Source: an uncultured Lachnospiraceae bacterium (GTDB lineage Bacteria; Bacillota; Clostridia; Lachnospirales; Lachnospiraceae). From it: a stretch of 64,000 bases of DNA. Positions within the stretch are counted from its first letter, which is position 1. The number at the start of each line of letters is the position of its first letter. Shown here piece by piece: positions 1-64,000 of the stretch. The stretch lies in contig CAMWQW010000007.1 of NCBI GenBank assembly GCA_947176505.1, positions 111,164 to 175,163 on the forward strand. Reading direction: 5' to 3'. The notes below the pieces were generated by a model. The model was not told the DNA's origin. It made no database searches and saw only the letters and a list, made by a program, of their open reading frames with translations. The position numbers and the translations under genes are program-made.

Positions 1-735
1 CTCAATTCCTATCATGTTGTTGCGATTGATCATAATATCTTTGGCTTCTTTGTCGCCGTACTCAAATATATTGCTGATCATCTCCGCTTCGTTTGCCTGA
101 AGGATTCCCTGCTCATGTCCCACATTGACCATCGATAGAATTTCTTCCTCTGTCACATCCGACTTATCGCCCGACACATTGATGCCAAACAGGCGTAAAA
201 AACCGTTTGCCGTTATGGAAACAAGCGCTGTTAGCGGTGCCGTCAACCTGACATAATAATAAATCGGCGTAACAAAAATCCCCAACCATATATCCGGATT
301 GCGGGATGCCGCTTTCTTCGGTATAGACACTCCAAATGTCATAACTATGTACAGCATGAACAGCGTTACCAGTATTGCCGTCAGAATTGCAAACAACGTA
401 ACATGCCATTCCACCAAATTACCGATATTGCGTTCTGCCGCCTGATAGACAATGTATCCTACATAGCTGTTCAACCGATATAAATACAATGCGCCAAACA
501 GAAGATTAACAGTCACAGCGCCCAGTTGAATTGCTCCTGCATACTGTGTATGATGCTCTGTCAGATAGGCAAGCCTCGTCTGTTTTTTGCCAAGCCTGCC
601 TGCCTCCTCCCCATCGGTTTCTTCTTTTTCGGCTCCTTTCATATTACTGAATGCAGAACCGAAACCATAAAACAACATTTCTAACAGCAGTAAAATCATA
701 AACCATATAATACTGCCCGCGACACCGTCGTCCAT
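1..735 (-). CDS. CNNM/CorC-HlyC family membrane protein (partial)
   Basis: The reading frame starts at an ATG at 735, preceded by a GGAAGGG ribosome site, and runs off the left edge after 245 codons. The N-terminal part has several hydrophobic helices (about residues 8-28, 60-85, 105-130, 150-180), as in the DUF21/CNNM transmembrane domain. After it comes a TEEEILSMVNVGHEQG stretch and an ANEAEMISNIFEYGDKEAKDIM segment, the usual entry into the cytosolic CBS pair of this family. The CBS and CorC_HlyC domains would lie outside the window. Family members have been linked to divalent cation (Mg2+) export or homeostasis; the substrate here cannot be read from the sequence. Confidence 0.85.
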   Translation of the reverse strand, partial: MDDGVAGSIIWFMILLLLEMLFYGFGSAFSNMKGAEKEETDGEEAGRLGKKQTRLAYLTEHHTQYAGAIQLGAVTVNLLFGALYLYRLNSYVGYIVYQAAERNIGNLVEWHVTLFAILTAILVTLFMLYIVMTFGVSIPKKAASRNPDIWLGIFVTPIYYYVRLTAPLTALVSITANGFLRLFGINVSGDKSDVTEEEILSMVNVGHEQGILQANEAEMISNIFEYGDKEAKDIMINRNNMIGIE

Positions 736-843
736 TTTATTTGATCCCTTCCTTCACTATTGATAGTCTCTGTTTTATAGTAACAGGTCAATATAACATC
801 TAATATAGCAAGGAATAGATTGTGTGTCAAATCTCGGTCAGTC

Positions 844-1185
844 TTATGTATTCAACTCTAGGCTGACCATCAATCCATCATTAACTACCTGCATAATATC
901 CTGATCAAGATGACATATCCTGTCCTTCAAGCGTTTCTTATCAATCGTTCTGAGCTGTTCCAACAAAATCACTGAGTCCTTGACCATATCGTATTTACTG
1001 GCATTTAGTTCAATATGCGTAGGTAGCTTCGCCTTGTTCATCTTAGACGTGATTGCCGCGCAGATTACCGTCGGGCTATGTTTGTTTCCGACGTCATTTT
1101 GTATAATCAAAACCGGCCTGATACCGCCCTGCTCGGAACCGATTACGGGTCTTAAATCTGCGTAGTAGATATCTCCTCTTCTCAT
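844..1185 (-). CDS. mazF: MazF/EndoA-type mRNA interferase, no antitoxin gene beside it
   Basis: A 113-residue PemK/MazF-like endoribonuclease begins [11 protein letters not shown] and carries the family blocks [19 protein letters not shown] and [11 protein letters not shown] chose the ATG at 1185 because AGGAAG lies 9 bases before it; two earlier in-frame starts are too close to, or lack, a ribosome site. Family members cut single-stranded mRNA at short motifs. The gene lies 110 bp after alr in the same direction, the place occupied by ndoA in Bacillus. The small MazE/EndoAI antitoxin gene normally found between them is absent and the gap cannot hold it, so the antitoxin is encoded elsewhere or lost. 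Confidence 0.9.
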
Positions 1186-1295
1186 TATCATACACTTCCT
1201 TATATTAATTTTTCCAACAATAGTATTGCCGGTTTCTCTAAGGGTATACATGATAATTTATTTCCTCGGATAGTGTTTCTTACAAACAAGGCAAG

Positions 1296-2474
1296 TCACC
1301 TGTAATCATCGTAATAATCTTTGGTCTCTGTAATCTGACCTTTCTTCAAATAGACTCTCGGAATCCTTTTTCCAAGGTCACAGGCAAACTCATAATTAAA
1401 TCTGCCTGATAGCTCCCCCAACTCCTCCATCGTAATCCGGTATTGACCATCCATACCGATTAACGTCACCTCATCCCCCTCTTTTGCATCCGGTATATCA
1501 TCCACACTGACCATAAACTGATCCATACAGACTCTTCCGAGTATTGGCGCCTTCTTTCCGCGAATCAGAACATAGCCTTTATTAGATAATCCTCTAGGAT
1601 AGCCGTCCCCGTATCCCAGCGGAATCGTCGCAATCCGCATCTTCTTAGGCGTCACATAAGTTCCGCCATAGCTTACCGACACTCCTTCTCCCACTTCCTT
1701 GAGATACACAATATGACTCTTAAGTGACAATACCGGTTTTAAATCCACTATATCTCTTGAGACTTCCGCCGAAGGCCATAAGCCGTAGAGGGTAATCCCA
1801 GCCCTGACTGCATCCATACAGGCTTCCGGCAGTTCAACGATCCCCGCACTGTTAGAGCAATGTTTTATGGGTATGCGGAAATGATATTTTTCTTCCAAGT
1901 CAGACACAAAATCTTCCATCCGGATAAGCTGTTCTCTTGCCGACGATTTGTCCGTCTCATCTGCCCTTGCAAAGTGAGTGAACACCCCTTCCAATTCGAT
2001 TCCTTTCGTATGCAGCACTTTCTCCACAAATTCCATTCCGCTCTCGTCCGGTCTGACACCTATCCGCGTCATTCCGGTATCAACTTTCACATGCACCTTG
2101 ACGCTCTTTCCCATTTTAAGTGCACATGCCGACAATTCTTCAATCATATCTTCTCTGAACACAGTCGGTCTGATATCGTATCTGATCAAATCTTCATAGC
2201 AATAGGAGAATGTATACCCCAGAATCAGAATCGGCTTCTTGAGTCCCGCATGCCGCAAAATCATGGCTTCCTCAGCAGTAGCAACCGCATAGCCGAACAC
2301 ATAATCTATCAGCTCCAGCTCACGTCCGATCTGCACTGCCCCATGACCATATCCGTCTGTTTTGATAACTCCAATCATACGTGTTCCTTCAGGCAGATTA
2401 TTGTGCATCTGTTCCATGTTATAGCAGATTGCATCTAAGTCAATCTCTGCATAAACTCTTTGATAGTTTCTCAT
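1296..2474 (-). CDS. alr: Alanine racemase
   Basis: This 392-residue PLP enzyme interconverts L- and D-alanine for peptidoglycan. The PLP lysine is in GVIKTDGYGHG (Lys about 38). Usual family members read KANAYGHG, so the TDG is a small variation. The second catalytic base, a tyrosine, is in the VSYGGTYV block near residue 270. Further blocks are IPLGYGDGYPRG and GRVCMDQFMV. The start is ATG at 2474 with GGAG 10 bases upstream. Its first 35 bases overlap the end of the NAD(P)HX repair gene, so the two are translationally coupled, with mazF next in the same operon. Confidence 0.97.
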   Translation of the reverse strand: MRNYQRVYAEIDLDAICYNMEQMHNNLPEGTRMIGVIKTDGYGHGAVQIGRELELIDYVFGYAVATAEEAMILRHAGLKKPILILGYTFSYCYEDLIRYDIRPTVFREDMIEELSACALKMGKSVKVHVKVDTGMTRIGVRPDESGMEFVEKVLHTKGIELEGVFTHFARADETDKSSAREQLIRMEDFVSDLEEKYHFRIPIKHCSNSAGIVELPEACMDAVRAGITLYGLWPSAEVSRDIVDLKPVLSLKSHIVYLKEVGEGVSVSYGGTYVTPKKMRIATIPLGYGDGYPRGLSNKGYVLIRGKKAPILGRVCMDQFMVSVDDIPDAKEGDEVTLIGMDGQYRITMEELGELSGRFNYEFACDLGKRIPRVYLKKGQITETKDYYDDYR

Positions 2475-4065
2475 GATATCTTTTCTCCAATCCGCTCTGT
2501 CCTATTCTGTTCTGCTGCAACAAAATCACATCTTTGATACTGTCTATGATATCTGTTGCTGTCATGAAAGTCTCCGTCTCTTTTTCTGCCGCAAGATTAC
2601 CGGCGATTCCGTGAAGGTACACTCCCGCCACCGCTGCCTCATCTCCTGTCATTCGCTGTGCCAGCAGCCCTGTTATCATACCTGCCAAAACATCTCCCGA
2701 ACCTGCCGTTGCCATCCCCGCATTACCAGTTGTATTCAAATATCCCTGTTCCCCGCCCGGACACACCACCACGCTGCGCGCGTCCTTGCAGACAATAATA
2801 CAATGCAATTTCTCGCTAAGCTGTCTCGGATAATCTGTGAGTCCCTCTTTAGCCTGCGCAACACTACATCCGTATAATCTTGCGAACTCACCCAAATGCG
2901 GAGTAAGTATCACAATTCTATCCTGCTCTTTTCTGTCTGTCAAAAGTTCCTGCAATTGCATATCTTTCGCTAAATGATTAAGTCCATCTGCATCTATCAC
3001 CAACGGCAGGCTGCTTTCTTCTATACAAAATCTCAGCATTTCATGCGCCCGCTCTCCCATACCGATACCCGGACCAATCAATATACTGTCTGCCCAGCTT
3101 TCCGCTGCTTTGAGTTCCTGCATGAACTTTCCATGCCTGACGTTATCCTCCTCGGCTTCTCCCGTGGTGCTATCTGTATAGGTAAGCAGCATCGCCTCCG
3201 GTACAAACTGCAGCAGACTCTCTCTGTTCTCAACTGCCGTGACAACTTTCACCATCCCGGCGCCGATACGAAATGTACTCTTAGCCGCCATCATAGCTGC
3301 TCCCGCCGTACAATGCTCACCCACTATCAGCAGCGCTTTGCCAAAACTTCCTTTATTGCCGTCCGGTCTACGCGGTGGAAGCAATCTGCTGTCATATCCG
3401 ACATGTGTGTACCAAAATGGTTTGGTATCAAGAAAACTATGTTCGTCTATCCCCATCCGCCGACAGACAAGTTCCCCGGAATATATTGTTCCCGGATATA
3501 ACACGTGTCCCAGCTTGCGAAATCCATATGTTACTGTCATGTCAGCATACACGGCATCACCCATGATTTCGCCTGTATCTGCGTGAATGCCTGAAGGAAT
3601 GTCTACGCTGCACACATGCGCATTTGTGCGATTCATCCATTTGATGGCATCCAAATATATTCCTTCTACATCTCTGGACAGTCCGACTCCAAAAACTGCA
3701 TCTATCACTATATCATATTCACCATTCTGCATTGTGCTAAAAATCTGTACCTTATATTCCATCAGAATATCTATCTGCCTCTTGGTCTCTTCGGTACAGT
3801 TCTCCCTATTACCAAGAAGTACGAAAGTGACATCACAACCTTCCAACAGCAAAAGACGCCCAATCGCCAACCCGTCACCTCCATTGTTCCCGCAGCCTGA
3901 TACGACAAGTATCCTACCGGGAATATTTCCCCACACCCGTTGTATCTCTTCCACTGTCACCAAGGCTGCCCTCTCCATAAGAACCAGTGCTGGTATATGG
4001 TATTTCTCAATTGTATTGTAATCGTATTGTTTCATTTCCGAAGCTGTCACAAGATACTGTTTCAT
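2440..4065 (-). CDS. nnr: Bifunctional NAD(P)HX epimerase / ADP-dependent NAD(P)HX dehydratase
   Basis: This 541-residue fusion repairs hydrated NAD(P)H. The N-terminal YjeF-like epimerase domain (about 1-215) has VVSGCGNNGGDGLAIGRLL and VDIPSGIHADTGE. The C-terminal ribokinase-like dehydratase domain (about 225-510) has GNKGSFGKALLIVGE, VILTPHLGEFARL and NAGMATAGSGDVLAGM, the last being the nucleotide/catalytic Asp block. The start ATG at 4065 follows GAGGGAG. It heads an operon with alr and mazF. In many Firmicutes this gene follows acpS; no acpS is present here. Confidence 0.95.
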   Translation of the reverse strand: MKQYLVTASEMKQYDYNTIEKYHIPALVLMERAALVTVEEIQRVWGNIPGRILVVSGCGNNGGDGLAIGRLLLLEGCDVTFVLLGNRENCTEETKRQIDILMEYKVQIFSTMQNGEYDIVIDAVFGVGLSRDVEGIYLDAIKWMNRTNAHVCSVDIPSGIHADTGEIMGDAVYADMTVTYGFRKLGHVLYPGTIYSGELVCRRMGIDEHSFLDTKPFWYTHVGYDSRLLPPRRPDGNKGSFGKALLIVGEHCTAGAAMMAAKSTFRIGAGMVKVVTAVENRESLLQFVPEAMLLTYTDSTTGEAEEDNVRHGKFMQELKAAESWADSILIGPGIGMGERAHEMLRFCIEESSLPLVIDADGLNHLAKDMQLQELLTDRKEQDRIVILTPHLGEFARLYGCSVAQAKEGLTDYPRQLSEKLHCIIVCKDARSVVVCPGGEQGYLNTTGNAGMATAGSGDVLAGMITGLLAQRMTGDEAAVAGVYLHGIAGNLAAEKETETFMTATDIIDSIKDVILLQQNRIGQSGLEKRYHEKLSKSLCRD

Positions 4066-4136
4066 ACACTCTCCCTCTTATATTTCCTTACACCACCTTA
4101 ACTTCCTGTCCCATGACGCAAAGAAGCGCTAAAATC

Positions 4137-4832
4137 TCACGATTTCAACGCGTCCTCACCGTTTTCATTCGACTCTGCTTCCGATTCTGCATTCTTTTTG
4201 ACCGACTCCTCGTTCTTTTGGGACTTTTCTTCCGGATTAAACTTCATATCAAAAATTTCAAGTACATCCGCTCCGAAAATATCATGCATATAGGCATACA
4301 ATTGATTGTTCATCGCCTCTTTCTCCTGCTTACGGACAACCTTTTTCTTTAATTCTCTTCTGATATTAGTTATCCATGCGTTGATTTCCTCGAGTTCGGC
4401 AGTATTCTTTTTTAATTTTCGATAACATACCTCCATAGTAGCTACCATCAGCTTATTGTTAAGCTGATTGATCTGTCTTGGCAGTTCAACCATCTCTTCC
4501 TCGCATGTATCTATTTTCTCGTTACATTCATTGACAATCCGCCTATGTTCCTCCATTTGTTTCTCCAGTTTTTTAGAGGAAGTCTTCTCAATCTCGTCTG
4601 CGAGAACAACGATTTCTTCCATCGTTTTTTTCTTAAGTTTTTTGAGTTCTTTGCATTCTTCATTGACCTTGCCCTGACGCTTAAGCAATTGATTCAAATC
4701 ACTCTCCATCCGCTTAATCTCTGAAGTATACTCCTTCTGGGTAAAAAGCTTATGCCATTTATTGTCCAATGTAAGAATCGGAATTTTTTTGCCGACCAAT
4801 GCCGGCTTAAATATTTCTTCTGCTCTTGACAT
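4137..4832 (-). CDS. Uncharacterised coiled-coil protein
   Basis: A 231-residue charged protein begins MSRAEEIFKPALVGKKIPIL. The ATG at 4832 has AAGGTG 9 bases upstream; a GTG four codons earlier is less well placed. Residues about 30-165 are heptad-rich Lys/Glu coiled coil with no signal peptide or membrane segment. The tail (about 205-231) is acidic, rich in Asn, Glu and Ser. It lies between rex and nnr and may be cotranscribed with rex. I do not recognise a characterised family. The invariant-looking N-terminal block before the coil may be a docking motif, but that is inference. Confidence 0.75.
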   Translation of the reverse strand: MSRAEEIFKPALVGKKIPILTLDNKWHKLFTQKEYTSEIKRMESDLNQLLKRQGKVNEECKELKKLKKKTMEEIVVLADEIEKTSSKKLEKQMEEHRRIVNECNEKIDTCEEEMVELPRQINQLNNKLMVATMEVCYRKLKKNTAELEEINAWITNIRRELKKKVVRKQEKEAMNNQLYAYMHDIFGADVLEIFDMKFNPEEKSQKNEESVKKNAESEAESNENGEDALKS

Positions 4833-4861
4833 ACGTCTCTGCACCTTTCTGCATTCAATAC

Positions 4862-5494
4862 TTATCCCTTACGGGAAACTAAATTATATGACAGTTTCAT
4901 CAAACTGTCTGATAAATGCACATTTTCTACTTGGACGCCTTTCGGCACATGCAAATCCACATGAGCAAAATTCCATATTCCTTTAATGCCGTAGGAAACA
5001 AGCTGCTCCGCTATTTCTATCGCGCTGCTCTTCGGTATGGTAAGCACCGCGATATCAATGTCATTCTCTCTTACAAATTGCTCCATCTCCTGCATCGGAC
5101 GCACTGCAATTCCCCGGATTTGTGTACCATGAAGCTGTGTATCAATATCAAAAATCCCCTTAAAAATGAATCCCCGTCGCTCAAAATTCATATAATTAAC
5201 AAGCGCTTGTCCTAAATGTCCTGCACCAATTATAATCAAACGATGTTCCTTGTTAAGCCCCAATATTTTCCCAATCTCATCATACAGATATCCTACGTTA
5301 TACCCGTATCCCTGCTGGCCAAACCCTCCGAAATTATTCAGATCCTGCCTGATCTGTGATGCGGTAACTCTCATAATATCGCTCAATTCCTGCGATGAAA
5401 CCCTCTCAATCCCCTCATCCTTTAACTCACCCAGATATCTGAAATATCTTGGCAAACGGCTAACAACAGCCTGTGAAATCTCTTTCTCTTCCAC
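4862..5494 (-). CDS. rex: Redox-sensing transcriptional repressor Rex
   Basis: A 210-residue repressor that binds DNA when NADH/NAD+ is low and releases it when NADH rises. The N-terminal winged helix has SRLPRYFRYLGEL and ASQIRQDLNNFGGFGQQGYGY, the diagnostic Rex block. The Rossmann NAD(H) domain has IIGAGHLGQALVNY (about 88-101), and GIWNFAHVDLHVP follows near the end. The start is read as GTG at 5494 with GGGGGTG upstream. It is divergent from the ABC-F gene; the shared region holds a perfect 7-bp dyad that may be an operator. Confidence 0.96.
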   Translation of the reverse strand: MEEKEISQAVVSRLPRYFRYLGELKDEGIERVSSQELSDIMRVTASQIRQDLNNFGGFGQQGYGYNVGYLYDEIGKILGLNKEHRLIIIGAGHLGQALVNYMNFERRGFIFKGIFDIDTQLHGTQIRGIAVRPMQEMEQFVRENDIDIAVLTIPKSSAIEIAEQLVSYGIKGIWNFAHVDLHVPKGVQVENVHLSDSLMKLSYNLVSRKG

Positions 5495-5548
5495 CTTGCT
5501 GTCACCCCCTATATTATAATATTTTAAGTATACAACTGTGTTAAATAA

Positions 5549-5565
5549 CTGTCAAACATTGACAG
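5549..5565. promoter_or_regulatory. Perfect inverted repeat between rex and the ABC-F gene
   Basis: CTGTCAAACATTGACAG has two perfect 7-base arms around an ACA centre, in the divergent rex/ABC-F region. It does not match the usual Clostridia Rex site (TTGTTAA-N4-TTAACAA), so a different regulator, or a variant Rex site, is possible. About 100 bp of untranslated leader separates it from the ABC-F start. Confidence 0.4.
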
Positions 5566-5669
5566 TCCAGTCCTTAAACTGTAAACTGATTTTGTGTTGC
5601 AGTTCAAAGCCGCAAAACGGTCTTATCTGCAATAAAAAGTCGATTTACCATAAGAAAGGTACTTATATT

Positions 5670-7643
5670 ATGATACTTTCCGTCAGCAATATAAACAAAT
5701 CATTTAACGAAATCCCCGTATTGAAAGATGTATCGTTCCATATCGAGGACTATGACAAAGCAGCTATCGTAGGCATTAACGGCGCCGGAAAGACAACTTT
5801 GCTTCGCATTATCATGGGTGATCTGTCCGCCGACCAAGGCATTGTAACTATATCCCGCGATAAAACGATTGGTTATCTTTCTCAGCATGAAGCCGTATCA
5901 GGCGAAAATACAATCTATCATGAACTTCTAAGTGTAAAGCAGGATATTATCGAATTAGAGCAGAGAATCCGTTCTGTGGAATTACAGATGAAGAACGCTT
6001 CCGACGATGCACTCAAACAATTAATGGATCACTATTCCGTTCTGACACACACCTTTGAATCGTCTAACGGATATGCCTATAAAAGTGAATTAGTCGGCGT
6101 GTTAAAAGGCTTAGGTTTCTCAGAGGATGAATTTACGCGGTCTGTATCAACACTCTCCGGCGGGCAAAAGACCCGTGTCGCACTGGGCAAACTGCTCCTC
6201 TTAAAACCGGACCTGATAATTTTAGATGAGCCTACAAACCATCTGGATATGTCATCTATCACATGGTTGGAAAACTATTTGCGAAGCTATAAAGGCGCTG
6301 TGATTATCGTGTCCCATGACCGCTATTTTCTGGATAGAATCGCTAACAAAATAATTGAAATTGACAACACGGAGTCTACCGTCTTTGCCGGAAACTATTC
6401 CGATTATGCCGCCAAAAAAGAAGTCCTGCGCACAGCCAAATACAATGCCTATATGAAACAGCAGCAAGAAATCAAGCATCAAGAGGCAGTGATTGAGAAA
6501 TTAAAATCCTTCAACAGAGAAAAATCTATCCGCCGGGCAGAAAGCCGCGAGAAAATGCTTGATAAGATTGAAGTGTTAGAGAAACCTGCCGAGGTGCGCG
6601 CCGACATGCATCTGAAACTGGAACCTAAATTTTCCAGTGGCAACGACGTTCTTCATGTGGAGAACCTATCTAAATCTTTCGGTTCTCTCACACTGTTTGA
6701 GCATCTTGCGTTTGATATCAAAAAGGGGGAACATGTTGCTATCATTGGTGATAACGGCACCGGCAAGACTACAATCCTTAAACTGATTAATGAATTGATT
6801 GCGCCCGATACAGGCATAATACACCTAGGCGCTAATGTAGCAATCGGTTATTATGATCAGGAACACCATGTATTACATATGGATAAAACACTATTTGAGG
6901 AAATATCCGATGATTATCCGACGCTTACCAACACTGAAATACGAAATACCCTCGCTGCATTTCTTTTTACAGGCGAAGATGTATTTAAGCAGATTAAGAC
7001 ACTTAGCGGCGGCGAACGCGGGCGGGTCTCTCTCGCTAAACTGATGTTGTCGGAAGCTAATTTCCTGATTCTGGATGAGCCGACAAACCATCTTGATATT
7101 ATGTCAAAGGAAATTTTGGAAGACGCCATAAACGCTTATGCCGGCACGGTACTCTATGTGTCCCATGACCGCTACTTCATTAATAAAACTGCTACCCGTA
7201 TTCTTGATTTGAACCACAAAGTCCTGACCAACTATCTGGGGAATTACGAATACTATCTTGAGAAAAGAGATGAACAACTCTCTCTGATTGACAATGCACG
7301 ACAGAATGTTTCTTCTATCTCTGCCGACAGCACAGCGCCCCAAGGCAGCTCTTGCATCAATACCTCCGCCGATCTATCCGGAGCGTCCACTGCAAACGGT
7401 AAGCAAGACTGGATTGCACGCAAAGAACAGCAGGCGGCACAGCGCAAGAAAGAAAATGAACTTAAAAAATGCGAAGAACGCATTGAACAATTGGAAACTC
7501 GCAATGAAGAAATTGATACCCTCATGGCATCTCCGGAAATTTGTACCGACGTGGCAAAGCTACAGGAGTTAAATAAAGAAAAAGAAGCCAACGACACTGA
7601 ACTGGCTGACTTGTATGAAAAATGGGAACTGCTCTCAGAATAA
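5670..7643 (+). CDS. ABC-F family ATPase (ribosome-associated, no membrane domain)
   Basis: A soluble 657-residue protein with two ATP-binding cassettes. The first has Walker A GINGAGKTT (about 36), signature LSGGQKTR and Walker B with DEPTNHLD. The second has GDNGTGKTT, LSGGERGR and DEPTNHLD. The two are joined by a charged helical linker (about residues 230-310). A coiled-coil C-terminus follows a low-complexity Ser/Ala spacer. There are no membrane helices. ABC-F proteins act on stalled ribosomes or antibiotic-bound ribosomes; the sequence does not tell which applies. The ATG at 5670 follows AGAAAGGT. It is the only plus-strand gene in this neighbourhood. Confidence 0.93.
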   Translation: MILSVSNINKSFNEIPVLKDVSFHIEDYDKAAIVGINGAGKTTLLRIIMGDLSADQGIVTISRDKTIGYLSQHEAVSGENTIYHELLSVKQDIIELEQRIRSVELQMKNASDDALKQLMDHYSVLTHTFESSNGYAYKSELVGVLKGLGFSEDEFTRSVSTLSGGQKTRVALGKLLLLKPDLIILDEPTNHLDMSSITWLENYLRSYKGAVIIVSHDRYFLDRIANKIIEIDNTESTVFAGNYSDYAAKKEVLRTAKYNAYMKQQQEIKHQEAVIEKLKSFNREKSIRRAESREKMLDKIEVLEKPAEVRADMHLKLEPKFSSGNDVLHVENLSKSFGSLTLFEHLAFDIKKGEHVAIIGDNGTGKTTILKLINELIAPDTGIIHLGANVAIGYYDQEHHVLHMDKTLFEEISDDYPTLTNTEIRNTLAAFLFTGEDVFKQIKTLSGGERGRVSLAKLMLSEANFLILDEPTNHLDIMSKEILEDAINAYAGTVLYVSHDRYFINKTATRILDLNHKVLTNYLGNYEYYLEKRDEQLSLIDNARQNVSSISADSTAPQGSSCINTSADLSGASTANGKQDWIARKEQQAAQRKKENELKKCEERIEQLETRNEEIDTLMASPEICTDVAKLQELNKEKEANDTELADLYEKWELLSE

Positions 7644-7664
7644 GAGCAGTTCCCCATATTTTAC
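7624..7664 (+). terminator. Rho-independent terminator of the ABC-F gene (likely bidirectional)
   Basis: A perfect 12-bp stem (GGGAACTGCTCT with AGAGCAGTTCCC) around a 7-base loop overlaps the ABC-F stop codon and is followed by ATATTTTAC. It sits 6 bp from the end of the convergent icd gene, so it probably ends both transcripts. Confidence 0.85.
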
Positions 7665-8866
7665 ATTGCATCAAAAGTTGCTTTGATTGCTTTAATAAAC
7701 TCTTCGCAGTCTAATACGGTTACATTCTGTATAGAAGTAATCAGTGACAGACCCTTTGTCATCTTTCCTCCTTCTATTGTCTGAATCGTAGCTTTTTCCA
7801 ACTTATCCGCAAACTGCATCAGCTCCGAAATACCATCCAGTTCACCGCGCTTTCTGAGTGCTCCCGTCCATGCAAAGATTGTCGCCACAGAGTTGGTGGT
7901 CGTCTTCTCTCCCTTTAAATACTGATAGTAATGTCTTTGCACGGTTCCGTGTGCTGCCTCATATTCATAAGCTCCGCTTGGCGATACCAGCACAGAAGTC
8001 ATCATGGCAAGGTCACCGAACGCCGAAGATACCATATCGCTCATCACATCACCATCATAGTTCTTGCATGCCCAGATAAAACCACCCTTATCCCTCATGA
8101 CACGCGCCACCGCATCGTCAATCAATGTGTAAAAATATTCGATGCCTGCCGCATCAAACTTCTCCTTGTATTCTGCATCATAAATTTCTTGGAAAATATC
8201 TTTGAAATTATGGTCATATTTTTTTGATATCGTGTCTTTCGTTGCAAACCACAAATCCTGTTTCGTATCTAGTGCATAGTTAAAACACGTTTTTGCAAAA
8301 TTTCTGATAGACTCATCCGTATTGTGGATGCCTTGCAAAATACCGGGACCTGTGAAATTATGTATCGTCTCCCGTATCTGCGTTCCGTCTTCCCCCGTGA
8401 ATACAAGCTCAGCCTTTCCCGCGCCGGGTACTTTGATCTCCGTATTCTTGTAGACATCTCCATAAGCATGACGCGCCAAAGTAATCGGTTTCTCCCAGTT
8501 CCTGACATAAGGTTCAATTCCCTTCACAATAATAGGAGCACGGAACACCGTTCCGTCTAATGCCGCACGAATTGTACCGTTAGGGCTTTTCCACATCTCT
8601 TTCAGGTTATACTCTGTCATTCTGGCGGCATTAGGAGTAATCGTCGCGCACTTGACTGCTACCCCGTATTTCTTCGTCGCCTCCGCCGAGTCTATCGTAA
8701 CCTGATCGTCAGTCTCGTTGCGATGTTCCAGACCAAGATCATAGTATTCTGTCTTAAGGTCAATATAAGGCAATAACAGCTCGTCTTTGACCATTCTCCA
8801 GATAATTCTCGTCATCTCATCTCCGTCCATCTCCACTAACGGCGTTGTCATCCTAATTTTTTCCAT
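7661..8866 (-). CDS. icd: NADP-dependent isocitrate dehydrogenase, type II (eukaryote-like)
   Basis: A 401-residue enzyme that oxidises isocitrate to 2-oxoglutarate. Its start ([16 protein letters not shown]), the [14 protein letters not shown] and [16 protein letters not shown] substrate blocks, the [14 protein letters not shown] metal-binding block and [12 protein letters not shown] are those of the homodimeric type II group, not the E. coli Icd group. It is the last gene of a three-gene run after a Re-citrate-synthase-like enzyme and a GntR regulator, which fits a glutamate-forming partial TCA cycle. No aconitase is in the window. Confidence 0.96.
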
Positions 8867-8933
8867 AATCGGTATTATACCTACCTTTCCTTTTTTATTC
8901 TTTTATTATCTAGGAAATTCCACACTCGATTTT

Positions 8934-9635
8934 TTATTCCTTTGATGCTTCTTCCCCATAAATCTCATTCAGACCGTTTTTCACCATATTATCATAGGCG
9001 TTTAGCATATGCTTATTGGCAAGCTGCTCCGCCTTGTCGGCGTCTCCCGCTTTTATTGCCTCCATAATCTGTCTATGCTCATCATTTGACGCACGACCTC
9101 TTGTATTAGTAGACAATGTCTTCTGTCTGACGCGTAGCACATATTGATGATAATCTTTTAACGTATGCTCTAACATTTTGGAATCACATGCCTCATAAAG
9201 AATATCATGGAAACGATTGTCCAACTCTGCCATCTGATCCATGTGCCCCTTGGATGCATGGAAATCTGCCAGATAAATATTTTCCTCCATCTCTTCCATC
9301 TGTTCCTTCGTGATTTTCTCTGTCGCAAGCCTTGCACACAATCCTTCTAAAAGCGAACGAATCATATAGATATCCTTTACATCCTTTGCAGTAATACCCG
9401 TGACATACGCTCCTTTATTCGGAACAATCTGTATGAGCCCCTCCAGTTCAAGCTGCCGGAAGGCTTCTCTGACCGGTGTACGACTCACACCAAGTTCTTC
9501 ACCGATTGCCACCTCCTTTAATTCCTCATGTTCCTTATATTTTCCGCTCAGAATATCTTCTCTTAATTTCTGGAATACCCTGCCACGCAGAGAATATTTA
9601 TCGTTTACTTCATTTTTCAAATCATAATTAGCCAT
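8934..9635 (-). CDS. GntR family regulator, FadR/FCD subfamily
   Basis: About 233 residues. The N-terminal winged helix reads SLRGRVFQKLREDILSG and GVSRTPVREAFRQLELEGL, the classic GntR recognition block. The C-terminal all-helical FCD ligand domain has AELDNRFHDILYEAC and RASNDEHRQIMEAI, with the Asp/His residues that usually bind a metal and a carboxylate ligand. A TTG start at 9674 is also open but its ribosome site is only 3-4 bases away. The gene lies between the citrate synthase and icd genes and probably controls them, with citrate or a related acid as ligand (inference). Confidence 0.9.
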   Translation of the reverse strand: MANYDLKNEVNDKYSLRGRVFQKLREDILSGKYKEHEELKEVAIGEELGVSRTPVREAFRQLELEGLIQIVPNKGAYVTGITAKDVKDIYMIRSLLEGLCARLATEKITKEQMEEMEENIYLADFHASKGHMDQMAELDNRFHDILYEACDSKMLEHTLKDYHQYVLRVRQKTLSTNTRGRASNDEHRQIMEAIKAGDADKAEQLANKHMLNAYDNMVKNGLNEIYGEEASKE

Positions 9636-9679
9636 CTCTTTCCATCCATGCTCCTTTTCCTCTATGGCATTCAATTTTC

Positions 9680-11101
9680 CTAAAAAGCAGTCCCCGGCAG
9701 CGCAATTTCTAACTCTCCACAGATTTTCTCAATTTGCGTAACCAGCTCTTCATCAGTCAGAACCGTCACACGTCCCGACGCATACTCCTCATCAACCCAA
9801 ACCTTTAAAGCTCTGACCAGATCACAGTTCTTGTCCAGCTGGTTCTCCTCATTCAGGCGATAATAAGTATTGATCCAATGCGCTATTCCCGCCATCCCTG
9901 AAGTGTTTGACACAGCGCAGAGAACCGGTCTGTTCAAGAACTTCTCTGTGTCGAAAATATTATATATCTCCTCATTTTTAAGAAGTCCGTCCGCATGAAT
10001 GCCCGCTCTTGTCACGTTAAAATTCTTTCCGACAAAAGGCGTTCTCGGCGGAATCTGGTATCCTATCTCTTTCTCATAATACTCTGCTAATTCCGTTATG
10101 ACCGTGGTATCCATCCCATTCAGTTCACCGCGAAGCTGCGCATACTCAAATACCATCGCCTCAAGCGGTGTGTTACCGGTTCTCTCTCCGATACCGAACA
10201 GCGAAGTATTAACTCCCGAACAACCATACAGCCATGCAGTTGTAGAATTTGATACCGCTTTATAAAAATCATTATGTCCGTGCCACTCAATCAGTTCATG
10301 TGGTACGCCGGCGTGAGTATATAGTGCATAGATGATGCCCTGTACACTTCTCGGAATAACAGCGCCGGGGTAATTAACGCCATACCCCATCGTATCACAT
10401 GCGCGCACTTTAATCGGTATCTTATATTCCTCCATAAGTTTCATAAGTTCCATGCAAAAAGGTACTACATAGCCATAAATATCAGCCCTTGTAATATCCT
10501 CCATATGACACCTCGGACTGATTCCTTCCTCCAGACAGTCACGGATAACACTCAGATAATGATCCATGGCTTGTCTCCTTGTCATTTTTAATTTCAGGAA
10601 AATGTGGTAATCCGAACAACTCACCAATATCCCTGTCTCTTTCATGCCTATCTCCTTGACAAGCTTAAAATCCTCTTTGCTGGCACGTATCCAGCTCGTA
10701 ACTTCCGGATAACGATATCCCCGCTCCATACATTTATATACTGCATCGCGGTCTTTCTTGCTGTATAGGAAAAATTCACTGGCACGAATCATTCCGTTAG
10801 GACCACCCAGCTTGTGCAGATAATCGTAAATCGTAACAATCTGCTCTGTCGTATAAGGCGCTCTGGACTGCTGACCGTCTCTGAATGTCGTATCTGTAAT
10901 CCAGATATCCTTCGGCATATTATGCGGAACCGTCCTATCATTGAAAGGAATCTTAGGTATCTCAGAATAGGGAAACATATTTCTGAATACATTCGGCTTT
11001 TTAACATCGTCCAAAATATACATATGCTCTTCTATTTCAAGAAGATTGTTATGATCATTCATGGTCACCGGGCGATTCGTAAAAGTTCTCTCATCGTACA
11101 T
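9680..11101 (-). CDS. Re-citrate synthase-like DRE-TIM metallolyase
   Basis: A 473-residue member of the homocitrate/isopropylmalate synthase superfamily. The first strand carries DTTFRDGQQSRAPYT, the metal-binding HxH block is EWHGHNDFYKAV, and GIGERTGNTPLEAMV is the conserved loop. It lacks the C-terminal LeuA regulatory domain. Enzymes of this kind in strict anaerobes are Re-face citrate synthases (first shown in Clostridium kluyveri); they are often mislabelled as isopropylmalate synthase. Being cotranscribed with icd, in a window lacking any gltA-type gene, supports the citrate role. Start at 11101 has AAAGG 11 bases upstream; 11110 is an alternative but is too close to that site. Confidence 0.8.
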   Translation of the reverse strand: MYDERTFTNRPVTMNDHNNLLEIEEHMYILDDVKKPNVFRNMFPYSEIPKIPFNDRTVPHNMPKDIWITDTTFRDGQQSRAPYTTEQIVTIYDYLHKLGGPNGMIRASEFFLYSKKDRDAVYKCMERGYRYPEVTSWIRASKEDFKLVKEIGMKETGILVSCSDYHIFLKLKMTRRQAMDHYLSVIRDCLEEGISPRCHMEDITRADIYGYVVPFCMELMKLMEEYKIPIKVRACDTMGYGVNYPGAVIPRSVQGIIYALYTHAGVPHELIEWHGHNDFYKAVSNSTTAWLYGCSGVNTSLFGIGERTGNTPLEAMVFEYAQLRGELNGMDTTVITELAEYYEKEIGYQIPPRTPFVGKNFNVTRAGIHADGLLKNEEIYNIFDTEKFLNRPVLCAVSNTSGMAGIAHWINTYYRLNEENQLDKNCDLVRALKVWVDEEYASGRVTVLTDEELVTQIEKICGELEIALPGTAF

Positions 11102-11176
11102 AGCTATCATGACCTTTCTACGCCTATCCGTTGCAATCGGTATACTGTTGTATCTCGTCGCATAGATGTACGTTCC

Positions 11177-11210
11177 GTATAATTGTATACAATCATACCA
11201 TTTCTGTCAA
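11177..11210 (-). promoter_or_regulatory. Citrate synthase-gntR-icd promoter with overlapping dyad operator
   Basis: On the minus strand TTGACA (11205-11210) and TACAAT (11182-11187) are 17 bp apart. The -10 is embedded in an almost perfect 22-bp dyad (11177-11198) with core ATTGTATACAAT, which fits the GT-N-AC rule of FadR/FCD-type GntR operators. A protein bound here would block the polymerase, so feedback control by the downstream GntR gene is likely. The -35 overlaps the last codons of the subtilase gene. Confidence 0.7.
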
Positions 11211-12142
11211 CCCGAACTGAACATTTCTTCTATATTCAACATTCCCCATCCCTGTTTATTCCACGTATCACCCATATCACGGGCACTGAAAATCATTCTG
11301 CGTTTTACTTGTTCATTATTCATATAGGGATATTTTTGCAGAAAGAGCGCAGATGCGCCAGATACGATGGGTGTCGCCATAGATGTACCGCTTTTCTTAA
11401 TATAGGCATTCCGAAAGCCGATTCGGTAGTTTCCCCTGCATTGCACATTACAGGAAATAATATCCGTCCCCGGTGCAACAATATCAGGTTTACGATAGAG
11501 CATATCATGGCTTCCCCGTCCGGAATAATTCTCGCATAAATCTCTACGTGCTCCGAAATAACCGCCCTCATGACAACCTACCGTAATAACCTTGCGGCTT
11601 ATCCCTAACGGCGATATCGTTCCTTCTCTCGGTCCGTTATTGCCGGCAGCACATACCACTACAATTCCTTGCTCCCATACGGCATCAAGCAGACCTATCA
11701 ATTCCTCCATACGCTCCTTCTCACTACTGCTCCCAATTCCGAGTGAAACATTCAATACCCGGATCTGATAGCGTATGCGGTTTTGCAATACCCACATCAA
11801 CCCATGGTACATGCTGTCTATGCTTCCTTCACCGTTATGATCAAGTACCTTTCCGATACACAATCGACATGCCGGTGCCATTCCTCTGTACAATCTGCGG
11901 GAAGCATAACCGCTTCCTCCAACACAACCGGCAACATGCGTACCATGTCCGCTGTCGTCATAACTTCCCTGTCTTCCATTGACGAAATCCATAAACGCTA
12001 CAATACGGTTATCAAAATCAGGATGCACACCAATTCCTGTATCCAGAATCGCAACCGTAACATTTTCTGTTGCTATATTTCCCTGTAAAGCATCACTGCA
12101 TCCCACTTGTTTTCTGACACGATTCACGGTATCTCTCCACAC
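11207..12142 (-). CDS. Subtilisin-like serine protease (S8), no signal peptide
   Basis: 311 residues that are essentially just the catalytic domain. The Asp block is VAILDTGIGVHPDF, the His block DDSGHGTHVAG, the oxyanion Asn is in VVCAAGNNGP and the nucleophile is in KKSGTSMATPIVSG. No signal peptide or long prodomain is seen, so it resembles intracellular AprX-like proteases. The start is read as GTG at 12142 without a clear ribosome site and close to a hairpin, so the exact N-terminus is uncertain. It lies between the surface-protein cluster and the citrate operon. Confidence 0.9.
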   Translation of the reverse strand: MWRDTVNRVRKQVGCSDALQGNIATENVTVAILDTGIGVHPDFDNRIVAFMDFVNGRQGSYDDSGHGTHVAGCVGGSGYASRRLYRGMAPACRLCIGKVLDHNGEGSIDSMYHGLMWVLQNRIRYQIRVLNVSLGIGSSSEKERMEELIGLLDAVWEQGIVVVCAAGNNGPREGTISPLGISRKVITVGCHEGGYFGARRDLCENYSGRGSHDMLYRKPDIVAPGTDIISCNVQCRGNYRIGFRNAYIKKSGTSMATPIVSGASALFLQKYPYMNNEQVKRRMIFSARDMGDTWNKQGWGMLNIEEMFSSG

Positions 12143-12145
12143 AAT

Positions 12146-12179
12146 AATCCCGGCTATAGATTTATTCTATGCCGGGATT
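12146..12179 (-). terminator. Hairpin downstream of the smaller BspA-like gene
   Basis: Arms AATCCCGGC and GCCGGGATT, with a further imperfect inner stem, lie 18 bp after the surface-protein stop codon. The minus-strand tail is ATTATTGTG, weak for a terminator. The run of six T is on the other strand, so ending of minus transcripts may be leaky and the subtilase could be read from upstream. Confidence 0.5.
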
Positions 12180-12196
12180 TTTTGTAGGTTCAGTGT

Positions 12197-15052
12197 TTAT
12201 TCTGTTCGTTTTGTCTTAATATTCTTCCGCCTGCCACCACGATAGGTAAACAGCGCAAACGCAGTACATACAAGTCCTGCACACAAAAACCACTTTGGAT
12301 GGACACTGCTATCTCCTGTATTAGGGGAATCATCTTTATTGCCAAGCGATGTAAAGACTGCCTGACCATCCTGTACATCCGCAACTACCATGCTGCTCGT
12401 TCCATAATTATAAATACCGTACGGTGAAAAATGTTTTGCCGAAAATGTAATCGCATCTATGCCGTCAGCCGACACTACTCTGCTCTCTACCTCTTCAAGC
12501 TGTCCATCTGCATCCAGACAAACTACATGAAGATTCTCCTCTCCCACTCCGTTTGGAATCGGAATCGTAATCTCTACACTCTGTTTGCCAAGCCCCGTAA
12601 TCGGTATCCCCGTGCCCGCTTCTATCATACTAATCTCATATGCGCACAAGTTCCGCGGCAGCTTGTTGCCATAAATATTCTTATAGACATCACCGATTCT
12701 TGCTTTCGCCTCTTCACTGTCCTCAATCGATAAAATATAATTCTCTTCAGCACCTTCCATTACAGCACTTGACACACCGTCTTTTGGTAGAGAATAACTG
12801 TTAATCTGCACATCAATACCTTGATACTCCGCATCTTGGGACATCTCACTGTTGCTAATCTTCTCAGCACCTTCCTCAAGCATATACGTCTTTCCGTCTA
12901 TCTGGCACGTCTCGCCAGCCACAGGATATGATCCGTCTCCTTGTCTGCCGACAATCTGCAGAATACCATCTTCTCCATCTACCGCCTCTTTCGTCATCTT
13001 ACAGACAATTCCTTCAAATCCGGCATTTCCGTTGTCCAAAACCGTACCTGTCAAATCGCTTACGCTATCCGGCACAACTGCTATCTCACTTCCCTTAAAT
13101 GCCAAATCACGGTAATTATCTCTATATAATTTAGTCGTTGTCGTCTCATATGACAGTTCCGGAAGAGATTCTCCCCCAAAGACAATTACCCGTCCGGAAG
13201 AACTTCCCGCTTGTGTGTTGTCATAAGCTCTGAGCCCTACCTGTCTTGCCGACGCCGGAATATGAACCGTCTCAAGAGGACATCCCGCAAATGCTCTGTC
13301 CCGAATCTCCTGTATTTGATTACCGCCCTCTAATGCCGTAAGACTGCTGCATCCTTGGAACGCCGCCTCACCTATTATTTCAACGCTGTCCGGCAGAATC
13401 ACCTTAGTAATATCTGTACAATCCTTAAATGCCTCCGCTCCAATCTGCTTAACTTGTGAAGGAACTGAAACAACACTGTTACTTCCTTTATACGCTAATA
13501 AAATACCGTCACCGACGATTAAGTAATCACCCGATCCATTCTGTTTCCAATTTGTCAGCCAAGGCGTCTTCTCAAATGCCGCCGCTTCAATGTTCTGAAC
13601 ACTGTTAGGAATTACTATATTAGTTAACCCATCACAATGGTAAAAAGCCGCATATCCAATCGTCTCAACGCTGTCCGGAATCCTGATAGAACTAAGATCA
13701 GATCTGGCAAATGAAAACTCTCCAAGTCTGACAATCCCATCCGGAATATCGAAGGAAGTCATCTCATCATCATAATATGCCTGTGCCGCTATGATAGAAT
13801 TATCGACCACTGTATATTTCGGGAACGAACCACCTTTCGCGTCGTCAGAGCCAGCCAGCCCCGGAACCGTATCTGTGTTCCGTTCTATATCACTTTCTGG
13901 AATGCCGCCAAGTGTTTCTCCTGTTCCACCTACATTGACCGTAGCCTGTGCATTGTCCACCAATACAAAAGCCTCACGTCCAATCACTCTCGTCTTTCCT
14001 CTGACAGCCGGATCTTCCTCTTCCGCCATTGCATTGATATGAGAAACTTCATGGTAATAGTCTACCGGTGGAAGAAGCTGTGTCTCCTCTGTATCTTCTC
14101 CCTCCGCCACATCATTCCCGCTGACACTGGAAGGAATTGGTGCTTCCTCATATTCGGAGACATCTATATCTTCCAATACTAACGACTGCGCAAAAGTATC
14201 TGCCCTTGAACCGGCATCTGCCTGAATCTCTAATTTTGTGCATCCGTCAAATGCTGTACTATGAATTGTACTGACCGACGGCGGTATTGCAATCTGGCGC
14301 AGTCTGATACAGTCCTCGAACGCTTTCATGTCAATATTCTTAACAGAATATGGAATGCTGACTTCATTCAAATTCTTACAATTTGAAAATGCATAAGCCG
14401 AAATTTCTTTGACATTGCTGCTAATGTCAATCTTCTGCAAATTATAATCACCCCAAAACGCGTAGGGCTTAATCTTCTCCACGGATCCCGGCATCGTATA
14501 GCTGTCTCCTCTTCTGCCAGCCAGTACCTGATACAGAGTATCCCATCCGTTCTTGTTATAGATTGCGCCATCATCACAGGTAAACTTAGGATTGCTGCTG
14601 TCGAATTGAACGCTTGCAAGGCTGTAATCCCCTGCAAAGGCTCCGTTACCTAAACTTGTGAGTCCAGTACCTATCGTGACAGACTTAAGAGATGGGCATC
14701 CGCTAAACGCAGCATTTCCAATCGTAGTCACTGAATTCGGCACAGACACGCTCTCCAAATTACTACATTCAGAAAAAGCACTCGATCCGATACTTTCCAC
14801 AGATTCGCCTATCGTCACTCTCTTAATGTGGTCATTCCCAGCAAAGGCTCCCGCCTCTATCTTTTCAACGTAATTGGAAATAGACACGTCCTCAGCCGTG
14901 CCATTGTACTTCACTAATGTAGTTCCGTCCATCTGAAAATCAGATGCGGAAGAGGTTTCCACCGCTTCCACATCTGATACAGGGATCTGTGTCACTGCCA
15001 TTGCTGTCACAAGGAGCAGTATACCAATCAGGTTTCTTATTTTTTTCCCCAT
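12197..15052 (-). CDS. BspA-like leucine-rich repeat surface protein with PxTG-type anchor
   Basis: 951 residues. A signal peptide (about 1-30, IGILLLVTAMAVTQIPVS) is followed by two arrays of LRR_5/BspA repeats of the type 'IGxxAFxxCxxLxxVxIPxSVxxI' (about 45-290 and 425-640). After that come beta-rich domains, then a domain shared with the neighbouring protein (VEITIPIP ... FSAKHFSPYGIY, about 820-900). The C-terminus is a sorting signal: SPNTGDSS, a hydrophobic helix and a basic tail. That motif fits the (S/P)PxTG type used by clostridial class B sortases. BspA-like proteins bind host matrix or other cells; the ligand here is unknown. It starts 10 bp after the larger BspA-like gene. Confidence 0.92.
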   Translation of the reverse strand: MGKKIRNLIGILLLVTAMAVTQIPVSDVEAVETSSASDFQMDGTTLVKYNGTAEDVSISNYVEKIEAGAFAGNDHIKRVTIGESVESIGSSAFSECSNLESVSVPNSVTTIGNAAFSGCPSLKSVTIGTGLTSLGNGAFAGDYSLASVQFDSSNPKFTCDDGAIYNKNGWDTLYQVLAGRRGDSYTMPGSVEKIKPYAFWGDYNLQKIDISSNVKEISAYAFSNCKNLNEVSIPYSVKNIDMKAFEDCIRLRQIAIPPSVSTIHSTAFDGCTKLEIQADAGSRADTFAQSLVLEDIDVSEYEEAPIPSSVSGNDVAEGEDTEETQLLPPVDYYHEVSHINAMAEEEDPAVRGKTRVIGREAFVLVDNAQATVNVGGTGETLGGIPESDIERNTDTVPGLAGSDDAKGGSFPKYTVVDNSIIAAQAYYDDEMTSFDIPDGIVRLGEFSFARSDLSSIRIPDSVETIGYAAFYHCDGLTNIVIPNSVQNIEAAAFEKTPWLTNWKQNGSGDYLIVGDGILLAYKGSNSVVSVPSQVKQIGAEAFKDCTDITKVILPDSVEIIGEAAFQGCSSLTALEGGNQIQEIRDRAFAGCPLETVHIPASARQVGLRAYDNTQAGSSSGRVIVFGGESLPELSYETTTTKLYRDNYRDLAFKGSEIAVVPDSVSDLTGTVLDNGNAGFEGIVCKMTKEAVDGEDGILQIVGRQGDGSYPVAGETCQIDGKTYMLEEGAEKISNSEMSQDAEYQGIDVQINSYSLPKDGVSSAVMEGAEENYILSIEDSEEAKARIGDVYKNIYGNKLPRNLCAYEISMIEAGTGIPITGLGKQSVEITIPIPNGVGEENLHVVCLDADGQLEEVESRVVSADGIDAITFSAKHFSPYGIYNYGTSSMVVADVQDGQAVFTSLGNKDDSPNTGDSSVHPKWFLCAGLVCTAFALFTYRGGRRKNIKTKRTE

Positions 15053-15062
15053 AAGATTTCCT

Positions 15063-18000
15063 TTATGCTGTTTTTACTTTGGCTGCCTTATCCTTCTTAA
15101 TAAACAGAATAATGGATAAGCATGCCAGCCCGACGGATAAGAACCACTTCGGATGAATCGGATCACCCGTCTTCGGCGTCGCATCAAGCATTCCTTCCGT
15201 CAGATTACCCGTATCTACATAAACCGTGTACGGCGAGAAGTGTGTCGCCGTAAATCTGATACACGGAACACCATTAATCGTCGTAAAGTTCTCGTTCAGG
15301 TTCTCCAACTGATTACCGTTAATTACTGCACCTGCCATATTATTGCCGCCATATGCTACCAACGCATCCGGAATCGGAATCGTAATGTCTACTGAGAGAC
15401 CGGAAATCTGGTCACCCGTAAGCTGATAAGTTCCGGTAGAATCCCACAGACTGATATCCATCGCATAGTACAGAATATTATCTAAACTGCCATATTTATT
15501 TGTCAGTGCATCCGCCACCGCTCTGGTCGCCTCATCCGTCTCGGTTATCTTGACAATGAAATTGTCTGTTGAACCGTTAACATTGGCTGTCGCAAGATCT
15601 TTATTAGAGATACCGGGCTTCGTAATATCTACACGGGTATTACCATTGTCCGTACTGCCTCCGCCGCCGTTATTTGATGTGGCTGTGCTCGCCGGAGCCG
15701 TCCCGGCTGTATACTCTGCCGTTATTGTTACATTATTAGACGGCATCACGAAGGTTGTCGGCGTCTGACTGACATTCGCCAGCGAAACTCCTTGCGACTC
15801 TGTCACCCATCTCGAGAATACCGAACCTGCCGCTGGCGTATTCGCTGTAATCTGTACTGTTGTGCCTGCTGCATAACTTCCACTACCACTTCCGCCAAGT
15901 ACTGTTACAGTATATAATCCTGCATTAGCCGTTGTAGAAGTAGTCGATGTCGAGGCAGTTGATGATGACGTCGTACTTGACGTTGTACTAGTACTCGACG
16001 AAGACGTACTACTTGATGTCGTGTTGCCCGATGTATTCGTACCATTTCCGGACGTGTTTGTTCCGTTACCGGATGTATTCGTACTGCCTCCTGATGTATT
16101 TGTTGAACCGCCACTGGTTCCAGCCGCAACCTTATACAATAACACAATATTTTTGGCTGATGATATATTGGTATAAGAATCACTATATCCATTTTGTTCA
16201 TAGCCTGCATGAACAGGATGTGCTGGAGCTATTGCTTCGCCACCCGGCAAAATATACTGTGTTGGTCCAATCTGTTTGCCATCCACACCATCATAGAACG
16301 CCACCGGATATTTACCATTCACCATACCATTCTCTGTGAAGCCCTGTGCATAGAATGAAGTATCTGCATGAATCGTATCACCAAGTTTCACATTATTCAT
16401 GCCTGCCCACTGCTCAAATGTCCATCCTTCAAGCACCGGATCCGCCGGTTCAATCGGACGCGAACCATCCTCTACATATTGAGGATTATCTAAATCATTA
16501 CCTGATTTATCCTTCAAATCAGGAATCAATACATAATTGGCATCATAAAATGCTACCTGCCACAGCTCACCCAATGGATGCTGATCGTCAATCTGCAAAT
16601 GATATACATCACCATATTCTTTGACATATCTGACTACTGCTGAGTCCTCATATGCCCTCACAGTCGTCATCATTGTCTTTTCATCGTCAAAAGCAGTACC
16701 TGATATTTTAACTTCTTTACCGTAAATGGTAAGATTACCCAAATTATTTGCCCCTGAAAAAGCACCACTACCAATATCATTAGTTGTAATCGGTAATACA
16801 ACCGTCTGAAGTTTATCACAATTTCGGAAACAATCTTCAGGAATAACTGCTAATCCCGCTTTGCTCTCACTTCCAAACTCTATATTTGTAATGTAATCAC
16901 AGTCTTCAAAAGCACCCGGCTTGATTGCGCTCACTTGCTCTAAGTTAGCATCCGTTGACGTATTGACAACCGCCGGACCAACCTTTCCACTACCTCTTGC
17001 AGCAAGACATTCCTCAATCACAAGGGAACCATCCGTATTTTTGGAGTAAATGATTCCGTTGACTGTCGTATAATAATCATTATCCTCCACGTTCGTCATC
17101 GAATAGCATCCTCTGAACGGTGCCTTACCGATATCTGCACAATCCGGACCAATCATAACATACAGTAAACTCTCGCAGCTATCAAATGCATAGTCCGGCA
17201 GATATTTTACACTCTTCATCGTCACAGAACGAATCAAATCATTCCCTCGCGTATACAACTCATTGGCTGATGTTCCTTCATAGTCCTTATAATAGCCACT
17301 AAACAGACCGGGAACTACTTTTGTATTATCGTCCTCATCTCCTTCAGTTGATTCATACATCTTTCTTACTTCTGTTGACCAACTATTGTTTCTTAAATAC
17401 GTATTATAATTACCAGTATTTCTCTCTGAGCTCTCCGTTGGATTTCCATCCACTGTATAGTTCCTGATGTATCCATACACATCAATAGACTCCACACCTT
17501 CCGGAATGACAATGTTTTTAGTTGCATCAACCAGAGCCATTTCCTCTCCTGTCGGTGCTCTGTATGGATCATTAGCATCCACAATCTCTACCACATTATA
17601 TGGACGCATAGTATAATACGGTTTCGGGTCAACTGAACTTATTGGTGGGTTATCCGGGTCACTTGTATCCGCGGCATAAACCGTCATCGGCTCAAACAAC
17701 CAATCAGTCAATTTATTAACTGCATTCGATGTAGAATTGCCCGAGATATCCGGTTGGATAGGACCTGGTGTTACATGTGGATTCCCATCTACCCAGTCCT
17801 CCCATTCACTACAAAAACTTTCATTTACCCATGGACCATAATCTTCCGATGCGTATACTGTCTCTTTATCTGCCGCCGCCTGCCATGCCTGTGCAAACTC
17901 AACACGATAGCTGTCGTAATCAGTACCTGCATATCGTCCATACCACTCTGCTGTTTTCATCTCCTCATAAGACTTGGCACCACTCTTTGTAATCTCATCG

Positions 18001-20585
18001 GCATGAGCCTCATTCAAAATCTTACTTACTTCACTATATTTCGGATAATCCAGCAGCGTCACCATATCTGTAATCGGATTATACATAACTGTCAGATACG
18101 ACGGTGACAAGCTCTTATAACATACACGAATCCGGCTCTCCGTATCAATAATATTATTTGGATTCATCGCCCAATCAAAAGGTGCATAACCCTTTACAAT
18201 GTCACCATGAAAAGTTAATTTACCACTTTCTGTCTTGAACGCATCTGTTCCGATTGTAAATGCTTCATATCCTCCTAATGGAGAGCTGAACGTCACATCA
18301 ACCAGACTGATACAATCTTTAAACGCGTTTTCCCCAATTGACGTAACAGAATTGCCGATGTATACTTGCTCAAGCATCTGCCAATCTTTTCCGTTATCTC
18401 CGCCGCCGCCTTGAAATACTCCCTTAGCAATAGAGGTAAGAGAATTATCCTCTATTTTCAAGGATATTACATTCTCATTCAACTCAGAATCACTAAAGCA
18501 TCCTTCCGCAATCCCGACTACTTTTGTATTTCCTACAACCGAAGGAATTACCAAGTGAACATTCTTCTTTTTAGAAGCAGGCAATCCCGGTTTAAATGTA
18601 CATGAAGTCAAAATTCCTTTATCATTTATACATAATAAGTATGTGCCATCACTGACCTCATAGTATTCCACTCCGTTCTCTATATACAAATACGGTACCG
18701 TATCAGACACTGTCGTTGTCGCATCCCATGTACTTGTACGCGGATATGCAGGTTGCGACTCATTGTTGAGTTTCGGTCCTTTTACATAAAACTCCGGATT
18801 GATAACATCTTGAAATAATCCAGAACGTATAATTTCTCCATCTGAATCTAAATCTGTTTTATCATAAGAAACAAATCCACATGCTTGCGGATCCCTTTGC
18901 GCATCACAAGGGAATTCCACATACTTTAAATTTGCACACCCATGAAATACTTCCCTTGGGATTGTAGCTGCCTTAGAACTCGTGCGTCCGTAATTCTGAG
19001 GAAACACAACATACTCCAGTGCAGATCGTCCCGCAAATAAGTAGTTACCGATACTCTTAGATTCTGTCATTCCCTGCGGAAGCACAATTCCCATTGGCTG
19101 TGACCCTGCTTCCACTGCAAAAGCACCGTCTCCGATAGAGACAATGGTTGCATCTTTCATTTTAATATCACTTAACGCTGAGCAATTATAGAATGCATAA
19201 TCATCTATCTTACATTCCCTGCCAATGCTGTTCAAATCTACAGTTGACAAATTCCTGCAATTAGAAAACGCACCATACCCAATTTCCATTACAGAAACAG
19301 GAAGCGCAATTTGCTGTATTGCCGTTCCGCTAAAACATTCCTTACCAATTGTCTGTGTACCTTGTCTGATGTCAACAGTCGCTAACTTAACGCATCCTTT
19401 AAATGCACGATTGCCGATATGAGCTGTATTACCAATCGTAATCGTCTCAAGCAAAGATGCATCCGCAAATGCTTCATCTCCAATAAAGCCAATCTGGTCT
19501 GGAATCGTCATGTTTACAACATTATTAACAGCCTTAAAGGCTCCATCACCAATCGCACACATAAGGCGTTGGCTTCGCTCTTCTACCAAAAATCCCGCGT
19601 CATCCTTAGTGTAAGGATCTGTAGGAGTATTACCCTCTGGAACGCTCACCAGATATACCGTTCCCCCTTTTCCCTCCGGTTCCGGTCTGTTGTCGACAGC
19701 GCTCCGCAATGTATAACCGCTAATATCACTACTACTATTCCTGATTGCAGTATTATGCTCACAATAATATTGTAATCGCTGCTCTCCGGTTAAAACTTCA
19801 CTGGGTATTCTGATTAAAGCCGACGGTATAGTCGGTTTGGTTAAATTAGTTTTGTCTTCAGCTTTATTATAATCAGCCAAAGCTTTTTCATAATCCTGAA
19901 ATTCTTTTACCTTACTGTCATACTCTGTCTTAAGATACTTATTATAAAAACTTTTAACATTTGCAGAGTTCCTATCATCGCTTACATAAGTAGCATAATC
20001 AAGTACCACTTCATCAGTAGCTTTATTATCCATCCCCGTATTGGCTGTTCCGGCATAATAGTTTTCAAAAGCTTCACTTTCAACCGTATAATACTTCGTA
20101 ATAGGTCTTAAACCTAATTCAACTTTTTCCGAGTAAAATCGGCTGTTATATTTACAAATCACTCCGCTGTCAACATTATCTATAGGATTTTTGACCTCGT
20201 AAAAAAGGAACTGCCATGATAGACTGATGTCTCCGCCGCCGATATCAGTAATTGCATAAGAGGGATAGGCCTTAGGCGGATTAGCACCATTTCCTTTTCC
20301 ATTCATTATATCCTCGACACTTTTGTCTTTGTACGCACTCAAATTAATAGCCAACTGAGAATCCACGTCATCTGCGCTGTCGGCATCGTAAACAAACTTT
20401 GACATATCATGTTTGTCAATAACTGTTGCCGCTCTAGAAGATGCTGTTCCATTATCAGCATAGTTCTCCGGTACCGGAATCGCTGCTACGGCAATCGCCG
20501 TAATCATAAGTACCGCTGACAGACTGCGTCTGACGCTTCTCTTCAATCTTCTTCTCGGTTTTCTAGCCGGTGTTTTCTTAGCCAT
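15063..20585 (-). CDS. Giant BspA-like multi-domain surface protein
   Basis: 1840 residues. A basic N-terminus is followed by a signal helix (SLSAVLMITAIAVAAIPVP). Large LRR_5 arrays at about 330-560, 640-760 and 1090-1290 are separated by non-repeat segments. Two InlB/Flg_new-like modules follow (VAFYDANYVLIPD ... and YPVAFYDGVDG ...). Next come a Thr/Ser/Gly linker of short TNTSGNG-like units (DNA about 15950-16110), a bacterial-repeat module (VTVLGGSGSGSYAAGTTVQI) and the same VDITIPIP ... FTATHFSPYTVY domain as its neighbour. The protein ends in TPKTGDP, a hydrophobic helix and a basic tail. Start ATG 20585 has AAGGAGAGG upstream. The linker is low complexity and prone to length change. 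Confidence 0.92.
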   Translation of the reverse strand: MAKKTPARKPRRRLKRSVRRSLSAVLMITAIAVAAIPVPENYADNGTASSRAATVIDKHDMSKFVYDADSADDVDSQLAINLSAYKDKSVEDIMNGKGNGANPPKAYPSYAITDIGGGDISLSWQFLFYEVKNPIDNVDSGVICKYNSRFYSEKVELGLRPITKYYTVESEAFENYYAGTANTGMDNKATDEVVLDYATYVSDDRNSANVKSFYNKYLKTEYDSKVKEFQDYEKALADYNKAEDKTNLTKPTIPSALIRIPSEVLTGEQRLQYYCEHNTAIRNSSSDISGYTLRSAVDNRPEPEGKGGTVYLVSVPEGNTPTDPYTKDDAGFLVEERSQRLMCAIGDGAFKAVNNVVNMTIPDQIGFIGDEAFADASLLETITIGNTAHIGNRAFKGCVKLATVDIRQGTQTIGKECFSGTAIQQIALPVSVMEIGYGAFSNCRNLSTVDLNSIGRECKIDDYAFYNCSALSDIKMKDATIVSIGDGAFAVEAGSQPMGIVLPQGMTESKSIGNYLFAGRSALEYVVFPQNYGRTSSKAATIPREVFHGCANLKYVEFPCDAQRDPQACGFVSYDKTDLDSDGEIIRSGLFQDVINPEFYVKGPKLNNESQPAYPRTSTWDATTTVSDTVPYLYIENGVEYYEVSDGTYLLCINDKGILTSCTFKPGLPASKKKNVHLVIPSVVGNTKVVGIAEGCFSDSELNENVISLKIEDNSLTSIAKGVFQGGGGDNGKDWQMLEQVYIGNSVTSIGENAFKDCISLVDVTFSSPLGGYEAFTIGTDAFKTESGKLTFHGDIVKGYAPFDWAMNPNNIIDTESRIRVCYKSLSPSYLTVMYNPITDMVTLLDYPKYSEVSKILNEAHADEITKSGAKSYEEMKTAEWYGRYAGTDYDSYRVEFAQAWQAAADKETVYASEDYGPWVNESFCSEWEDWVDGNPHVTPGPIQPDISGNSTSNAVNKLTDWLFEPMTVYAADTSDPDNPPISSVDPKPYYTMRPYNVVEIVDANDPYRAPTGEEMALVDATKNIVIPEGVESIDVYGYIRNYTVDGNPTESSERNTGNYNTYLRNNSWSTEVRKMYESTEGDEDDNTKVVPGLFSGYYKDYEGTSANELYTRGNDLIRSVTMKSVKYLPDYAFDSCESLLYVMIGPDCADIGKAPFRGCYSMTNVEDNDYYTTVNGIIYSKNTDGSLVIEECLAARGSGKVGPAVVNTSTDANLEQVSAIKPGAFEDCDYITNIEFGSESKAGLAVIPEDCFRNCDKLQTVVLPITTNDIGSGAFSGANNLGNLTIYGKEVKISGTAFDDEKTMMTTVRAYEDSAVVRYVKEYGDVYHLQIDDQHPLGELWQVAFYDANYVLIPDLKDKSGNDLDNPQYVEDGSRPIEPADPVLEGWTFEQWAGMNNVKLGDTIHADTSFYAQGFTENGMVNGKYPVAFYDGVDGKQIGPTQYILPGGEAIAPAHPVHAGYEQNGYSDSYTNISSAKNIVLLYKVAAGTSGGSTNTSGGSTNTSGNGTNTSGNGTNTSGNTTSSSTSSSSTSTTSSTTSSSTASTSTTSTTANAGLYTVTVLGGSGSGSYAAGTTVQITANTPAAGSVFSRWVTESQGVSLANVSQTPTTFVMPSNNVTITAEYTAGTAPASTATSNNGGGGSTDNGNTRVDITKPGISNKDLATANVNGSTDNFIVKITETDEATRAVADALTNKYGSLDNILYYAMDISLWDSTGTYQLTGDQISGLSVDITIPIPDALVAYGGNNMAGAVINGNQLENLNENFTTINGVPCIRFTATHFSPYTVYVDTGNLTEGMLDATPKTGDPIHPKWFLSVGLACLSIILFIKKDKAAKVKTA

Positions 20586-20699
20586 GTTAATCCTCTCCTT
20601 ATTCCCCTATATAATCTCCGTGTGACCTTGCGGTCTTACATGAAATAATCACAATATATTTATACACTTTTTATGAAACAAGTGTATTATAAACTCAAA

Positions 20700-21953
20700 T
20701 TACAAAACCCTTTTTGCCACCACCACAAACCTGCCGTCTTCTTCCGAATTATCGCAAGTCGATAATGTTAAAAGTTCGTCGCCGTAACTTGCCGTAACGC
20801 CGGTATCATAGAGCGACAGTTCCGCCATTTCCTGCATATTGGAATTAAATTCCTTCTCCGAAGCCGCATCCAGAAACTGATAGTATTTAAATACAACTTC
20901 ATCTTCGTTATAGATTCGGGAACGGAACACATACATCACTTCGTAAGTCCCCTTCTCATATATCGTATCAAACTGAATCGTAGAGTGACTTCTACAATAG
21001 TCCTCACTGCTGTATTTGTTCAGATTCCCAAACATTTTCCCGGATTTCATGTGATGTCCGTATATAATCAAATTCGTATTTCTATGTACCACATCACAGT
21101 CTTTATCCAAAAATAAGCTTCCGTTCCTGTCATATTCCTGACTGTAGTTATGGTCTAAGTAATATTCGTTGTTAGTCGTCTGCATCACTGGGTAGTCTAT
21201 ATTAGTATCGTCAATTTTCAGCCATCCGATTAGGCTTCTGTTTTTACTATAGAGTGTTTGGTATTCCTCCAACACCTTAAGTTCTATTTCTTCTTCCTCG
21301 GTATAATGAATCGTCACACCGGTTGAAGCTCCAGCCGCCAGCGTCGTATTGCCCTTAAGCTGCGCGAGATTCTCATAATCCATCTGTGTCCTGTCAGAAA
21401 AATAGTAGTATACGCCAAAATACCCAAAACACACCACCGCTACTAAAGAGCACAAAATAACTGTCAGCTTACGGCGATTCTCCCGTTTCCTAAGCTCATG
21501 AAGAATTTCCTTCTGCATCCTCTTATCAAAGTTCTCCAGTGAAATGCTCGTATTACTATCATTATCAGTATTCTTCTTTGCAGATACTTTGTTCTGTCCG
21601 CTTATACTCTTACCGGACACCTTCTTAGCCGAAGACTGTTCAGGCTGCCGCTTCTCTTTCTTCTTATTCTTAAGAGATTTCTTCTTTCCGGCTGGCAATT
21701 TAGAATTCTGATCATATCCCTGACGTCTATATTCCTGTGCCAGTTCATAGATTTCATCATCAAAATCATTACCCACCGTTGTTTCAAAACGATACTTGCC
21801 GGCTTGCATTTCCGTATAAAGCGTAATCACCTCTCCCGGCTGCTCCATATTGACTTGTGTCTTGATTTCCTTAATCTTTGCCTGATCCCTCAAGGCAGCC
21901 TTGTAATCCGCCTCCGTCCGGAATCTTCTTCCGGCAACTTCAAATCCCTCCAT
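20700..21953 (-). CDS. srtB: Class B sortase with long cytosolic N-terminal extension
   Basis: 417 residues. The catalytic domain (about 215-417) has the SrtB marks: LIGWLKIDDTNIDYPVMQ, IYGHHMKSGKMFGNL (catalytic His) and LLTLSTCDNSEEDGRFVVVAKR (catalytic Cys and Arg). The single membrane anchor is at about 165-187. Before it lies an unusual 160-residue Lys/Ser-rich cytosolic region beginning MEGFEVAGRRFRTEADYK, which is not part of known sortase folds. It sits directly upstream of the two BspA-like genes, whose SPNTG and TPKTG motifs it most likely processes. The start ATG has AAAGGAG upstream. Confidence 0.93.
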   Translation of the reverse strand: MEGFEVAGRRFRTEADYKAALRDQAKIKEIKTQVNMEQPGEVITLYTEMQAGKYRFETTVGNDFDDEIYELAQEYRRQGYDQNSKLPAGKKKSLKNKKKEKRQPEQSSAKKVSGKSISGQNKVSAKKNTDNDSNTSISLENFDKRMQKEILHELRKRENRRKLTVILCSLVAVVCFGYFGVYYYFSDRTQMDYENLAQLKGNTTLAAGASTGVTIHYTEEEEIELKVLEEYQTLYSKNRSLIGWLKIDDTNIDYPVMQTTNNEYYLDHNYSQEYDRNGSLFLDKDCDVVHRNTNLIIYGHHMKSGKMFGNLNKYSSEDYCRSHSTIQFDTIYEKGTYEVMYVFRSRIYNEDEVVFKYYQFLDAASEKEFNSNMQEMAELSLYDTGVTASYGDELLTLSTCDNSEEDGRFVVVAKRVL

Positions 21954-22272
21954 GGGGACCGCTCCTTTACCTTAATATATGTACCTAGTAAACCTACTTT
22001 GACATATTTACATATAGTATAATTTTACTATATCTTGAGATTTATGCAAGTGTTTTGTCACAATTTACACAAGTTGGACACAATTTTATACAATCTGAAC
22101 ATAAGGTTTACCCTTCCCATAAAAGCTAAACCCGACCGAAAGTCTAAGGTTTCCGATTATCCCTTGTATATAAGGCTTTTCAAAATACCTTGAAATATTC
22201 CTCCACATTTCAGTAACATTTACACCCCGCATACATAAGATAAACCATAAACAACATTTGGAGGAACAAACA
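21954..22272. other. Divergent intergenic region between srtB and the cysteine-rich peptide gene
   Basis: 319 bp, AT-rich in the srtB half. A plus-strand promoter candidate is TTTACA (22064-22069) and TATACA (22087-22092), 17 bp apart, within a stretch of repeated ACACAA words. It would leave a leader of about 175 bases. No conserved RNA or further reading frame is evident. Confidence 0.4.
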
Positions 22273-22497
22273 ATGAGCGATTTAACAGCAACCCACTGCG
22301 GATGCAACAATAATAATGGTGGATTTTTCGGTGGCGGATGCGGATCATGGATCTGGATTCTCATCCTCTTATCCTGCTGCGGCAACAACGACGGATGCGG
22401 ATGCGATGGCGGTGGTTTCGGACTTTTCGGAAACAACGACAATAACTGCTGCAATACCCTGATCTGGTTGTTAATCCTTTCCAGCTGCTGCGGTTAA
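22273..22497 (+). CDS. Small cysteine/glycine-rich membrane peptide ('high-cysteine' family)
   Basis: 74 residues beginning MSDLTATHCGCNNNNG, with GGAGG 8 bases before the ATG. It contains two related blocks, WIWILILLSCCG and LIWLLILSSCCG, each a short hydrophobic helix ending in Cys-Cys-Gly, separated by a Gly/Asn/Asp/Cys-rich stretch. Twelve cysteines in 74 residues suggest disulfide or metal cross-linking. Similar peptides in Lachnospiraceae carry the database label 'chorion class high-cysteine protein', a label by composition only. A coat, envelope or secreted structural role is possible but unproven. Confidence 0.75.
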   Translation: MSDLTATHCGCNNNNGGFFGGGCGSWIWILILLSCCGNNDGCGCDGGGFGLFGNNDNNCCNTLIWLLILSSCCG

Positions 22498-22541
22498 TCC
22501 CATAAGCACTCCCCTTTACACATCTATTACTTCATATCTGG

Positions 22542-22574
22542 GAAATAGGCTCTGGTTCTTTTAGAGCCTATTTC
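22542..22574 (+). terminator. Hairpin after the cysteine-rich peptide gene
   Basis: A perfect 12-bp stem (GAAATAGGCTCT with AGAGCCTATTTC) around a 9-base loop, 45 bp after the stop codon. The following TCTCAC is poor in T, so termination may be partial and the next gene could be read through. Confidence 0.6.
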
Positions 22575-22630
22575 TCTCACATGCAGCATATACTGTAGAG
22601 AAAACTATGGGCATCAGAAAGGCATATCTT

Positions 22631-23179
22631 ATGGCTGCAAAAAATGAGGAAGCAACAAACGTTATGGCATTTGATGCCTTATATACTACCAATTCGATTC
22701 AAAAGCTCAAGGTTCTTCTTCCCTACATAGAACCTTCCATGCAAAAGCATCTGGCGGTCTATATTAAATATATGGAGCTGCAATACACTTTAAGCTATGT
22801 TCATAAACATCCGTTCCAAATAAGCGGCTGCAGCATATCTTCCGATGAAAAACCCGATCTGCGCTCGCTGTGCCGCCAACTCTGCCTCTACTCTTCACAG
22901 GAAGAAATCAGGCAGTTAGAACAAATGCAGAACATGCTGCAAACCATGGAAACCATGCAGGAAATGTCACAGACTATGTCTGCCCTGCAAGAAATCTTTC
23001 CTGATCTGTCTGCCGCTCCGCCCTTCGGAAGCGACTCTGCGTCCTCCGCTGAGGATAATGCAGAGTCCGCGCAGACCGGTTCGTTTTCCATGATGGATAT
23101 GTTAATGAATATGCTTACTCCGGAACAAAAATCTATGTATGAAATGTTCCAACAAAATACAAATACTCAAGAAAAATAA
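22631..23179 (+). CDS. Uncharacterised protein with Met/Gln-rich helix
   Basis: 182 residues beginning MAAKNEEATNVMAFDALYTTN; the ATG at 22631 has AAAGG 8 bases upstream. The N-terminal half looks like a compact helical domain (PYIEPSMQKHLAVYIKYMELQYTL). The middle is a Met/Gln/Glu-rich helix (QMQNMLQTMETMQEMSQTM). A disordered Ser/Ala/Asp stretch follows, then SMMDMLMNMLTPEQKSMYEMF. There is no signal peptide. It is probably cotranscribed with the next small gene, with which it shares the style of short Met-rich helices ending in charged residues. I do not recognise the family. Confidence 0.7.
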   Translation: MAAKNEEATNVMAFDALYTTNSIQKLKVLLPYIEPSMQKHLAVYIKYMELQYTLSYVHKHPFQISGCSISSDEKPDLRSLCRQLCLYSSQEEIRQLEQMQNMLQTMETMQEMSQTMSALQEIFPDLSAAPPFGSDSASSAEDNAESAQTGSFSMMDMLMNMLTPEQKSMYEMFQQNTNTQEK

Positions 23180-23269
23180 ATTTTTTAAATAATAATCATT
23201 GTTAATGATATTAAAAGCCAAGTCAACACGAGTCAAATTATGACCGGCACGAACAGAAAGGATGATACA

Positions 23270-23536
23270 ATGACAGGAAACTGGATGGACGATCCCGCTG
23301 TTGCGCATATCGACAAATCAAAGCTAGACTTTCTGCAGTCACTTGTTTTCGAGAGCCAGTCTCTCACCAAGGAGCAGATGATGCCATTCCTTATGGCAAT
23401 CGCAAAGAGAGGTATGGACAACCACATATCTTTTTCCAAAGATGAGGTCGAAACAATTACCTCTGTCATCCGCAAATATTCAACACCGGATGAACTGGAT
23501 AAAATTGATAAATTAATGAAACTACGCAAAAAATAA
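23270..23536 (+). CDS. Uncharacterised small helical protein
   Basis: 88 residues from the ATG at 23270 (AAAGG 8 bases upstream). The sequence is amphipathic and helical: PAVAHIDKSKLDFLQSLVFES, LTKEQMMPFLMAIAKRG and STPDELDKIDKLMKLRKK. The LTKEQMMPFLMAIAKRG segment resembles short helical adaptor domains, but no family can be named with confidence. It is 90 bp after the previous unknown gene and followed by a strong hairpin, so the two form a small operon. Confidence 0.7.
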   Translation: MTGNWMDDPAVAHIDKSKLDFLQSLVFESQSLTKEQMMPFLMAIAKRGMDNHISFSKDEVETITSVIRKYSTPDELDKIDKLMKLRKK

Positions 23537-23581
23537 AAGTCGGGTCAATTTCTCGATAGAAATAAAATTCGAACCATAGAA

Positions 23582-23633
23582 GCCGGAAATCAATGTCTGC
23601 CTCTCATCGACCATAGGGACATCGTTTTCCGGC
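23582..23633. terminator. Bidirectional hairpin between converging genes
   Basis: Two 16-base arms match at 14 positions (GCCGGAAATCAATGTC against GACATCGTTTTCCGGC), followed by ATATTTATTACGCTTTTATT on the plus strand. It lies between the unknown operon and the frameshifted gene that converges on it. Confidence 0.65.
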
Positions 23634-23651
23634 ATATTTATTACGCTTTTA

Positions 23652-24298
23652 TTATCTCTGCCAATTCAACAATTCCGCTTCAATTGTCATATAAATCTCT
23701 TCCGGGCTGTCATGCTCCTGCCACCAGCTCCAGCCCCATTCATAGCCATACTTGGATTCATTTAATATGTCTGTCATCTCACCCAAACCATTAACCTTGC
23801 TCTCATATTCCGCTTGTGAAATTAACCACGATGAATCAACTTGTCCTATATAGGGATCAATACACCTATCTGCGGAAATATAATAAAAATCCTTATAATC
23901 CTCCGCTTCACTCTCCTGTTCATCTACGACTTCACTGCCTACCCCACCAGAAATATCGATTAGTGCGTCTCCGGGGATTCGCCACAGGTCTTCCTCTAAC
24001 GCATAACCAGCCTTCCGTCCCTTGTATAGCAAAGCTCGTTACTCCAAGTCCACGGCTCTATATCATCCACACTAAGCACTTCCCCATTCATATAATAATA
24101 TGCGCGGTATTCCCAGCCGCTTGATGCTGTCAGATACATCTCCGGCATCTCGTCGCCATTTAAGTCTGCAATTGCACAGCCGTTGATGCATAATGCCTCA
24201 TCATACGGAAGCAAAGCCGCAAAATCATATAAAGGGTTCCGTAACACAATGCCATATGCTACTATTATCATCCGGAATACTATATTTTTAAACCCCAT
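23652..24298 (-). pseudogene. Frameshifted secreted/lipoprotein-like gene with FG-GAP-like segment
   Basis: Two overlapping minus-strand frames make one protein. Frame 1 starts at ATG 24298 (GGGAG upstream) with a signal-like helix (IVFRMIIVAYGIVL), continues through ADLNGDEMPEMYLTASSG and ends at a stop just after TRDGRLVMR near 23996. The other frame continues with LEEDLWRIPGDALID and WWQEHDSPEEIYMTIEAEL to 23652. A one-base shift at about 23996-24005 would join them into roughly 215 residues. The DxNxDExPE segment resembles FG-GAP/calcium-loop repeats of surface proteins. It may be a real decay event or a sequencing error; function unknown. Confidence 0.65.
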
Positions 24299-24421
24299 AC
24301 TTTGCTCCCTTTGTGAAATAATTACATAATCCGCAGTTATTAGCAAAACTATCCTGCCTGTCTTATTGCATAAAACTGCCACGTCTGCAAATCAGTTTAC
24401 AAACGCGGCAATTTCAATTCA

Positions 24422-26950
24422 TTATTTCTGTACAATATTCACAATTCTACCCGGAACATAAATCTCTTTTACAATTGTTCCTGTCAGTTTATCTGCAATG
24501 ACTTCCTTTGCCTTAGCAATCACATCATCTTTCGGGTCATCTTTACCAATAACAAGCGTGGCTCTGGTCTTACCATTAATCTGAACCGCAATCTCCACGG
24601 TAGCCTCAACGGTTTTGGCTTCGTCATACTCCGGCCATACAGTCTGATACAGTCTGCCATCAAATCCTGTCTTTTGCCACAATTCCTCCGTGATATGGGG
24701 TGCCACCGGATTCAACATCGTAAGCAGCGTTTTAAACTCACCCTTTGTCACTGAATTTTTCTTATAAAATTCATTAATTAACGCCATCATCGACGCAATG
24801 GCAGTATTATATTTCAAATTCTCGAAATCGTTGCTGACCTTCTTGATTGTCTGATGCATCTTAGTCTCTAAATCTTTAGAGTACCCCGTATCATCTGTCA
24901 TAATATCCTGTAATTTCCAGACTCTCTCCAAGAAGCGGCGGCATCCTTTCACACCGTCTTCGCTCCATCCGGCACTGAGTTCAAAAGCCCCGATAAACAT
25001 TTCGTAAGTTCTGAGCGTATCTGCACCATAATCTGTTACGATATCATCCGGATTCACAACATTACCGAGTGATTTGGACATCTTAACTACCGGGTGTTCC
25101 GCCATCTCACCGTACTTTTCCTTAAGAGCCTCTCTCGCAGCTTTTTCGCTTCCATGTTCAGCAAGCAGTTTTTCCTGCTCTTTCAACGGCAGGTTTGCAA
25201 AATTATGCGGATTCAGTCCGAGGATCATTCCATGGGAAGTTCTCTTAGCATAAGGTTCCGGACACGGAACCGCTTTCTGGTCGTACAGAAACTTATGCCA
25301 GAATCTGGAATACAGCAAGTGCAATGTAGTATGCTCCATACCGCCATTATACCAATCTACCGGCATCCAATACTCCAGCGCCTCTTTACTTGCAAGTGCC
25401 TCCGTATTGTCCGGATCCGTATATCTTAAGAAATACCATGAAGATCCAGCCCACTGCGGCATTGTATCTGTCTCTCTCTTTGCCGGACCTCCACAACACG
25501 GGCATGTGGTATTGACCCAATCAGTCATAAGAGCCAATGGCGATTCTCCGTTGTCGGTAGGCATATAGCTGTCCACATCGGGCAACTCCAATGGAAGTTC
25601 TTTCTCGTCAATCGGCACATAACCGCATTTCTCACAATGTACAATCGGAATCGGTTCTCCCCAGTAACGCTGTCTTGAAAACACCCAATCTCTGAGCTTA
25701 AAGTTGGTCTTAGCACAGCCGATACCCTTTTCTTCCAAGAATGCAATCATTTTAGCCTTGGCTTCCTCTACGCTCAGCCCACTGATAAAGCCCGAATTAA
25801 CAATCGTGCCTGTCGCCACATCTGTATAGACTTCTTCCTGTACATCTTTGCCACCGGCAACTACTTCGATAATCGGCAGCCCAAACTTCTTCGCAAATTC
25901 CCAGTCCCTCTCATCATGGGCAGGCACCGCCATAATTGCACCCGTACCGTAACTCATGAGAACATAATCAGAAACAAAAATCGGTATCTCCACATCACTT
26001 ACCGGATTAACTGCCGTCAAACCATCGATCTTGACACCCGTCTTCTCTTTTGCCAGCTCCGCACGCTCGAAATCGGACTTTCTAGCCGCCTGCTCGCGGT
26101 ATGCTGCAATTTCGTCCCAATTGCTGATATCATCCTTATACTTATCTAAAAGCGGATGTTCCGGAGACATAACCATATATGTCACACCGAACAGTGTATC
26201 ACATCTGGTCGTATAAATGCGCATTTTATCTTCTTTGCCTTTAATAATAAAATCAACTTCCGCGCCGGTGGATTTACCAATCCAATTCTTCTGGGAAACC
26301 TTCACTCTCTCCACATAATCAACCGTGTCAAGACCATCGATCAATTTATCCGCATACTCCGTAATCTTAAGCATCCACTGGCTCTTTACCTTGCGGACAA
26401 CCTCGGAGCCACATCGTTCGCAAACGCCGTTAACTACTTCCTCGTTGGCAAGACCAACCTTACAGGAAGTACACCAGTTAATGGGCATCTCTGACTTATA
26501 TGCTAATCCAGCCTTAAATAATTTGAGGAAAATCCATTGTGTCCATTTATAATAGTTCGGATCCGTCGTATTGACTTCCCTATCCCAGTCAAATGAATAG
26601 CCGAGTGCATGTAACTGGCTCTTGAACCGTGCCACATTATTCTGTGTGACAATTTTCGGATGAATATGATTCTGAATCGCATAATTCTCCGTCGGCAGAC
26701 CGAACGCATCCCATCCCATCGGATAGAGAACATTATAGCCCTGCATTCTTCTCTTTCTTGCCACAATATCAAGCGCCGTATACGGTCTGGGATGTCCTAC
26801 ATGAAGTCCCTGACCTGACGGATAAGGAAATTCCACCAATGCATAATATTTCGGTTTGGAGTAATCGTCGGAAGTTTTAAATGCCTTCTCGTCGTCCCAC
26901 ACTTTCTGCCATTTTGTTTCTACTTCTCTGTGATTATAAATTTCCGCCAT
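24422..26950 (-). CDS. leuS: Leucyl-tRNA synthetase
   Basis: About 842 residues from [18 protein letters not shown]. The HIGH-type motif is in [24 protein letters not shown] is in [17 protein letters not shown], and the editing domain (about 220-420) has the threonine-rich block [13 protein letters not shown]. Zinc-type Cys pairs are seen at [21 protein letters not shown] and in CPCCGG. The frame is open further upstream (to 27034), but that part encodes a hairpin repeat and leader, not protein. ATG 26962 (MVIK) is an alternative. No T-box is seen in the short leader, which is unusual for a Firmicutes synthetase gene. Confidence 0.97.
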
Positions 26951-26986
26951 TTTGATGACCATGCCTTTCAGCTCCGCTATATCTTC

Positions 26987-27008
26987 CGAGTTTGCGAAGC
27001 AAATCTCG
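26987..27008 (-). repeat. REP-like hairpin in the leuS leader
   Basis: In the sense of leuS mRNA the arms CGAGATTTGC and GCAAACTCG (one bulged A) enclose the loop TTC, 37 bases before the leuS start. The same 22-mer occurs three times in the leader of tyrA 2.5 kb away. Confidence 0.8.
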
Positions 27009-27041
27009 TAAACAAACTTGTTCGTTATATCCACGTTTAAT

Positions 27042-27069
27042 ATTGTATTATACTTGGCTAATTTGTCAA
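27042..27069 (-). promoter_or_regulatory. leuS promoter
   Basis: Minus-strand TTGACA (27064-27069) and TACAAT (27042-27047) are 16 bp apart. Transcription would start near 27035 and give a leader of about 85 bases that holds little besides the hairpin repeat. Confidence 0.7.
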
Positions 27070-27109
27070 GCAGATTGCATAAAAAATCGTTGTCATCACA
27101 ATTTCCTAT

Positions 27110-27148
27110 AAGATAAAAACATAGAAACAGGGCGTGTCACCCACGCCC
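27110..27148 (-). terminator. Terminator of the EF-G-like gene
   Basis: GGGCGTG and CACGCCC form a 7-bp GC stem around five bases (27130-27148). On the minus strand it is followed by TGTTTCTATGTTTTTATC. Confidence 0.75.
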
Positions 27149-27214
27149 TATTCCTATAAATGAAACCTTCTCTATCTACAGTCGGTTATAGCTTACGGTG
27201 TAAGGCACTTCCCC

Positions 27215-29308
27215 TTATGCCTCACCACCGGCTTCTGCTACCTTATTTGCCCTTGCAGCGACTTCCTTCTCCTGTACATCGCTTGGTGCCTGCTCATATC
27301 TTGCGAACTCATATTTGTATGTTCCGCGTCCTCCCGTCATGGAGCGAAGGTCAGTACAATAGCCATTCAGACACGCCACCGGAATATCCGCCTCAATAAC
27401 GGTCTTGCCATCGCCTGCCGGATTCATACCAAGCACGCGTCCTCTCCTCTTATTCAAATCACCCATAACATCACCCGTATAAGAATCGGGTACTGTTACC
27501 TGCAAATTAGCAATTGGCTCAAGAAGCACCGGACCAGCCTCCATAAAGCCCTTCTTAAATGCTTGAATCGTTGCCATCTTAAATGCCATTTCCGAAGAAT
27601 CAACCGGATGATAGGAACCGTCATAAAGCACTGCTTTCACACCTACTACCGGATAGGCTGCAAGCGGTCCGCTTCCTACGGAATCCTGCAAACCTTTCTC
27701 CACTGCCGGGAAATAGTTCTTAGGCACTGCACCGCCCACTACTTCCTGCTCAAATACATAGGCAGATTCCAAATCGCCGGACGCTTCAAAGCGCATCTTG
27801 ACATGACCATACTGTCCATGTCCGCCGGACTGCTTCTTATATTTATACTCTACATCAGATTTCTTCCGTATGGTCTCTCTGTATGCAATCTTCGGATCTG
27901 ACAATTCAATTTCGACTTTATACTCATTAACAAGTCTGCTTGCAACCACATCCAGATGCAAATCTCCCATACCGTAAAGCAACGTCTGCTTATTCTCTGC
28001 ATCATTGACAATCCACAAGGTCTGATCCTCATGTTTCATCTTCTGCAGTGCCTGTGCCACCTTATCCACATCGCCTTTATTTTTGGCTCTATATCTCTTA
28101 TATGTATAAGGTGTAGAAATTTCTGTTTTACCGTACCGAATGATTCTCGCCTTAGTGGACAGTGTATTACCGGTTCTTGCCGCTGTCAGTTTCGCAATAG
28201 CGCCGATATCTCCAGCATGTAATTCCTTCACCTCAATAGGCTTATTCCCCTGCATCACATATAATTTGTTGATTCTCTCTTCGACTTCTTTCTCATCATT
28301 ATAGATAGTATCGTCATTCTTAAAAACGCCAGAGCACACTTTAATCAATGAATATTTACCGATGAACGGATCCACGATTGTTTTAAAAATATATGCTGAT
28401 TTCGGTTTTGAAAAGTCAAAATTAGCTTCAAATATCTCATTGCTCTTCAAATCGATTCCCGCCAGCTCACGATTCTCCGGACTCGGCATATATTTTACAA
28501 TGTCGTCAAGCAACGTATAGATACCCTGACACAGTATATTGGATCCCATAGACATAGGTACAATACTGCCATCCATGACATTACTGCGCAGCGCAGCTCT
28601 GATTTCTGCCTCTGAAAAGCTATCTCCGTTAAAGTATCTTTCCATAAACTCTTCACTTGTCTCAGCTACGGCTTCCATCAAAGTATCCCTGCACAATTGC
28701 AGATTAGCTTTGCTGTATTCCGGCATCTCGCATTCTACAACTTCTTTGCCTTCCCAGCGGTATGCCTGCTCTGTAATGACATTAATATATCCCACAAATT
28801 TCTCGTTCTCACGAATCGGCAGATGGAACGGCGCAATCTTCTTACCGTACTTCTCTGTCATATCTGCCACTACCTGACGGAAAGATGCATTGTCAATATC
28901 CATATCCGTCACAAACACAAATCTTGGCAATTTATACTTCTCGCACAGCTCCCACGCTTTCTCCGTACCGACTTCCATTCCGGCTTTACCTGACACGACA
29001 ATAATTGCCGCATCTGCCGCACCGACAGCTTCCTCCACTTCTCCGACAAAGTCAAAAAAACCGGGGGTATCTAACACATTAATCTTCACATTCTCCCACT
29101 CGATCGGAATAACAGATGCCGCAATGGATATGTGGCGCTTCTGTTCCTCTTTACCGAAATCACTTACCGTATTGCCGTCATCTACTTTGCCCATTCTGGA
29201 AGTGATACCGGACAGGTAAGCCATCGCCTCCACTAAACTGGTCTTACCACAGCCACCATGCCCCAGCAAAACCACATTACGAATCTTATCCGTTGTGTAA
29301 ATATTCAT
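27215..29308 (-). CDS. Elongation factor G paralogue (EF-G2/FusA2-like GTPase)
   Basis: 697 residues from MNIYTTDKIRNVVLLGHGG; the ATG at 29308 has GGAGG 10 bases upstream. G1 is GHGGCGKTS (about 16-24) and G3 DTPGFFDF. Domains II-V follow the EF-G order (YKYKKQSGGHGQYGHVKMRFEA, GLQDSVGSGPLAAYPVVGVKA, MGDLNKRRGRVLGM). The G4 position reads VTDMD in place of the usual NKxD, so the guanine-specificity motif is altered. It lacks the normal EF-G companion genes (rpsL, rpsG, tuf) and is therefore the secondary type found in many Clostridia. Its cellular role is not settled. Confidence 0.88.
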   Translation of the reverse strand: MNIYTTDKIRNVVLLGHGGCGKTSLVEAMAYLSGITSRMGKVDDGNTVSDFGKEEQKRHISIAASVIPIEWENVKINVLDTPGFFDFVGEVEEAVGAADAAIIVVSGKAGMEVGTEKAWELCEKYKLPRFVFVTDMDIDNASFRQVVADMTEKYGKKIAPFHLPIRENEKFVGYINVITEQAYRWEGKEVVECEMPEYSKANLQLCRDTLMEAVAETSEEFMERYFNGDSFSEAEIRAALRSNVMDGSIVPMSMGSNILCQGIYTLLDDIVKYMPSPENRELAGIDLKSNEIFEANFDFSKPKSAYIFKTIVDPFIGKYSLIKVCSGVFKNDDTIYNDEKEVEERINKLYVMQGNKPIEVKELHAGDIGAIAKLTAARTGNTLSTKARIIRYGKTEISTPYTYKRYRAKNKGDVDKVAQALQKMKHEDQTLWIVNDAENKQTLLYGMGDLHLDVVASRLVNEYKVEIELSDPKIAYRETIRKKSDVEYKYKKQSGGHGQYGHVKMRFEASGDLESAYVFEQEVVGGAVPKNYFPAVEKGLQDSVGSGPLAAYPVVGVKAVLYDGSYHPVDSSEMAFKMATIQAFKKGFMEAGPVLLEPIANLQVTVPDSYTGDVMGDLNKRRGRVLGMNPAGDGKTVIEADIPVACLNGYCTDLRSMTGGRGTYKYEFARYEQAPSDVQEKEVAARANKVAEAGGEA

Positions 29309-29489
29309 TTCTCTAGGTCCTCCAGTTCTGTTATTCACTCATGATTGGGCAGATTGTTCTTTCAAATATATTCCCAAACACAAATTGTAAGTATATTTTA
29401 CTAAATTTCACATAAAATTTCAATATCAATTATGCGAAATGCATAACTTTTTATAATGGCGTGATTTAGTGTGTTGCCGTCTCCCCCTC

Positions 29490-29518
29490 TTGTCGCATAA
29501 TCTTCAAAATGCTATACT
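29490..29518 (+). promoter_or_regulatory. Promoter upstream of the tyrA hairpin leader
   Basis: TTGTCG (29490-29495) and TATACT (29513-29518), 17 bp apart. The start of transcription would fall at about 29525, exactly where the hairpin array begins, leaving a leader of roughly 230 bases. Confidence 0.6.
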
Positions 29519-29523
29519 ATAAG

Positions 29524-29738
29524 ATAATTCCTTACGGAATTATCTTTGCGAGATTTGCTTCGCAAACTCGGGAAGACATTATTTCATTCCCTCCTTGCGG
29601 GATTATCTTTGCGAGATTTGCTTCGCAAACTCGGGAAACATTATTTCATTCCCTCCTTGCGGAATTATCTTTGCGAGATTTGCTTCGCAAACTCGGTTAC
29701 ATACTCTCGCATTCCTCCTTGCGGGATTATCTTATAAG
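29524..29738 (+). repeat. Array of three hairpin repeats in the tyrA leader
   Basis: Three direct repeats of 62-63 bp. Each has a hairpin with arms CGAGATTTGC and GCAAACTCG (29549-29570, 29612-29633, 29674-29695) alternating with a second inverted repeat. That second repeat is first ATAATTCC-TTAC-GGAATTAT (29524-29543), then CCCTCCTTGCGGG-like forms. The stretch ends 15 bp before tyrA. The repeat unit can be translated but has no ribosome site or codon pattern of a gene. A fourth hairpin copy lies in the leuS leader. Confidence 0.85.
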
Positions 29739-29752
29739 AAAGGCACAACACT

Positions 29753-30853
29753 ATGAGTACACTTACATTTGGTTTTATCGGGCTCGGACTGATTGGCGGT
29801 TCCATCGCAAAAGCAATACGCAACAAGATTCCGGACTCCCATATTATTGCATATGATCCAAACGAAACATCTCTACAGCTCGCATTGAAAGAAAATATCG
29901 CAGACGAAATCAGTTTGTCTATTGATAATTCTTTTCATTCCTGCGACTATATATTTTTATGCGCTCCGGTTGCACATAATGATGAAAATCTGCTTATTTT
30001 AAAACAATATTTATCTCCTGAAACAATTTTGACTGATGTGGGAAGCGTCAAAACGGGGATTCATAGACAAATAGAAGCGATAGGTTTACAAAACCAATTT
30101 ATCGGCGGGCATCCTATGACAGGCTCAGAGCGCTTCGGTTATCCGAATTCCAATGCAGCTCTCTTAGAAAATGCCTATTACATTTTGACACCGTCCGCCG
30201 CTGTTCCAGAAAAGAAACTGACCGAGTATCATCATCTGGTGGAATCTATCGGCGCCATCCCACTCGTCCTAAGTTACGAAGAACATGACTATGTAACAGC
30301 CGCTATATCTCATCTTCCTCATGTAATTGCCGCCTCATTAGTAAATCTGGTAAAAAATGCTGATTCTAAGGAAGGGATTATGAAAATGGTCGCAGCGGGC
30401 GGATTTAAAGATATTACAAGAATTGCCTCTTCTTCCCCCGCGATGTGGCAACAAATTTGTCTAACCAACACGGAGAACATATCCAAACTTTTAAAGACAT
30501 ATATTAAATCTTTGAATGATATTGCCGTCTGTCTCGACTACCGTGCCGAAGACGCCCTGTATGATTTTTTTGACACCGCAAGAAATTATCGTGAATCTTT
30601 CATCAACACTTCCAGCGGACCGATTAAAGCAGAACATGTACTCACGGTAGATATCGCAGATAAACCGGGCTCCATAGCAGCCATTGCTTCTCTTCTTGCC
30701 ATGCACGATGTAAGCATCAAAAATATCGGCATCAACCATAATAGAGAACTTGCCGAGGGCGCTCTGCGTATCGAATTTTATGACAGAAAGACCATTGAGC
30801 AGGCTATAGAAATTATGAAAAACCATGGATATACTATCCATACCAAAAAATGA
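29753..30853 (+). CDS. tyrA: Prephenate dehydrogenase with C-terminal ACT domain
   Basis: 366 residues. It oxidises and decarboxylates prephenate to 4-hydroxyphenylpyruvate in tyrosine synthesis. The NAD site is FIGLGLIGGSIAKAI (about 7-21), the catalytic block GGHPMTGSERFGY (about 117-129), and the dimerisation helix has AAISHLPHVIAASLV. Residues about 297-360 (VLTVDIADKPGSIAAIASLLAMHDVSIKNIGI) form an ACT domain that probably binds tyrosine for feedback control. Start ATG has AGAAAGG 10 bases upstream. Its long leader with hairpin repeats is unusual. Confidence 0.95.
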   Translation: MSTLTFGFIGLGLIGGSIAKAIRNKIPDSHIIAYDPNETSLQLALKENIADEISLSIDNSFHSCDYIFLCAPVAHNDENLLILKQYLSPETILTDVGSVKTGIHRQIEAIGLQNQFIGGHPMTGSERFGYPNSNAALLENAYYILTPSAAVPEKKLTEYHHLVESIGAIPLVLSYEEHDYVTAAISHLPHVIAASLVNLVKNADSKEGIMKMVAAGGFKDITRIASSSPAMWQQICLTNTENISKLLKTYIKSLNDIAVCLDYRAEDALYDFFDTARNYRESFINTSSGPIKAEHVLTVDIADKPGSIAAIASLLAMHDVSIKNIGINHNRELAEGALRIEFYDRKTIEQAIEIMKNHGYTIHTKK

Positions 30854-30886
30854 CACTTCATTCAGCAAAAGTACATCTAAATATAA

Positions 30887-30933
30887 AAAGCGGCGTTGCA
30901 AAGGTTAATACATCCCTTATGCAATACCGCTTT
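30887..30933. terminator. Bidirectional terminator between tyrA and the VanZ-like gene
   Basis: Arms AAAGCGGCGTTGCA and TGCAATACCGCTTT pair at 12 of 14 positions. On the minus strand the stem is followed by TTTTATATTT, a good terminator tail for the VanZ-like gene; the plus-strand tail is weaker. Confidence 0.7.
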
Positions 30934-30966
30934 AAAAATTATATATTTTACTTTTTATGATAACAT

Positions 30967-31464
30967 TTAGGAAGACAGTTTAACTAAAAGCCGGTTTAAA
31001 AAGTATGACACCACCATACAACTGATTCCTGCCAGACTTCCATACCAGTTTAAGGACACATCAGACATCTGAAAATGTCTCCCATCTATAAATTGCTTGT
31101 AATACTCTGTATAGTACGCCAGCCCATAACAGATTGCACCTGAAGCCAATACTCCGATGATGCGGAAATATTGTCTGCATATTACCATACTGACAAACGC
31201 CGTAACCAAACCCACAACAAAGAACAACGCGAGATGCGCTCCATAGCGTATCATCAGACTTACTGTCTCCACCTGTTCATTCGTCGGATTGTCAAATATA
31301 CTCGACGCAATCTGTTCTGCCACTCTCATCGTTACACTAGTCGATTGTGCACCATTTTGAAATGAGACAATCACTACAAAATACACAAGCAACATTAGCG
31401 CAGCAATCGATGCCGCAATCACTGCAATTTCCAACCACAAGTTTGTATGTTTCTTCTGTCCCAT
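30967..31464 (-). CDS. VanZ-like membrane protein
   Basis: 165 residues with four or five hydrophobic helices (about 10-32, 72-95, 100-120, 140-160). The family block is RYGAHLALFFVVGLV followed by YYTEYYKQFIDGRHFQMSDVSLNWYGSLAGI; the 'E...F..GR...DV..N..G...G' pattern is the VanZ signature. VanZ of Enterococcus gives low-level teicoplanin resistance, but most homologues have no proven role. Confidence 0.85.
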   Translation of the reverse strand: MGQKKHTNLWLEIAVIAASIAALMLLVYFVVIVSFQNGAQSTSVTMRVAEQIASSIFDNPTNEQVETVSLMIRYGAHLALFFVVGLVTAFVSMVICRQYFRIIGVLASGAICYGLAYYTEYYKQFIDGRHFQMSDVSLNWYGSLAGISCMVVSYFLNRLLVKLSS

Positions 31465-31491
31465 TCCACTCTGCTCTCTACAATCTCTTCC

Positions 31492-31833
31492 TTATGCTTC
31501 CATGCTTGTAATCGTGCCGTAGGTTTCAATTCTGCTTGCATCAATCTCCGACATTCCGATAAAGATTGCACCGTAAACATACATACCGTTCTCACCGGGA
31601 TCTACACGGATAATCTCCAGAAATGCATGCAGCACCTCTTTCGTCCATATCGTCAGAAAAGACTCGTATACCGCTCCAACCTCAAGTCCTGCATCACATA
31701 AAAAACCAATCCCCGTCTTGGACACATCCGTCACCGTAATATTTACTTCCTCAGACAGCTCGGAATTATCCATTCTCTTAATCAACAGCTTAGACTGCAG
31801 TTCCATACGTTTGTTCTTTCTTCTCTCTTCCAT
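31492..31833 (-). CDS. PilZ domain protein (c-di-GMP receptor)
   Basis: 113 residues made of one PilZ domain. The c-di-GMP binding arginines are in ERRKNKRMEL (RxxxR) and the second motif in DVSKTGIGFL (DxSxxG). No effector domain is attached, so it likely acts by binding a partner. It is the last clear host gene before the prophage. Confidence 0.88.
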   Translation of the reverse strand: MEERRKNKRMELQSKLLIKRMDNSELSEEVNITVTDVSKTGIGFLCDAGLEVGAVYESFLTIWTKEVLHAFLEIIRVDPGENGMYVYGAIFIGMSEIDASRIETYGTITSMEA

Positions 31834-32028
31834 AATCCCCTTTACCTTTCTCTTGTGATGTAAAAACGAGTAAATCTCCGGACCTATACCCCAAAAGCAT
31901 CCATAAGATAATTTGCATCTACATTTTACATGATTTACTGTCTTTTGTAAAGGAATCGGTTATAAACATTGCATCCCCTTTGTTTCCCGGTTACGCTCCA
32001 AAATGCACTTTTCGGAACTTATTCTGCA

Positions 32029-32211
32029 TTATACTCCGTCTGGAACTGTTTTTCCAGTCCTATTTACACGGCTTTTCTGGTTTTTGCACTTGTTTATACA
32101 CATCCGGCATGAATAAAGGCACGTTCTGATTGTGCAATCTGTATTCGGGCCAAACATTGTGCATTTTCCGTCTGCATTATATTGACATTGGAATCCATCA
32201 CACGCTTTCAC
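32029..32211 (-). CDS. Small cysteine-rich phage protein
   Basis: 60 residues read from a GTG at 32211 with AAGGAGG 9 bases upstream. Seven cysteines in the first 42 residues (CDGFQC, C, C, CLYSCRMCINKC) suggest a metal-binding knuckle or two. It overlaps the preceding gene by 14 bp and is the leftmost phage gene. No family recognised. Confidence 0.65.
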   Translation of the reverse strand: MKACDGFQCQYNADGKCTMFGPNTDCTIRTCLYSCRMCINKCKNQKSRVNRTGKTVPDGV

Positions 32212-32365
32212 TTTCCTTTACCTCCTTCAGTTCTTTTAAGGCTTTCTGGATGAGAAAATCTATGTATGGTGTTTCTCCGTACTTACCAATATATCTTTTG
32301 ATAAACTCATCCTGAAACTGGATCAGCTCATTTATTGTTTTTAGTCCTAGCTTTTTATCTGCCAC
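32198..32365 (-). CDS. Small phage protein of unknown function
   Basis: 55 residues from a GTG at 32365 with GGTGGG 7 bases upstream. It is lysine- and leucine-rich and helical (LGLKTINELIQFQDEFIKRY, FLIQKALKELKEVKE), with no recognisable family. It overlaps the next gene by 14 bp, typical of this operon. Confidence 0.6.
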   Translation of the reverse strand: MADKKLGLKTINELIQFQDEFIKRYIGKYGETPYIDFLIQKALKELKEVKESESV

Positions 32366-32377
32366 TCTGCATCCCAC

Positions 32378-32701
32378 CTATCTAATTGCGACAGAGCGCA
32401 GATAATCAGCAACAAGCATGGATGCTTTTCGGTCAAGTTCGTAACCATCTTTCATCAGTCCTGTTACAACAACCTCTGCTACTCCATCATAGTCTATATC
32501 TTCCACCCGATAAAACCTTTTGTCAATCGGAACCCACTGCCCGGTACACATTCCCTCTGTCACGATTATGTACCCGTTTCCGGCTACATATCCCTCCGTT
32601 CCTGCCGGGATAGTAACCATCTTTTCAGAGGCTTGTTTTACTCTGGTATTTTCCTGAAAGATAAATTTTTGACCGATTTTCAGCGTTTTAATCTCCTGCA
32701 T
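32378..32701 (-). CDS. Phage protein of unknown function
   Basis: 107 residues beginning MQEIKTLKIGQKFIFQENT, with GGAGGG before the ATG. The middle (IPAGTEGYVAGNGYIIVTEG) looks like a small beta-barrel. No named family; coding is supported by the ribosome site and tight packing. Confidence 0.65.
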   Translation of the reverse strand: MQEIKTLKIGQKFIFQENTRVKQASEKMVTIPAGTEGYVAGNGYIIVTEGMCTGQWVPIDKRFYRVEDIDYDGVAEVVVTGLMKDGYELDRKASMLVADYLRSVAIR

Positions 32702-32713
32702 CCTGATTCCCTC

Positions 32714-32851
32714 CTAATCCATTTGAACAACCTCAAAATCTTCAATATCCTCCACATCCTATACGTCCTCTATTTCCATATTCCCAACTGCATCTTCATT
32801 TATGTATACATATGCTGTGCAAGTCATTTTTACTTTAGCTCTCTTTTTCAA
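32714..32851 (-). pseudogene. Tiny phage gene interrupted by an in-frame amber codon
   Basis: A TTG at 32851 with GGAGG 7 bases upstream opens MKKRAKVKMTCTAYVYINE. TAG (32759-32761) ends it after 30 residues. The same frame goes on with DVEDIEDFEVVQMD to a second TAG at 32714. The acidic repeat GMEIEDV/DVEDIEDF-like character on both sides of the stop suggests one gene of about 45 residues broken by a point change, or one that depends on amber read-through. Confidence 0.45.
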
Positions 32852-32853
32852 CT

Positions 32854-33576
32854 CTATTCCTCCGTTTCAATTAAATCATAGATGCTCATTTGCGCAGTAT
32901 AAGCATCTAAACGCTCTTTGGACCTCTGATAAATTGCAGGACTTATCTCAAATCCAACATACCTTAATCCGCATTCATGAGCTGCAATCAGGCTACTTGC
33001 GCTACCAACATGAGTATCTATCATCTTCATGCCTCTTTGTGTGTATTTGCCTAATATCGCTTTATAAACAGCAATAGGTTTTTGCGTTGGCGTGATCCGC
33101 TTCTCATTGAGTGCCTTGTTTCCCTGCTGAACCGTTCCCTCGGCAATGGATTTCCCCTGCATCATCCCACGCCACATATATCTGATAACATCCACACGGT
33201 TATTAAAGCTACAATAGGCAATTTCCGCTCCGCTTTGGTCTGAACCATCATTGCACTTATCCCAAATTATCCTACCTCCCGGAAGAGGGAAGCTAAAATA
33301 ATTACATCCCCAGATAATTTGATTTTTACTTATCCTGATTAGTTCCTGAAAGTATTCCGGACCGGGCGTCTCATTATCCCAATCCTGATTATCATATTCT
33401 TCACTGCTTACCCATATTTTAGAACCGTTGCTTTGTTTCGCATATGTTCCTCTATCCCTTACAAGTTCTGCCTTTAATCCATATGGAGGGTCGCATACTG
33501 CTATGTCAAAAAAATCGTCCGGGAACTCTTTCATTCCGTCCATGCAGTCAGCATTGAAGTAACCAAACTCATACAT
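32854..33576 (-). CDS. DNA adenine/cytosine-N4 methyltransferase (phage)
   Basis: 240 residues. The catalytic motif IV is DIAVCDPPYGLKAEL (about 25-40), before the AdoMet motif DTHVGSASSLIAAHECGLRYVGFE (about 190-213). That order marks the beta class, as in N6-adenine and N4-cytosine enzymes. It lacks a cognate restriction enzyme nearby, so self-protection of phage DNA is the likely role. It overlaps the upstream gene by 8 bp. Confidence 0.9.
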   Translation of the reverse strand: MYEFGYFNADCMDGMKEFPDDFFDIAVCDPPYGLKAELVRDRGTYAKQSNGSKIWVSSEEYDNQDWDNETPGPEYFQELIRISKNQIIWGCNYFSFPLPGGRIIWDKCNDGSDQSGAEIAYCSFNNRVDVIRYMWRGMMQGKSIAEGTVQQGNKALNEKRITPTQKPIAVYKAILGKYTQRGMKMIDTHVGSASSLIAAHECGLRYVGFEISPAIYQRSKERLDAYTAQMSIYDLIETEE

Positions 33577-33910
33577 TTTTTATGCCACCCTTTCCATCAT
33601 CAGCAATCCAGAATCTATCATAGCCGTTTTCGTCTTTTTCAAGCTCAAATTCTTTAAAAGGCAAAATAGCCACTGTCGAATTGCTTGTTTGTATAGGCGA
33701 AAATAAGTTTGTCAATCTTTTTCCGCAGTTCTCACATTCAACTACTTCTGTGCCAAAAAATCCGCTATATCTGATTTTGCTGTCACCACAACCACACGTA
33801 CACCAGAAATTTTCCTCATCCGCTTCTACCTGCCACCCTATGGTTTTAGCAGCTTCTTGAAAGCTCATCACCTTAAAATCAGTTACATCCTGCAATCTCT
33901 TTTTACTCAT
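33569..33910 (-). CDS. Zinc-ribbon phage protein
   Basis: 113 residues from ATG 33910 (GGAGG upstream, ATGA overlap with the gene before). Two Cys groups, WCTCGCGD and ECENCGKRL, make a zinc ribbon at about 37-66. The C-terminal part is acidic. Function unknown. Confidence 0.7.
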   Translation of the reverse strand: MSKKRLQDVTDFKVMSFQEAAKTIGWQVEADEENFWCTCGCGDSKIRYSGFFGTEVVECENCGKRLTNLFSPIQTSNSTVAILPFKEFELEKDENGYDRFWIADDGKGGIKNV

Positions 33911-34275
33911 ACAGCCTCCTTTATCAGAATGGCTTGCCATCTTCCATATACGCATCCAGTAGATGATACCGAATATCCCTCCGCTGTGTATGACTTGATC
34001 TGCTCCCGAAAATGTTCTGAATCGTCTGTCTCAACGGTCAGGCAGTCCGAACCTCTGTTATATTCCGGGGATGTGAATTTAATGTTTGCTACTGGAAGAT
34101 TCAGCATTGTACCGTCTTGCAGCTCTATAACTGCCGTTGTGAATAATCCTACTCCATCGCCTACATCTTCCCAATCTACTCCGAAAGCGTGAAATATGGC
34201 ATTTTCAAACTCTATTTTTTCACTCTTTCCTGAATCATAGCTATATTTATTATAATATCCGCTGCATTTTCTCAT
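33907..34275 (-). CDS. Phage protein of unknown function
   Basis: 122 residues beginning MRKCSGYYNKYSYDSGK, with GGAGG upstream. The central part (AFGVDWEDVGDGVGLFTTAVIELQDGTMLNLPVANIKF) looks like a beta-sheet-rich domain found in small phage accessory proteins. No function can be assigned. Confidence 0.65.
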   Translation of the reverse strand: MRKCSGYYNKYSYDSGKSEKIEFENAIFHAFGVDWEDVGDGVGLFTTAVIELQDGTMLNLPVANIKFTSPEYNRGSDCLTVETDDSEHFREQIKSYTAEGYSVSSTGCVYGRWQAILIKEAV

Positions 34276-34277
34276 TC

Positions 34278-34475
34278 TTATTTATCCTCCTTGCCCCATT
34301 CTTGAATCCTTGCAACATTACACAGCGACATCCAGAAACAGGCAAATACTAAAAGTGTATTCCTGACAATATCAGGAATCGGATGCGGTGTTACGCATCC
34401 GACAACTGCATATATCGTGAGAATGGTATAGCATTTCGCCATATTGCCAATTACCCACAAATAGATTTTTTTCAT
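34278..34475 (-). CDS. Small membrane protein (phage)
   Basis: 65 residues with two hydrophobic helices (about 3-28 and 38-55). Its ATG overlaps the stop of the ParB-like gene (TGATG), with AAAGGAG upstream, so the two are coupled. Confidence 0.6.
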   Translation of the reverse strand: MKKIYLWVIGNMAKCYTILTIYAVVGCVTPHPIPDIVRNTLLVFACFWMSLCNVARIQEWGKEDK

Positions 34476-35815
34476 CAGTCCTGCTCCTTTTCTGTATAAA
34501 GTTCAAGTGTTCCGTCAAGAACCTTGCTTTCATCCTCGCTCTCAAAATACCATCCATAAGGTTTCAACGCCTCATAGCCTTTTCTCAGCGCATTTCCTTT
34601 TTCCTCGTTAAAATGTAGCTTCCAGTCAAACGGTTCATCCAGTTTTCGCATGGCATCATTTAATGCTATCAGCATCTGGTGAATCATGGTAAGCTCCTTT
34701 GCTTTCTTTGCCGCTTCCTGCTTTTCTTCATCCGTCGCCTTATACCAGTCAACATCCAGAAAGAAAAGTTCAAAATCATGCTCGGACGTGTAAAAACTCA
34801 AAGCTACCAATGCCGCCCATATCATCCCTATCTCTGCCATTTCATCCTTGACCGGATCAACTTTCCCGGAAATGATGTTGCGGATAAACTCGGTTCTTCT
34901 CGCAGAACTTTCTTTCAGGATGGCCTTTATCTGCCTTTTGGTTTTAGTCCGCTCTTTTTCCTCCAATTCATATTGTGACAGTTCCCTCTTTTCTTTTGGA
35001 CCTTTCGTAACTATCTTCACTGTGCGATTGTAGTAGATGTAGTAATATAGCGGATTTTTAGCATCAGGCAGCTTTATCTCTTTCGGAGCATCTTTATCAA
35101 GCTGAAATTCCTGCACTGTTTTCCAGCTTCCAGAATACATATTCTTCTCGTACTCGTCCGGGGCATCCTCCAAGCCGGATTTTTTCAGCATCCCGATAAT
35201 AGTTTTTGCATTTTCCTTTCTCTTTGCCTCTGCTACCGCACTCTGCGCCCGGCTCACTAAATCCCTTGAACTGCCGGCATCTTTCAGGATTTTATTTCTT
35301 TCTTTTACGTCCTTAACCTTTTCCAGTTCGTACAAATCCTTTAAGGACAACTGAAAGCTCTCATCCTGCTCTTTCTTTTGAAGTTCTTTCTGATTCAGTT
35401 TAGCAATATTCAGTCTGTGCCGGATTGTGGTTTTGCTGAACCCCGTCTTTTCGGATAACGTTTCCTCTGTTTCGCCCAAGTCAAGCATCATCTGGAAGCC
35501 CTGCGCCTGTTCATATATTGTCAGGTCATTTCGCTGTATGTTTTCCAGAAGCATTACGGAAGCCTGCTCTTTTTCGTCCATATCCGCAATATAGCAAGGA
35601 GCGGTTTTCAGACCCGCTTTATTTGCCGCAAGCAATCGGCGATTCCCGATAACCACCAGATACTTGTCTGCTTCTCCCGGTTTGGGAACAACTGTAAGGT
35701 TCTGCAGTATTCCCTGCGCCTTGATACTATCCGCTAATTCCTCAATATCGTTGTAGGTTTTTCTCACGTTTTGAGGGTGATTCTCCAACTTGCTTAATTC
35801 AATTTCTGTTATCAT
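34475..35815 (-). CDS. ParB/RepB-like protein with N-terminal ParB nuclease-type domain
   Basis: 446 residues. The N-terminus has the ParB CTPase/nuclease-type pattern: IELSKLENHPQNVRKTY, IKAQGILQNLTVVP, VVIGNRRLLAANKAG and ENIQRNDLTIYEQAQGFQMM. Residues about 110-135 (SEKTGFSKTTIRHRLNIAKL) form the helix-turn-helix. The long C-terminal half is helical and charged, unlike chromosomal ParB. No parA is next to it. Solo ParB-like genes in phages serve in DNA maintenance, regulation or nicking. Confidence 0.85.
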   Translation of the reverse strand: MITEIELSKLENHPQNVRKTYNDIEELADSIKAQGILQNLTVVPKPGEADKYLVVIGNRRLLAANKAGLKTAPCYIADMDEKEQASVMLLENIQRNDLTIYEQAQGFQMMLDLGETEETLSEKTGFSKTTIRHRLNIAKLNQKELQKKEQDESFQLSLKDLYELEKVKDVKERNKILKDAGSSRDLVSRAQSAVAEAKRKENAKTIIGMLKKSGLEDAPDEYEKNMYSGSWKTVQEFQLDKDAPKEIKLPDAKNPLYYYIYYNRTVKIVTKGPKEKRELSQYELEEKERTKTKRQIKAILKESSARRTEFIRNIISGKVDPVKDEMAEIGMIWAALVALSFYTSEHDFELFFLDVDWYKATDEEKQEAAKKAKELTMIHQMLIALNDAMRKLDEPFDWKLHFNEEKGNALRKGYEALKPYGWYFESEDESKVLDGTLELYTEKEQD

Positions 35816-35960
35816 ACTTACCTCCGCTACTCTTTTTTAACAAATCTTTGGTTTTGCACGTTCCGTCTGGATAATCCTCTGGCATATCCACTTTTTCTGT
35901 GCAGAATTTAAGGTATTTGCAATTCAAACACTCTGCCAGACGTTCTAAATTGTTTTTCAT
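35799..35960 (-). CDS. Small Cys-containing phage protein
   Basis: 53 residues from ATG 35960, with GGAGGGG 8-9 bases upstream. CLNCKYLKFC plus a later C gives a CxxC...C...C pattern that could bind zinc. It overlaps the ParB-like start by 17 bp. Unknown function. Confidence 0.6.
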   Translation of the reverse strand: MKNNLERLAECLNCKYLKFCTEKVDMPEDYPDGTCKTKDLLKKSSGGKYDNRN

Positions 35961-35964
35961 TCGC

Positions 35965-36144
35965 CTACCCCTCCGAATCCGGGTACACTATCTTTCTTGC
36001 TTTTTCATACAATCCCGGATATTGATGTGGATTAAAGTTGAATCCGTACACCTTAAAGAAATCATCATTGCTCATCTTGAACCATGCAACCGCCAGATCA
36101 ACTACCTTGTGACCTTTGTATGTCACACCATCATAATTCCTCAT
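35965..36144 (-). CDS. Small phage protein of unknown function
   Basis: 59 residues from ATG 36144, overlapping the stop of the gene before it (ATGA). It contains VDLAVAWFKMSNDDFFKVYGF and NPHQYPGLYEKARKIV. Such short proteins are common in Clostridia phages, without known role. Confidence 0.6.
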   Translation of the reverse strand: MRNYDGVTYKGHKVVDLAVAWFKMSNDDFFKVYGFNFNPHQYPGLYEKARKIVYPDSEG

Positions 36145-36449
36145 AATGTATGATTTTCCTCCATTTCTCTAATAGCCTTTTTAACCCCCTGCTCGATTGC
36201 CCATGTGAAATTCATATCTTCGCTGTCCTGCATATCCCGGCTATATTTTGCCGCCAGATTGAGAAAAGTCTGATTGTTTTTCAGCTCATGCTCTCGATAC
36301 TTTATATTTCCGCAATCCAGAATCCAGCTAAGATTGTCCACTATGTTCTGACGGTCGTATATTGCTTGTTGTTCCTGATATGCTTCCAAAAGTTCCTCCG
36401 ATGTCAATTCCAGCTCCTTACCGTCTCTGGTGATTGTCATATCCTCCAT
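36141..36449 (-). CDS. Phage protein of unknown function
   Basis: 102 residues, MEDMTITRDGKELELTSEEL onward, acidic and helical. The ATG has GGTAGG upstream. It stands directly after a duplicated leader element (36470-36529). Confidence 0.65.
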   Translation of the reverse strand: MEDMTITRDGKELELTSEELLEAYQEQQAIYDRQNIVDNLSWILDCGNIKYREHELKNNQTFLNLAAKYSRDMQDSEDMNFTWAIEQGVKKAIREMEENHTL

Positions 36450-36469
36450 ACACCTACCTTTCTATGCTG

Positions 36470-36529
36470 TTATAGCCTCGTGGAGCGTTTTATTTTGCCT
36501 TAATGGATATTTCTTAATCCAACACACCA
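36470..36529 (-). promoter_or_regulatory. Leader element, copy A
   Basis: 60 bp with a conserved block AGCCTCGTGGAGCGTTTT at one end and AACACACCA at the other. A 59-bp counterpart lies at 48740-48798. In the transcript GUGUU can pair with AACGC (one wobble); in copy B the same positions form GCGUU with AACGC. It ends 20 bases before the next start codon. Confidence 0.5.
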
Positions 36530-36563
36530 AAATGCCTATTTTAGCTTTCTGGTGCGTTGGATT
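36516..36563. terminator. Long hairpin between phage genes
   Basis: Arms AATCCAACACACCA and TGGTGCGTTGGATT pair at 13 of 14 positions around a 20-base loop. No long T-run follows, so it may be a processing or attenuation structure. It overlaps leader element A. Confidence 0.45.
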
Positions 36564-36570
36564 TCCCGGA

Positions 36571-36840
36571 TTACTCCGGCAGCTCGACAACCTCTGAATG
36601 TTCATACTTGATTTTTGCCTGTCCGTCTGTAGAAAATCTGTTCATTTCCCACTTGGACCCATAAGGACGGAAAGACATATATCCATCTGCATTCACACTG
36701 ATGCTTGCTCCCTTATCCTCCCCGGATGCCTTACTTTCTACCAAAGCATCCTGAATGGCGTTCAGATGCGGAAGCACCTTTACGCATAAATCCATGAACT
36801 CATCCCTGCCCTCGATTGCTACTGCGTTTTTCTTTGCCAT
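36571..36840 (-). CDS. Phage protein of unknown function
   Basis: 89 residues from ATG 36840, with AGAGAGGA upstream, beginning MAKKNAVAIEGRDEF. It is a small soluble protein with FMDLCVKVLPHLNAIQDAL and a beta-rich end (SVNADGYMSFRPYGSKWEMNRF). No family recognised. Confidence 0.6.
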   Translation of the reverse strand: MAKKNAVAIEGRDEFMDLCVKVLPHLNAIQDALVESKASGEDKGASISVNADGYMSFRPYGSKWEMNRFSTDGQAKIKYEHSEVVELPE

Positions 36841-36857
36841 AACTTTTTCCTCTCTTT

Positions 36858-37289
36858 CTAAGCGCAATGCTCTTTTGCTTTATTAAATCCGGCAAGCAGC
36901 GCCGGGTTGTTTTCGATTTCTTCCAGTGTCAGGCCCAATGCCTCTAAAGTATCAGATTCATCACCTGTATAGCCGTATTCATGGTTATTCAATTCATCAC
37001 GGAACATCTGGAAGATAAATCCATCCCCAGCCTGATCTGCTTTAACTGCCTCTTCCATTTCCCGGCTGTGCCGCTTCATCATTTCCGTAAATGCTGGCTC
37101 ATCGCTTTTCCTGATATAACATCCGGCTCCTAAAGAAAGAATCTCTTTGGTGTCTGTTGCTTTTAATCCCCACTTCTGCATCATTTCCTCGAACTGCTTA
37201 TTTGAAAATGCCGCTCCGATAGGAAACTCGTCTATCTCTTTCTGATGCCTGAAGCTCATCTGTGAATATGTTTCTGTTTTAACTTCCAT
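36858..37289 (-). CDS. Phage protein of unknown function
   Basis: 143 residues; ATG with GGAGG upstream. It contains FPIGAAFSNKQFEEMMQKWG and a C-terminal helix ALGLTLEEIENNPALLAGFNKA. The latter is a pattern seen in several accessory proteins of Lachnospiraceae phages, for which no function is established. Confidence 0.65.
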   Translation of the reverse strand: MEVKTETYSQMSFRHQKEIDEFPIGAAFSNKQFEEMMQKWGLKATDTKEILSLGAGCYIRKSDEPAFTEMMKRHSREMEEAVKADQAGDGFIFQMFRDELNNHEYGYTGDESDTLEALGLTLEEIENNPALLAGFNKAKEHCA

Positions 37290-37337
37290 CTTTTACCTCC
37301 GTAATCTACCCTCGTGACCTCCGGGGTGGGATGATAT

Positions 37338-38243
37338 TTATGCTACTATCTTGCATCTTGTGAGAACTGTCTGCTTTCTGCCTTTGTACTCGCTGTGTTC
37401 TTTAATTGTTCCTTTGAGCTTGATCTGCTCTCCCGGCTCTATCGGTTTGTATTCTCCATCCACCACTTTCATCAGTGAAGCGCTTGTTTTCCAGATAAGG
37501 ATATTTCCTTGACTGTCTGCAAACTTGTGGATAGATTGAAGCTCTCCGTAATATGTGAAGTGAGTTTCATAGTTTGCACTTCCTGTATACACTAAAAGCA
37601 TTTCAAACTTTTTACCAACTTCTCCGACATAATCAGTTTCCGGCTGTTGGCTGGCATCGTACCTATCCTTTAATGACTTGATATAATCTTGAATAATCCA
37701 TGTGTCCGCATATCCGATAAGACCAGTGGGGTATTCTTCAAAAAGCGTTATACCTTTTGCTATTTCTGTATCTTTGCTCAATATGCAAGTAGGATAATCC
37801 TTTGGTTCTTCCGGGAAATGCCATCCGATTAAATAACTCCATATCGCCCCGGCAGCCTTTAACTCATCTTTGATTTCGTATGTATTACCCATAACAACAT
37901 AAGTAATCCCCTGCTCCGAAAATCCCTCCTTTTTAAGAAAGCTGGCATTTTTTTCTGCAGCTCCTGCCCGGATTTTTGCAAGCCTTTTCGCTTCCAGTTT
38001 TTCCCGGTACTCTTTTGTCCTGACAACTATCTTCTGGTTGTGTACCCCGGAACCATTACACATAAAGCATATTCCACCCTCAACATAATCGTAATACCAG
38101 ATATAACCTTTTCCTCCGCATTTCGGACATTTGCTATCTACATAGTAATGTGTAAGATTGCGGTCAACTTTGACAAGATGCAAGTCAGTGTCGTTATCAA
38201 ATTTACTGAAATCCTGATTCTCAACAACGTATTCAATCGCCAT
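37338..38243 (-). CDS. DnaJ-type zinc finger protein with OB-fold-like C-terminus (phage)
   Basis: 301 residues, first gene behind promoter/operator copy 1. CPKCGGKG and CFMCNGSG (about 39-69) are two CxxCxGxG repeats like the DnaJ zinc centre. The C-terminal quarter (QIKLKGTIKEHSEYKGRKQTVLTRCKI) has the look of an OB-fold that binds single-stranded nucleic acid. No J domain is present. A DNA-handling role during phage growth is plausible but inferred. Confidence 0.75.
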   Translation of the reverse strand: MAIEYVVENQDFSKFDNDTDLHLVKVDRNLTHYYVDSKCPKCGGKGYIWYYDYVEGGICFMCNGSGVHNQKIVVRTKEYREKLEAKRLAKIRAGAAEKNASFLKKEGFSEQGITYVVMGNTYEIKDELKAAGAIWSYLIGWHFPEEPKDYPTCILSKDTEIAKGITLFEEYPTGLIGYADTWIIQDYIKSLKDRYDASQQPETDYVGEVGKKFEMLLVYTGSANYETHFTYYGELQSIHKFADSQGNILIWKTSASLMKVVDGEYKPIEPGEQIKLKGTIKEHSEYKGRKQTVLTRCKIVA

Positions 38244-38293
38244 ATGAAACCCTCCGTTTATGTGTTTTCCTTTGGTGTGTTCCTCATATGCTT

Positions 38294-38323
38294 ATGATAG
38301 CGTACTATGGTACGTCTTGTCAA
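38294..38323 (-). promoter_or_regulatory. Phage promoter/operator, copy 1
   Basis: Minus-strand TTGACA (38318-38323) and TATCAT (38294-38299) flank an 18-bp spacer containing the palindrome CGTAC-NNNN-GTACG (38301-38314). It drives the run 38243 to 32029. About 80 bp around it are nearly identical to copies 2 and 3. Confidence 0.8.
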
Positions 38324-38380
38324 ACGTTATTTTTACATTTTTTAAAAATATTTTCTGGTGGTGCGTAATCTGCTTTTGCA

Positions 38381-38584
38381 TTATGCTCTTTCAACATAAA
38401 GCACTGTATTTTCAGGAAAATTGTTTTCTTTGCAGAATCCAGAAAAAAGCTCCTGCAATTCCCGGATGCTCTTCACATTCTCAAACTGTGTTTCATCCTC
38501 TCCGCCCTCATTGTTGACAAATCCGATATTGTATGTGCCGTGCTGCCGGGTATATATCCCGGCAGCCGCCCTCCTCACCGTCAT
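38381..38584 (-). CDS. Small phage protein of unknown function
   Basis: 67 residues, overlapping the previous stop by ATGA, with GCGAGG upstream. It reads MTVRRAAAGIYTRQHGTYNIG and ends in a short acidic helix. It is the last gene of the run started by promoter copy 2. Confidence 0.6.
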   Translation of the reverse strand: MTVRRAAAGIYTRQHGTYNIGFVNNEGGEDETQFENVKSIRELQELFSGFCKENNFPENTVLYVERA

Positions 38585-38943
38585 GTTTTCGCCTCGCTTT
38601 CTTTTAAGATAGAGAAATTATGTTTCAACGTCTGCAATATGCTCTCTGCATCCTCCGGCGGTAAAATATCAGGGCCATCCATCACGCCAAAAATGACATC
38701 CCCGACAATAGGGCATCCACTACCATAAAAGAAAGATGCTACTTGATTTTTTGGTAAGTCTTTGCACAACCCCGACTCATCCACAATCATCACAACCATT
38801 TCTCCGAAAAAGTCAAGCATGAGCTGTGTCTTTACGCTTTCGGTGCAGTCTGCGCCTATCGCCTTTTCCCATCCGTCCAAATCCCACTTAATATCCACCA
38901 CCGATATTTTATTATCGGTGGTGAGTTTTACTGTCTTTGCCAC
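38581..38943 (-). CDS. Phage protein of unknown function
   Basis: 120 residues from a GTG at 38943 with GGAGG 8 bases upstream. It begins MAKTVKLTTDNKISVVDIKW; a central NQVASFFYGSGCPIVGDVIFG resembles a conserved block in phage accessory proteins of the DUF3846 type. That match is tentative. Confidence 0.6.
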   Translation of the reverse strand: MAKTVKLTTDNKISVVDIKWDLDGWEKAIGADCTESVKTQLMLDFFGEMVVMIVDESGLCKDLPKNQVASFFYGSGCPIVGDVIFGVMDGPDILPPEDAESILQTLKHNFSILKESEAKT

Positions 38944-38946
38944 TCT

Positions 38947-39141
38947 TCAATCCTCCATGTAATCCTCATAGTCAATATTTGCCGCTTCGCAGATGCTTTC
39001 ATAGTCGCTACCGTTCTCATACATATTCTTGATAGTCTGACCGTGAATTGTTCCATCCCACATATCAATCTGGCGCTCAATCTCAATATTCAGCCTGTGG
39101 TTGCTCCTGTCACTCATTGAACTAAAATCTCTGTATCTCAT
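38947..39141 (-). CDS. Small phage protein of unknown function
   Basis: 64 acidic residues, ATG with AAGGAGG upstream. It contains IERQIDMWDGTIHGQTIKNMY and ESICEAANIDYEDYMED. It looks like a small helical binding protein; role unknown. Confidence 0.6.
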   Translation of the reverse strand: MRYRDFSSMSDRSNHRLNIEIERQIDMWDGTIHGQTIKNMYENGSDYESICEAANIDYEDYMED

Positions 39142-39153
39142 GCCTTTGCCTCC

Positions 39154-39669
39154 TTAAAAGTTGTAATCATAAAATTCATGTCTGCCTTTGCTTAACGTCG
39201 GGAATCCCGGTCTGCCGTAACTCTGATACTTCTCGGACCAGTGGATTGTAGTTACCTGCCCCTGTTCGTCACGCTCGTAGGTGTAACTCTGTTCACTCTG
39301 ATTTGTGCAATGTTCAGCGAACCCTCCCAGAATAAATTCAGGCTTAAAATCAGGATTCAGGATTGCCGTATCTCTCTGAACGGTTATGGTAGTTTTTGTA
39401 ACTTTGATGATTGTGCAAGCGTGTCTGTCGCTCCAAAGGTTGATTGTGGCCCCATCACCTACCTTTGCGTTTGCAGGAGTAAGGTGTGTACTATCAAACT
39501 CCCTGATTCTCTCTTCCAGATGTTCCAATGCTCCCTGTAAATAATCCATTTTGCCATTATCCCGGCACTTTTCCATCCACTTGTAATCTTTCTGGATTTC
39601 CGCATCACGCAGAATATACTCTGCATTTGCTTTGTCAATAGCCTCAACGATTTCTTTTAATGTTCTCAT
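39154..39669 (-). CDS. Phage protein of unknown function
   Basis: 171 residues from ATG 39669 (AAAGAGG upstream; ATGA overlap with the gene before). A helical N-terminus is followed by a beta-rich part with VGDGATINLWSDRHACTIIKVTKT, an SH3-like pattern common in uncharacterised phage proteins, and a Tyr-rich end. Confidence 0.65.
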   Translation of the reverse strand: MRTLKEIVEAIDKANAEYILRDAEIQKDYKWMEKCRDNGKMDYLQGALEHLEERIREFDSTHLTPANAKVGDGATINLWSDRHACTIIKVTKTTITVQRDTAILNPDFKPEFILGGFAEHCTNQSEQSYTYERDEQGQVTTIHWSEKYQSYGRPGFPTLSKGRHEFYDYNF

Positions 39670-39827
39670 ACCCTTACCTCTTTCCCGGCATCTGCCGATT
39701 TTTCTATTATCTGACCGCTGCAATATCCTTTATCAATTTTTCTCGCTCTCTCAATCGCCTTATCAAAACACTCTTCCTTTACCCAGAAGACCGGAAGCCC
39801 GGCCTCCGTTATTTTCCAGACATACAT
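39666..39827 (-). CDS. Small phage protein of unknown function
   Basis: 53 residues from ATG 39827, with AGGAAAG upstream, in the gap between two larger genes. MYVWKITEAGLPVFWVKEEC and DKAIERARKIDKGYCSG suggest a small fold of one sheet and one helix. It ends in ATGA with the next gene. Confidence 0.6.
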   Translation of the reverse strand: MYVWKITEAGLPVFWVKEECFDKAIERARKIDKGYCSGQIIEKSADAGKEVRV

Positions 39828-39844
39828 ATTCTTTCCTCACTAGA

Positions 39845-40444
39845 TCAGCTGTTATATTCGTACAGCTGTCCGTTCACCATTTCATACTGCCAACCTGTAC
39901 AGTCGAATCTGATGTAATTCCAGTCAGTCGAATTGTAGAGCGGCGACCTTTCGTATCTCCCGGACACCCTGAGAAGCCTATATTTGTTCACTTCGTATGT
40001 TTCAGCTCTCTGGATTATTTTCACCTTTTCCGGTGCAAATCCGAACTCTTCATAAATCAGCTCTTTAGCTTCTTTTTCTGAAAGCACCCTTGTTCCTGTG
40101 CTTTTAGACAGTTCATTGTATCGTGACGGAGAGAACTGTGTTCCTGTGCTGTCGGTCTGTTTCCAGTCAAGCTCCCGGTCAAGCTCGTTATGCAGCTTAT
40201 TGATTTCTTCCTCATAAGTTTTTTTATTCAACTCCTGCTCCCGGACTTTCTTCTCGATTTCTCTTTCGAGTTCATCTATCCTTATAGCTCTTTCACGGAT
40301 ATATCTCTGCATATCCTCTTTTTTAAATTTCTTGCAGAAAGCATCTTTGTCACCCTCGTACTCGTAGTATGCCGCTTCGATTTTCTCATACTCTTTTGCT
40401 GTCGGCTCAAATCCTGTTCTTTCGATAAACTCTGACCTCATCAT
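39845..40444 (-). CDS. Coiled-coil phage protein
   Basis: 199 residues from ATG 40444, with GGAG 10 bases upstream; the next codon is also ATG. Residues about 45-100 are a Glu/Lys/Arg coiled coil (ERAIRIDELEREIEKKVREQE). The end (RYERSPLYNSTDWNYIRFDCTGWQYEMVNG) is a separate beta-rich domain. First gene behind promoter copy 2. No family recognised. Confidence 0.65.
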   Translation of the reverse strand: MMRSEFIERTGFEPTAKEYEKIEAAYYEYEGDKDAFCKKFKKEDMQRYIRERAIRIDELEREIEKKVREQELNKKTYEEEINKLHNELDRELDWKQTDSTGTQFSPSRYNELSKSTGTRVLSEKEAKELIYEEFGFAPEKVKIIQRAETYEVNKYRLLRVSGRYERSPLYNSTDWNYIRFDCTGWQYEMVNGQLYEYNS

Positions 40445-40505
40445 AGCTTTGTATCTCCTTTGCTCTGTTAAATCCAATTTCCTTTGGTGTGTTCCTTGTA
40501 TGCTT

Positions 40506-40535
40506 ATGATAGCGCACTATGGTACGTCTTGTCAA
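40506..40535 (-). promoter_or_regulatory. Phage promoter/operator, copy 2
   Basis: TTGACA (40530-40535) and TATCAT (40506-40511) on the minus strand flank an 18-bp spacer with the palindrome region 40513-40526 (CGTAC-NNNN-GTGCG, one arm changed by one base). It drives the run 40444 to 38381. Confidence 0.78.
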
Positions 40536-40565
40536 ACGTTATTTTTACATTTTTTAAAAATTATT

Positions 40566-40602
40566 TCAAAAAAATTAGAGGCATCCTGCCGGAAACCTCT
40601 AA
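40566..40602 (-). terminator. Terminator of the XRE regulator gene
   Basis: TTAGAGG and CCTCTAA pair across 14 bases, and the minus strand continues with a run of seven T. It ends the regulator transcript before promoter copy 2. Confidence 0.75.
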
Positions 40603-40630
40603 AATCAATACCTTTCGCTTATGATAATTT

Positions 40631-40831
40631 TTAAATTTTCTGGATAACAAGTTTATATCCTATCGCTTCCAGAAGATTTTCTGCTGTATTCAGGTACATA
40701 TTGCCATCGTTCAGCTTGTCATTTATATTCTGCCGGGTGCATCCCATCCGCTTTGCAAGCTCGGTCTGTGAAATGTTCTCCGATGCGATTATGCCCTTTA
40801 TCTGTTCGTTGATTCTCGCCATATGCGCCAC
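40631..40831 (-). CDS. Small XRE/Cro-like repressor
   Basis: 66 residues made of a single helix-turn-helix domain: ISQTELAKRMGCTRQNINDKL (about 21-41). The start could be residue 1 or Met4. It has its own promoter and terminator, unlike the genes around it. It is the only DNA-binding regulator of this type in the prophage segment, hence the first candidate to bind the shared promoter palindrome (inference). Confidence 0.85.
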   Translation of the reverse strand: MAHMARINEQIKGIIASENISQTELAKRMGCTRQNINDKLNDGNMYLNTAENLLEAIGYKLVIQKI

Positions 40832-40847
40832 CTCTCTTCCTGCCTTT

Positions 40848-40877
40848 ACAATATCCTCATTTTCTCCCGGATGTCAA
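40848..40877 (-). promoter_or_regulatory. Promoter of the XRE regulator gene
   Basis: Minus-strand TTGACA (40872-40877) and TATTGT (40848-40853), 18 bp apart, just after the ASCH gene. It lacks the CGTAC palindrome found in the three other phage promoters. Confidence 0.5.
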
Positions 40878-40897
40878 GTATTATTTACTCTGGTGCG

Positions 40898-41338
40898 TTA
40901 TAATGGACCGTCATAATTCCACAATCCCTGTTTTCCGCTTACCGGGATAGGTTTATCAAATACCACCGGGTTCTGCATCATCCACACATATCTTCCCGGC
41001 GTAAAATCTCCGAAAGAGTATTCTGCCGGGGCATCAGCCTTAATCTTTGCGGAAAATTCCTGAGTAACCTCTATGCAGTTTGCCAATGTCGCCTTTCCTA
41101 CAATTACTCCTGTCGGAAGCCACTCAAAACGGTTGATTGTTCCGCATATACCTAATGCAATGCAAGCATTTTTCCATCCCTCATCGCCCATTGCGCTTAT
41201 TCCAAAAAGAGGGTCTTTCTTCCCGGCGTGAATGAGGATTTCTCCACGATAGTTTGTTTTCCATGAACGTGTTTCAAAAAGTTTTGCTCCCTCCACTAAG
41301 AGCTGCACCCACGGCTGAATCACTGTGATTGCTTTCAT
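40898..41338 (-). CDS. ASCH domain protein
   Basis: 146 residues from ATG 41338 (GGGGAGG upstream, ATGA overlap). The ASCH/PUA-like fold is shown by MKAITVIQPWVQLLVEGAK, FETRSWKTNYRGEILIHAGKK and PTGVIVGKATLANCIEV. ASCH proteins bind RNA or cut modified nucleosides; phage copies may act on host RNA. No specific activity can be read. Confidence 0.87.
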   Translation of the reverse strand: MKAITVIQPWVQLLVEGAKLFETRSWKTNYRGEILIHAGKKDPLFGISAMGDEGWKNACIALGICGTINRFEWLPTGVIVGKATLANCIEVTQEFSAKIKADAPAEYSFGDFTPGRYVWMMQNPVVFDKPIPVSGKQGLWNYDGPL

Positions 41339-41508
41339 GTTTTCTTTCCTCCCCTGCACACCGGACACAATATTTGTTTTCCTACACTCCAACCATCATC
41401 CCTTGCATAACGGATAAGATGTGTCTTAGAGGGTAGATAATGCTTTACATCCCTTTGGTATATCGTTGCTTCTTTGCAGTTGTCACATACATATCCGCTT
41501 ACAAACAT
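41335..41508 (-). CDS. Small zinc-finger phage protein
   Basis: 57 residues from ATG 41508, with GGAGG upstream. VCDNCKEATIY at the start and CPVCRGGKK at the end form a CxxC...CxxC zinc ribbon. It lies in a gap and is coupled by overlaps on both sides. Confidence 0.7.
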   Translation of the reverse strand: MFVSGYVCDNCKEATIYQRDVKHYLPSKTHLIRYARDDGWSVGKQILCPVCRGGKKT

Positions 41509-41876
41509 TCTGTACCTCCACTAAAGTTTAATTTATTGTTCAGCTCTTCCAGATAATCTTTCAGACCATTACCGCCATGATGTAGGATATTTATCACGTT
41601 ATCCGTAATTACTTTCTTTGCAACATCCTCATCCACGATATAGGTAGTTAAGCTATACCCGTCCGGCATAAAAGAAAGACTGTAAAGATACTCCGGGATG
41701 AACTCGTTTCCATCTTCATTCGTGCAGTCAACAACCCACCCTTTGATGCTATTCCAATCATCGCTATATATCCTCTTTGCATCAGTCAGAATCAAGCGAA
41801 CTCCATTTTCCCATTCCACTTCCATTTCTCCGTACTGGCTGTTATCCTGTGTTATCCTGTATTTCTTATCTGCCAT
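41499..41876 (-). CDS. Phage protein of unknown function
   Basis: 125 residues from ATG 41876, with GGAGG upstream. MADKKYRITQDNSQYGEMEVEW leads a beta-rich, acidic protein containing RIYSDDWNSIKGWVVDC. No family recognised. It overlaps the next gene by 10 bp. Confidence 0.65.
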   Translation of the reverse strand: MADKKYRITQDNSQYGEMEVEWENGVRLILTDAKRIYSDDWNSIKGWVVDCTNEDGNEFIPEYLYSLSFMPDGYSLTTYIVDEDVAKKVITDNVINILHHGGNGLKDYLEELNNKLNFSGGTECL

Positions 41877-42225
41877 AACTCCCGACCTCCTGTAAACAAC
41901 TATCATCTGCATATCCGAAACCGCAAACACCGTCATTTTCTATACCCTTATCACACATGGAACATAAATACAGTTTCTTTCCGCATATAGGGCAATATGC
42001 CGTGAATCCGTCCACCTTTACATCCCATCGTATAGCAACTTCTGTATTGCAGTGAGGGCATACCTCATAAACCAGATCAGCTACGTTCCTCCTGATTTTT
42101 GCATTATCCCTCAACAATCGTTTTATGTACTTCGATGATGCGTATTTCTGCCTTTCCAGAACCTTTATTCTCCGCTTGTATCGTTTTATCTTCCCTATCA
42201 GGGAATCATACCTTTTATCGCTCAT
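41866..42225 (-). CDS. Zinc-ribbon phage protein with basic helix
   Basis: 119 residues from ATG 42225 (GGGGG upstream). The N-terminal half is a very basic helix (LIGKIKRYKRRIKVLERQKY). Then CPHCNTEVAIRW, CPICGKKLYLCSMC and a last Cys pair form zinc ribbons. Nucleic-acid binding is likely; partner unknown. Confidence 0.7.
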   Translation of the reverse strand: MSDKRYDSLIGKIKRYKRRIKVLERQKYASSKYIKRLLRDNAKIRRNVADLVYEVCPHCNTEVAIRWDVKVDGFTAYCPICGKKLYLCSMCDKGIENDGVCGFGYADDSCLQEVGSYGR

Positions 42226-42226
42226 A

Positions 42227-43033
42227 TCAGAACCCCCAAAAAGTGTTTGTCGGCTTTCTTTTTTCCACTTTCCCGGACACTTGCAATCCAAACTTATCAA
42301 CAATTTCATCCTCGGAAAACATCGGTAGCGATTCTTTTAAAACTTCAAACAAATTATGCTCACTCCTTACTTTTTTCTTTGTATGGTATGGCTCCGTTAT
42401 CTCTTCATACTCTAACTTTAATAATTCCATCTTGAAAATATTTTCTGTTTTTCCCGCTCTCTGATACTTACTGATTATCTTTCTTTCTGTAGGGTGTATT
42501 CTTTTCTTTGTATACATTTCTGCAAAAGTGCCGTTTTCGGAAACCATGAAAGGAATCTTTTTACCGCTTATCTGTAATTGATACCATTTGCACTGCCTTT
42601 CTACCCATTCCTCAATTTCGTAATATTCATACTCCTTTTCTCTGGAATAATAATCTTCCAGCATCAGCTGAAAGGCGTGTTTGTTTATGTTCATCCCTCT
42701 GTATACATAGCAGCGTTGCAATCCCTTTATGGTATCAGCTCCAATATCAACAAACTCTCCATGTTTCCGGCAATGCCCCCAATCCCACCAATGGTCTTTA
42801 ATTTTTGCCTCGCTTCCATCTTTCATTTTCAGTGTCAGTTCCCGGCCTCCAAACGCCCCTGTCATGCCCTCATATCCAAGCATATTGCTGAAAATCACAT
42901 TTCCGTTTTCATCCACCGCCGAACCCTCGTAATTCATCCCCACTTTTTCATACGTTACCTCTGGTATCTCATCAAACACACAGTAATAATGTGGACCGTA
43001 TTTCCTGCTAACATACATTTTCAGAATCTTCAT
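42227..43033 (-). CDS. Phage protein of unknown function
   Basis: 268 residues, coupled to the GIY-YIG gene (ATGA). It reads MKILKMYVSRKYGPHYYCVF, then HWWDWGHCRKHGEFVDIGADT, and ends in a charged helical part with HPTERKIISKYQRAGKTENIF. The long aromatic-rich N-terminal half looks like a beta domain. No family recognised. Confidence 0.65.
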   Translation of the reverse strand: MKILKMYVSRKYGPHYYCVFDEIPEVTYEKVGMNYEGSAVDENGNVIFSNMLGYEGMTGAFGGRELTLKMKDGSEAKIKDHWWDWGHCRKHGEFVDIGADTIKGLQRCYVYRGMNINKHAFQLMLEDYYSREKEYEYYEIEEWVERQCKWYQLQISGKKIPFMVSENGTFAEMYTKKRIHPTERKIISKYQRAGKTENIFKMELLKLEYEEITEPYHTKKKVRSEHNLFEVLKESLPMFSEDEIVDKFGLQVSGKVEKRKPTNTFWGF

Positions 43034-43464
43034 TTTTTCTCACCTTTCTCTGCAATATACAGCTGATTTGATTTTATGATTCTTTCATTTCTGGCTTTAT
43101 GCCATCCGTATAAATCATTTGGTTCTAGTTCCTTTTTCCACTCATCCCACCTTGACGGATGAAATTCTTTCCACTCCAATTCCGGGAGCCGTATTGTCAG
43201 GCTATCCCTCGCCTTATCGTCCACATTCAGCGGCGGCTTCCATAGGTTTATCAGGTAGATTTCGTAAAGGTTCATATCCGCTTCGGTGGTAAGCTCTGTA
43301 TACTCAATTTTGGTTACATTGTGAATATCTATTGCCCGGTGCATCGGAGCAGCGAACATATGACCTCTTATCCTTGCCTGTAAAGGCTGTTTGGTTCTGC
43401 CCAAATAAGCCATACAGTCACCGTAATAAATCCGATACAGAATAAATCCTTTAGGACTTGCCAT
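43030..43464 (-). CDS. GIY-YIG nuclease
   Basis: 144 residues. FILYRIYYGDCMAYLGRTKQPLQARIRGHM holds the GIY-YIG-type tyrosines (here LYR.IYYG and AYLGRT) and the catalytic Arg. The catalytic Glu and Asn follow in NLYEIYLINLWKPPLN. It is a stand-alone domain, so it could be a small homing-type or DNA-processing nuclease. GGAGG precedes the start. Confidence 0.83.
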   Translation of the reverse strand: MASPKGFILYRIYYGDCMAYLGRTKQPLQARIRGHMFAAPMHRAIDIHNVTKIEYTELTTEADMNLYEIYLINLWKPPLNVDDKARDSLTIRLPELEWKEFHPSRWDEWKKELEPNDLYGWHKARNERIIKSNQLYIAEKGEKK

Positions 43465-43480
43465 TGCCTATCCAAACCTC

Positions 43481-43675
43481 CTATGCCGATACTTTCTGCA
43501 ATCTGTTTTCGATGCAGCTTATACATAACTCCTGACCGTCAAATTCATATAACTCGTTTTCCTCTCCGCACTCATCACAATATAAGTGAGGTACGTTCCG
43601 ATTCCTGCATGAATCCCCAAAACAAGGTAAACCTAAGCTCCTGCATCCCACACACTCATCCTCATACTTTATCAT
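43481..43675 (-). CDS. Small zinc-finger phage protein
   Basis: 64 residues with nine cysteines: CVGCRSLGLPCFGDSC, CDECG and CISCIE. Two zinc sites are likely. ATG with GAGGGG upstream. Confidence 0.68.
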   Translation of the reverse strand: MIKYEDECVGCRSLGLPCFGDSCRNRNVPHLYCDECGEENELYEFDGQELCISCIENRLQKVSA

Positions 43676-43690
43676 TCCTGCCGCCCCTCT

Positions 43691-44140
43691 CTAATGTTCG
43701 CTGGGTAAGAGTACAACTATATATCCATTTTCTGATTTCACCCAGATTGTCAACTCATCCCGGTATGTGTAGGCGCTCATTGCCATTTCCGGGTCTTGGT
43801 CGTTCATAGCCTTATCTTCGCTGTCAAGCTCTCCCCAGTCGTGATTTATGTGCCTTGCTACTGATTTCGCAACAAATTCTGTGAAGTTCTCACTTTCCAG
43901 AATTAAAGATTTTATTCCCGGTGTCATTATCACCTTTACCCGTTCCTCGTAGGGAACTAATTCATAATCGCTTGCCTGTTTTTCCGTCAGCGGTTCTTTG
44001 TAGTCGATATAACCCCACGCTTCGCTTTCGATTTCTGCACAATACTTTCTCTTGTCAAAGTTGACGATGTTCTCTACTTTCCCTTTTTCCGGGAAGCCGC
44101 CCGGCATTACCGGGCGTTGTGTACTGTAATATCTTTTCAT
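43691..44140 (-). CDS. Small mobile-element protein of the 'HDWG' family
   Basis: 149 residues from ATG 44140 (GGAGGG upstream). The C-terminal half reads FVAKSVARHINHDWGELDSEDKAMND and ends ELTIWVKSENGYIVVLLPSEH. That pattern belongs to a family common on Firmicutes plasmids, ICEs and phages, often mislabelled as a type I restriction subunit. It has no methyltransferase or nuclease motif. The N-terminal part (CAEIESEAWGYIDYKEPLTEKQASDYELVP) is a separate small domain. Role unknown. Confidence 0.7.
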   Translation of the reverse strand: MKRYYSTQRPVMPGGFPEKGKVENIVNFDKRKYCAEIESEAWGYIDYKEPLTEKQASDYELVPYEERVKVIMTPGIKSLILESENFTEFVAKSVARHINHDWGELDSEDKAMNDQDPEMAMSAYTYRDELTIWVKSENGYIVVLLPSEH

Positions 44141-44157
44141 CGGCTCCCTCCATGCGT

Positions 44158-45138
44158 TCATGCTGTCGCCAACATTTCTTTAGGATTTTCTTTGAAAACA
44201 AATCCATGAACAAATTTGCTGTAATATCCTCCAAGCGACTTCATGTACTCTTTAACCTGCAGATACTCTTCTCTGGTAAGTGTCCGCAGCACCTTTACCA
44301 CGAATATTTTTTCATGGGTCTTTGTATGCTCACTCTCTGTAATCTCGTATTCATTTTCAGGAAGAGCTACCGCATCTGCTTGATCTGCTGTGGCAGGAGC
44401 GGTATTCTCCGGCTTATTCTTAATCCGTGCGGTCTTTTCAACAACTTTGAACTTATCAGACAATTTTACGTTGAAGTAATAGAAATTCGTGTGGAAATAA
44501 TCAATCATTCCGTCACTATCATCATAGCGATAGGAATTAACTTCCCGGTCAATATCATCCATTACAGACTTTACGACTTCCGTATATTTCTTCAAAAATC
44601 TGTGTTCCTCATAGGCTTTTTTCAAAATCGCCATATGCTCATCATCCAGACATCCGAACTTCTCTACCCATGAATTTCTTTCTGCTGTCTGCCATACTTT
44701 GAATCTTTCTTCATCTGTCAACTCTTCAAACTGTTTGTAGATTTCGTATGGTGCATTTACAAGCTCAACATGAACTTCCGAACACATGGAAGCGTGAGAA
44801 TATCTCACTGAAAATTTGTATGTAGGATATACTTCTTTCACATATGCCCGAACCAGCGCCGCTACTTCTTTCGTACTGCGGCTGCTATCGTATTTGCTCC
44901 CGGCCCATCCGTTCTGCGTATAGAAATGTGTCCGGGTACTGTCTGCCGTTTCCTTTGTCGGTTCTGCAGCTGTTAAGTTGTGACGATGTTTCCAGATGGG
45001 AAAAAGAGAATCATATTCAGCATTGATAGCTTTCATGGTTTCAGCATCACCGCCGCAATCAGGGTGATTCTTTCTTGCAAGTGCTTTGAACTGTTCTTTT
45101 AAATCCTCAAAAGATTTTACGTTTTTGAAATATGACAT
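44158..45138 (-). CDS. J-domain protein with LPD29-like segment (phage)
   Basis: 326 residues, first gene behind promoter copy 3. The N-terminal J domain has the HPD motif in FKALARKNHPDCGGDAETMKAINAEYD (about 17-43). It is followed by a segment (STKEVAALVRAYVKEVYPTYKFSV) like the large polyvalent protein-associated domain LPD29, and a C-terminal domain ending in FVHGFVFKENPKEM. A phage J protein may recruit host DnaK for replication or assembly. Confidence 0.83.
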   Translation of the reverse strand: MSYFKNVKSFEDLKEQFKALARKNHPDCGGDAETMKAINAEYDSLFPIWKHRHNLTAAEPTKETADSTRTHFYTQNGWAGSKYDSSRSTKEVAALVRAYVKEVYPTYKFSVRYSHASMCSEVHVELVNAPYEIYKQFEELTDEERFKVWQTAERNSWVEKFGCLDDEHMAILKKAYEEHRFLKKYTEVVKSVMDDIDREVNSYRYDDSDGMIDYFHTNFYYFNVKLSDKFKVVEKTARIKNKPENTAPATADQADAVALPENEYEITESEHTKTHEKIFVVKVLRTLTREEYLQVKEYMKSLGGYYSKFVHGFVFKENPKEMLATA

Positions 45139-45188
45139 TGTGTTACCTCCGTTTATGTGTTTTCCTTTGGTGTGTTCCTGATATGCTT

Positions 45189-45218
45189 ATCATAGCGTAC
45201 CGTAGTACGTCTTGTCAA
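45189..45218 (-). promoter_or_regulatory. Phage promoter/operator, copy 3
   Basis: TTGACA (45213-45218) and TATGAT (45189-45194) on the minus strand flank an 18-bp spacer with the perfect palindrome CGTAC-NNNN-GTACG (45196-45209); the four central bases differ from copy 1. It drives the run 45138 to 40898. Confidence 0.8.
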
Positions 45219-45416
45219 ACGTTATTTTTACATTTCCTTTTGAAAATATAGGGAATATGCTGAAAAAACTGAATTTACAAGGATTTGACTGTGATTATAT
45301 TTTGCGAGATCAGCTTCCAGATGTGCGCTGTGGATTTCTCTTTTATTTATTTTCTCTTTTTCCTTTAGTCTTTATAGATATTAAAGGTATAGATATATTT
45401 ATATTATATATGGTCA

Positions 45417-45661
45417 GTAATGTTACTTTGTAATGCGAATGTAATGTTACATTTTGCGTTTTATGCCTGTTTTGCATACATTTTCATGGTATGCGTATTT
45501 TGTAACGTTACTTGTAATGTTACGCTAAACTCTTGCTGACTGACCCATATATAATAGGAAGAAATTCATTTCACTTTTATAAAAACCTCTCATAAAATGC
45601 TGTATTTTACATTGATTTTGGCAAAATGTAATGTTACAAATGCGTTACACTGTAATGTTAC
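45417..45661. repeat. Iteron array, six copies of GTAAYGTTAC
   Basis: Near-palindromic 10-mers at 45417-45426, 45441-45450, 45502-45511 (the perfect palindrome GTAACGTTAC), 45514-45523, 45628-45637 and 45652-45661, plus half sites (GTAATGCG at 45430, GCGTTAC at 45642). They lie in AT-rich non-coding DNA upstream of promoter copy 3. Confidence 0.75.
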
Positions 45662-46450
45662 ACGCTTATCCATTTTGAATGATTCCAGATTTTAAAGCAC
45701 TTCCGGGGATTCATCCCGCTTTTTGAAATAATCCACCAAATAGGATGTCTGCATTTTTTACGATGTTCCATCCTAAAATACTGCATTTTGCCAGATTTGG
45801 CTTATAGCATCAAAAAACTTTTCAAGTCATAATGCTATCGCTTGTAAAAGCCGTGCTGTCCGATCTGGTGTCTTTAATGTCTATAACCCGAATATGGCTA
45901 TCGAAAATCTCGATATGCCTATTGTAAATTTTACTGATGCTGTAACTAGATATAGTTTTGTTTGTCTGCCTCATATATATTGCTGTGACCTGACAGAGCG
46001 GTACTATCTCTTTTTTCACTCTGCCTATTGCCTTTCGTAGCCGTACTATCATTTTTTTAACCGCCGCCGCAACTCAATGTAGTTTTGAATAACTTATGCA
46101 AAAAATGTATAACCATGCCGCCCGGCAGTAACGGAACGAACTTATTTACTTTTGTCAATGCTTTTAACACCTTTTCGGCTCTATGTACGTTTCCTAAACT
46201 TTTTCAGGCCTTTACTTTAGTAAATATTTGAACAGCTTCAAAAAGTGCCTTTTCCCGGAAATGCGTATATGCCTCAAACAGCCTAAAATGCCTCATTTTT
46301 GCCTTTTGTGCCACCGTGGAATAAAGTATCAATGCTCTCGTTTTCGTGCCATCGGAAGCCTTTGCACAAATTCCGTCTTACCGATTTGTCTATTTTGCAT
46401 ATTGCTCTTTTAGCTGAAATGTGTACCCTGATTTGGGCCTGATTTTGAGA

Positions 46451-46485
46451 ATTTCCCGGCAGCTGATATATGGCCACCGGGAAAT
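46451..46485 (-). terminator. Hairpin after the endolysin gene
   Basis: ATTTCCCGG and CCGGGAAAT form a 9-bp stem around a 17-base loop, 42 bp after the endolysin stop. No T-run follows on the minus strand; a late terminator or a stabilising structure. Confidence 0.5.
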
Positions 46486-46526
46486 GAATATTTTATGCTG
46501 TGATATGCAAGACCTTTTTCGTAACA

Positions 46527-47783
46527 TCAGGAAGATGCTCTTTCCAGATGCTTACTGGAGCAAAAGCCCGTCAGTTTGCCATACTCTACCAGATACCATT
46601 TTTTGCCCTCTGCCAGTGTGTAGAAGCCGTGGCATCTTACCTCTTCGCCCGTACCCATAATTGCTATGGACGTTTTCATCTTGCTTGCCCCCAGACGGAG
46701 ATTCAGCGGCGTTTTTACCCGATACTTTCCGGCTATCGTCTTATCGAAAGACCTCGCTTTGTCCGGCTCTGCTTTCTTTTTGCTACCGGGCGTTCCTGCT
46801 GTCTGCACCGCCTGATCCGTTTTTTCTTTTCTCGGATTTCCACTCGTGACGATAACCGTATGCCCTTTGGTTTTTGTAACCAGAACATCCCCGTTGTATA
46901 AAACCGTGGACGATGTTACCGCTACTTTGCTCTCAAACTTTCCTGTTTTAGAAAGTGCCGTTACCTCTCCTGCAGTTGTGAAATTGCCGGGATCAAACCC
47001 TGCCTCGATGCAACATCCTCTAACGAGCGTTCCGCAGTCTGCCTCGGTCTTTTCCGCAATCTTCGCCATACTACCATATTTCCCCAGCATGGATATTACG
47101 CCCAGACGGTTACTCTGGTCGTAGCCGATATTATCATTGATGCAGGCATCCGACATTGCCGCCGCCAGTTTATCCGCATCTTCTACACTTTTCGGCCTGA
47201 GAAGATACCAGCCTTTGGAGTGCATGTAATAATCCTGCGTACTTACCTCTTTCCCGGTCTGATCTCCGACTTTTCCTCCGGAAGCCTTACCGTTTTCGTC
47301 AATCCTCGCACTGCCAATTTTGATAGCCATACATTTTACCTCACTTCCTTTACAGAACAATTCTTTTTCCTGCTGTCTGCGCCGCACAAGCCCTTTAATA
47401 ACTTTTCCTTTTGACCGGGTATACGGTTCATCTGTGATGTGCTCTGCGATTTCTTCTACTGTTCTGCCGCTTACAAGTTTTTTCAGTGTTCCGGGGCCGC
47501 AGTTATAGCAAAACGACACAAGGGCATCAAACTGATTCTGATTCAGCGCAAGGTTTTTAGTGTAAGTATTTGTATACTTCACGAACCGCTGTAAATCAGA
47601 CGAAAACAGGGCATCCGCTTCATCTTGTGAAATCGTCTGCCCTGCTTTTACATCCGCTCCATAATGCCCCCAGCCGATAGTATAATGTTCCTCGGTACTT
47701 AATGCCTTGTATGCGGTCAATTTACAGCTTTCAAAAGATTTTATCATGGAAATACCCTGTTCGCTTATCTTCATTGCCGCCAT
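46527..47783 (-). CDS. Modular endolysin: GH24 muramidase + NlpC/P60-like domain + SH3
   Basis: 418 residues, no signal peptide. Residues 1-145 are a T4-type GH24 lysozyme: catalytic Glu in SFESCKLTAY, then YTIGWGHYG and NCGPGTL. Residues about 150-325 look like a papain-fold NlpC/P60-type peptidase (DCGTLVRGCCIEAGF with Cys, later KGHTVIVTSG with His). The C-terminal part (RVKTPLNLRLGASKMKTSI ... KWYLVEYGKLTGFCSSKHLE) is an SH3b wall-binding domain. Two catalytic domains plus binding domain is a compact lysin plan. It is released by the holins encoded just upstream. Confidence 0.87.
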   Translation of the reverse strand: MAAMKISEQGISMIKSFESCKLTAYKALSTEEHYTIGWGHYGADVKAGQTISQDEADALFSSDLQRFVKYTNTYTKNLALNQNQFDALVSFCYNCGPGTLKKLVSGRTVEEIAEHITDEPYTRSKGKVIKGLVRRRQQEKELFCKGSEVKCMAIKIGSARIDENGKASGGKVGDQTGKEVSTQDYYMHSKGWYLLRPKSVEDADKLAAAMSDACINDNIGYDQSNRLGVISMLGKYGSMAKIAEKTEADCGTLVRGCCIEAGFDPGNFTTAGEVTALSKTGKFESKVAVTSSTVLYNGDVLVTKTKGHTVIVTSGNPRKEKTDQAVQTAGTPGSKKKAEPDKARSFDKTIAGKYRVKTPLNLRLGASKMKTSIAIMGTGEEVRCHGFYTLAEGKKWYLVEYGKLTGFCSSKHLERASS

Positions 47784-47800
47784 ACTTTCCCTCCCGGATA

Positions 47801-48109
47801 TTATTTTTTCAAATCCTGAAAATACTTAATCAGTTTGTCAAAACCGAACATTGCGGCATAGGCAACCATAAAGCCGACAATGACGAACGCCACAAGCAGA
47901 TACCATGTAATTTCCATCTGCTTAATCTGCCAGTACGCCAGAAAGACCGCAACCGTAAGGGCGATTGACAGAATCACCACAAATGCGTTGACGTAGACCG
48001 TCTGCGTAAATGTGATAATTTTCTTCGCTACCTCCGTGATAATGTTTACCAGCACCACCAGAACGGCGATAATGATAAAAAGTGTTGAAAACATTTCCTG
48101 ATAATTCAT
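47801..48109 (-). CDS. Holin candidate
   Basis: 102 residues with three hydrophobic helices (about 8-28, 40-60, 68-90) and a charged C-terminus. ATG with GGAGG upstream, 18 bp ahead of the endolysin. Size, topology and place fit a class I-type holin; no family name assigned. Confidence 0.7.
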   Translation of the reverse strand: MNYQEMFSTLFIIIAVLVVLVNIITEVAKKIITFTQTVYVNAFVVILSIALTVAVFLAYWQIKQMEITWYLLVAFVIVGFMVAYAAMFGFDKLIKYFQDLKK

Positions 48110-48120
48110 AGCTTTTCCTC

Positions 48121-48564
48121 CTATCCTGCGGCATTGCCGCCTGTTTCATCTTCCATATCCTCATGCACTTTATTCCATACTTCCCGGACTTTCTGCATCT
48201 GGATAGGTTCACTGAATGATAACTTGTTTTTTTCAAAAATGTTCATAATGCAGTTTGTACCCATATACAGGCACAACGGAGCAACGATTTCTGTTATGAG
48301 TGTTGTCGATACATCCACGACCGCATCTTTTTCAAACCATGCCAGAACATAGGACATCGTAACCATAACCAGACCATGCGCAAGGACTATTGATGTTGCC
48401 GCCTTGACATAGGTGTCAATCTTCACTCTTTTTCTTTCCGGGGATTTCCCGGACTGCCTTTCAGCTGCTCTTTTCCTCCGGCGTTTTTTTCTCTGCCATT
48501 CGGATATGCCAATCAATAAAACAGTGGCCGAAATAAATCCGGCCACATACATAAGTACACACAT
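48121..48564 (-). CDS. Phage membrane protein in lysis region
   Basis: 147 residues: an N-terminal helix (LMYVAGFISATVLLIGI), a strongly basic stretch (RKKRRRKRAAERQSGK), then two more helices (about 57-75, 85-105) and an acidic tail. A second holin or antiholin-like protein is likely from its place; function not established. Confidence 0.6.
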   Translation of the reverse strand: MCVLMYVAGFISATVLLIGISEWQRKKRRRKRAAERQSGKSPERKRVKIDTYVKAATSIVLAHGLVMVTMSYVLAWFEKDAVVDVSTTLITEIVAPLCLYMGTNCIMNIFEKNKLSFSEPIQMQKVREVWNKVHEDMEDETGGNAAG

Positions 48565-48575
48565 GTTTATTTACC

Positions 48576-48701
48576 TCAATTACTGTCCGTCCAGTCTTTG
48601 TATATCTGGTTTATCGTCTGGACTATCAAGCCGCCTCCGATTGCGATACTTCCGGCGACAATAACAATTCCTGCTACTATGCAAATTTTAAGCACAATCA
48701 T
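48576..48701 (-). CDS. Small single-span membrane protein in lysis region
   Basis: 41 residues from ATG 48701, with AGAGGTGG 8 bases upstream: a single long hydrophobic helix (IVLKICIVAGIVIVAGSIAI) and a short polar end. An ATG at 48740 would add 13 residues. It may be a small holin-like peptide. Confidence 0.5.
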   Translation of the reverse strand: MIVLKICIVAGIVIVAGSIAIGGGLIVQTINQIYKDWTDSN

Positions 48702-48739
48702 ATATACCACCACCTCTTTGTATATGCCTATAATCTTCA

Positions 48740-48798
48740 TTACAGCCTCATGGAGCGTTTTTATCCGCTCTAGTGAGGAAATTATCATCAACGCACCA
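48740..48798 (-). promoter_or_regulatory. Leader element, copy B
   Basis: 59 bp with AGCCTCATGGAGCGTTTT at one end and CAACGCACCA at the other, matching copy A (36470-36529) at both ends while the middle differs. In the transcript GCGUU and AACGC can pair. It lies just ahead of the small membrane protein gene. Confidence 0.5.
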
Positions 48799-48835
48799 GA
48801 GAGGCTTAAAATCGCCCCGTAGTGCGTCAGTGTGC

Positions 48836-49165
48836 TTACATCCCGATTCTGGTAAAAATGAACCCTATCACAATACCAATAATGGCAGTGATAATGTACC
48901 CCGTCACTTTCCGCCACATCTCCCCATCCCGGCTTTCCATGACCTCAACCCGGCTATCCATTTTGGCAATCTGGTTAGTGAGGTTTTTAATCTCAACCGT
49001 CATTGACTTTATGGATGTCGATATGTCAATCAGCTCCCCTACTTTGGTTTCGACTTCCGCAAGCCGTTTGTTCTGCCTGTTGTTTTCATCTTCAAGCCGC
49101 TTATTCTCCGACCTCATTAGATCAGCAAACGCCTCATGCTCTTTTCTGGAAATGTAATCATCCAT
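48836..49165 (-). CDS. XhlA-like lysis-associated protein
   Basis: 109 residues: a long coiled coil (ENKRLEDENNRQNKRLAEVE, about 20-80) followed by one C-terminal helix (VTGYIITAIIGIVIGFIF). This is the plan of the PBSX XhlA/hemolysin family, which acts with a holin in lysis. Confidence 0.8.
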   Translation of the reverse strand: MDDYISRKEHEAFADLMRSENKRLEDENNRQNKRLAEVETKVGELIDISTSIKSMTVEIKNLTNQIAKMDSRVEVMESRDGEMWRKVTGYIITAIIGIVIGFIFTRIGM

Positions 49166-49169
49166 GCTC

Positions 49170-49361
49170 TCACCTCACTTTCCGCAAGCCGTACTCGATA
49201 ACATCCAGCTCTTTATCCACGGCATCCCTCTTTTTTGCAAGGATTTCTTTTGTTTCGTCCGGGATGTCTGCCTGTGCGATTATCGCCGCCTGTTCCCTTG
49301 CCAAATCCGACAGCATGGTAGTAACGGCGCACAGTTTATCTATTGCTTCATATGCTCCCAT
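49170..49361 (-). CDS. Small phage protein of unknown function
   Basis: 63 residues, all helical (LCAVTTMLSDLAREQAAII, KKRDAVDKELDVIEYGL). ATG with GGAGGGG upstream, between XkdX-like and XhlA-like genes. Common at this place in Clostridia siphophages, no known role. Confidence 0.65.
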   Translation of the reverse strand: MGAYEAIDKLCAVTTMLSDLAREQAAIIAQADIPDETKEILAKKRDAVDKELDVIEYGLRKVR

Positions 49362-49364
49362 GCG

Positions 49365-49550
49365 TTACCCCTCCGATTCCGATTCAGGAACGTATTTCTC
49401 ACCCGTGATTTCTTCATATTCCTCCGGCGTAATCCACGGATTTGATACGGGATTTGTGACCGCATTGTATACTCTCTGTTTGCTCCAAAACTTCGGATAG
49501 AATTTTTTTACCTTTTCAAAATTCTTGCTATGTTCTCTTTTTCCTGCCAT
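49365..49550 (-). CDS. XkdX family protein
   Basis: 61 residues with FYPKFWSKQRVYNAVTNPV and WITPEEYEEITGEKY, the pattern of the XkdX family encoded after tail fibre genes in PBSX-like and other Firmicutes phages. GGAGGG precedes the ATG. Confidence 0.85.
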   Translation of the reverse strand: MAGKREHSKNFEKVKKFYPKFWSKQRVYNAVTNPVSNPWITPEEYEEITGEKYVPESESEG

Positions 49551-49553
49551 CGT

Positions 49554-49904
49554 TTAACCCTCCAAATCAATATTCTGCATCATCGCAATGTACTCCATAT
49601 CTGCCCGGACGGTAGCAATCTTTTCTTCCTGTTCTGCAGCCAGTCCACTAACCGCCTCCTGAACGGCTTCCTGTACCGCCGCCTGAACCACTTCCATGAC
49701 AACGGTGTCATACTGTGCATATTCTTCCTGTGTAACTATCGCCTCTTCGTACTGCCAAAGAAGAACAACACCGCCTTTTTCCTCTGTTTTGTAGGTTCTC
49801 TTAATGTTCCGGCGCAGATATACTACTTCGCTACTGGAGGTTTTGTCTATCGCCTCCGGCTTCTGCTCCTGTGACCCCGTTACGGTTCGCCATTTGATTT
49901 CCAT
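49554..49904 (-). CDS. XkdW-like phage tail-region protein
   Basis: 116 residues from ATG 49904, with AGGAGG 11 bases upstream inside the end of the reverse transcriptase gene (74-bp overlap). MEIKWRTVTGSQEQKPEAID leads a beta part; VVMEVVQAAVQEAVQEAVSG is a helical segment. It normally follows a fibre gene; here the DGR separates the two. Confidence 0.7.
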   Translation of the reverse strand: MEIKWRTVTGSQEQKPEAIDKTSSSEVVYLRRNIKRTYKTEEKGGVVLLWQYEEAIVTQEEYAQYDTVVMEVVQAAVQEAVQEAVSGLAAEQEEKIATVRADMEYIAMMQNIDLEG

Positions 49905-51189
49905 TCTTTTTCTTCGCCTCCTGATTCTGCTTTTTCTGGTTTTTACTGACAACCTTTTTCAGTTTCTTAATATTGATGATCGGCTTTATGCGTTCCTCAT
50001 ACATCCCGTAGGTATCGGTATGCCTCACCCACCCCATAGATGATAAAAGGGAAGCCGCATCTTTCGGATTGATTTTCTCCTGCCTTGATACCTGTCTTGC
50101 CTTTCTATTGAGCCGAATCATAATACCCTTTCGCATGACTGTACGGTTTCTGTGAAATTCAAATCCCATAAAATCAAGCGGCCTGCCATATACCATAGTG
50201 AGCTTTTCACTCTTCCCATGGTACTGCTTTAATAGCCGCTCCAATTTATCTTGTTTATTCCTCACGCTTGCAACTTTAATAAAAATCTTCCGGCGCTTTT
50301 TGTGAGTTTTCAGTGTGTGCCTAATTCTTGCTTTTTCCAGTTCATCCCCAAGAGCCGTAAGCTCCCTCATTGTCTGACATTCGATAGCATATTCCTCTAC
50401 CTCATATTCAAACCGAAATACCTGCCAATTATCTTTCATGGTAAGATGCAATTCTTCTTTCAGGTAAGCGTCTATCGCTCTCCTGACTGTATGCAGTTCT
50501 TTTTTATTGCGACCGAAACACGTTATATCATCCATATATCGCCCGTCATACTTGACTTTCAGGACTTCTTTTATGTAATGGTCTAAAGGCTGTAAAAGAA
50601 AATTGGCGAACCATTGTGACGTATAATATCCAAGCGGCAATCCCATTTCTACGGCATCAACGATAAGAAAAAGCAGCTCCCGGACGTATTCATCACGGAA
50701 TTTTTTAGTAATCCACGCTTTCAATATGTCATGGTCTACACTCTCAAAGAAGTGGCGTATATCCATTTTAAGGACATATTTTGTATTAACCGGGTCTGTC
50801 TGAATCCACTTTTCAATCCGTCTCGCTCCCATGTGCTGACCTCTTCCCGGAATGGAGCCGAGGACGTAATCATACATCCCTTTTTCAATTCCCGGTCTGA
50901 TTGCCTGTACGAGAACGTGATGGACTACCTGATCGTATTTATAATCAGGTTTTGCTATTTTCCGCTCTTTCTGATAACTTTTCTCATTGATTATTACCGC
51001 ATCATGTGTGGTCGGGATGTACTCGCCCTGTAAAAGCATTTCCGTTAATATCTGGATTTCATTTTCAAGATTATCCAGAACGGCTTTTACGTCTGGTCTA
51101 TCCCTCTTACCTCTGGATGGTATCAGGAATGATTTTTCTACACTGTCATGCGACAGCATAACATTCTGGTCGATACGAAAACTCTTCAT
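49831..51189 (-). CDS. Diversity-generating retroelement reverse transcriptase
   Basis: 452 residues from ATG 51189. RT motifs in order: KPDYKYDQVVHHVLVQAI, GSIPGRGQHMGARRIEKW, VLKMDIRHFFESVDHDIL (catalytic Asp), GLPLGYYTSQWFANFLL (the SQ-containing block typical of DGR and group II-like enzymes), GRYMDDITCFG with the YMDD catalytic pair (about 218-221), and RPLDFMGFEFHRNRTVMRKG. A Lys/Arg-rich segment of about 75 residues (about 260-335) lies between the palm and the FMGF block, so the protein is longer than typical DGR RTs. The C-terminus is basic (KKLKKVVSKNQKKQNQEAKK). No maturase or endonuclease domain is present. It copies the TR transcript with adenine mutagenesis. Confidence 0.95.
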   Translation of the reverse strand: MKSFRIDQNVMLSHDSVEKSFLIPSRGKRDRPDVKAVLDNLENEIQILTEMLLQGEYIPTTHDAVIINEKSYQKERKIAKPDYKYDQVVHHVLVQAIRPGIEKGMYDYVLGSIPGRGQHMGARRIEKWIQTDPVNTKYVLKMDIRHFFESVDHDILKAWITKKFRDEYVRELLFLIVDAVEMGLPLGYYTSQWFANFLLQPLDHYIKEVLKVKYDGRYMDDITCFGRNKKELHTVRRAIDAYLKEELHLTMKDNWQVFRFEYEVEEYAIECQTMRELTALGDELEKARIRHTLKTHKKRRKIFIKVASVRNKQDKLERLLKQYHGKSEKLTMVYGRPLDFMGFEFHRNRTVMRKGIMIRLNRKARQVSRQEKINPKDAASLLSSMGWVRHTDTYGMYEERIKPIINIKKLKKVVSKNQKKQNQEAKKKNGNQMANRNGVTGAEAGGDRQNLQ

Positions 51190-51479
51190 GTTTTCTCTCT
51201 TTCTTATCACCTCATGGTTTCTGGGCGTCTCCGCTTACTGAACCATGCCTTTATCGGTTAATTTCCACTGGTTAGACGTATTTCAACGCCCTGCGGTGTA
51301 GGTTAATAGTGTCCTTAGTTAATATTCCAATTTATAAGAATTAGGCCGCCCCGATGTTCCAGTTGGCATTCGACAGCGCATTGTTCACGTTCAACGCCAA
51401 CGCCCCCACATGGAGCGCATTGTTCGAGTTGCCGCCGACAATCGCACGGACCGAGGCTAGGGCGGACGCTATTCCCCCT
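51190..51479 (-). ncRNA. DGR RNA: template repeat plus structured spacer
   Basis: The transcript between the terminator and the RT start would hold the TR and then a 154-base spacer. The spacer can fold: CATGGTT and AACCATG enclose GGGCG/CGCC-type inner pairs near 51215-51250. In the Bordetella phage BPP-1 DGR an RNA made of TR and about 140 bases downstream is the substrate for mutagenic cDNA synthesis, and the spacing here is alike. Exact ends are not visible. Confidence 0.6.
51344..51446 (-). repeat. DGR template repeat (TR)
   Basis: 103 bp, 81 bp upstream of the terminator-free side of the RT leader, in the same direction as the VR. In the reading frame of the target it would encode Asn (AAC/AAT) at most variable positions and ends with TAA. 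It has 21 adenines, of which 14 are replaced in the VR; none of the other 82 bases differ. Confidence 0.97.
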
Positions 51480-51515
51480 AAAAAATTTCAGGAACCGCAA
51501 TTCACGATTCCTGAA
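51480..51515 (-). terminator. Terminator between the target gene and the TR
   Basis: TTCAGGAA and TTCCTGAA form an 8-bp stem around 13 bases (51487-51515), followed on the minus strand by AAATTTTTTAGG-like T-run. It splits the target transcript from TR-RT; no good promoter is seen between it and the TR, so partial read-through may set the DGR RNA level. Confidence 0.75.
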
Positions 51516-51575
51516 TAAAATTTACTCTTTGTATTGCTGTAAGCTATCCGGGGGAAATTCCCCCGTTCCCCCTAT

Positions 51576-51588
51576 GCGGCTACGCCGC
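51576..51588 (-). other. Hairpin/cruciform downstream of the VR
   Basis: GCGGC-GTA-GCCGC in the coding sense, 22 bases after the VR end and spanning the target stop codon. In BPP-1 a short hairpin just after the VR aids retrohoming; this is the matching position. The 5-bp stem is shorter than the known one. Confidence 0.5.
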
Positions 51589-53610
51589 TAAAGGCTGTTC
51601 GCAAGAAAGGGCCGCCCCGAAGTGCCAGCCGGCATACGACAGCGCAGCGCCCACGTCCAACGCCAACGCCCCCACAAGGAGCGCATTGCTCGAGGAGCCG
51701 CCGACAATCGCATAACAGTTCGCCGCAAACCATAATCCATCCGGGTACTGTGTTGTTTCGCTCCCGGATGCAGTCATGGGGATAAGACCGTCTTTCGTCA
51801 TTTTGCAAGCACTGATATATCCCCCGGACGTACCTCCCGGCGTCACCCCGGTATCTGTATATCCCGCTCCCGTAGTATTATACGGTGCGGTACTCTTAAC
51901 CAGAATCCGGGTACTTCCGTTTGTCACGCAACCCTCGATACGCTCCCAGACATCACCCCACCAGTTTTCAATATGGAATACCTTGACGTAATCTCTGGTC
52001 TTATTTGTACCGTAGAACTGTCCTTTATTCGATGCGCCGCCCGTTGTCAGGTAATTAGGACTTGAACTCGAACCGCCCGTATAATATCCATAACCGAAAG
52101 CGGTCTGTGTGTCCGTGGTCTTACCCATCAGGATTAAGAGCATATTGATAAGATTGCGCTGCGGCCATGACCGGGTACTCCATAAAGAGCCGTTTGCTTT
52201 CGCATATGTTAATTCGTTCGCTCCCGTCTGTGATGCCATAGGATTTAATCCCTTTATGGACCGTACCTTATTACTTACTAATGAACCCTCGAACATGGAA
52301 AGATAAATAAAATCCATTTCCGTACCATCTGCTCTCGTATGAGCGTATGCGTGGTAATCATCATCTAATTTTACGTCACAGATATTGCAATACTCGTACC
52401 CGTCTGCCTCCCACATTTTCAGGTATGTTTTGGGTATTTTACTCATTGCATTTCCGGCAAAAGAACTGTTCGACACATCGGATGCCGTACCGTCCTTTTT
52501 CTTGGTGTAATCGTCCGGGTTAAGTTCGTATGCTTCTGTACCGTCATTATTCAACATGACAGGCTTGTTTTCCTTTACGAACCAGAAGTTAGCAAAAGAG
52601 CCGTAGTCAAATTCCCCTGTGGCAAGATTTACCTTTGCCGGAGTAAGACCAACGGCTCCCTCTGTATACTCAACCTTTGTTCCCGGATTCGATTCTGATT
52701 TTTTCATCCTGAATCCCAAAAGCGTATAGGCTTTCGGAATTGCTGATACCGCTGCGGATGCAGCCGATGTTCTGAGGTTTGTGTAGGCGTATGCAACGAA
52801 GAAATATTCTGTCAGGTTCGTAAGTCCGTCTACTACCACTTTCCCGGATGAAAGCCCCTCGATGATTCTTCCATCCGTTCCGCTTGTGGGAGCGGAACCA
52901 GATTTGTAAACCAATTTCACAAGGGCATCCGGCGTTTTGCTCTCGATTTCAAGCGTAACCGCCCCGTCAGTGCCTTTCGTGCTTATGATTTTCGGCACTT
53001 CCGGCTTGATTTCCTCCGGAACGAAAGACTGTGTAAAGTCATATGTGTAAACAATCATATCCGAATACGGGAATATACCGTAGCAGTATTCGGCACCGTT
53101 CGTCAGGTTTCCGTCAATCAGCGGCGTATCTTTGTACTTGTTTTTCTCGGTTATCCTCTCAACAAGAACACCGTCCGTCCAGTCTTTCGGAGTTCCTCCC
53201 TCTTTTCGTACTACCACCGTTCCCTGCCATGTAGCAAGTTTAGCACCGTTGTAAATGACGTCTTCCGGGTCAGTCCATGTAATCTTTGCGGCCTCGTCAA
53301 AATTCGTAATGCTTACGTCAGACGGCATCGCAAGTTTGATTCCGGCATTGCCCTCGGCGGTTCCCTCGCACTTAATCGTGCCATCCTCCTGAATCGTGAT
53401 TGTTTTTCCATCCGGCTTTACGGTTCCTGCCTGATCCGTGGTGGCAACCATTTTGTCCGGGTCTTTTACTCCCATAGATTTCTTTAAATCGTCCACTGTT
53501 ACCTGTTTTGTTCCTGTACCATCCGGCATAACAACGGGAAGTACCGCACCTGCAGGAACTTCCTGAATAATCGGTAACGAGCTGATAGGTACATTTGGTT
53601 TTTCTGCCAT
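51580..53610 (-). CDS. DGR target: tail-tip/receptor-binding protein with variable C-type-lectin-like end
   Basis: 676 residues from ATG 53610 (AAGGAGG upstream). A short N-terminal part (PNVPISSLPIIQEV, then a collar-like VTVDDLKKSMG) precedes two fibronectin-III-like domains (about 100-195 and 200-290). The C-terminal half (about 295-676) has the FGE/C-type-lectin-like look: DFIYLSMFEGS, WSTRSWPQRNLINMLLIL, NWWGDVWERIEGCVTNG and YPDGLWFAANCYAIVGG leading into the VR. Nine residues follow the VR. It follows the BppU-like fibre gene and is the last structural gene, so it should sit at the tail tip and contact the host surface. Confidence 0.93.
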   Translation of the reverse strand: MAEKPNVPISSLPIIQEVPAGAVLPVVMPDGTGTKQVTVDDLKKSMGVKDPDKMVATTDQAGTVKPDGKTITIQEDGTIKCEGTAEGNAGIKLAMPSDVSITNFDEAAKITWTDPEDVIYNGAKLATWQGTVVVRKEGGTPKDWTDGVLVERITEKNKYKDTPLIDGNLTNGAEYCYGIFPYSDMIVYTYDFTQSFVPEEIKPEVPKIISTKGTDGAVTLEIESKTPDALVKLVYKSGSAPTSGTDGRIIEGLSSGKVVVDGLTNLTEYFFVAYAYTNLRTSAASAAVSAIPKAYTLLGFRMKKSESNPGTKVEYTEGAVGLTPAKVNLATGEFDYGSFANFWFVKENKPVMLNNDGTEAYELNPDDYTKKKDGTASDVSNSSFAGNAMSKIPKTYLKMWEADGYEYCNICDVKLDDDYHAYAHTRADGTEMDFIYLSMFEGSLVSNKVRSIKGLNPMASQTGANELTYAKANGSLWSTRSWPQRNLINMLLILMGKTTDTQTAFGYGYYTGGSSSSPNYLTTGGASNKGQFYGTNKTRDYVKVFHIENWWGDVWERIEGCVTNGSTRILVKSTAPYNTTGAGYTDTGVTPGGTSGGYISACKMTKDGLIPMTASGSETTQYPDGLWFAANCYAIVGGSSSNALLVGALALDVGAALSYAGWHFGAALSCEQPLAA
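51610..51712 (-). repeat. DGR variable repeat (VR)
   Basis: 103 bp, codes for about residues 633-667 of the target protein. It differs from the TR at 51621, 51624, 51629, 51630, 51636, 51647, 51648, 51650, 51651, 51657, 51677, 51689, 51695 and 51696, all adenines in the TR coding strand. Ten codons are changed. The end away from the RT start is the GC-rich GGGGCGGCC, the expected IMH-like end. Confidence 0.97.
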
Positions 53611-53624
53611 CTTCTTTTCCTCCT

Positions 53625-54701
53625 TTAAATTACGGCATAGCACCATTCCGCTTCTAAAATATCTCCGCTTTCCGTTGTCAGGTTATAACCATCCTCGGTA
53701 GCGAGATGCGCATGGATTTTTCTTCTGATAAGCATATTTTCCAGCTCTGCAATGCGTTCTTCACACTCCAACAATTCCAGAACAACGCTTGCGGCTACAT
53801 CACCAGACATTTTTCCTTTTACAAGCTCAAACCAAGCATCAAAAGCCGCCTCCCGGTCGCTTTCAAAAGCCGCAAGCCTTTGTGTGATTTCTGCCATATC
53901 ATTGTAGCCTTTATTTTGAAGAGCGGTGAAAAATGCGCTCAAATCAGACAAATATTTGCTGTATGCGGTAAGCATTTTTTGTGTAAAATCTGCATAATCC
54001 GTATTGTACTTGTCAACATAGGTATTATACAGGTCGTTCAGCTGTGTATAATAACTCTGATATGCACTATCCATTTTCAGGATAAAATCAGCGTAGTTAT
54101 CATTAAACTTTTTGACATACTCGTCATAAAAAGCATTAAGCTGTGTAAAGAACACCGACAAATCCAAAGTGCCTATCAGGTTCGTAACCACTCCACAATA
54201 GGTAATGTCATATCTGGTGTCCGTTATGTTGCTCTGCATGATAACCGTCTGATTCGATTCCACTTTTATCAGAGCCAGACACAACTCATAGTAATCACCT
54301 GATTTTGGCTGGATCAGCTCTGGTGGTGTGGGATTGACCGCCGCATCGCCGTTACGGAATATCAATTCTATTTTTCTGTCTATGTGGTTCAGCCTTGCAA
54401 TAACAGCGGTTATTCTCCGATACTGTGATGGTGCATTGTCAAGCGTAAGATATGCAGGTTTCGGATTATAGCCGAACCGTCCGTTTATAATAATGAATCC
54501 GGGATTGACTTTAACCGACATTCCCTCGTCTGCCTGAACCATGAGGCAATCTGCCGGAGCGCCCAAAACTCCGTTGGAAATCATCTTCGACCAGAACAAC
54601 GCGAAAATCTCACTGTTTTGCGCTCTATCCAGAATCGGAAACCCCTCTTCATCGTAACCTACTATTTCACTGTCGAAATAGCCGTATTCCTGAAAATCCA
54701 T
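53625..54701 (-). CDS. BppU-like baseplate/tail fibre protein
   Basis: 358 residues from ATG 54701 (GGGAGG 10 bases upstream; TTG at 54707 is too close). The N-terminal half (QNSEIFALFWSKMISNGVL, MSVKVNPGFIIINGRFGY, ITAVIARLNHIDRKIELIF) is a known plug-in module of Firmicutes baseplates. The middle has repeated FY..Y...FN.NYADF..KM helices (about 190-265) forming a coiled fibre. It probably carries the DGR target encoded right after it. Confidence 0.8.
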   Translation of the reverse strand: MDFQEYGYFDSEIVGYDEEGFPILDRAQNSEIFALFWSKMISNGVLGAPADCLMVQADEGMSVKVNPGFIIINGRFGYNPKPAYLTLDNAPSQYRRITAVIARLNHIDRKIELIFRNGDAAVNPTPPELIQPKSGDYYELCLALIKVESNQTVIMQSNITDTRYDITYCGVVTNLIGTLDLSVFFTQLNAFYDEYVKKFNDNYADFILKMDSAYQSYYTQLNDLYNTYVDKYNTDYADFTQKMLTAYSKYLSDLSAFFTALQNKGYNDMAEITQRLAAFESDREAAFDAWFELVKGKMSGDVAASVVLELLECEERIAELENMLIRRKIHAHLATEDGYNLTTESGDILEAEWCYAVI

Positions 54702-54703
54702 AC

Positions 54704-55798
54704 TCAATTTACCTCCCTTTTAATGAGCTGTTCTACCGTCTCTATTTCATCCGTTCCAAAAGTAACGGATATGGTTTCGGCGCCTCCCTCGTATACTTCC
54801 ATGATTTCTGTTATCCGTTTTTCCGTCTCAACGCCGATTTCCGTATTGATATAGGTGCAGAGATCGCCAACATCAAAATCTTTTCGATATATCAGGTTTG
54901 CGTTGGCATCAACATCACTGTTTACCGTTTCAATCATCGGGTACTCTTGTAGCTTTTCTACACCACGGTTTCGGAGCAATGCTTTGTATGCCGAATCACT
55001 TATTGCGTTTCCGTTGGAATCCTGCCGCTGTAAATCCCTTGCATCCACCCATATCTCACGCCTTTTTTCATCAGGGGAACTCCGTGCATCCACTTCTATG
55101 ACCGTCCTGTTATTTCCCTCTCCCTCCCCGGCAACATACGCAAGATTCTTGTATGAAGATTTATTCCTTTCATACTGGACACTTTTGATATTACAGAAAG
55201 CGTTTGAGAAAATCGCCCAGCTGTTTTCCTCCTGATTATCCGTTCTGTCTTTTCCCTGCCACACTTCAAATTTGAGCGTATCATTCAGGTAATCAAAAAG
55301 AACACGGTGGCTTATCTCTACCGTGTTCCCTACATCGTATAACCATTCGCTTAAATTCTTTCCCGTCACCTGTGCGTCAAACTGATACTCTAATCCTGCA
55401 CTTTCCCCAAGTATCAGGTTTTCAACAGGCTCATTGTTCGCCGGATTTATGGCAAACTGTGTTACGGTGGACCTCATGGCATCCTCTATCTTCCCTGTCA
55501 GGTTCAGCGTTTTGCTTATTACCCGATCCGCAAGAAGAGCTTCAGCGAAATTACCTTTTGCGTAACAAGTCTTACTCCCGGTGTCCGTCTGTGCATACTG
55601 CACATCATCAATCATTCCCAGATTTTCACGGTCATTTCGGTATATATATGTTCCCTGTTTGAGCAGTGAAAAATAAGATGTCGCTGTATGCAGCTCAAAA
55701 TACCCTAACTTTGTGTATCTGGGTACCCAGATTAAGGAAGCGAACAACGATATACTCCCTAAAGTCTGGAATTTTTCATCAAGGACCAATACTCTCAT
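54704..55798 (-). CDS. Siphovirus Gp37-like tail protein (Tal/hub)
   Basis: 364 residues beginning MRVLVLDEKFQTLGSISLFAS. SLIWVPRYTKLGYFELHTAT, YIYRNDRENLGMIDDVQY and YKNLAYVAGEGEGNNRTVIEV fit the ReqiPepy6 Gp37-like family, which takes the place of the tail hub after the Dit protein. GGGGGTG precedes the ATG. Confidence 0.85.
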   Translation of the reverse strand: MRVLVLDEKFQTLGSISLFASLIWVPRYTKLGYFELHTATSYFSLLKQGTYIYRNDRENLGMIDDVQYAQTDTGSKTCYAKGNFAEALLADRVISKTLNLTGKIEDAMRSTVTQFAINPANNEPVENLILGESAGLEYQFDAQVTGKNLSEWLYDVGNTVEISHRVLFDYLNDTLKFEVWQGKDRTDNQEENSWAIFSNAFCNIKSVQYERNKSSYKNLAYVAGEGEGNNRTVIEVDARSSPDEKRREIWVDARDLQRQDSNGNAISDSAYKALLRNRGVEKLQEYPMIETVNSDVDANANLIYRKDFDVGDLCTYINTEIGVETEKRITEIMEVYEGGAETISVTFGTDEIETVEQLIKREVN

Positions 55799-55801
55799 AG
55801 G

Positions 55802-56722
55802 CTACACCCCCAAATAAAGCGGTGTGTAATACAATTTTACGTCAAGATTCGTATAGTCTACATCCGCATTGTATATCAGATAATTTTCACCCTTTGCAAG
55901 TTTGAAAGGCTCGGAGCGCTTATCTATTTTCTGGTATGTGTTCACGCCATTCAGCTCTATTATCTGGTGGTGATCGTCCGTATCTATTTCCAGAACGTCA
56001 CCCTCTTTCATTTCAACCTTTATCCGCATGAATTTTCCCGTAGCCTTATCCGTGATGCAGGGATTGACTACCCTCCCTCTGGCGGCGATAAACTGAATGA
56101 TTACGCTTGTTTCCACATCGCCGTCATTCGTTAGTGAAACCTCTGTTTTCAGTGTGCGGTATGCCATTCCCATTTTCCCTTTTCCGAAATATTTATACGG
56201 TGACGGCACTCCTGAATAAACCTGTTTTGTAATTCTCCACGGGAACGCAAACAAACGTGTCTTGTCTGCCATATTCTGACCGAAATTGTCTACGTTCTTA
56301 AAATACGGATTAGGACAAGTGAGGTCAACCGTAAAGCCGACCTCACTGTCAATCGTTGTTTCTTCATCAGGAACAAAGCCCTCAATTTCAAATTCAATGT
56401 TTCTCTGCTTTCCGTTCCTGTTTACTGTTAGTTTCCCGGTATACTTCGGATTAAAAAATGCTATCAGCTGTTCTCGCATCATTCCGCAATTATCTAAATC
56501 TCTGGATGATGCTGTGATACTGATCGGGCGTTTCAGAATCCTTTTTCCGTTTACCGTTGAGCCATCCACAAGGGCATTATCAGAGGTTGCTACCTGATAT
56601 TCGGATGCCCCAAGCCCTGTGATTTTTGTAATACCAAAAGGCTGTTTGATTCCGTTTTCATCCATGCCGAGAGATAACTTTTTGCCGTTTATCTCCAACA
56701 CTACATGCAAAAATCCTCTCAC
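55802..56722 (-). CDS. Distal tail (Dit)-like protein
   Basis: 306 residues from a GTG at 56722 with GGAGGG 8 bases upstream, overlapping the tape measure stop (GTGA). Residues 1-130 (ITGLGASEYQVATSDNALVDGSTVNGKRILKRPISITA) are the Dit belt domain of siphophage tail family proteins. The rest (VGFTVDLTCPNPYFKN, VSLTNDGDVETSVIIQF) is the galectin-like C-terminal domain. Confidence 0.87.
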   Translation of the reverse strand: MRGFLHVVLEINGKKLSLGMDENGIKQPFGITKITGLGASEYQVATSDNALVDGSTVNGKRILKRPISITASSRDLDNCGMMREQLIAFFNPKYTGKLTVNRNGKQRNIEFEIEGFVPDEETTIDSEVGFTVDLTCPNPYFKNVDNFGQNMADKTRLFAFPWRITKQVYSGVPSPYKYFGKGKMGMAYRTLKTEVSLTNDGDVETSVIIQFIAARGRVVNPCITDKATGKFMRIKVEMKEGDVLEIDTDDHHQIIELNGVNTYQKIDKRSEPFKLAKGENYLIYNADVDYTNLDVKLYYTPLYLGV

Positions 56723-59700
56723 TTCTTTATCCCTCCTAATAAATCCCTTGCAGCTTTCCTCTGGCTCCTGTTTATCTCGCTCGGTGTTGCTGTCGGGCAA
56801 TTATAATTGTTCTCCATTTCAATATGGTTATCCTCAACGTAGGTATCGCCGCCTTTATTCGTGGTGGCATTATAGGTAGCCCTCGCAACTGTGCCTGTGA
56901 CTGCCTCTGTCCTGCCTCTCCGAACCTCTTCCTGCATGGTTGATGTCAAGTGTCCTGCTGCTGCTTTTAGGTCTGCATCTGCCTCTGGGAGCGTTGCTTC
57001 AACACCCTCCACAACGCCCGGTATCAGCCATTTACCAACCTTATCCCGAAACTCTTTTGACGGGCTTTCAATTCCGAGTGCGCCCTTTGCCGCATCTAAC
57101 AGGCTTTGTGCTAGGCTTGATACTTTTTCTTTCAGCCAATCCCACCCGGAAGATATTCCGTTCCATATTCCGGTAACGCAGTTCTTTCCTACCTCTACAA
57201 ATTTATCCGGCAGACTTTTCAGCGTGTCTACGATTCCGCTTATCATGGTGGTAACAGCACTTACTGCCTGATTTCTCAGGTTGATACCCCATTCCATTAC
57301 TTTGTTTACAACATTGACAAGCCAAGTCCACACTTTCCCCGGCAATCCCTGAAACAGAGTAACAATATTATTTATCGTGTTCGTCACTGCGGATGTCGCA
57401 GCGGATAATAAATTGATACCCCATTGCGTCACATTCGTTACAACATTGACAAGCCAAGTCCAGATTTTTCCGGGTAATTCGGAAAACAGGGTAACTACGT
57501 TGCTTATCATCGTCTGAACTGCTGTATTTGCCTGTGATTGCAGATTTACGCCCCACTGTATAATCCGTGTAACAATATCAGTCAGCCAAGTCCATATCTG
57601 CCCCGGCAATGTGGAGATTGCAGTCACGACCGTATTAACAAACTCTGTCGCAATGTTAAGGGCCTGTGCGGCGATTTCTGCGCCCCATGTGATAATATTG
57701 TCGAGTACGCCGCTAATCGCCTCCATTGCCCTATCAGGCAACTCTGCAAGACCGTTTATCATGCCTTGCACAAGGTAATCTCCCTGCTCTTCCATTACGG
57801 TAGATGGGCTGTGGATTCCGAAAAAGCTCTTAATTCCGTCAAGGATTCCCCCGCCGAGTTCGACCGCCGCATCAAATACCGCCTGTACCCCTCCGACAAG
57901 ACCGTTTACAATTCCGGCTATGATGTCGGGAATTGCAGATGCTAACCCGGCTACTACCTCCGGGATTGCTGTAATGATGTTCCATAATAAATCTTTAGCC
58001 GCCGTAAAAATTGCCGGCATTGCATCCGCAAGCCCCGTTGCTATGGCTGTGATGATCTGCGGCAAATTCTCCGCTATTGCTACCACGATTTCCGGGATAG
58101 CCTCAATCAGTGCCATTAACAGGGTTATTGACGCTTCCAGTAATTGTGGCAATGCGCCGACAAGACCCTCCACAAGTGCCGTGATTATCTGTGGGAGATT
58201 TTCAACGATAGCCTGAATAATCGTAGGTATCGCATCAATGATACCCATAAGAAGCTGAATCGCACCGTCTACAATGAGCGGTATGTTTTCAGTGAAAAAA
58301 TTGATAATCGTGGTTATCAGTTCCGGCAACACCTGTAACAGCTGTTCTATGATTGTGGGTATCGCTTCGATGATACCCATGAACAACTGTATTGCTCCCT
58401 CAATCAGTAGGGGGATTCCGCTTACTAGACCGTCAATCAATGCCTGTACGATGTTGATTGCCGCCTCCACTATCGCCGGGAGATTCTGTACCAGAGCATC
58501 GCATATTTCTATCAGGATATTTGCCGCTTGAACAATTAACGTTGGTAATGTCTGTGCGATTCCGTCTATGATTGCAAGTACAATATCCACGCCAGCCTGC
58601 AGTACATCGGGAAGCCAGTCTACTATGCACTCCACAATATCAGTCAGCGAAGTTGCCATTGCTGATACTGCCTGTGGCGCTCCGGTCGCAATGCCCTCTG
58701 CCAGTTTACCGATCAGGACAATAGATGTAGTCCAGATGTCACCAACGCAAGATGCAATCCCGGTAACAATAGACATCACCAGATTAGCCCCGGCATCTCC
58801 TAACCCCGGCGCACTCTTCAATCCCTCGCAGAATGAGGAAACCATATTGACAGCCGCATTTATCAGGGTAGGTGCAGCCTCGGCTATTCTCTGGACTATC
58901 TGTGACATCACATCCCCGATTGCCCCTACCATTCCGTCAAAGCCGCCCTCTTTGAAAGCGTCAGAAAGCGTTCCTATCATGCTTGTAGCAGTCTGGACCA
59001 CTTCTCGCATCGGATTATCAACGCTTTCATAAAGAGAAATACCCAATCCCTCCAATGCGGAATTGAGTATCTTCAAGTCACCCTGTAAATTGTCATTCAT
59101 GGTGTCTGCCATATTCTGCATAGCTCCGGCAGACCCATCTATATATCCAGACAGTTCATCGAATCGGCTTCCGCTATCTGACAGGACACTCATAAACCCG
59201 GAATACATTACCCCAGCCTGTTCAGCTGTTACCCCGTATTCCGACATTGCTTTTTTAGCAAATTCTTCCTGTGTGATTGATGTATCAAAGGATTCTACTA
59301 ATTCATCAATAGAAACTCCAAAAGATTTTACATCTATCCCGGCAGAATCAAACGCTACGCCTAAATCTCCTACATTCGATGCGCACCCTGCAAGTAACAC
59401 CTGTGCGGATGCAAGGTCTGTTTTGTTGAATATCTTGTTAATAACTCCCGTTCGCTCTTCCTGCGTCATTTCAGAAAGGCTTCCGTTAAGTTCTCCAAGA
59501 ATATCATTCAGAGGGCGCATATTGCCCTCTGCGTCATATACCCCGTTTGTATATTTTTCTAAAGCCGATGCTGCGGCTTCGGTCGGTGTCTGTAAAGCTA
59601 AAAGGACATTCCTCAAATGGGTACCGCCCTCCGAACCTTTGATACCGCTATCAGCAAGTATTCCTAGTGCCGTGTTTAATTCCGTTGTTCCCCCGGCAAG

Positions 59701-60309
59701 GTCTTTCGCTGTCGCTCCAACTGTCAAAATCGCCTCGCCAAGCTGTGATACGGATGTATTTGATTTCTGTGCTGTTACCGCCAGTTTATCGCCAAAATTC
59801 GTGAGGTTTTCATTTGATGCCGCAATGCCTAATGCACTCATGGCATCAGTCGCAAGATCGGATGCGTATGCCAGATCCATTCCTCCGGCAGCCGCTAAAT
59901 TTAATACTGACGGTAAAACCTCGGATGCAGTAGCCGCATCATATCCAGCAAGTGCCAGATAGTTTAACGCCTCTGCCGCTTCCGATGCAGAATATTGTGT
60001 GCTTTCCCCTGCCGCTTTCGCCGCTTCTGAAAGAATATCAAACGGCTTCGTGCCATCCTCGGCAATGGTATCAGCAGTGATACCCATTGTAGCCGCCACC
60101 TGCGACATGGACGCCTCAAATTCCATGCCTACTTTTACGCTCGCCGCCCCGATTCCGGCTAATGCAGTAGCAGCCCCGGTCAGGATTGTTGTAGTGGCTT
60201 TTATTCCTGTTTTTGCAATATTTCCAAGTTTAGATAGTCCGGCATTAAAGCCGCTTGCGTCTATCTTTGTGTCAAAATTAAGTGTGCCATCGTTCGCCAA
60301 CGTTCCCAC
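56719..60309 (-). CDS. Tail tape measure protein (TP901 type)
   Basis: About 1193-1196 residues. MANDGTLNFDTKIDASGFNAG is the usual N-terminus, and a TTG at 60300 with GAGGTG upstream may be the true start rather than the GTG at 60309. Residues about 60-400 hold the TP901 core (ASMSQVAATMGIT, STQYSASEAAEALNYLALAG, GSEGGTHLRNVLLALQ). Residues about 470-800 are tandem hydrophobic units of the type 'AIPTIIQAIVENLPQIITAL'. Three copies of about 44 residues start WTWL-NVV (about 930-1060). The length sets tail length; 1.2 k residues suggests a tail of medium length. Confidence 0.95.
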   Translation of the reverse strand: MGTLANDGTLNFDTKIDASGFNAGLSKLGNIAKTGIKATTTILTGAATALAGIGAASVKVGMEFEASMSQVAATMGITADTIAEDGTKPFDILSEAAKAAGESTQYSASEAAEALNYLALAGYDAATASEVLPSVLNLAAAGGMDLAYASDLATDAMSALGIAASNENLTNFGDKLAVTAQKSNTSVSQLGEAILTVGATAKDLAGGTTELNTALGILADSGIKGSEGGTHLRNVLLALQTPTEAAASALEKYTNGVYDAEGNMRPLNDILGELNGSLSEMTQEERTGVINKIFNKTDLASAQVLLAGCASNVGDLGVAFDSAGIDVKSFGVSIDELVESFDTSITQEEFAKKAMSEYGVTAEQAGVMYSGFMSVLSDSGSRFDELSGYIDGSAGAMQNMADTMNDNLQGDLKILNSALEGLGISLYESVDNPMREVVQTATSMIGTLSDAFKEGGFDGMVGAIGDVMSQIVQRIAEAAPTLINAAVNMVSSFCEGLKSAPGLGDAGANLVMSIVTGIASCVGDIWTTSIVLIGKLAEGIATGAPQAVSAMATSLTDIVECIVDWLPDVLQAGVDIVLAIIDGIAQTLPTLIVQAANILIEICDALVQNLPAIVEAAINIVQALIDGLVSGIPLLIEGAIQLFMGIIEAIPTIIEQLLQVLPELITTIINFFTENIPLIVDGAIQLLMGIIDAIPTIIQAIVENLPQIITALVEGLVGALPQLLEASITLLMALIEAIPEIVVAIAENLPQIITAIATGLADAMPAIFTAAKDLLWNIITAIPEVVAGLASAIPDIIAGIVNGLVGGVQAVFDAAVELGGGILDGIKSFFGIHSPSTVMEEQGDYLVQGMINGLAELPDRAMEAISGVLDNIITWGAEIAAQALNIATEFVNTVVTAISTLPGQIWTWLTDIVTRIIQWGVNLQSQANTAVQTMISNVVTLFSELPGKIWTWLVNVVTNVTQWGINLLSAATSAVTNTINNIVTLFQGLPGKVWTWLVNVVNKVMEWGINLRNQAVSAVTTMISGIVDTLKSLPDKFVEVGKNCVTGIWNGISSGWDWLKEKVSSLAQSLLDAAKGALGIESPSKEFRDKVGKWLIPGVVEGVEATLPEADADLKAAAGHLTSTMQEEVRRGRTEAVTGTVARATYNATTNKGGDTYVEDNHIEMENNYNCPTATPSEINRSQRKAARDLLGGIKK

Positions 60310-60365
60310 CTCTCTTTATGGTTAAATTCCCGTTATCGGCACAATGGCACTACTTAACTTTGGAT

Positions 60366-60551
60366 TCAGTTTTCAATATGGATTTCAAAAAATCTCTTAC
60401 AATGTCTCGCCTTACAGCGAACGTGTAAATCTTCCGCTACGGCGTTCTTTCCGCAGAATATAGGCATTTCATACCCGCAATGAGGGCATACTACCTTTAT
60501 CCAGTCCTGATTACCGGCGTGATCTGCGGTATCTTTTTCATTCATTTTCAT
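60366..60551 (-). CDS. Com-like small zinc-finger protein
   Basis: 61 residues with CPHCGYEMPIFCG and RCKARHCKRFFEIHIE. The Cys pairs and basic end resemble the Mu Com-type zinc finger often encoded near phage tail genes. GAGGG precedes; Met1 or Met3 may be the start. Confidence 0.7.
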   Translation of the reverse strand: MKMNEKDTADHAGNQDWIKVVCPHCGYEMPIFCGKNAVAEDLHVRCKARHCKRFFEIHIEN

Positions 60552-60552
60552 T

Positions 60553-61200
60553 TCACCCTCCGGCCAGCACTTTGCTTACTTTCCCATCACCCATAAGGGC
60601 GGCAACAATAGAATCCATCCGCTCGCTCTCTTCTTTCGGAACTGGGAGGGCATAGACGGATTTCATCTTTTTGTAAAAGCTCTTTTCTTTGTCGGTCATA
60701 TCGCTTGTAATTTCCATTCCCCGGTATTCCATGATTTTTACAAACTCTGTCTGATTTGTGAGGCTTTTAAATAAAGCCCTGAACTCCCACCAGTGCATAT
60801 ACTGAATCGCACTCAGGTTGATTCCGTACTGCTGGGTAAACGCCGCATAGATATAATCATCATCATAATTAAAATCATATATCCTGCTTTCCGTCTTTTC
60901 TGATTCCTGCATCTTCTTTTCCTTTTGCCGCATATACTCATTCGGCTCTTTGCCGCATCGGTAGAACCATAGCATTTTCTCCACCGATTCCGTAACCTCT
61001 TTTTCTGTCCGGGGCAGTTCCGGGAAGAATAGCTTTAATGCCTGAATCCCTTTGTTTTTATCATCAACCGTATTATCATCCATCAGAATTTCAAAAAGAA
61101 TAGCGGTGCGGAAGTTAGAATTGATCTTGCGTTCCGTACCGCATATCCTTACTGTTTGTGGGGGATCGTCAATCAGAAGATTTGAGTATGTGGCATCCAT
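60553..61200 (-). CDS. Gp15-like tail assembly protein
   Basis: 215 residues. MDATYSNLLIDDPPQTVRI, NFRTAILFEILMDD and IQYMHWWEFRALFKSL match the phage Gp15 family, encoded between the tail chaperone and tape measure genes in Firmicutes siphophages. The start overlaps the stop of the preceding gene (TGATG), the place where other phages use a frameshift. Confidence 0.87.
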   Translation of the reverse strand: MDATYSNLLIDDPPQTVRICGTERKINSNFRTAILFEILMDDNTVDDKNKGIQALKLFFPELPRTEKEVTESVEKMLWFYRCGKEPNEYMRQKEKKMQESEKTESRIYDFNYDDDYIYAAFTQQYGINLSAIQYMHWWEFRALFKSLTNQTEFVKIMEYRGMEITSDMTDKEKSFYKKMKSVYALPVPKEESERMDSIVAALMGDGKVSKVLAGG

Positions 61201-61583
61201 CAGGATTTGCCCTTGCCTTTTGCCGCCGCTCTACGCTGCGCTCTGTTCGGGGAATATGTATTCTGGAATGTTTCGGTAAATTCTGTTACTGCACTCATAG
61301 CCTCTTCTTTTGCCGCAAAGATACCGTTATAAGCCTCCATGTGTTCCATCATGTTCTGGCTTCCACCGAAAATCAATTCAGAGGAACCCTCGCCCAGAAC
61401 TTCATCAATGAATTTCTCGGTCAGACCGTTGAAAACACGGATAAATTCGGAATTTTTCTTATATTTCTTCGCCTTTTCCTCCGCAACTCTTTTCTGGATT
61501 TTCTCTGCCGCATCCTCCAGACGTTCCATAACATCCGCATCCAGAATATCAATATCAAAATCCACGCCTCTAATTGTAAACAT
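61200..61583 (-). CDS. Tail assembly chaperone-like protein
   Basis: 127 residues beginning MFTIRGVDFDIDILDADVME, helical and charged, ending in a basic tail (NRAQRRAAAKGKGK). Its place between the major tail protein and Gp15 is that of the gpG-like chaperone. No canonical slippery heptamer is seen at the end, so a gpGT-style fusion is not supported. Confidence 0.78.
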   Translation of the reverse strand: MFTIRGVDFDIDILDADVMERLEDAAEKIQKRVAEEKAKKYKKNSEFIRVFNGLTEKFIDEVLGEGSSELIFGGSQNMMEHMEAYNGIFAAKEEAMSAVTEFTETFQNTYSPNRAQRRAAAKGKGKS

Positions 61584-61608
61584 ATACTCTTACCTCCTGT
61601 TGATTGTC

Positions 61609-62109
61609 TTATGAAGCCGCTTGAGCCGCCTCTGTGAATGTTCTTGTTTCCGTGTTAAATTCGCCGTCAATAAAATCTCCCTGTGCGTTCAGGGAACCAG
61701 AGATTACCTGATCGTCCTCTCCGTCCATTTTCGATACGACTACGGCCACGTTGAATTTTCTGGCAGTAAATGTATTGTCCTTGCCCGTTACCGGATTCCA
61801 CAACTCAACACGGACATACTGCGTGATACACCCGGACCCGGTTTTTTCATTCCTGCCGATGTTGTAGATGAACTGTACCGCCTCATCATCCTTAATCTGG
61901 TCTGCCTCAAAATCAAACTGCGGCTGATAAGAATTTACGCTTGTGGTGGATGCCTTTTCGTTGATGTATTTCTTTGTCTTACTCTGGGCGTTCGGACTTT
62001 CCCCCAACGCTGTGAATCCGGCTCCCATCAGGGCATATTTTTCAGTATCAGCCGTGCCGACATTAAGATAGTCAGCGATTTCGTGTCTCTGTGTTACTTC
62101 CTTTCCCAT
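61609..62109 (-). CDS. Major tail (tube) protein
   Basis: 166 residues: HEIADYLNVGTADTEKYALMGAGFTALGE at the start, then VNSYQPQFDFEADQ and ISGSLNAQGDFIDGEF, the usual blocks of the tail tube protein in this phage group. GGAGG precedes the ATG. Confidence 0.88.
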   Translation of the reverse strand: MGKEVTQRHEIADYLNVGTADTEKYALMGAGFTALGESPNAQSKTKKYINEKASTTSVNSYQPQFDFEADQIKDDEAVQFIYNIGRNEKTGSGCITQYVRVELWNPVTGKDNTFTARKFNVAVVVSKMDGEDDQVISGSLNAQGDFIDGEFNTETRTFTEAAQAAS

Positions 62110-62584
62110 CGTTTACCTCCTTGATGTACTGCAATTCTACCTGAATCTGGTATCTTGCATTTGTCATTGTTCCCTCAAAAGCGTAACCATTCGTAAGGCA
62201 ATGAATAGATTTCGCTGTAAGGCCTTTGCATTGTGATAAATCCGGAAGCCGTGACTTGCCGGATTCGTCCTTATAATTGAGTGATTCCACCCAATTATAA
62301 AAATCCTCATAGAAAGCGCTGTTGTCGATAGCTTGCATCCGTTCCTGATTGCAGTATTCCCGGCTCGTAAAAGCAAACTGGTATCTATACACGCCGCTTC
62401 CATCCACATACTTTTTTACCAATGGATTACATGGAAGCACTTCCAGCGCATACTGAATAGGACTCTCCCCCAGATAATCAATATTGAAACTCCCATCTTT
62501 CATCAAGGGGCATTGCATAAAAAAATCAGAAAGCGCATTGATTATCTGTACGCTTTCCCCGGTTATTACCTTTTGTTCCTGCAC
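62072..62584 (-). CDS. Tail terminator-like / minor capsid protein
   Basis: 170 residues read from a GTG with GGAGG upstream. FNIDYLGESPIQYALEVLPCNP and YRYQFAFTSREYCNQER mark a family found just before the major tail gene. Some databases call it 'chloramphenicol resistance protein' in error. Overlaps the next gene by 38 bp. Confidence 0.78.
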   Translation of the reverse strand: MQEQKVITGESVQIINALSDFFMQCPLMKDGSFNIDYLGESPIQYALEVLPCNPLVKKYVDGSGVYRYQFAFTSREYCNQERMQAIDNSAFYEDFYNWVESLNYKDESGKSRLPDLSQCKGLTAKSIHCLTNGYAFEGTMTNARYQIQVELQYIKEVNDGKGSNTETRNR

Positions 62585-62587
62585 AAA

Positions 62588-62977
62588 TTAGCCACCTCCC
62601 GCTATTTTCCTTGCGCCAATAAGAATCTCTTTCTTATGTCCAACTTTCATACGCTCAAACCATTTCGCCCCTCTCTGTGAATCGTAGGGGCGGCTTTCCG
62701 CTGTATTGTAATACTGCGCCGCCGCATATGGGGCAATGTACCTTACCTCTCCGCTTCCGATCTCCGTACCTAACTTCCCGGATTTATCAAGCATCCCGGT
62801 TTGGAATGGCACCAGAGGACTACATAGCCGCAGCACTTCACTATCCACAAATATCTGCGCCTTTTGAAAATTCTGTTGTCTTTTGGCAAGTGACCCCTGA
62901 TTCCATGTTAATTCCGCTTTTCCGTTTGCTGTTTTGATAATACATCCCCTCGGTGTTTCAATCCTCAAGTCTGCCAT
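62588..62977 (-). CDS. Minor capsid protein (Minor_capsid_2-like)
   Basis: 129 residues. AKRQQNFQKAQIFVDSEVLRLCSPLVPFQTGML, YIAPYAAAQYYNT and GAKWFERMKVGHKKEIL match the head-closure/minor capsid family of Firmicutes siphophages. Confidence 0.85.
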   Translation of the reverse strand: MADLRIETPRGCIIKTANGKAELTWNQGSLAKRQQNFQKAQIFVDSEVLRLCSPLVPFQTGMLDKSGKLGTEIGSGEVRYIAPYAAAQYYNTAESRPYDSQRGAKWFERMKVGHKKEILIGARKIAGGG

Positions 62978-62978
62978 A

Positions 62979-63413
62979 TCAGATACCCCCTATCCTCCAG
63001 TGGTGCATCCTGCGTATTCCCCTTGTGGTGTTGTCAGAAAAATCAGTTACGGTAATAAATGTACCGTACTTTTTTGTAAGTTCTGTAAGGCTCGCTCTCT
63101 GTTCTACGTCCGTTTCATCCACCACCAAAGGTATTACGATTGAATCCGGCTGTAACGTCCAGTGTTTGCTTGCCTCCTGCAAGTCCATCTTCCTGTACGC
63201 TGCCAGATCAACATATGTGCTGTCACCCATATCCGCATCTACCGGAATACGGATTTTGTAAGTAGCCGAACTCTCCCGGAATTTGTTATCTCCCGTTGAA
63301 CCCTGTTTCATATAGAGCGACACTCCCTTAATAACCGTAGGCAAGAATATATCCTGCCTGTTCTCACGGTCATAAGATTTATTAAAGAGGGTAATATCAG
63401 CATTAGTTATCAT
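62979..63413 (-). CDS. Minor structural protein (connector region)
   Basis: 144 residues: ITNADITLFNKSYDRENRQDIFLPTVIKG, then KIRIPVDADMGDSTYVDLAAY and GIRRMHHWRIGGI. It is a conserved protein of phage connector clusters placed as head-tail stopper. GGGGGTG precedes the start. Confidence 0.8.
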   Translation of the reverse strand: MITNADITLFNKSYDRENRQDIFLPTVIKGVSLYMKQGSTGDNKFRESSATYKIRIPVDADMGDSTYVDLAAYRKMDLQEASKHWTLQPDSIVIPLVVDETDVEQRASLTELTKKYGTFITVTDFSDNTTRGIRRMHHWRIGGI

Positions 63414-63801
63414 CCTGATACACCCCCTTGTAAAGAAGCCCGGTATTTACCAGATATACTTTTCCGGCCCCGACAGTCTGCGCCCGAATAGCGACTTCAT
63501 CATATTCTTTAAAAGTCTGTTTGAATCCGTCATTATCCTCAGCTGTAATCTTGCGCTCCTCCCCATGAACCATAAGCCCGGCGTATGTCTCGCACATGGC
63601 ACATAGAGCGTCTTTCACGCAATCAGGAATGACCTCTAATTTCTTTACCCGATTGAATGTGATTTCGTCCAGAATAGGCGTTACCCTTTTTACCATCCGC
63701 TTAAAGGTCTGTTCATCCTGAATTTCGTCACCCATGTAACCGTCAGCACTGGAATAGTAATCAAAGTCCACATATGGGCTTGTTACAGCCTTTAGGAACA
63801 T
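63403..63801 (-). CDS. Head-tail connector protein
   Basis: 132 residues with FKRMVKRVTPILDEITFNRV and VKDALCAMCETYAGLMVHGEER, the helical pattern of gp6-like connector proteins. It leads the connector cluster and is separated from the upstream gene by 85 bp. Confidence 0.8.
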   Translation of the reverse strand: MFLKAVTSPYVDFDYYSSADGYMGDEIQDEQTFKRMVKRVTPILDEITFNRVKKLEVIPDCVKDALCAMCETYAGLMVHGEERKITAEDNDGFKQTFKEYDEVAIRAQTVGAGKVYLVNTGLLYKGVYQDDN

Positions 63802-63886
63802 TTAAAATCACACTCCCTTGCAAATTATTGATAAAAGGTCTAAATTGCCTTTTTGGGCCTGTCAGACACCTACAATGCCGCCTCTG

Positions 63887-64000
63887 TTACTTTCCGGCAT
63901 TGCCAGTATCTTTTCCGGACGCTTTGGATGTCTTTGCTTTCGCAGCCGCCTCCGCTTTTCCTGCCTCTTTCAGTTTTTCCGTCAGGGATGCAATTTCGGC
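63887..64000 (-). CDS. C-terminus of a phage structural-region protein (partial)
   Basis: The last 37 codons of a frame entering from the right edge: IASLTEKLKEAGKAEAAAK then a Lys/Ser/Gly/Asn-rich tail. Helical and low in complexity. It may be the end of a capsid-region or head-fibre protein, not identifiable from this fragment. Confidence 0.55.
   Translation of the reverse strand, partial: AEIASLTEKLKEAGKAEAAAKAKTSKASGKDTGNAGK

Follow-up and report, generated by a model that had tools for sequence, protein, structure and literature searches.

Diversity-generating retroelements (DGRs) are a well-known kind of element through which a chosen segment of a gene is deliberately mutated, and their mechanism is known from the Avd-dependent DGR of the Bordetella phage BPP-1 (NC_005357). 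BPP-1 requires Avd. The accessory gene is not obligatory for DGRs in general, since a passage of one survey places it near 62% of the DGR RTs that complete genomes contain (PMC8934634). DGRs without Avd that share the gene order described below have already been published, in the Faecalibacterium phage Epona (FP_Epona, MG711462), and a passage of that study reports Avd homologues in two other phages only (PMC5883640).

Here, we analyse a 64,000-nucleotide stretch of DNA from an uncultured, gut-type Lachnospiraceae bacterium (the window) and propose that its template repeat (TR), variable repeat (VR), reverse transcriptase (RT) and tail-tip target gene (Table 1) almost certainly form an Avd-less phage DGR, working by the mechanism set out in the Discussion. 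As in the window, where the receptor-binding role is putative, the VR of BPP-1 occupies the 3' end of the gene for a receptor-binding protein and is followed by a stop-codon hairpin, the TR stands upstream of the RT and the spacer RNA is structured; unlike the window, BPP-1 has Avd between mtd and the TR, and its spacer is the Rfam family Phage_DGR (RF03022, 104.7 bits) rather than RT-4. Epona and the window have the same order of tail target, TR, RT, small ORF and XkdX, with homologous targets (hhalign 100%), an RT-4 RNA at the same place (124.4 bits in Epona) and TR/VR differences that all fall on adenines (13/13 in Epona). Epona is, however, another phage of another host, and its RT is 36% identical to that of the window and shorter (384 aa), so it probably does not carry the insertion described below.

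Table 1. Position of the retroelement and neighbouring features in the window
Feature	Position	Strand	Remarks
XkdX-family gene	49365..49550	minus	PF09693, E 2.1e-10
Small ORF overlapping RT end	49554..49952	minus	phrog_20201, function unassigned there; no Avd match
DGR reverse transcriptase, 452 aa	49831..51189	minus	phrog_1423, E 3.3e-97; PDB 8ub7, E 5e-22
Structured spacer RNA, Rfam RT-4 (RF03025)-like	51202..51300	minus	between TR and RT; covariance-model match, covariation, RNAalifold
TR	51344-51446	minus	103 bp, direct repeat of VR
Second hairpin, CGGGGGA-ATT-TCCCCCG	51549..51565	minus	downstream of target gene
GC-rich hairpin, GCGGC-GTA-GCCGC	51576..51588	minus	21 bases after VR
Target, 676-aa tail-tip / putative receptor-binding protein	51580..53610	minus	phrog_5302 tail protein, E 1.2e-85
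VR	51610-51712	minus	103 bp; codes target residues 634 to about 667

Results

An earlier note on this DNA had described a complete DGR, and the coordinates, lengths and counts that it gave for the two repeats proved exact. On the minus strand TR and VR are 86% identical, and on recounting, the 14 mismatches among 103 bases all lie at adenines of the TR coding strand, as the note had claimed (14/21 adenines, 0/82 other positions; hypergeometric P 1.7e-12). Its count of eight Asn codons among ten changed positions, which read S, S, L, D, G, A, Y, G, H and F in the VR, was likewise correct, the other two being one His and one Ile in the TR, and the RT that it had credited with YMDD and an SQ block does contain GRYMDD and YTSQ in an intact reading frame. 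The VR ends 30 bases short of the end of the target gene. When searched over the whole host genome, the TR returned itself, the VR and two matches of 14-15 bp without significance (E 1.3 and 4.5). We agree with the identification as a DGR because the adenine bias, the placing of the VR at the extreme 3' end of a tail gene, the hairpins behind it and the structured spacer between TR and RT all fit, as does the RT match. The word “complete” needs a qualifier as to Avd, whose gene was not found in the host genome.

A profile of 22 target homologues matched three PDB sequences (E up to 1), each through the VR: 5vf4 (E 1.2e-11; listed as uncharacterized), which we take to be a Thermus DGR variable protein, and Mtd of BPP-1 (1yu2 and 1yu3, E 0.013 and 0.038). 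Aligned directly with Mtd, the profile gave a low probability (24.5%, E 0.0008, 43 columns). In the AlphaFold model of the target, pLDDT is mostly 85-98 from residue 291 onward, with dips to 67-80. By analogy with BPP-1, changes in the VR may alter host contact. The first hairpin, a candidate by its sequence for the hairpin that stands just after the VR in DGRs, contains the TAG stop codon of the target gene (51580-51582); in the BPP-1 hairpin figures the mtd TAG stop is boxed as well (PMC3240598).

The spacer matches the RT-4 model over its full length (67.2 bits, E 1.7e-11), under the gathering score of 73.5, and the spacers of two relatives lie over that score (L011, 77.6; L044, 123.4). RF03022, the BPP-1-type RNA, had no match in 51000-51800 at E up to 1. 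In the spacer alignment 92.7% of cells are paired and both sides have changed in 16 of 22 pairs. Covariation reaches 0.513, where shuffled alignments average 0.167 (0/500 attain 0.513) and sliding gives no more than 0.130; a less clear outcome came from the count of further pair types (31 vs 26.6 shuffled; 28/500).

Is the element still at work? The DGR might once have worked and now be silent in this prophage, its VR being a fossil of past mutagenesis, and in keeping with this, neither Avd nor a near-identical relative with a different VR was found: two exact patterns from the window prophage had 0 matches in viral contigs, and among 77 genomes of the genus the cassette occurs in its own and one other only (that of relative L030, at 78% identity). 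Activity of the window copy would be read from its own TR/VR difference. Against silence stand the open RT with its catalytic motifs kept, the VR without a single change at the 82 non-adenine positions, the spacer RNA and hairpins still in place, and active relatives, and we consider a silenced element unlikely.

These relatives are four prophages of Lachnospiraceae and related genomes (L028-L031), which share the cassette layout and RT-4-like spacer of the window and have RTs 80-81% identical to its own. Two of them are 99.2% identical over 33 kb, in hosts with 75% identical rpoB. Compared with the L029 prophage region in pieces of at least 200 bp, the window has a single match, of 3.7 kb at 77%, and none outside the cassette and tail gene. 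TR, VR-TR gap and spacer are identical among the four, and over their six pairs the VR differs at 11-18 of 103 bases, the RT at 0-15 of 1,365, the 1,500 bp before the VR at 0-1 and the 163 bp following it at 0. The identical TR and near-constant flank beside a divergent VR indicate, by genome comparison, that the DGR machinery works in this lineage. The TR of the window differs from theirs at many non-adenine positions, and each VR there follows its own TR. The earlier note had named VR variation falling equally on non-adenines among relatives as evidence against a DGR, and this did not come true: in the window and five close relatives (L005 and L028-L031), 76 of the 77 TR-to-VR differences are at adenines and 1 is elsewhere. 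Pooling 31 distinct cassettes, changes affect 519/847 TR adenines and 34/2,655 other bases, a ratio that is illustrative only because pairs were accepted at an adenine threshold of 0.75. As a positive control, the pair search recovered the annotated TR and VR of BPP-1 (18/22 at A).

Could the VR diversity of the relatives reflect ordinary recombination between diverged phages instead of mutagenic copying? Related prophages are mosaic: other 103-bp segments of theirs reach up to 34 differences, above the VR, and we therefore rejected the VR as their most variable segment; the local contrast alone holds. Both that contrast and the placing of the VR changes on TR adenines make recombination very improbable, leaving mutagenic copying as the preferred reading.

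The probable start codon of the RT is the ATG at 51189 (with a conserved MKSF start) and not the GTG at 51210. R217, Y218, D220, D221, S191 and Q192 are invariant among 24 aligned RTs, M219 nearly so, and the AlphaFold model has a mean pLDDT of 87. Judging by its phrog_1423 and 8ub7 matches and aligned motifs, the enzyme beside the TR appears to be of DGR type; 8ub7 is presumably the BPP-1 DGR RT (the matched record names only “Reverse transcriptase”). That it belongs instead with the RTs of group II introns, retrons or defence systems, beside a repeat pair arisen by chance or old duplication, is scarcely credible and was rejected, for although the top NCBIfam models are group II, Drt3a and retron (all far under cut-offs) and PADLOC puts a general RT model first (E 1.4e-27) and then defence RT models, 8ub7 scores better than the runner-up in the PDB, which is a group II RT (E 8.1e-13), the mismatches are adenine-only, and 29 of 31 RT relatives have an adenine-biased VR-TR pair.

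Avd was sought with two models. With phrog_3206, which works in that it matches in 4 of 8 other genomes, there were 0 matches in the host genome and 0 in 15 viral records; PF05635 gave 0 in the host genome, and none in its controls either. In the alignment, some 65 inserted residues (approximately 266-331) precede the DFMGF motif of the RT. The idea that this insertion generally replaces Avd is weakened by L012, L015 and L034, three relatives in which the insertion is absent and whose records or genome likewise gave no match to Avd; it survives for a sub-branch only. One Avd match (genome G402, C102:107287-107613) has coordinates close to those of the L035 cassette but was rejected as part of it, being on another contig (148,460 vs 179,507 bases).

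Discussion

With an RT machine of a familiar type, how might this DGR operate? TR and RT-4-type spacer would be transcribed together, and the spacer RNA, whose covariation is directly observed, would fold and recruit the RT, whose catalytic motifs are seen to be intact. In copying the TR to cDNA, the RT would insert random bases wherever the template has an adenine, which is consistent with the adenine-only TR/VR differences and the adherence of each VR to its own TR among relatives, both direct observations. In the tail-tip gene the mutated cDNA would then take the place of the 3'-terminal VR, aided by the 3' end of the repeat and the post-VR hairpin, so that the C-terminal domain, putatively C-type-lectin-like, would present a changed face while the TR stays intact. 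RNA recruitment, priming, retrohoming and the effect on host binding are modelled on BPP-1.

The window lineage is a compact version of a DGR, with Avd not found and a defined RNA. It also offers a natural experiment: near-same prophages in distant hosts have different VRs, so that a connection between the VR and the choice of host can be tested.

The freshest part of our findings is the link between RT-4 and DGRs, which suggests a function for Rfam families without a DGR label. In Rfam the BPP-1 spacer bears a DGR RNA label that RT-4 does not, and among 397 genomes all ten RT-4 loci (this locus included) adjoin a TR/VR pair. The names and accessions of the RT-4, RT-17 and RT-18 RNAs had no mention in the literature searched; the motifs reportedly stem from Weinberg et al. 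in 2017, and their source paper may already mention DGRs. A survey for RT-17 found 0/378 genomes and its positive control was also without a match, so that the RT-17 case stands on one locus (L022). We tentatively suggest, as a possibility that falls somewhat short of an even chance, that RT-4 and RT-18 (perhaps RT-17) serve as the spacer/priming RNAs in a branch of phage DGRs that does without Avd. The job of Avd would there fall to the RNA and, in some of the branch, to the ~65-residue insertion in the RT thumb region, and phages of the branch would cross bacterial genera while the VR is rewritten. In the Lactobacillus phage LBR48 a related RT has an RT-18 RNA before it; no TR/VR was found in the stretch examined, the record starting 821 bases before the RT. 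The Butyrivibrio phage Arawn has a related RT, 9/9 differences at A and an RT-4 match under the gathering score, and the RTs of both phages are annotated as putative reverse transcriptase.

The element and its adenine bias

The window carries a diversity-generating retroelement (DGR), a further member of a kind of which more than 30,000 are catalogued in six lineages, three of them mainly phage-borne; DGR phages are also reported to have broader host ranges (PMC8144416). The two 103-bp repeats described in the earlier note, a template repeat (TR) and a variable repeat (VR), were reproduced at the same coordinates by sequence comparison (see table), as was their adenine-only divergence: on the minus strand, 14 of the 21 TR adenines and none of the 82 other bases are changed (hypergeometric P 1.7e-12), with ten codons altered, eight of which are Asn in the TR. 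Across the 62 contigs (4.17 Mb) searched of the host assembly the pair has no further copy, the other two matches to the TR being of only 14-15 bp with E >1.

Features of the DGR and the adjoining tail genes
Feature	Coordinates	Strand	Remarks
Tape measure	56719-60309	-	first in gene order towards the reverse transcriptase
Dit	55802-56800	-	after tape measure
Minor tail protein	54704-55798	-	after Dit
Structural protein	53625-54707	-	phrog name 'head protein'; after minor tail protein
Target	51580-53610	-	after structural protein; then TR, reverse transcriptase, small ORF, XkdX
VR	51610-51712	-	
Hairpin GCGGC-GTA-GCCGC	51576-51588	-	after VR; contains target stop codon
Hairpin CGGGGGA-ATT-TCCCCCG	51549-51565	-	next after stop-codon hairpin
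TR	51344-51446	-	
Reverse transcriptase insertion	50197-50394	-	residues ~266-331; rich in basic residues

Relatives collected through the reverse transcriptase (RT) comprise 31 loci, some near-duplicates, and 29 of them have, 5' of the RT, a VR-TR pair in which template adenines account for ≥75% of the mismatches; at L017 and L027 no such pair lies upstream of the RT. Beyond the window's own, 11 more RT loci came from searching 397 genomes in the host's family, ten with an adenine-biased pair (the exception being L042); L039 and L035 are one and the same contig. When 31 distinct cassettes are pooled, changes affect 519 of 847 TR adenines vs 34 of 2,655 other bases, many of the 34 recurring at positions 109-116, close to the 3' end of the repeat. 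Because these pooled pairs were chosen by an adenine threshold, the proof is borne by the window's own count and by the comparison of four related loci (L028-L031). Adenines in the 31 cassettes are replaced by G (303) more often than by T (118) or C (98), a tally in which selection and enzyme preference are mixed.

Activity and hosts

Among these four loci the TR, the VR-TR gap and the spacer (the stretch between TR and RT) are identical. Their six pairwise comparisons give no difference or a single one across the 1,500 bp ahead of the VR, 0-15 per 1,365 bp of RT, and 11-18 within the 103-bp VR. The earlier note had named even variation over non-adenine sites as evidence against a DGR; across the window, L005 and L028-L031, 76 of 77 TR-to-VR changes fall at adenines.

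The prophages of L029 and L031 share 99.2% identity across 33,459 bp, and additional segments of 10.8 kb and 3.8 kb match at 97.5% and 95.7%; the prophages of L028 and L029 share 99.4% across 24.7 kb; prophages of the L029/L031 type are mosaic, and certain windows along them exceed the VR in differences. At their left end lies a 580-aa ORF that, judged by its sequence, looks like a large serine recombinase, and outward of it the three genomes compared gave no 300-bp match. The rpoB genes of the L028, L029 and L031 genomes (G397, G398 and G400), whose VRs differ, are only ~74-81% identical (L029 vs L031, 75.4%; L029 vs L028, 80-81%), and no rpoB was found in the genome of L030, which is classified in the genus to which the window's host belongs. 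The L029 and L030 genomes are recorded as MAGs. The sole queA gene of the L029 and L031 genomes lies on the prophage's own contig, which disfavours a binning error for these two. Nearly one phage, with differing VRs, thus resides in distant hosts, of which the VR is a possible cause.

Reverse transcriptase and Avd

In an alignment of 24 RTs, residues D143, R217, Y218, D220, D221, S191 and Q192 are invariant, and a ~65-residue insertion ahead of the DFMGF motif occurs in one sub-branch only, the window's included; AlphaFold models it as helix-strand-strand-helix between two strands (residues 262-334, block-mean pLDDT 92-96). Among PDB sequences, the nearest to the RT (REVERSE TRANSCRIPTASE) is 8ub7 (E 5e-22), which we take to be the RT of the Bordetella phage BPP-1 DGR, followed by a group II RT (8.1e-13).

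A model of the accessory protein Avd, phrog_3206, has no match anywhere in the host genome or in 15 viral records; it matches 4 of 8 other genomes carrying related cassettes, where the hits lie on separate contigs except for one (G400, C6), which is ~56 kb away from the cassette. PF05635 (Avd) gives nothing in the host genome, in a search whose controls were equally without match. Avd is reported to co-occur with 62% of DGR RTs (PMC8934634), and among F. prausnitzii phages it is reported in Mushu and Lagaffe only (PMC5883640).

The spacer RNA

Over its full length the spacer (51202-51300) matches Rfam family RT-4 at 67.2 bits (E 1.7e-11), 6 bits short of the gathering score of 73.5, which is why no RNA was called when the window was scanned at the gathering threshold. 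Six relatives scanned at that threshold gave RT-4 twice, RT-18 once and RT-17 once, and no RNA at L018 or L034. The stems change in step across relatives. A structure of 22 pairs, drawn up from that of Rfam and from the window's sequence, was scored on a MAFFT alignment of 15 sequences: 92.7% of its cells pair, 16 pairs are altered on both sides, and covariation reaches 0.513, compared with 0.167 in shuffles (0 of 500 reached the observed value) and no more than 0.130 with the structure slid along. Further pair types discriminate less well, 28 of 500 shuffles giving as many, and the innermost helix, at 74% paired, is weak. RNAalifold, unaided, predicts 20 pairs, 13 of them changed on both sides.

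RT-4 is present at E up to 0.001 in 10 of the 397 family genomes, the window's own included, five above the gathering score and five below. All ten loci have an adenine-biased pair on the RNA's strand (10-18 adenine mismatches of 11-21) and none on the opposite strand, both at a threshold of 0.7; an RT ORF was recognised by motif at nine, and the tenth, L093, adjoins an RT from the 397-genome RT search. RT-18 occurs in 4 of 398 genomes, namely at the window's locus, where RT-4 scores better, and at three others, each with an RT ORF and a pair (15/17, 10/13 and 15/15 mismatches at adenine). RT-17 was found in 0 of 378 genomes, its controls being equally without match. The spacer of BPP-1 is Rfam Phage_DGR, an RNA reported to fold, to recruit the RT-Avd complex and to prime cDNA (PMC12875486). 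On the simplest reading, RT-4 and RT-18 are its counterparts in DGRs of the window's branch, an assignment not met in print in the literature searched, a scope outside which the motifs' key source paper lies. RT-18 and RT-17 RNAs also precede RTs of the same DGR branch (L019, L022, L097, L098-L100); neither is labelled a DGR RNA in the Rfam copy used.

Target protein and prophage setting

The 676-aa target has no convincing domain in a Pfam search. A profile of 22 homologues has three matches at E up to 1 among PDB sequences: 5vf4 (E 1.2e-11), presumably a DGR variable protein, and two chains of the BPP-1 target Mtd (E 0.013 and 0.038), with alignments that run through the VR. Compared directly, profile against profile, the target resembles Mtd weakly (probability 24.5%) and strongly the target of Epona, a Faecalibacterium phage with a DGR of the same gene order (probability 100%).

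Two hairpins follow the VR, and BPP-1 is reported to require a hairpin of such kind (PMC3240598). An inverted repeat with arms of at least 5 lies within 100 bases after the VR in 29 of 34 relatives, a count that takes no account of the chance rate; none was found there in L020 and L022-L025.

3' of XkdX on the minus strand come two small ORFs (one phrog_937, 'hemolysin') and then an endolysin. Genes for leuS, an EF-G-like protein and prephenate dehydrogenase lie at 24-31 kb, left of the prophage, which therefore starts somewhere beyond ~31 kb, and its head side is missing since the contig (C7, 175,163 bases) terminates together with the window. The EF-G-like translation factor (27215-29338, minus) passes the threshold of a model for an EF-G subfamily and falls short of those of tetracycline-protection models. 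Two long ORFs of 951 and 1840 aa (12197-20585 and 20700-21953, both minus) adjoin a class B sortase and bear a partial likeness, far under cut-off, to a leucine-rich adhesin model. A general ribosomal-protection-like model is matched above its cut-off by an ABC-F family ATPase (5538-7643, plus).
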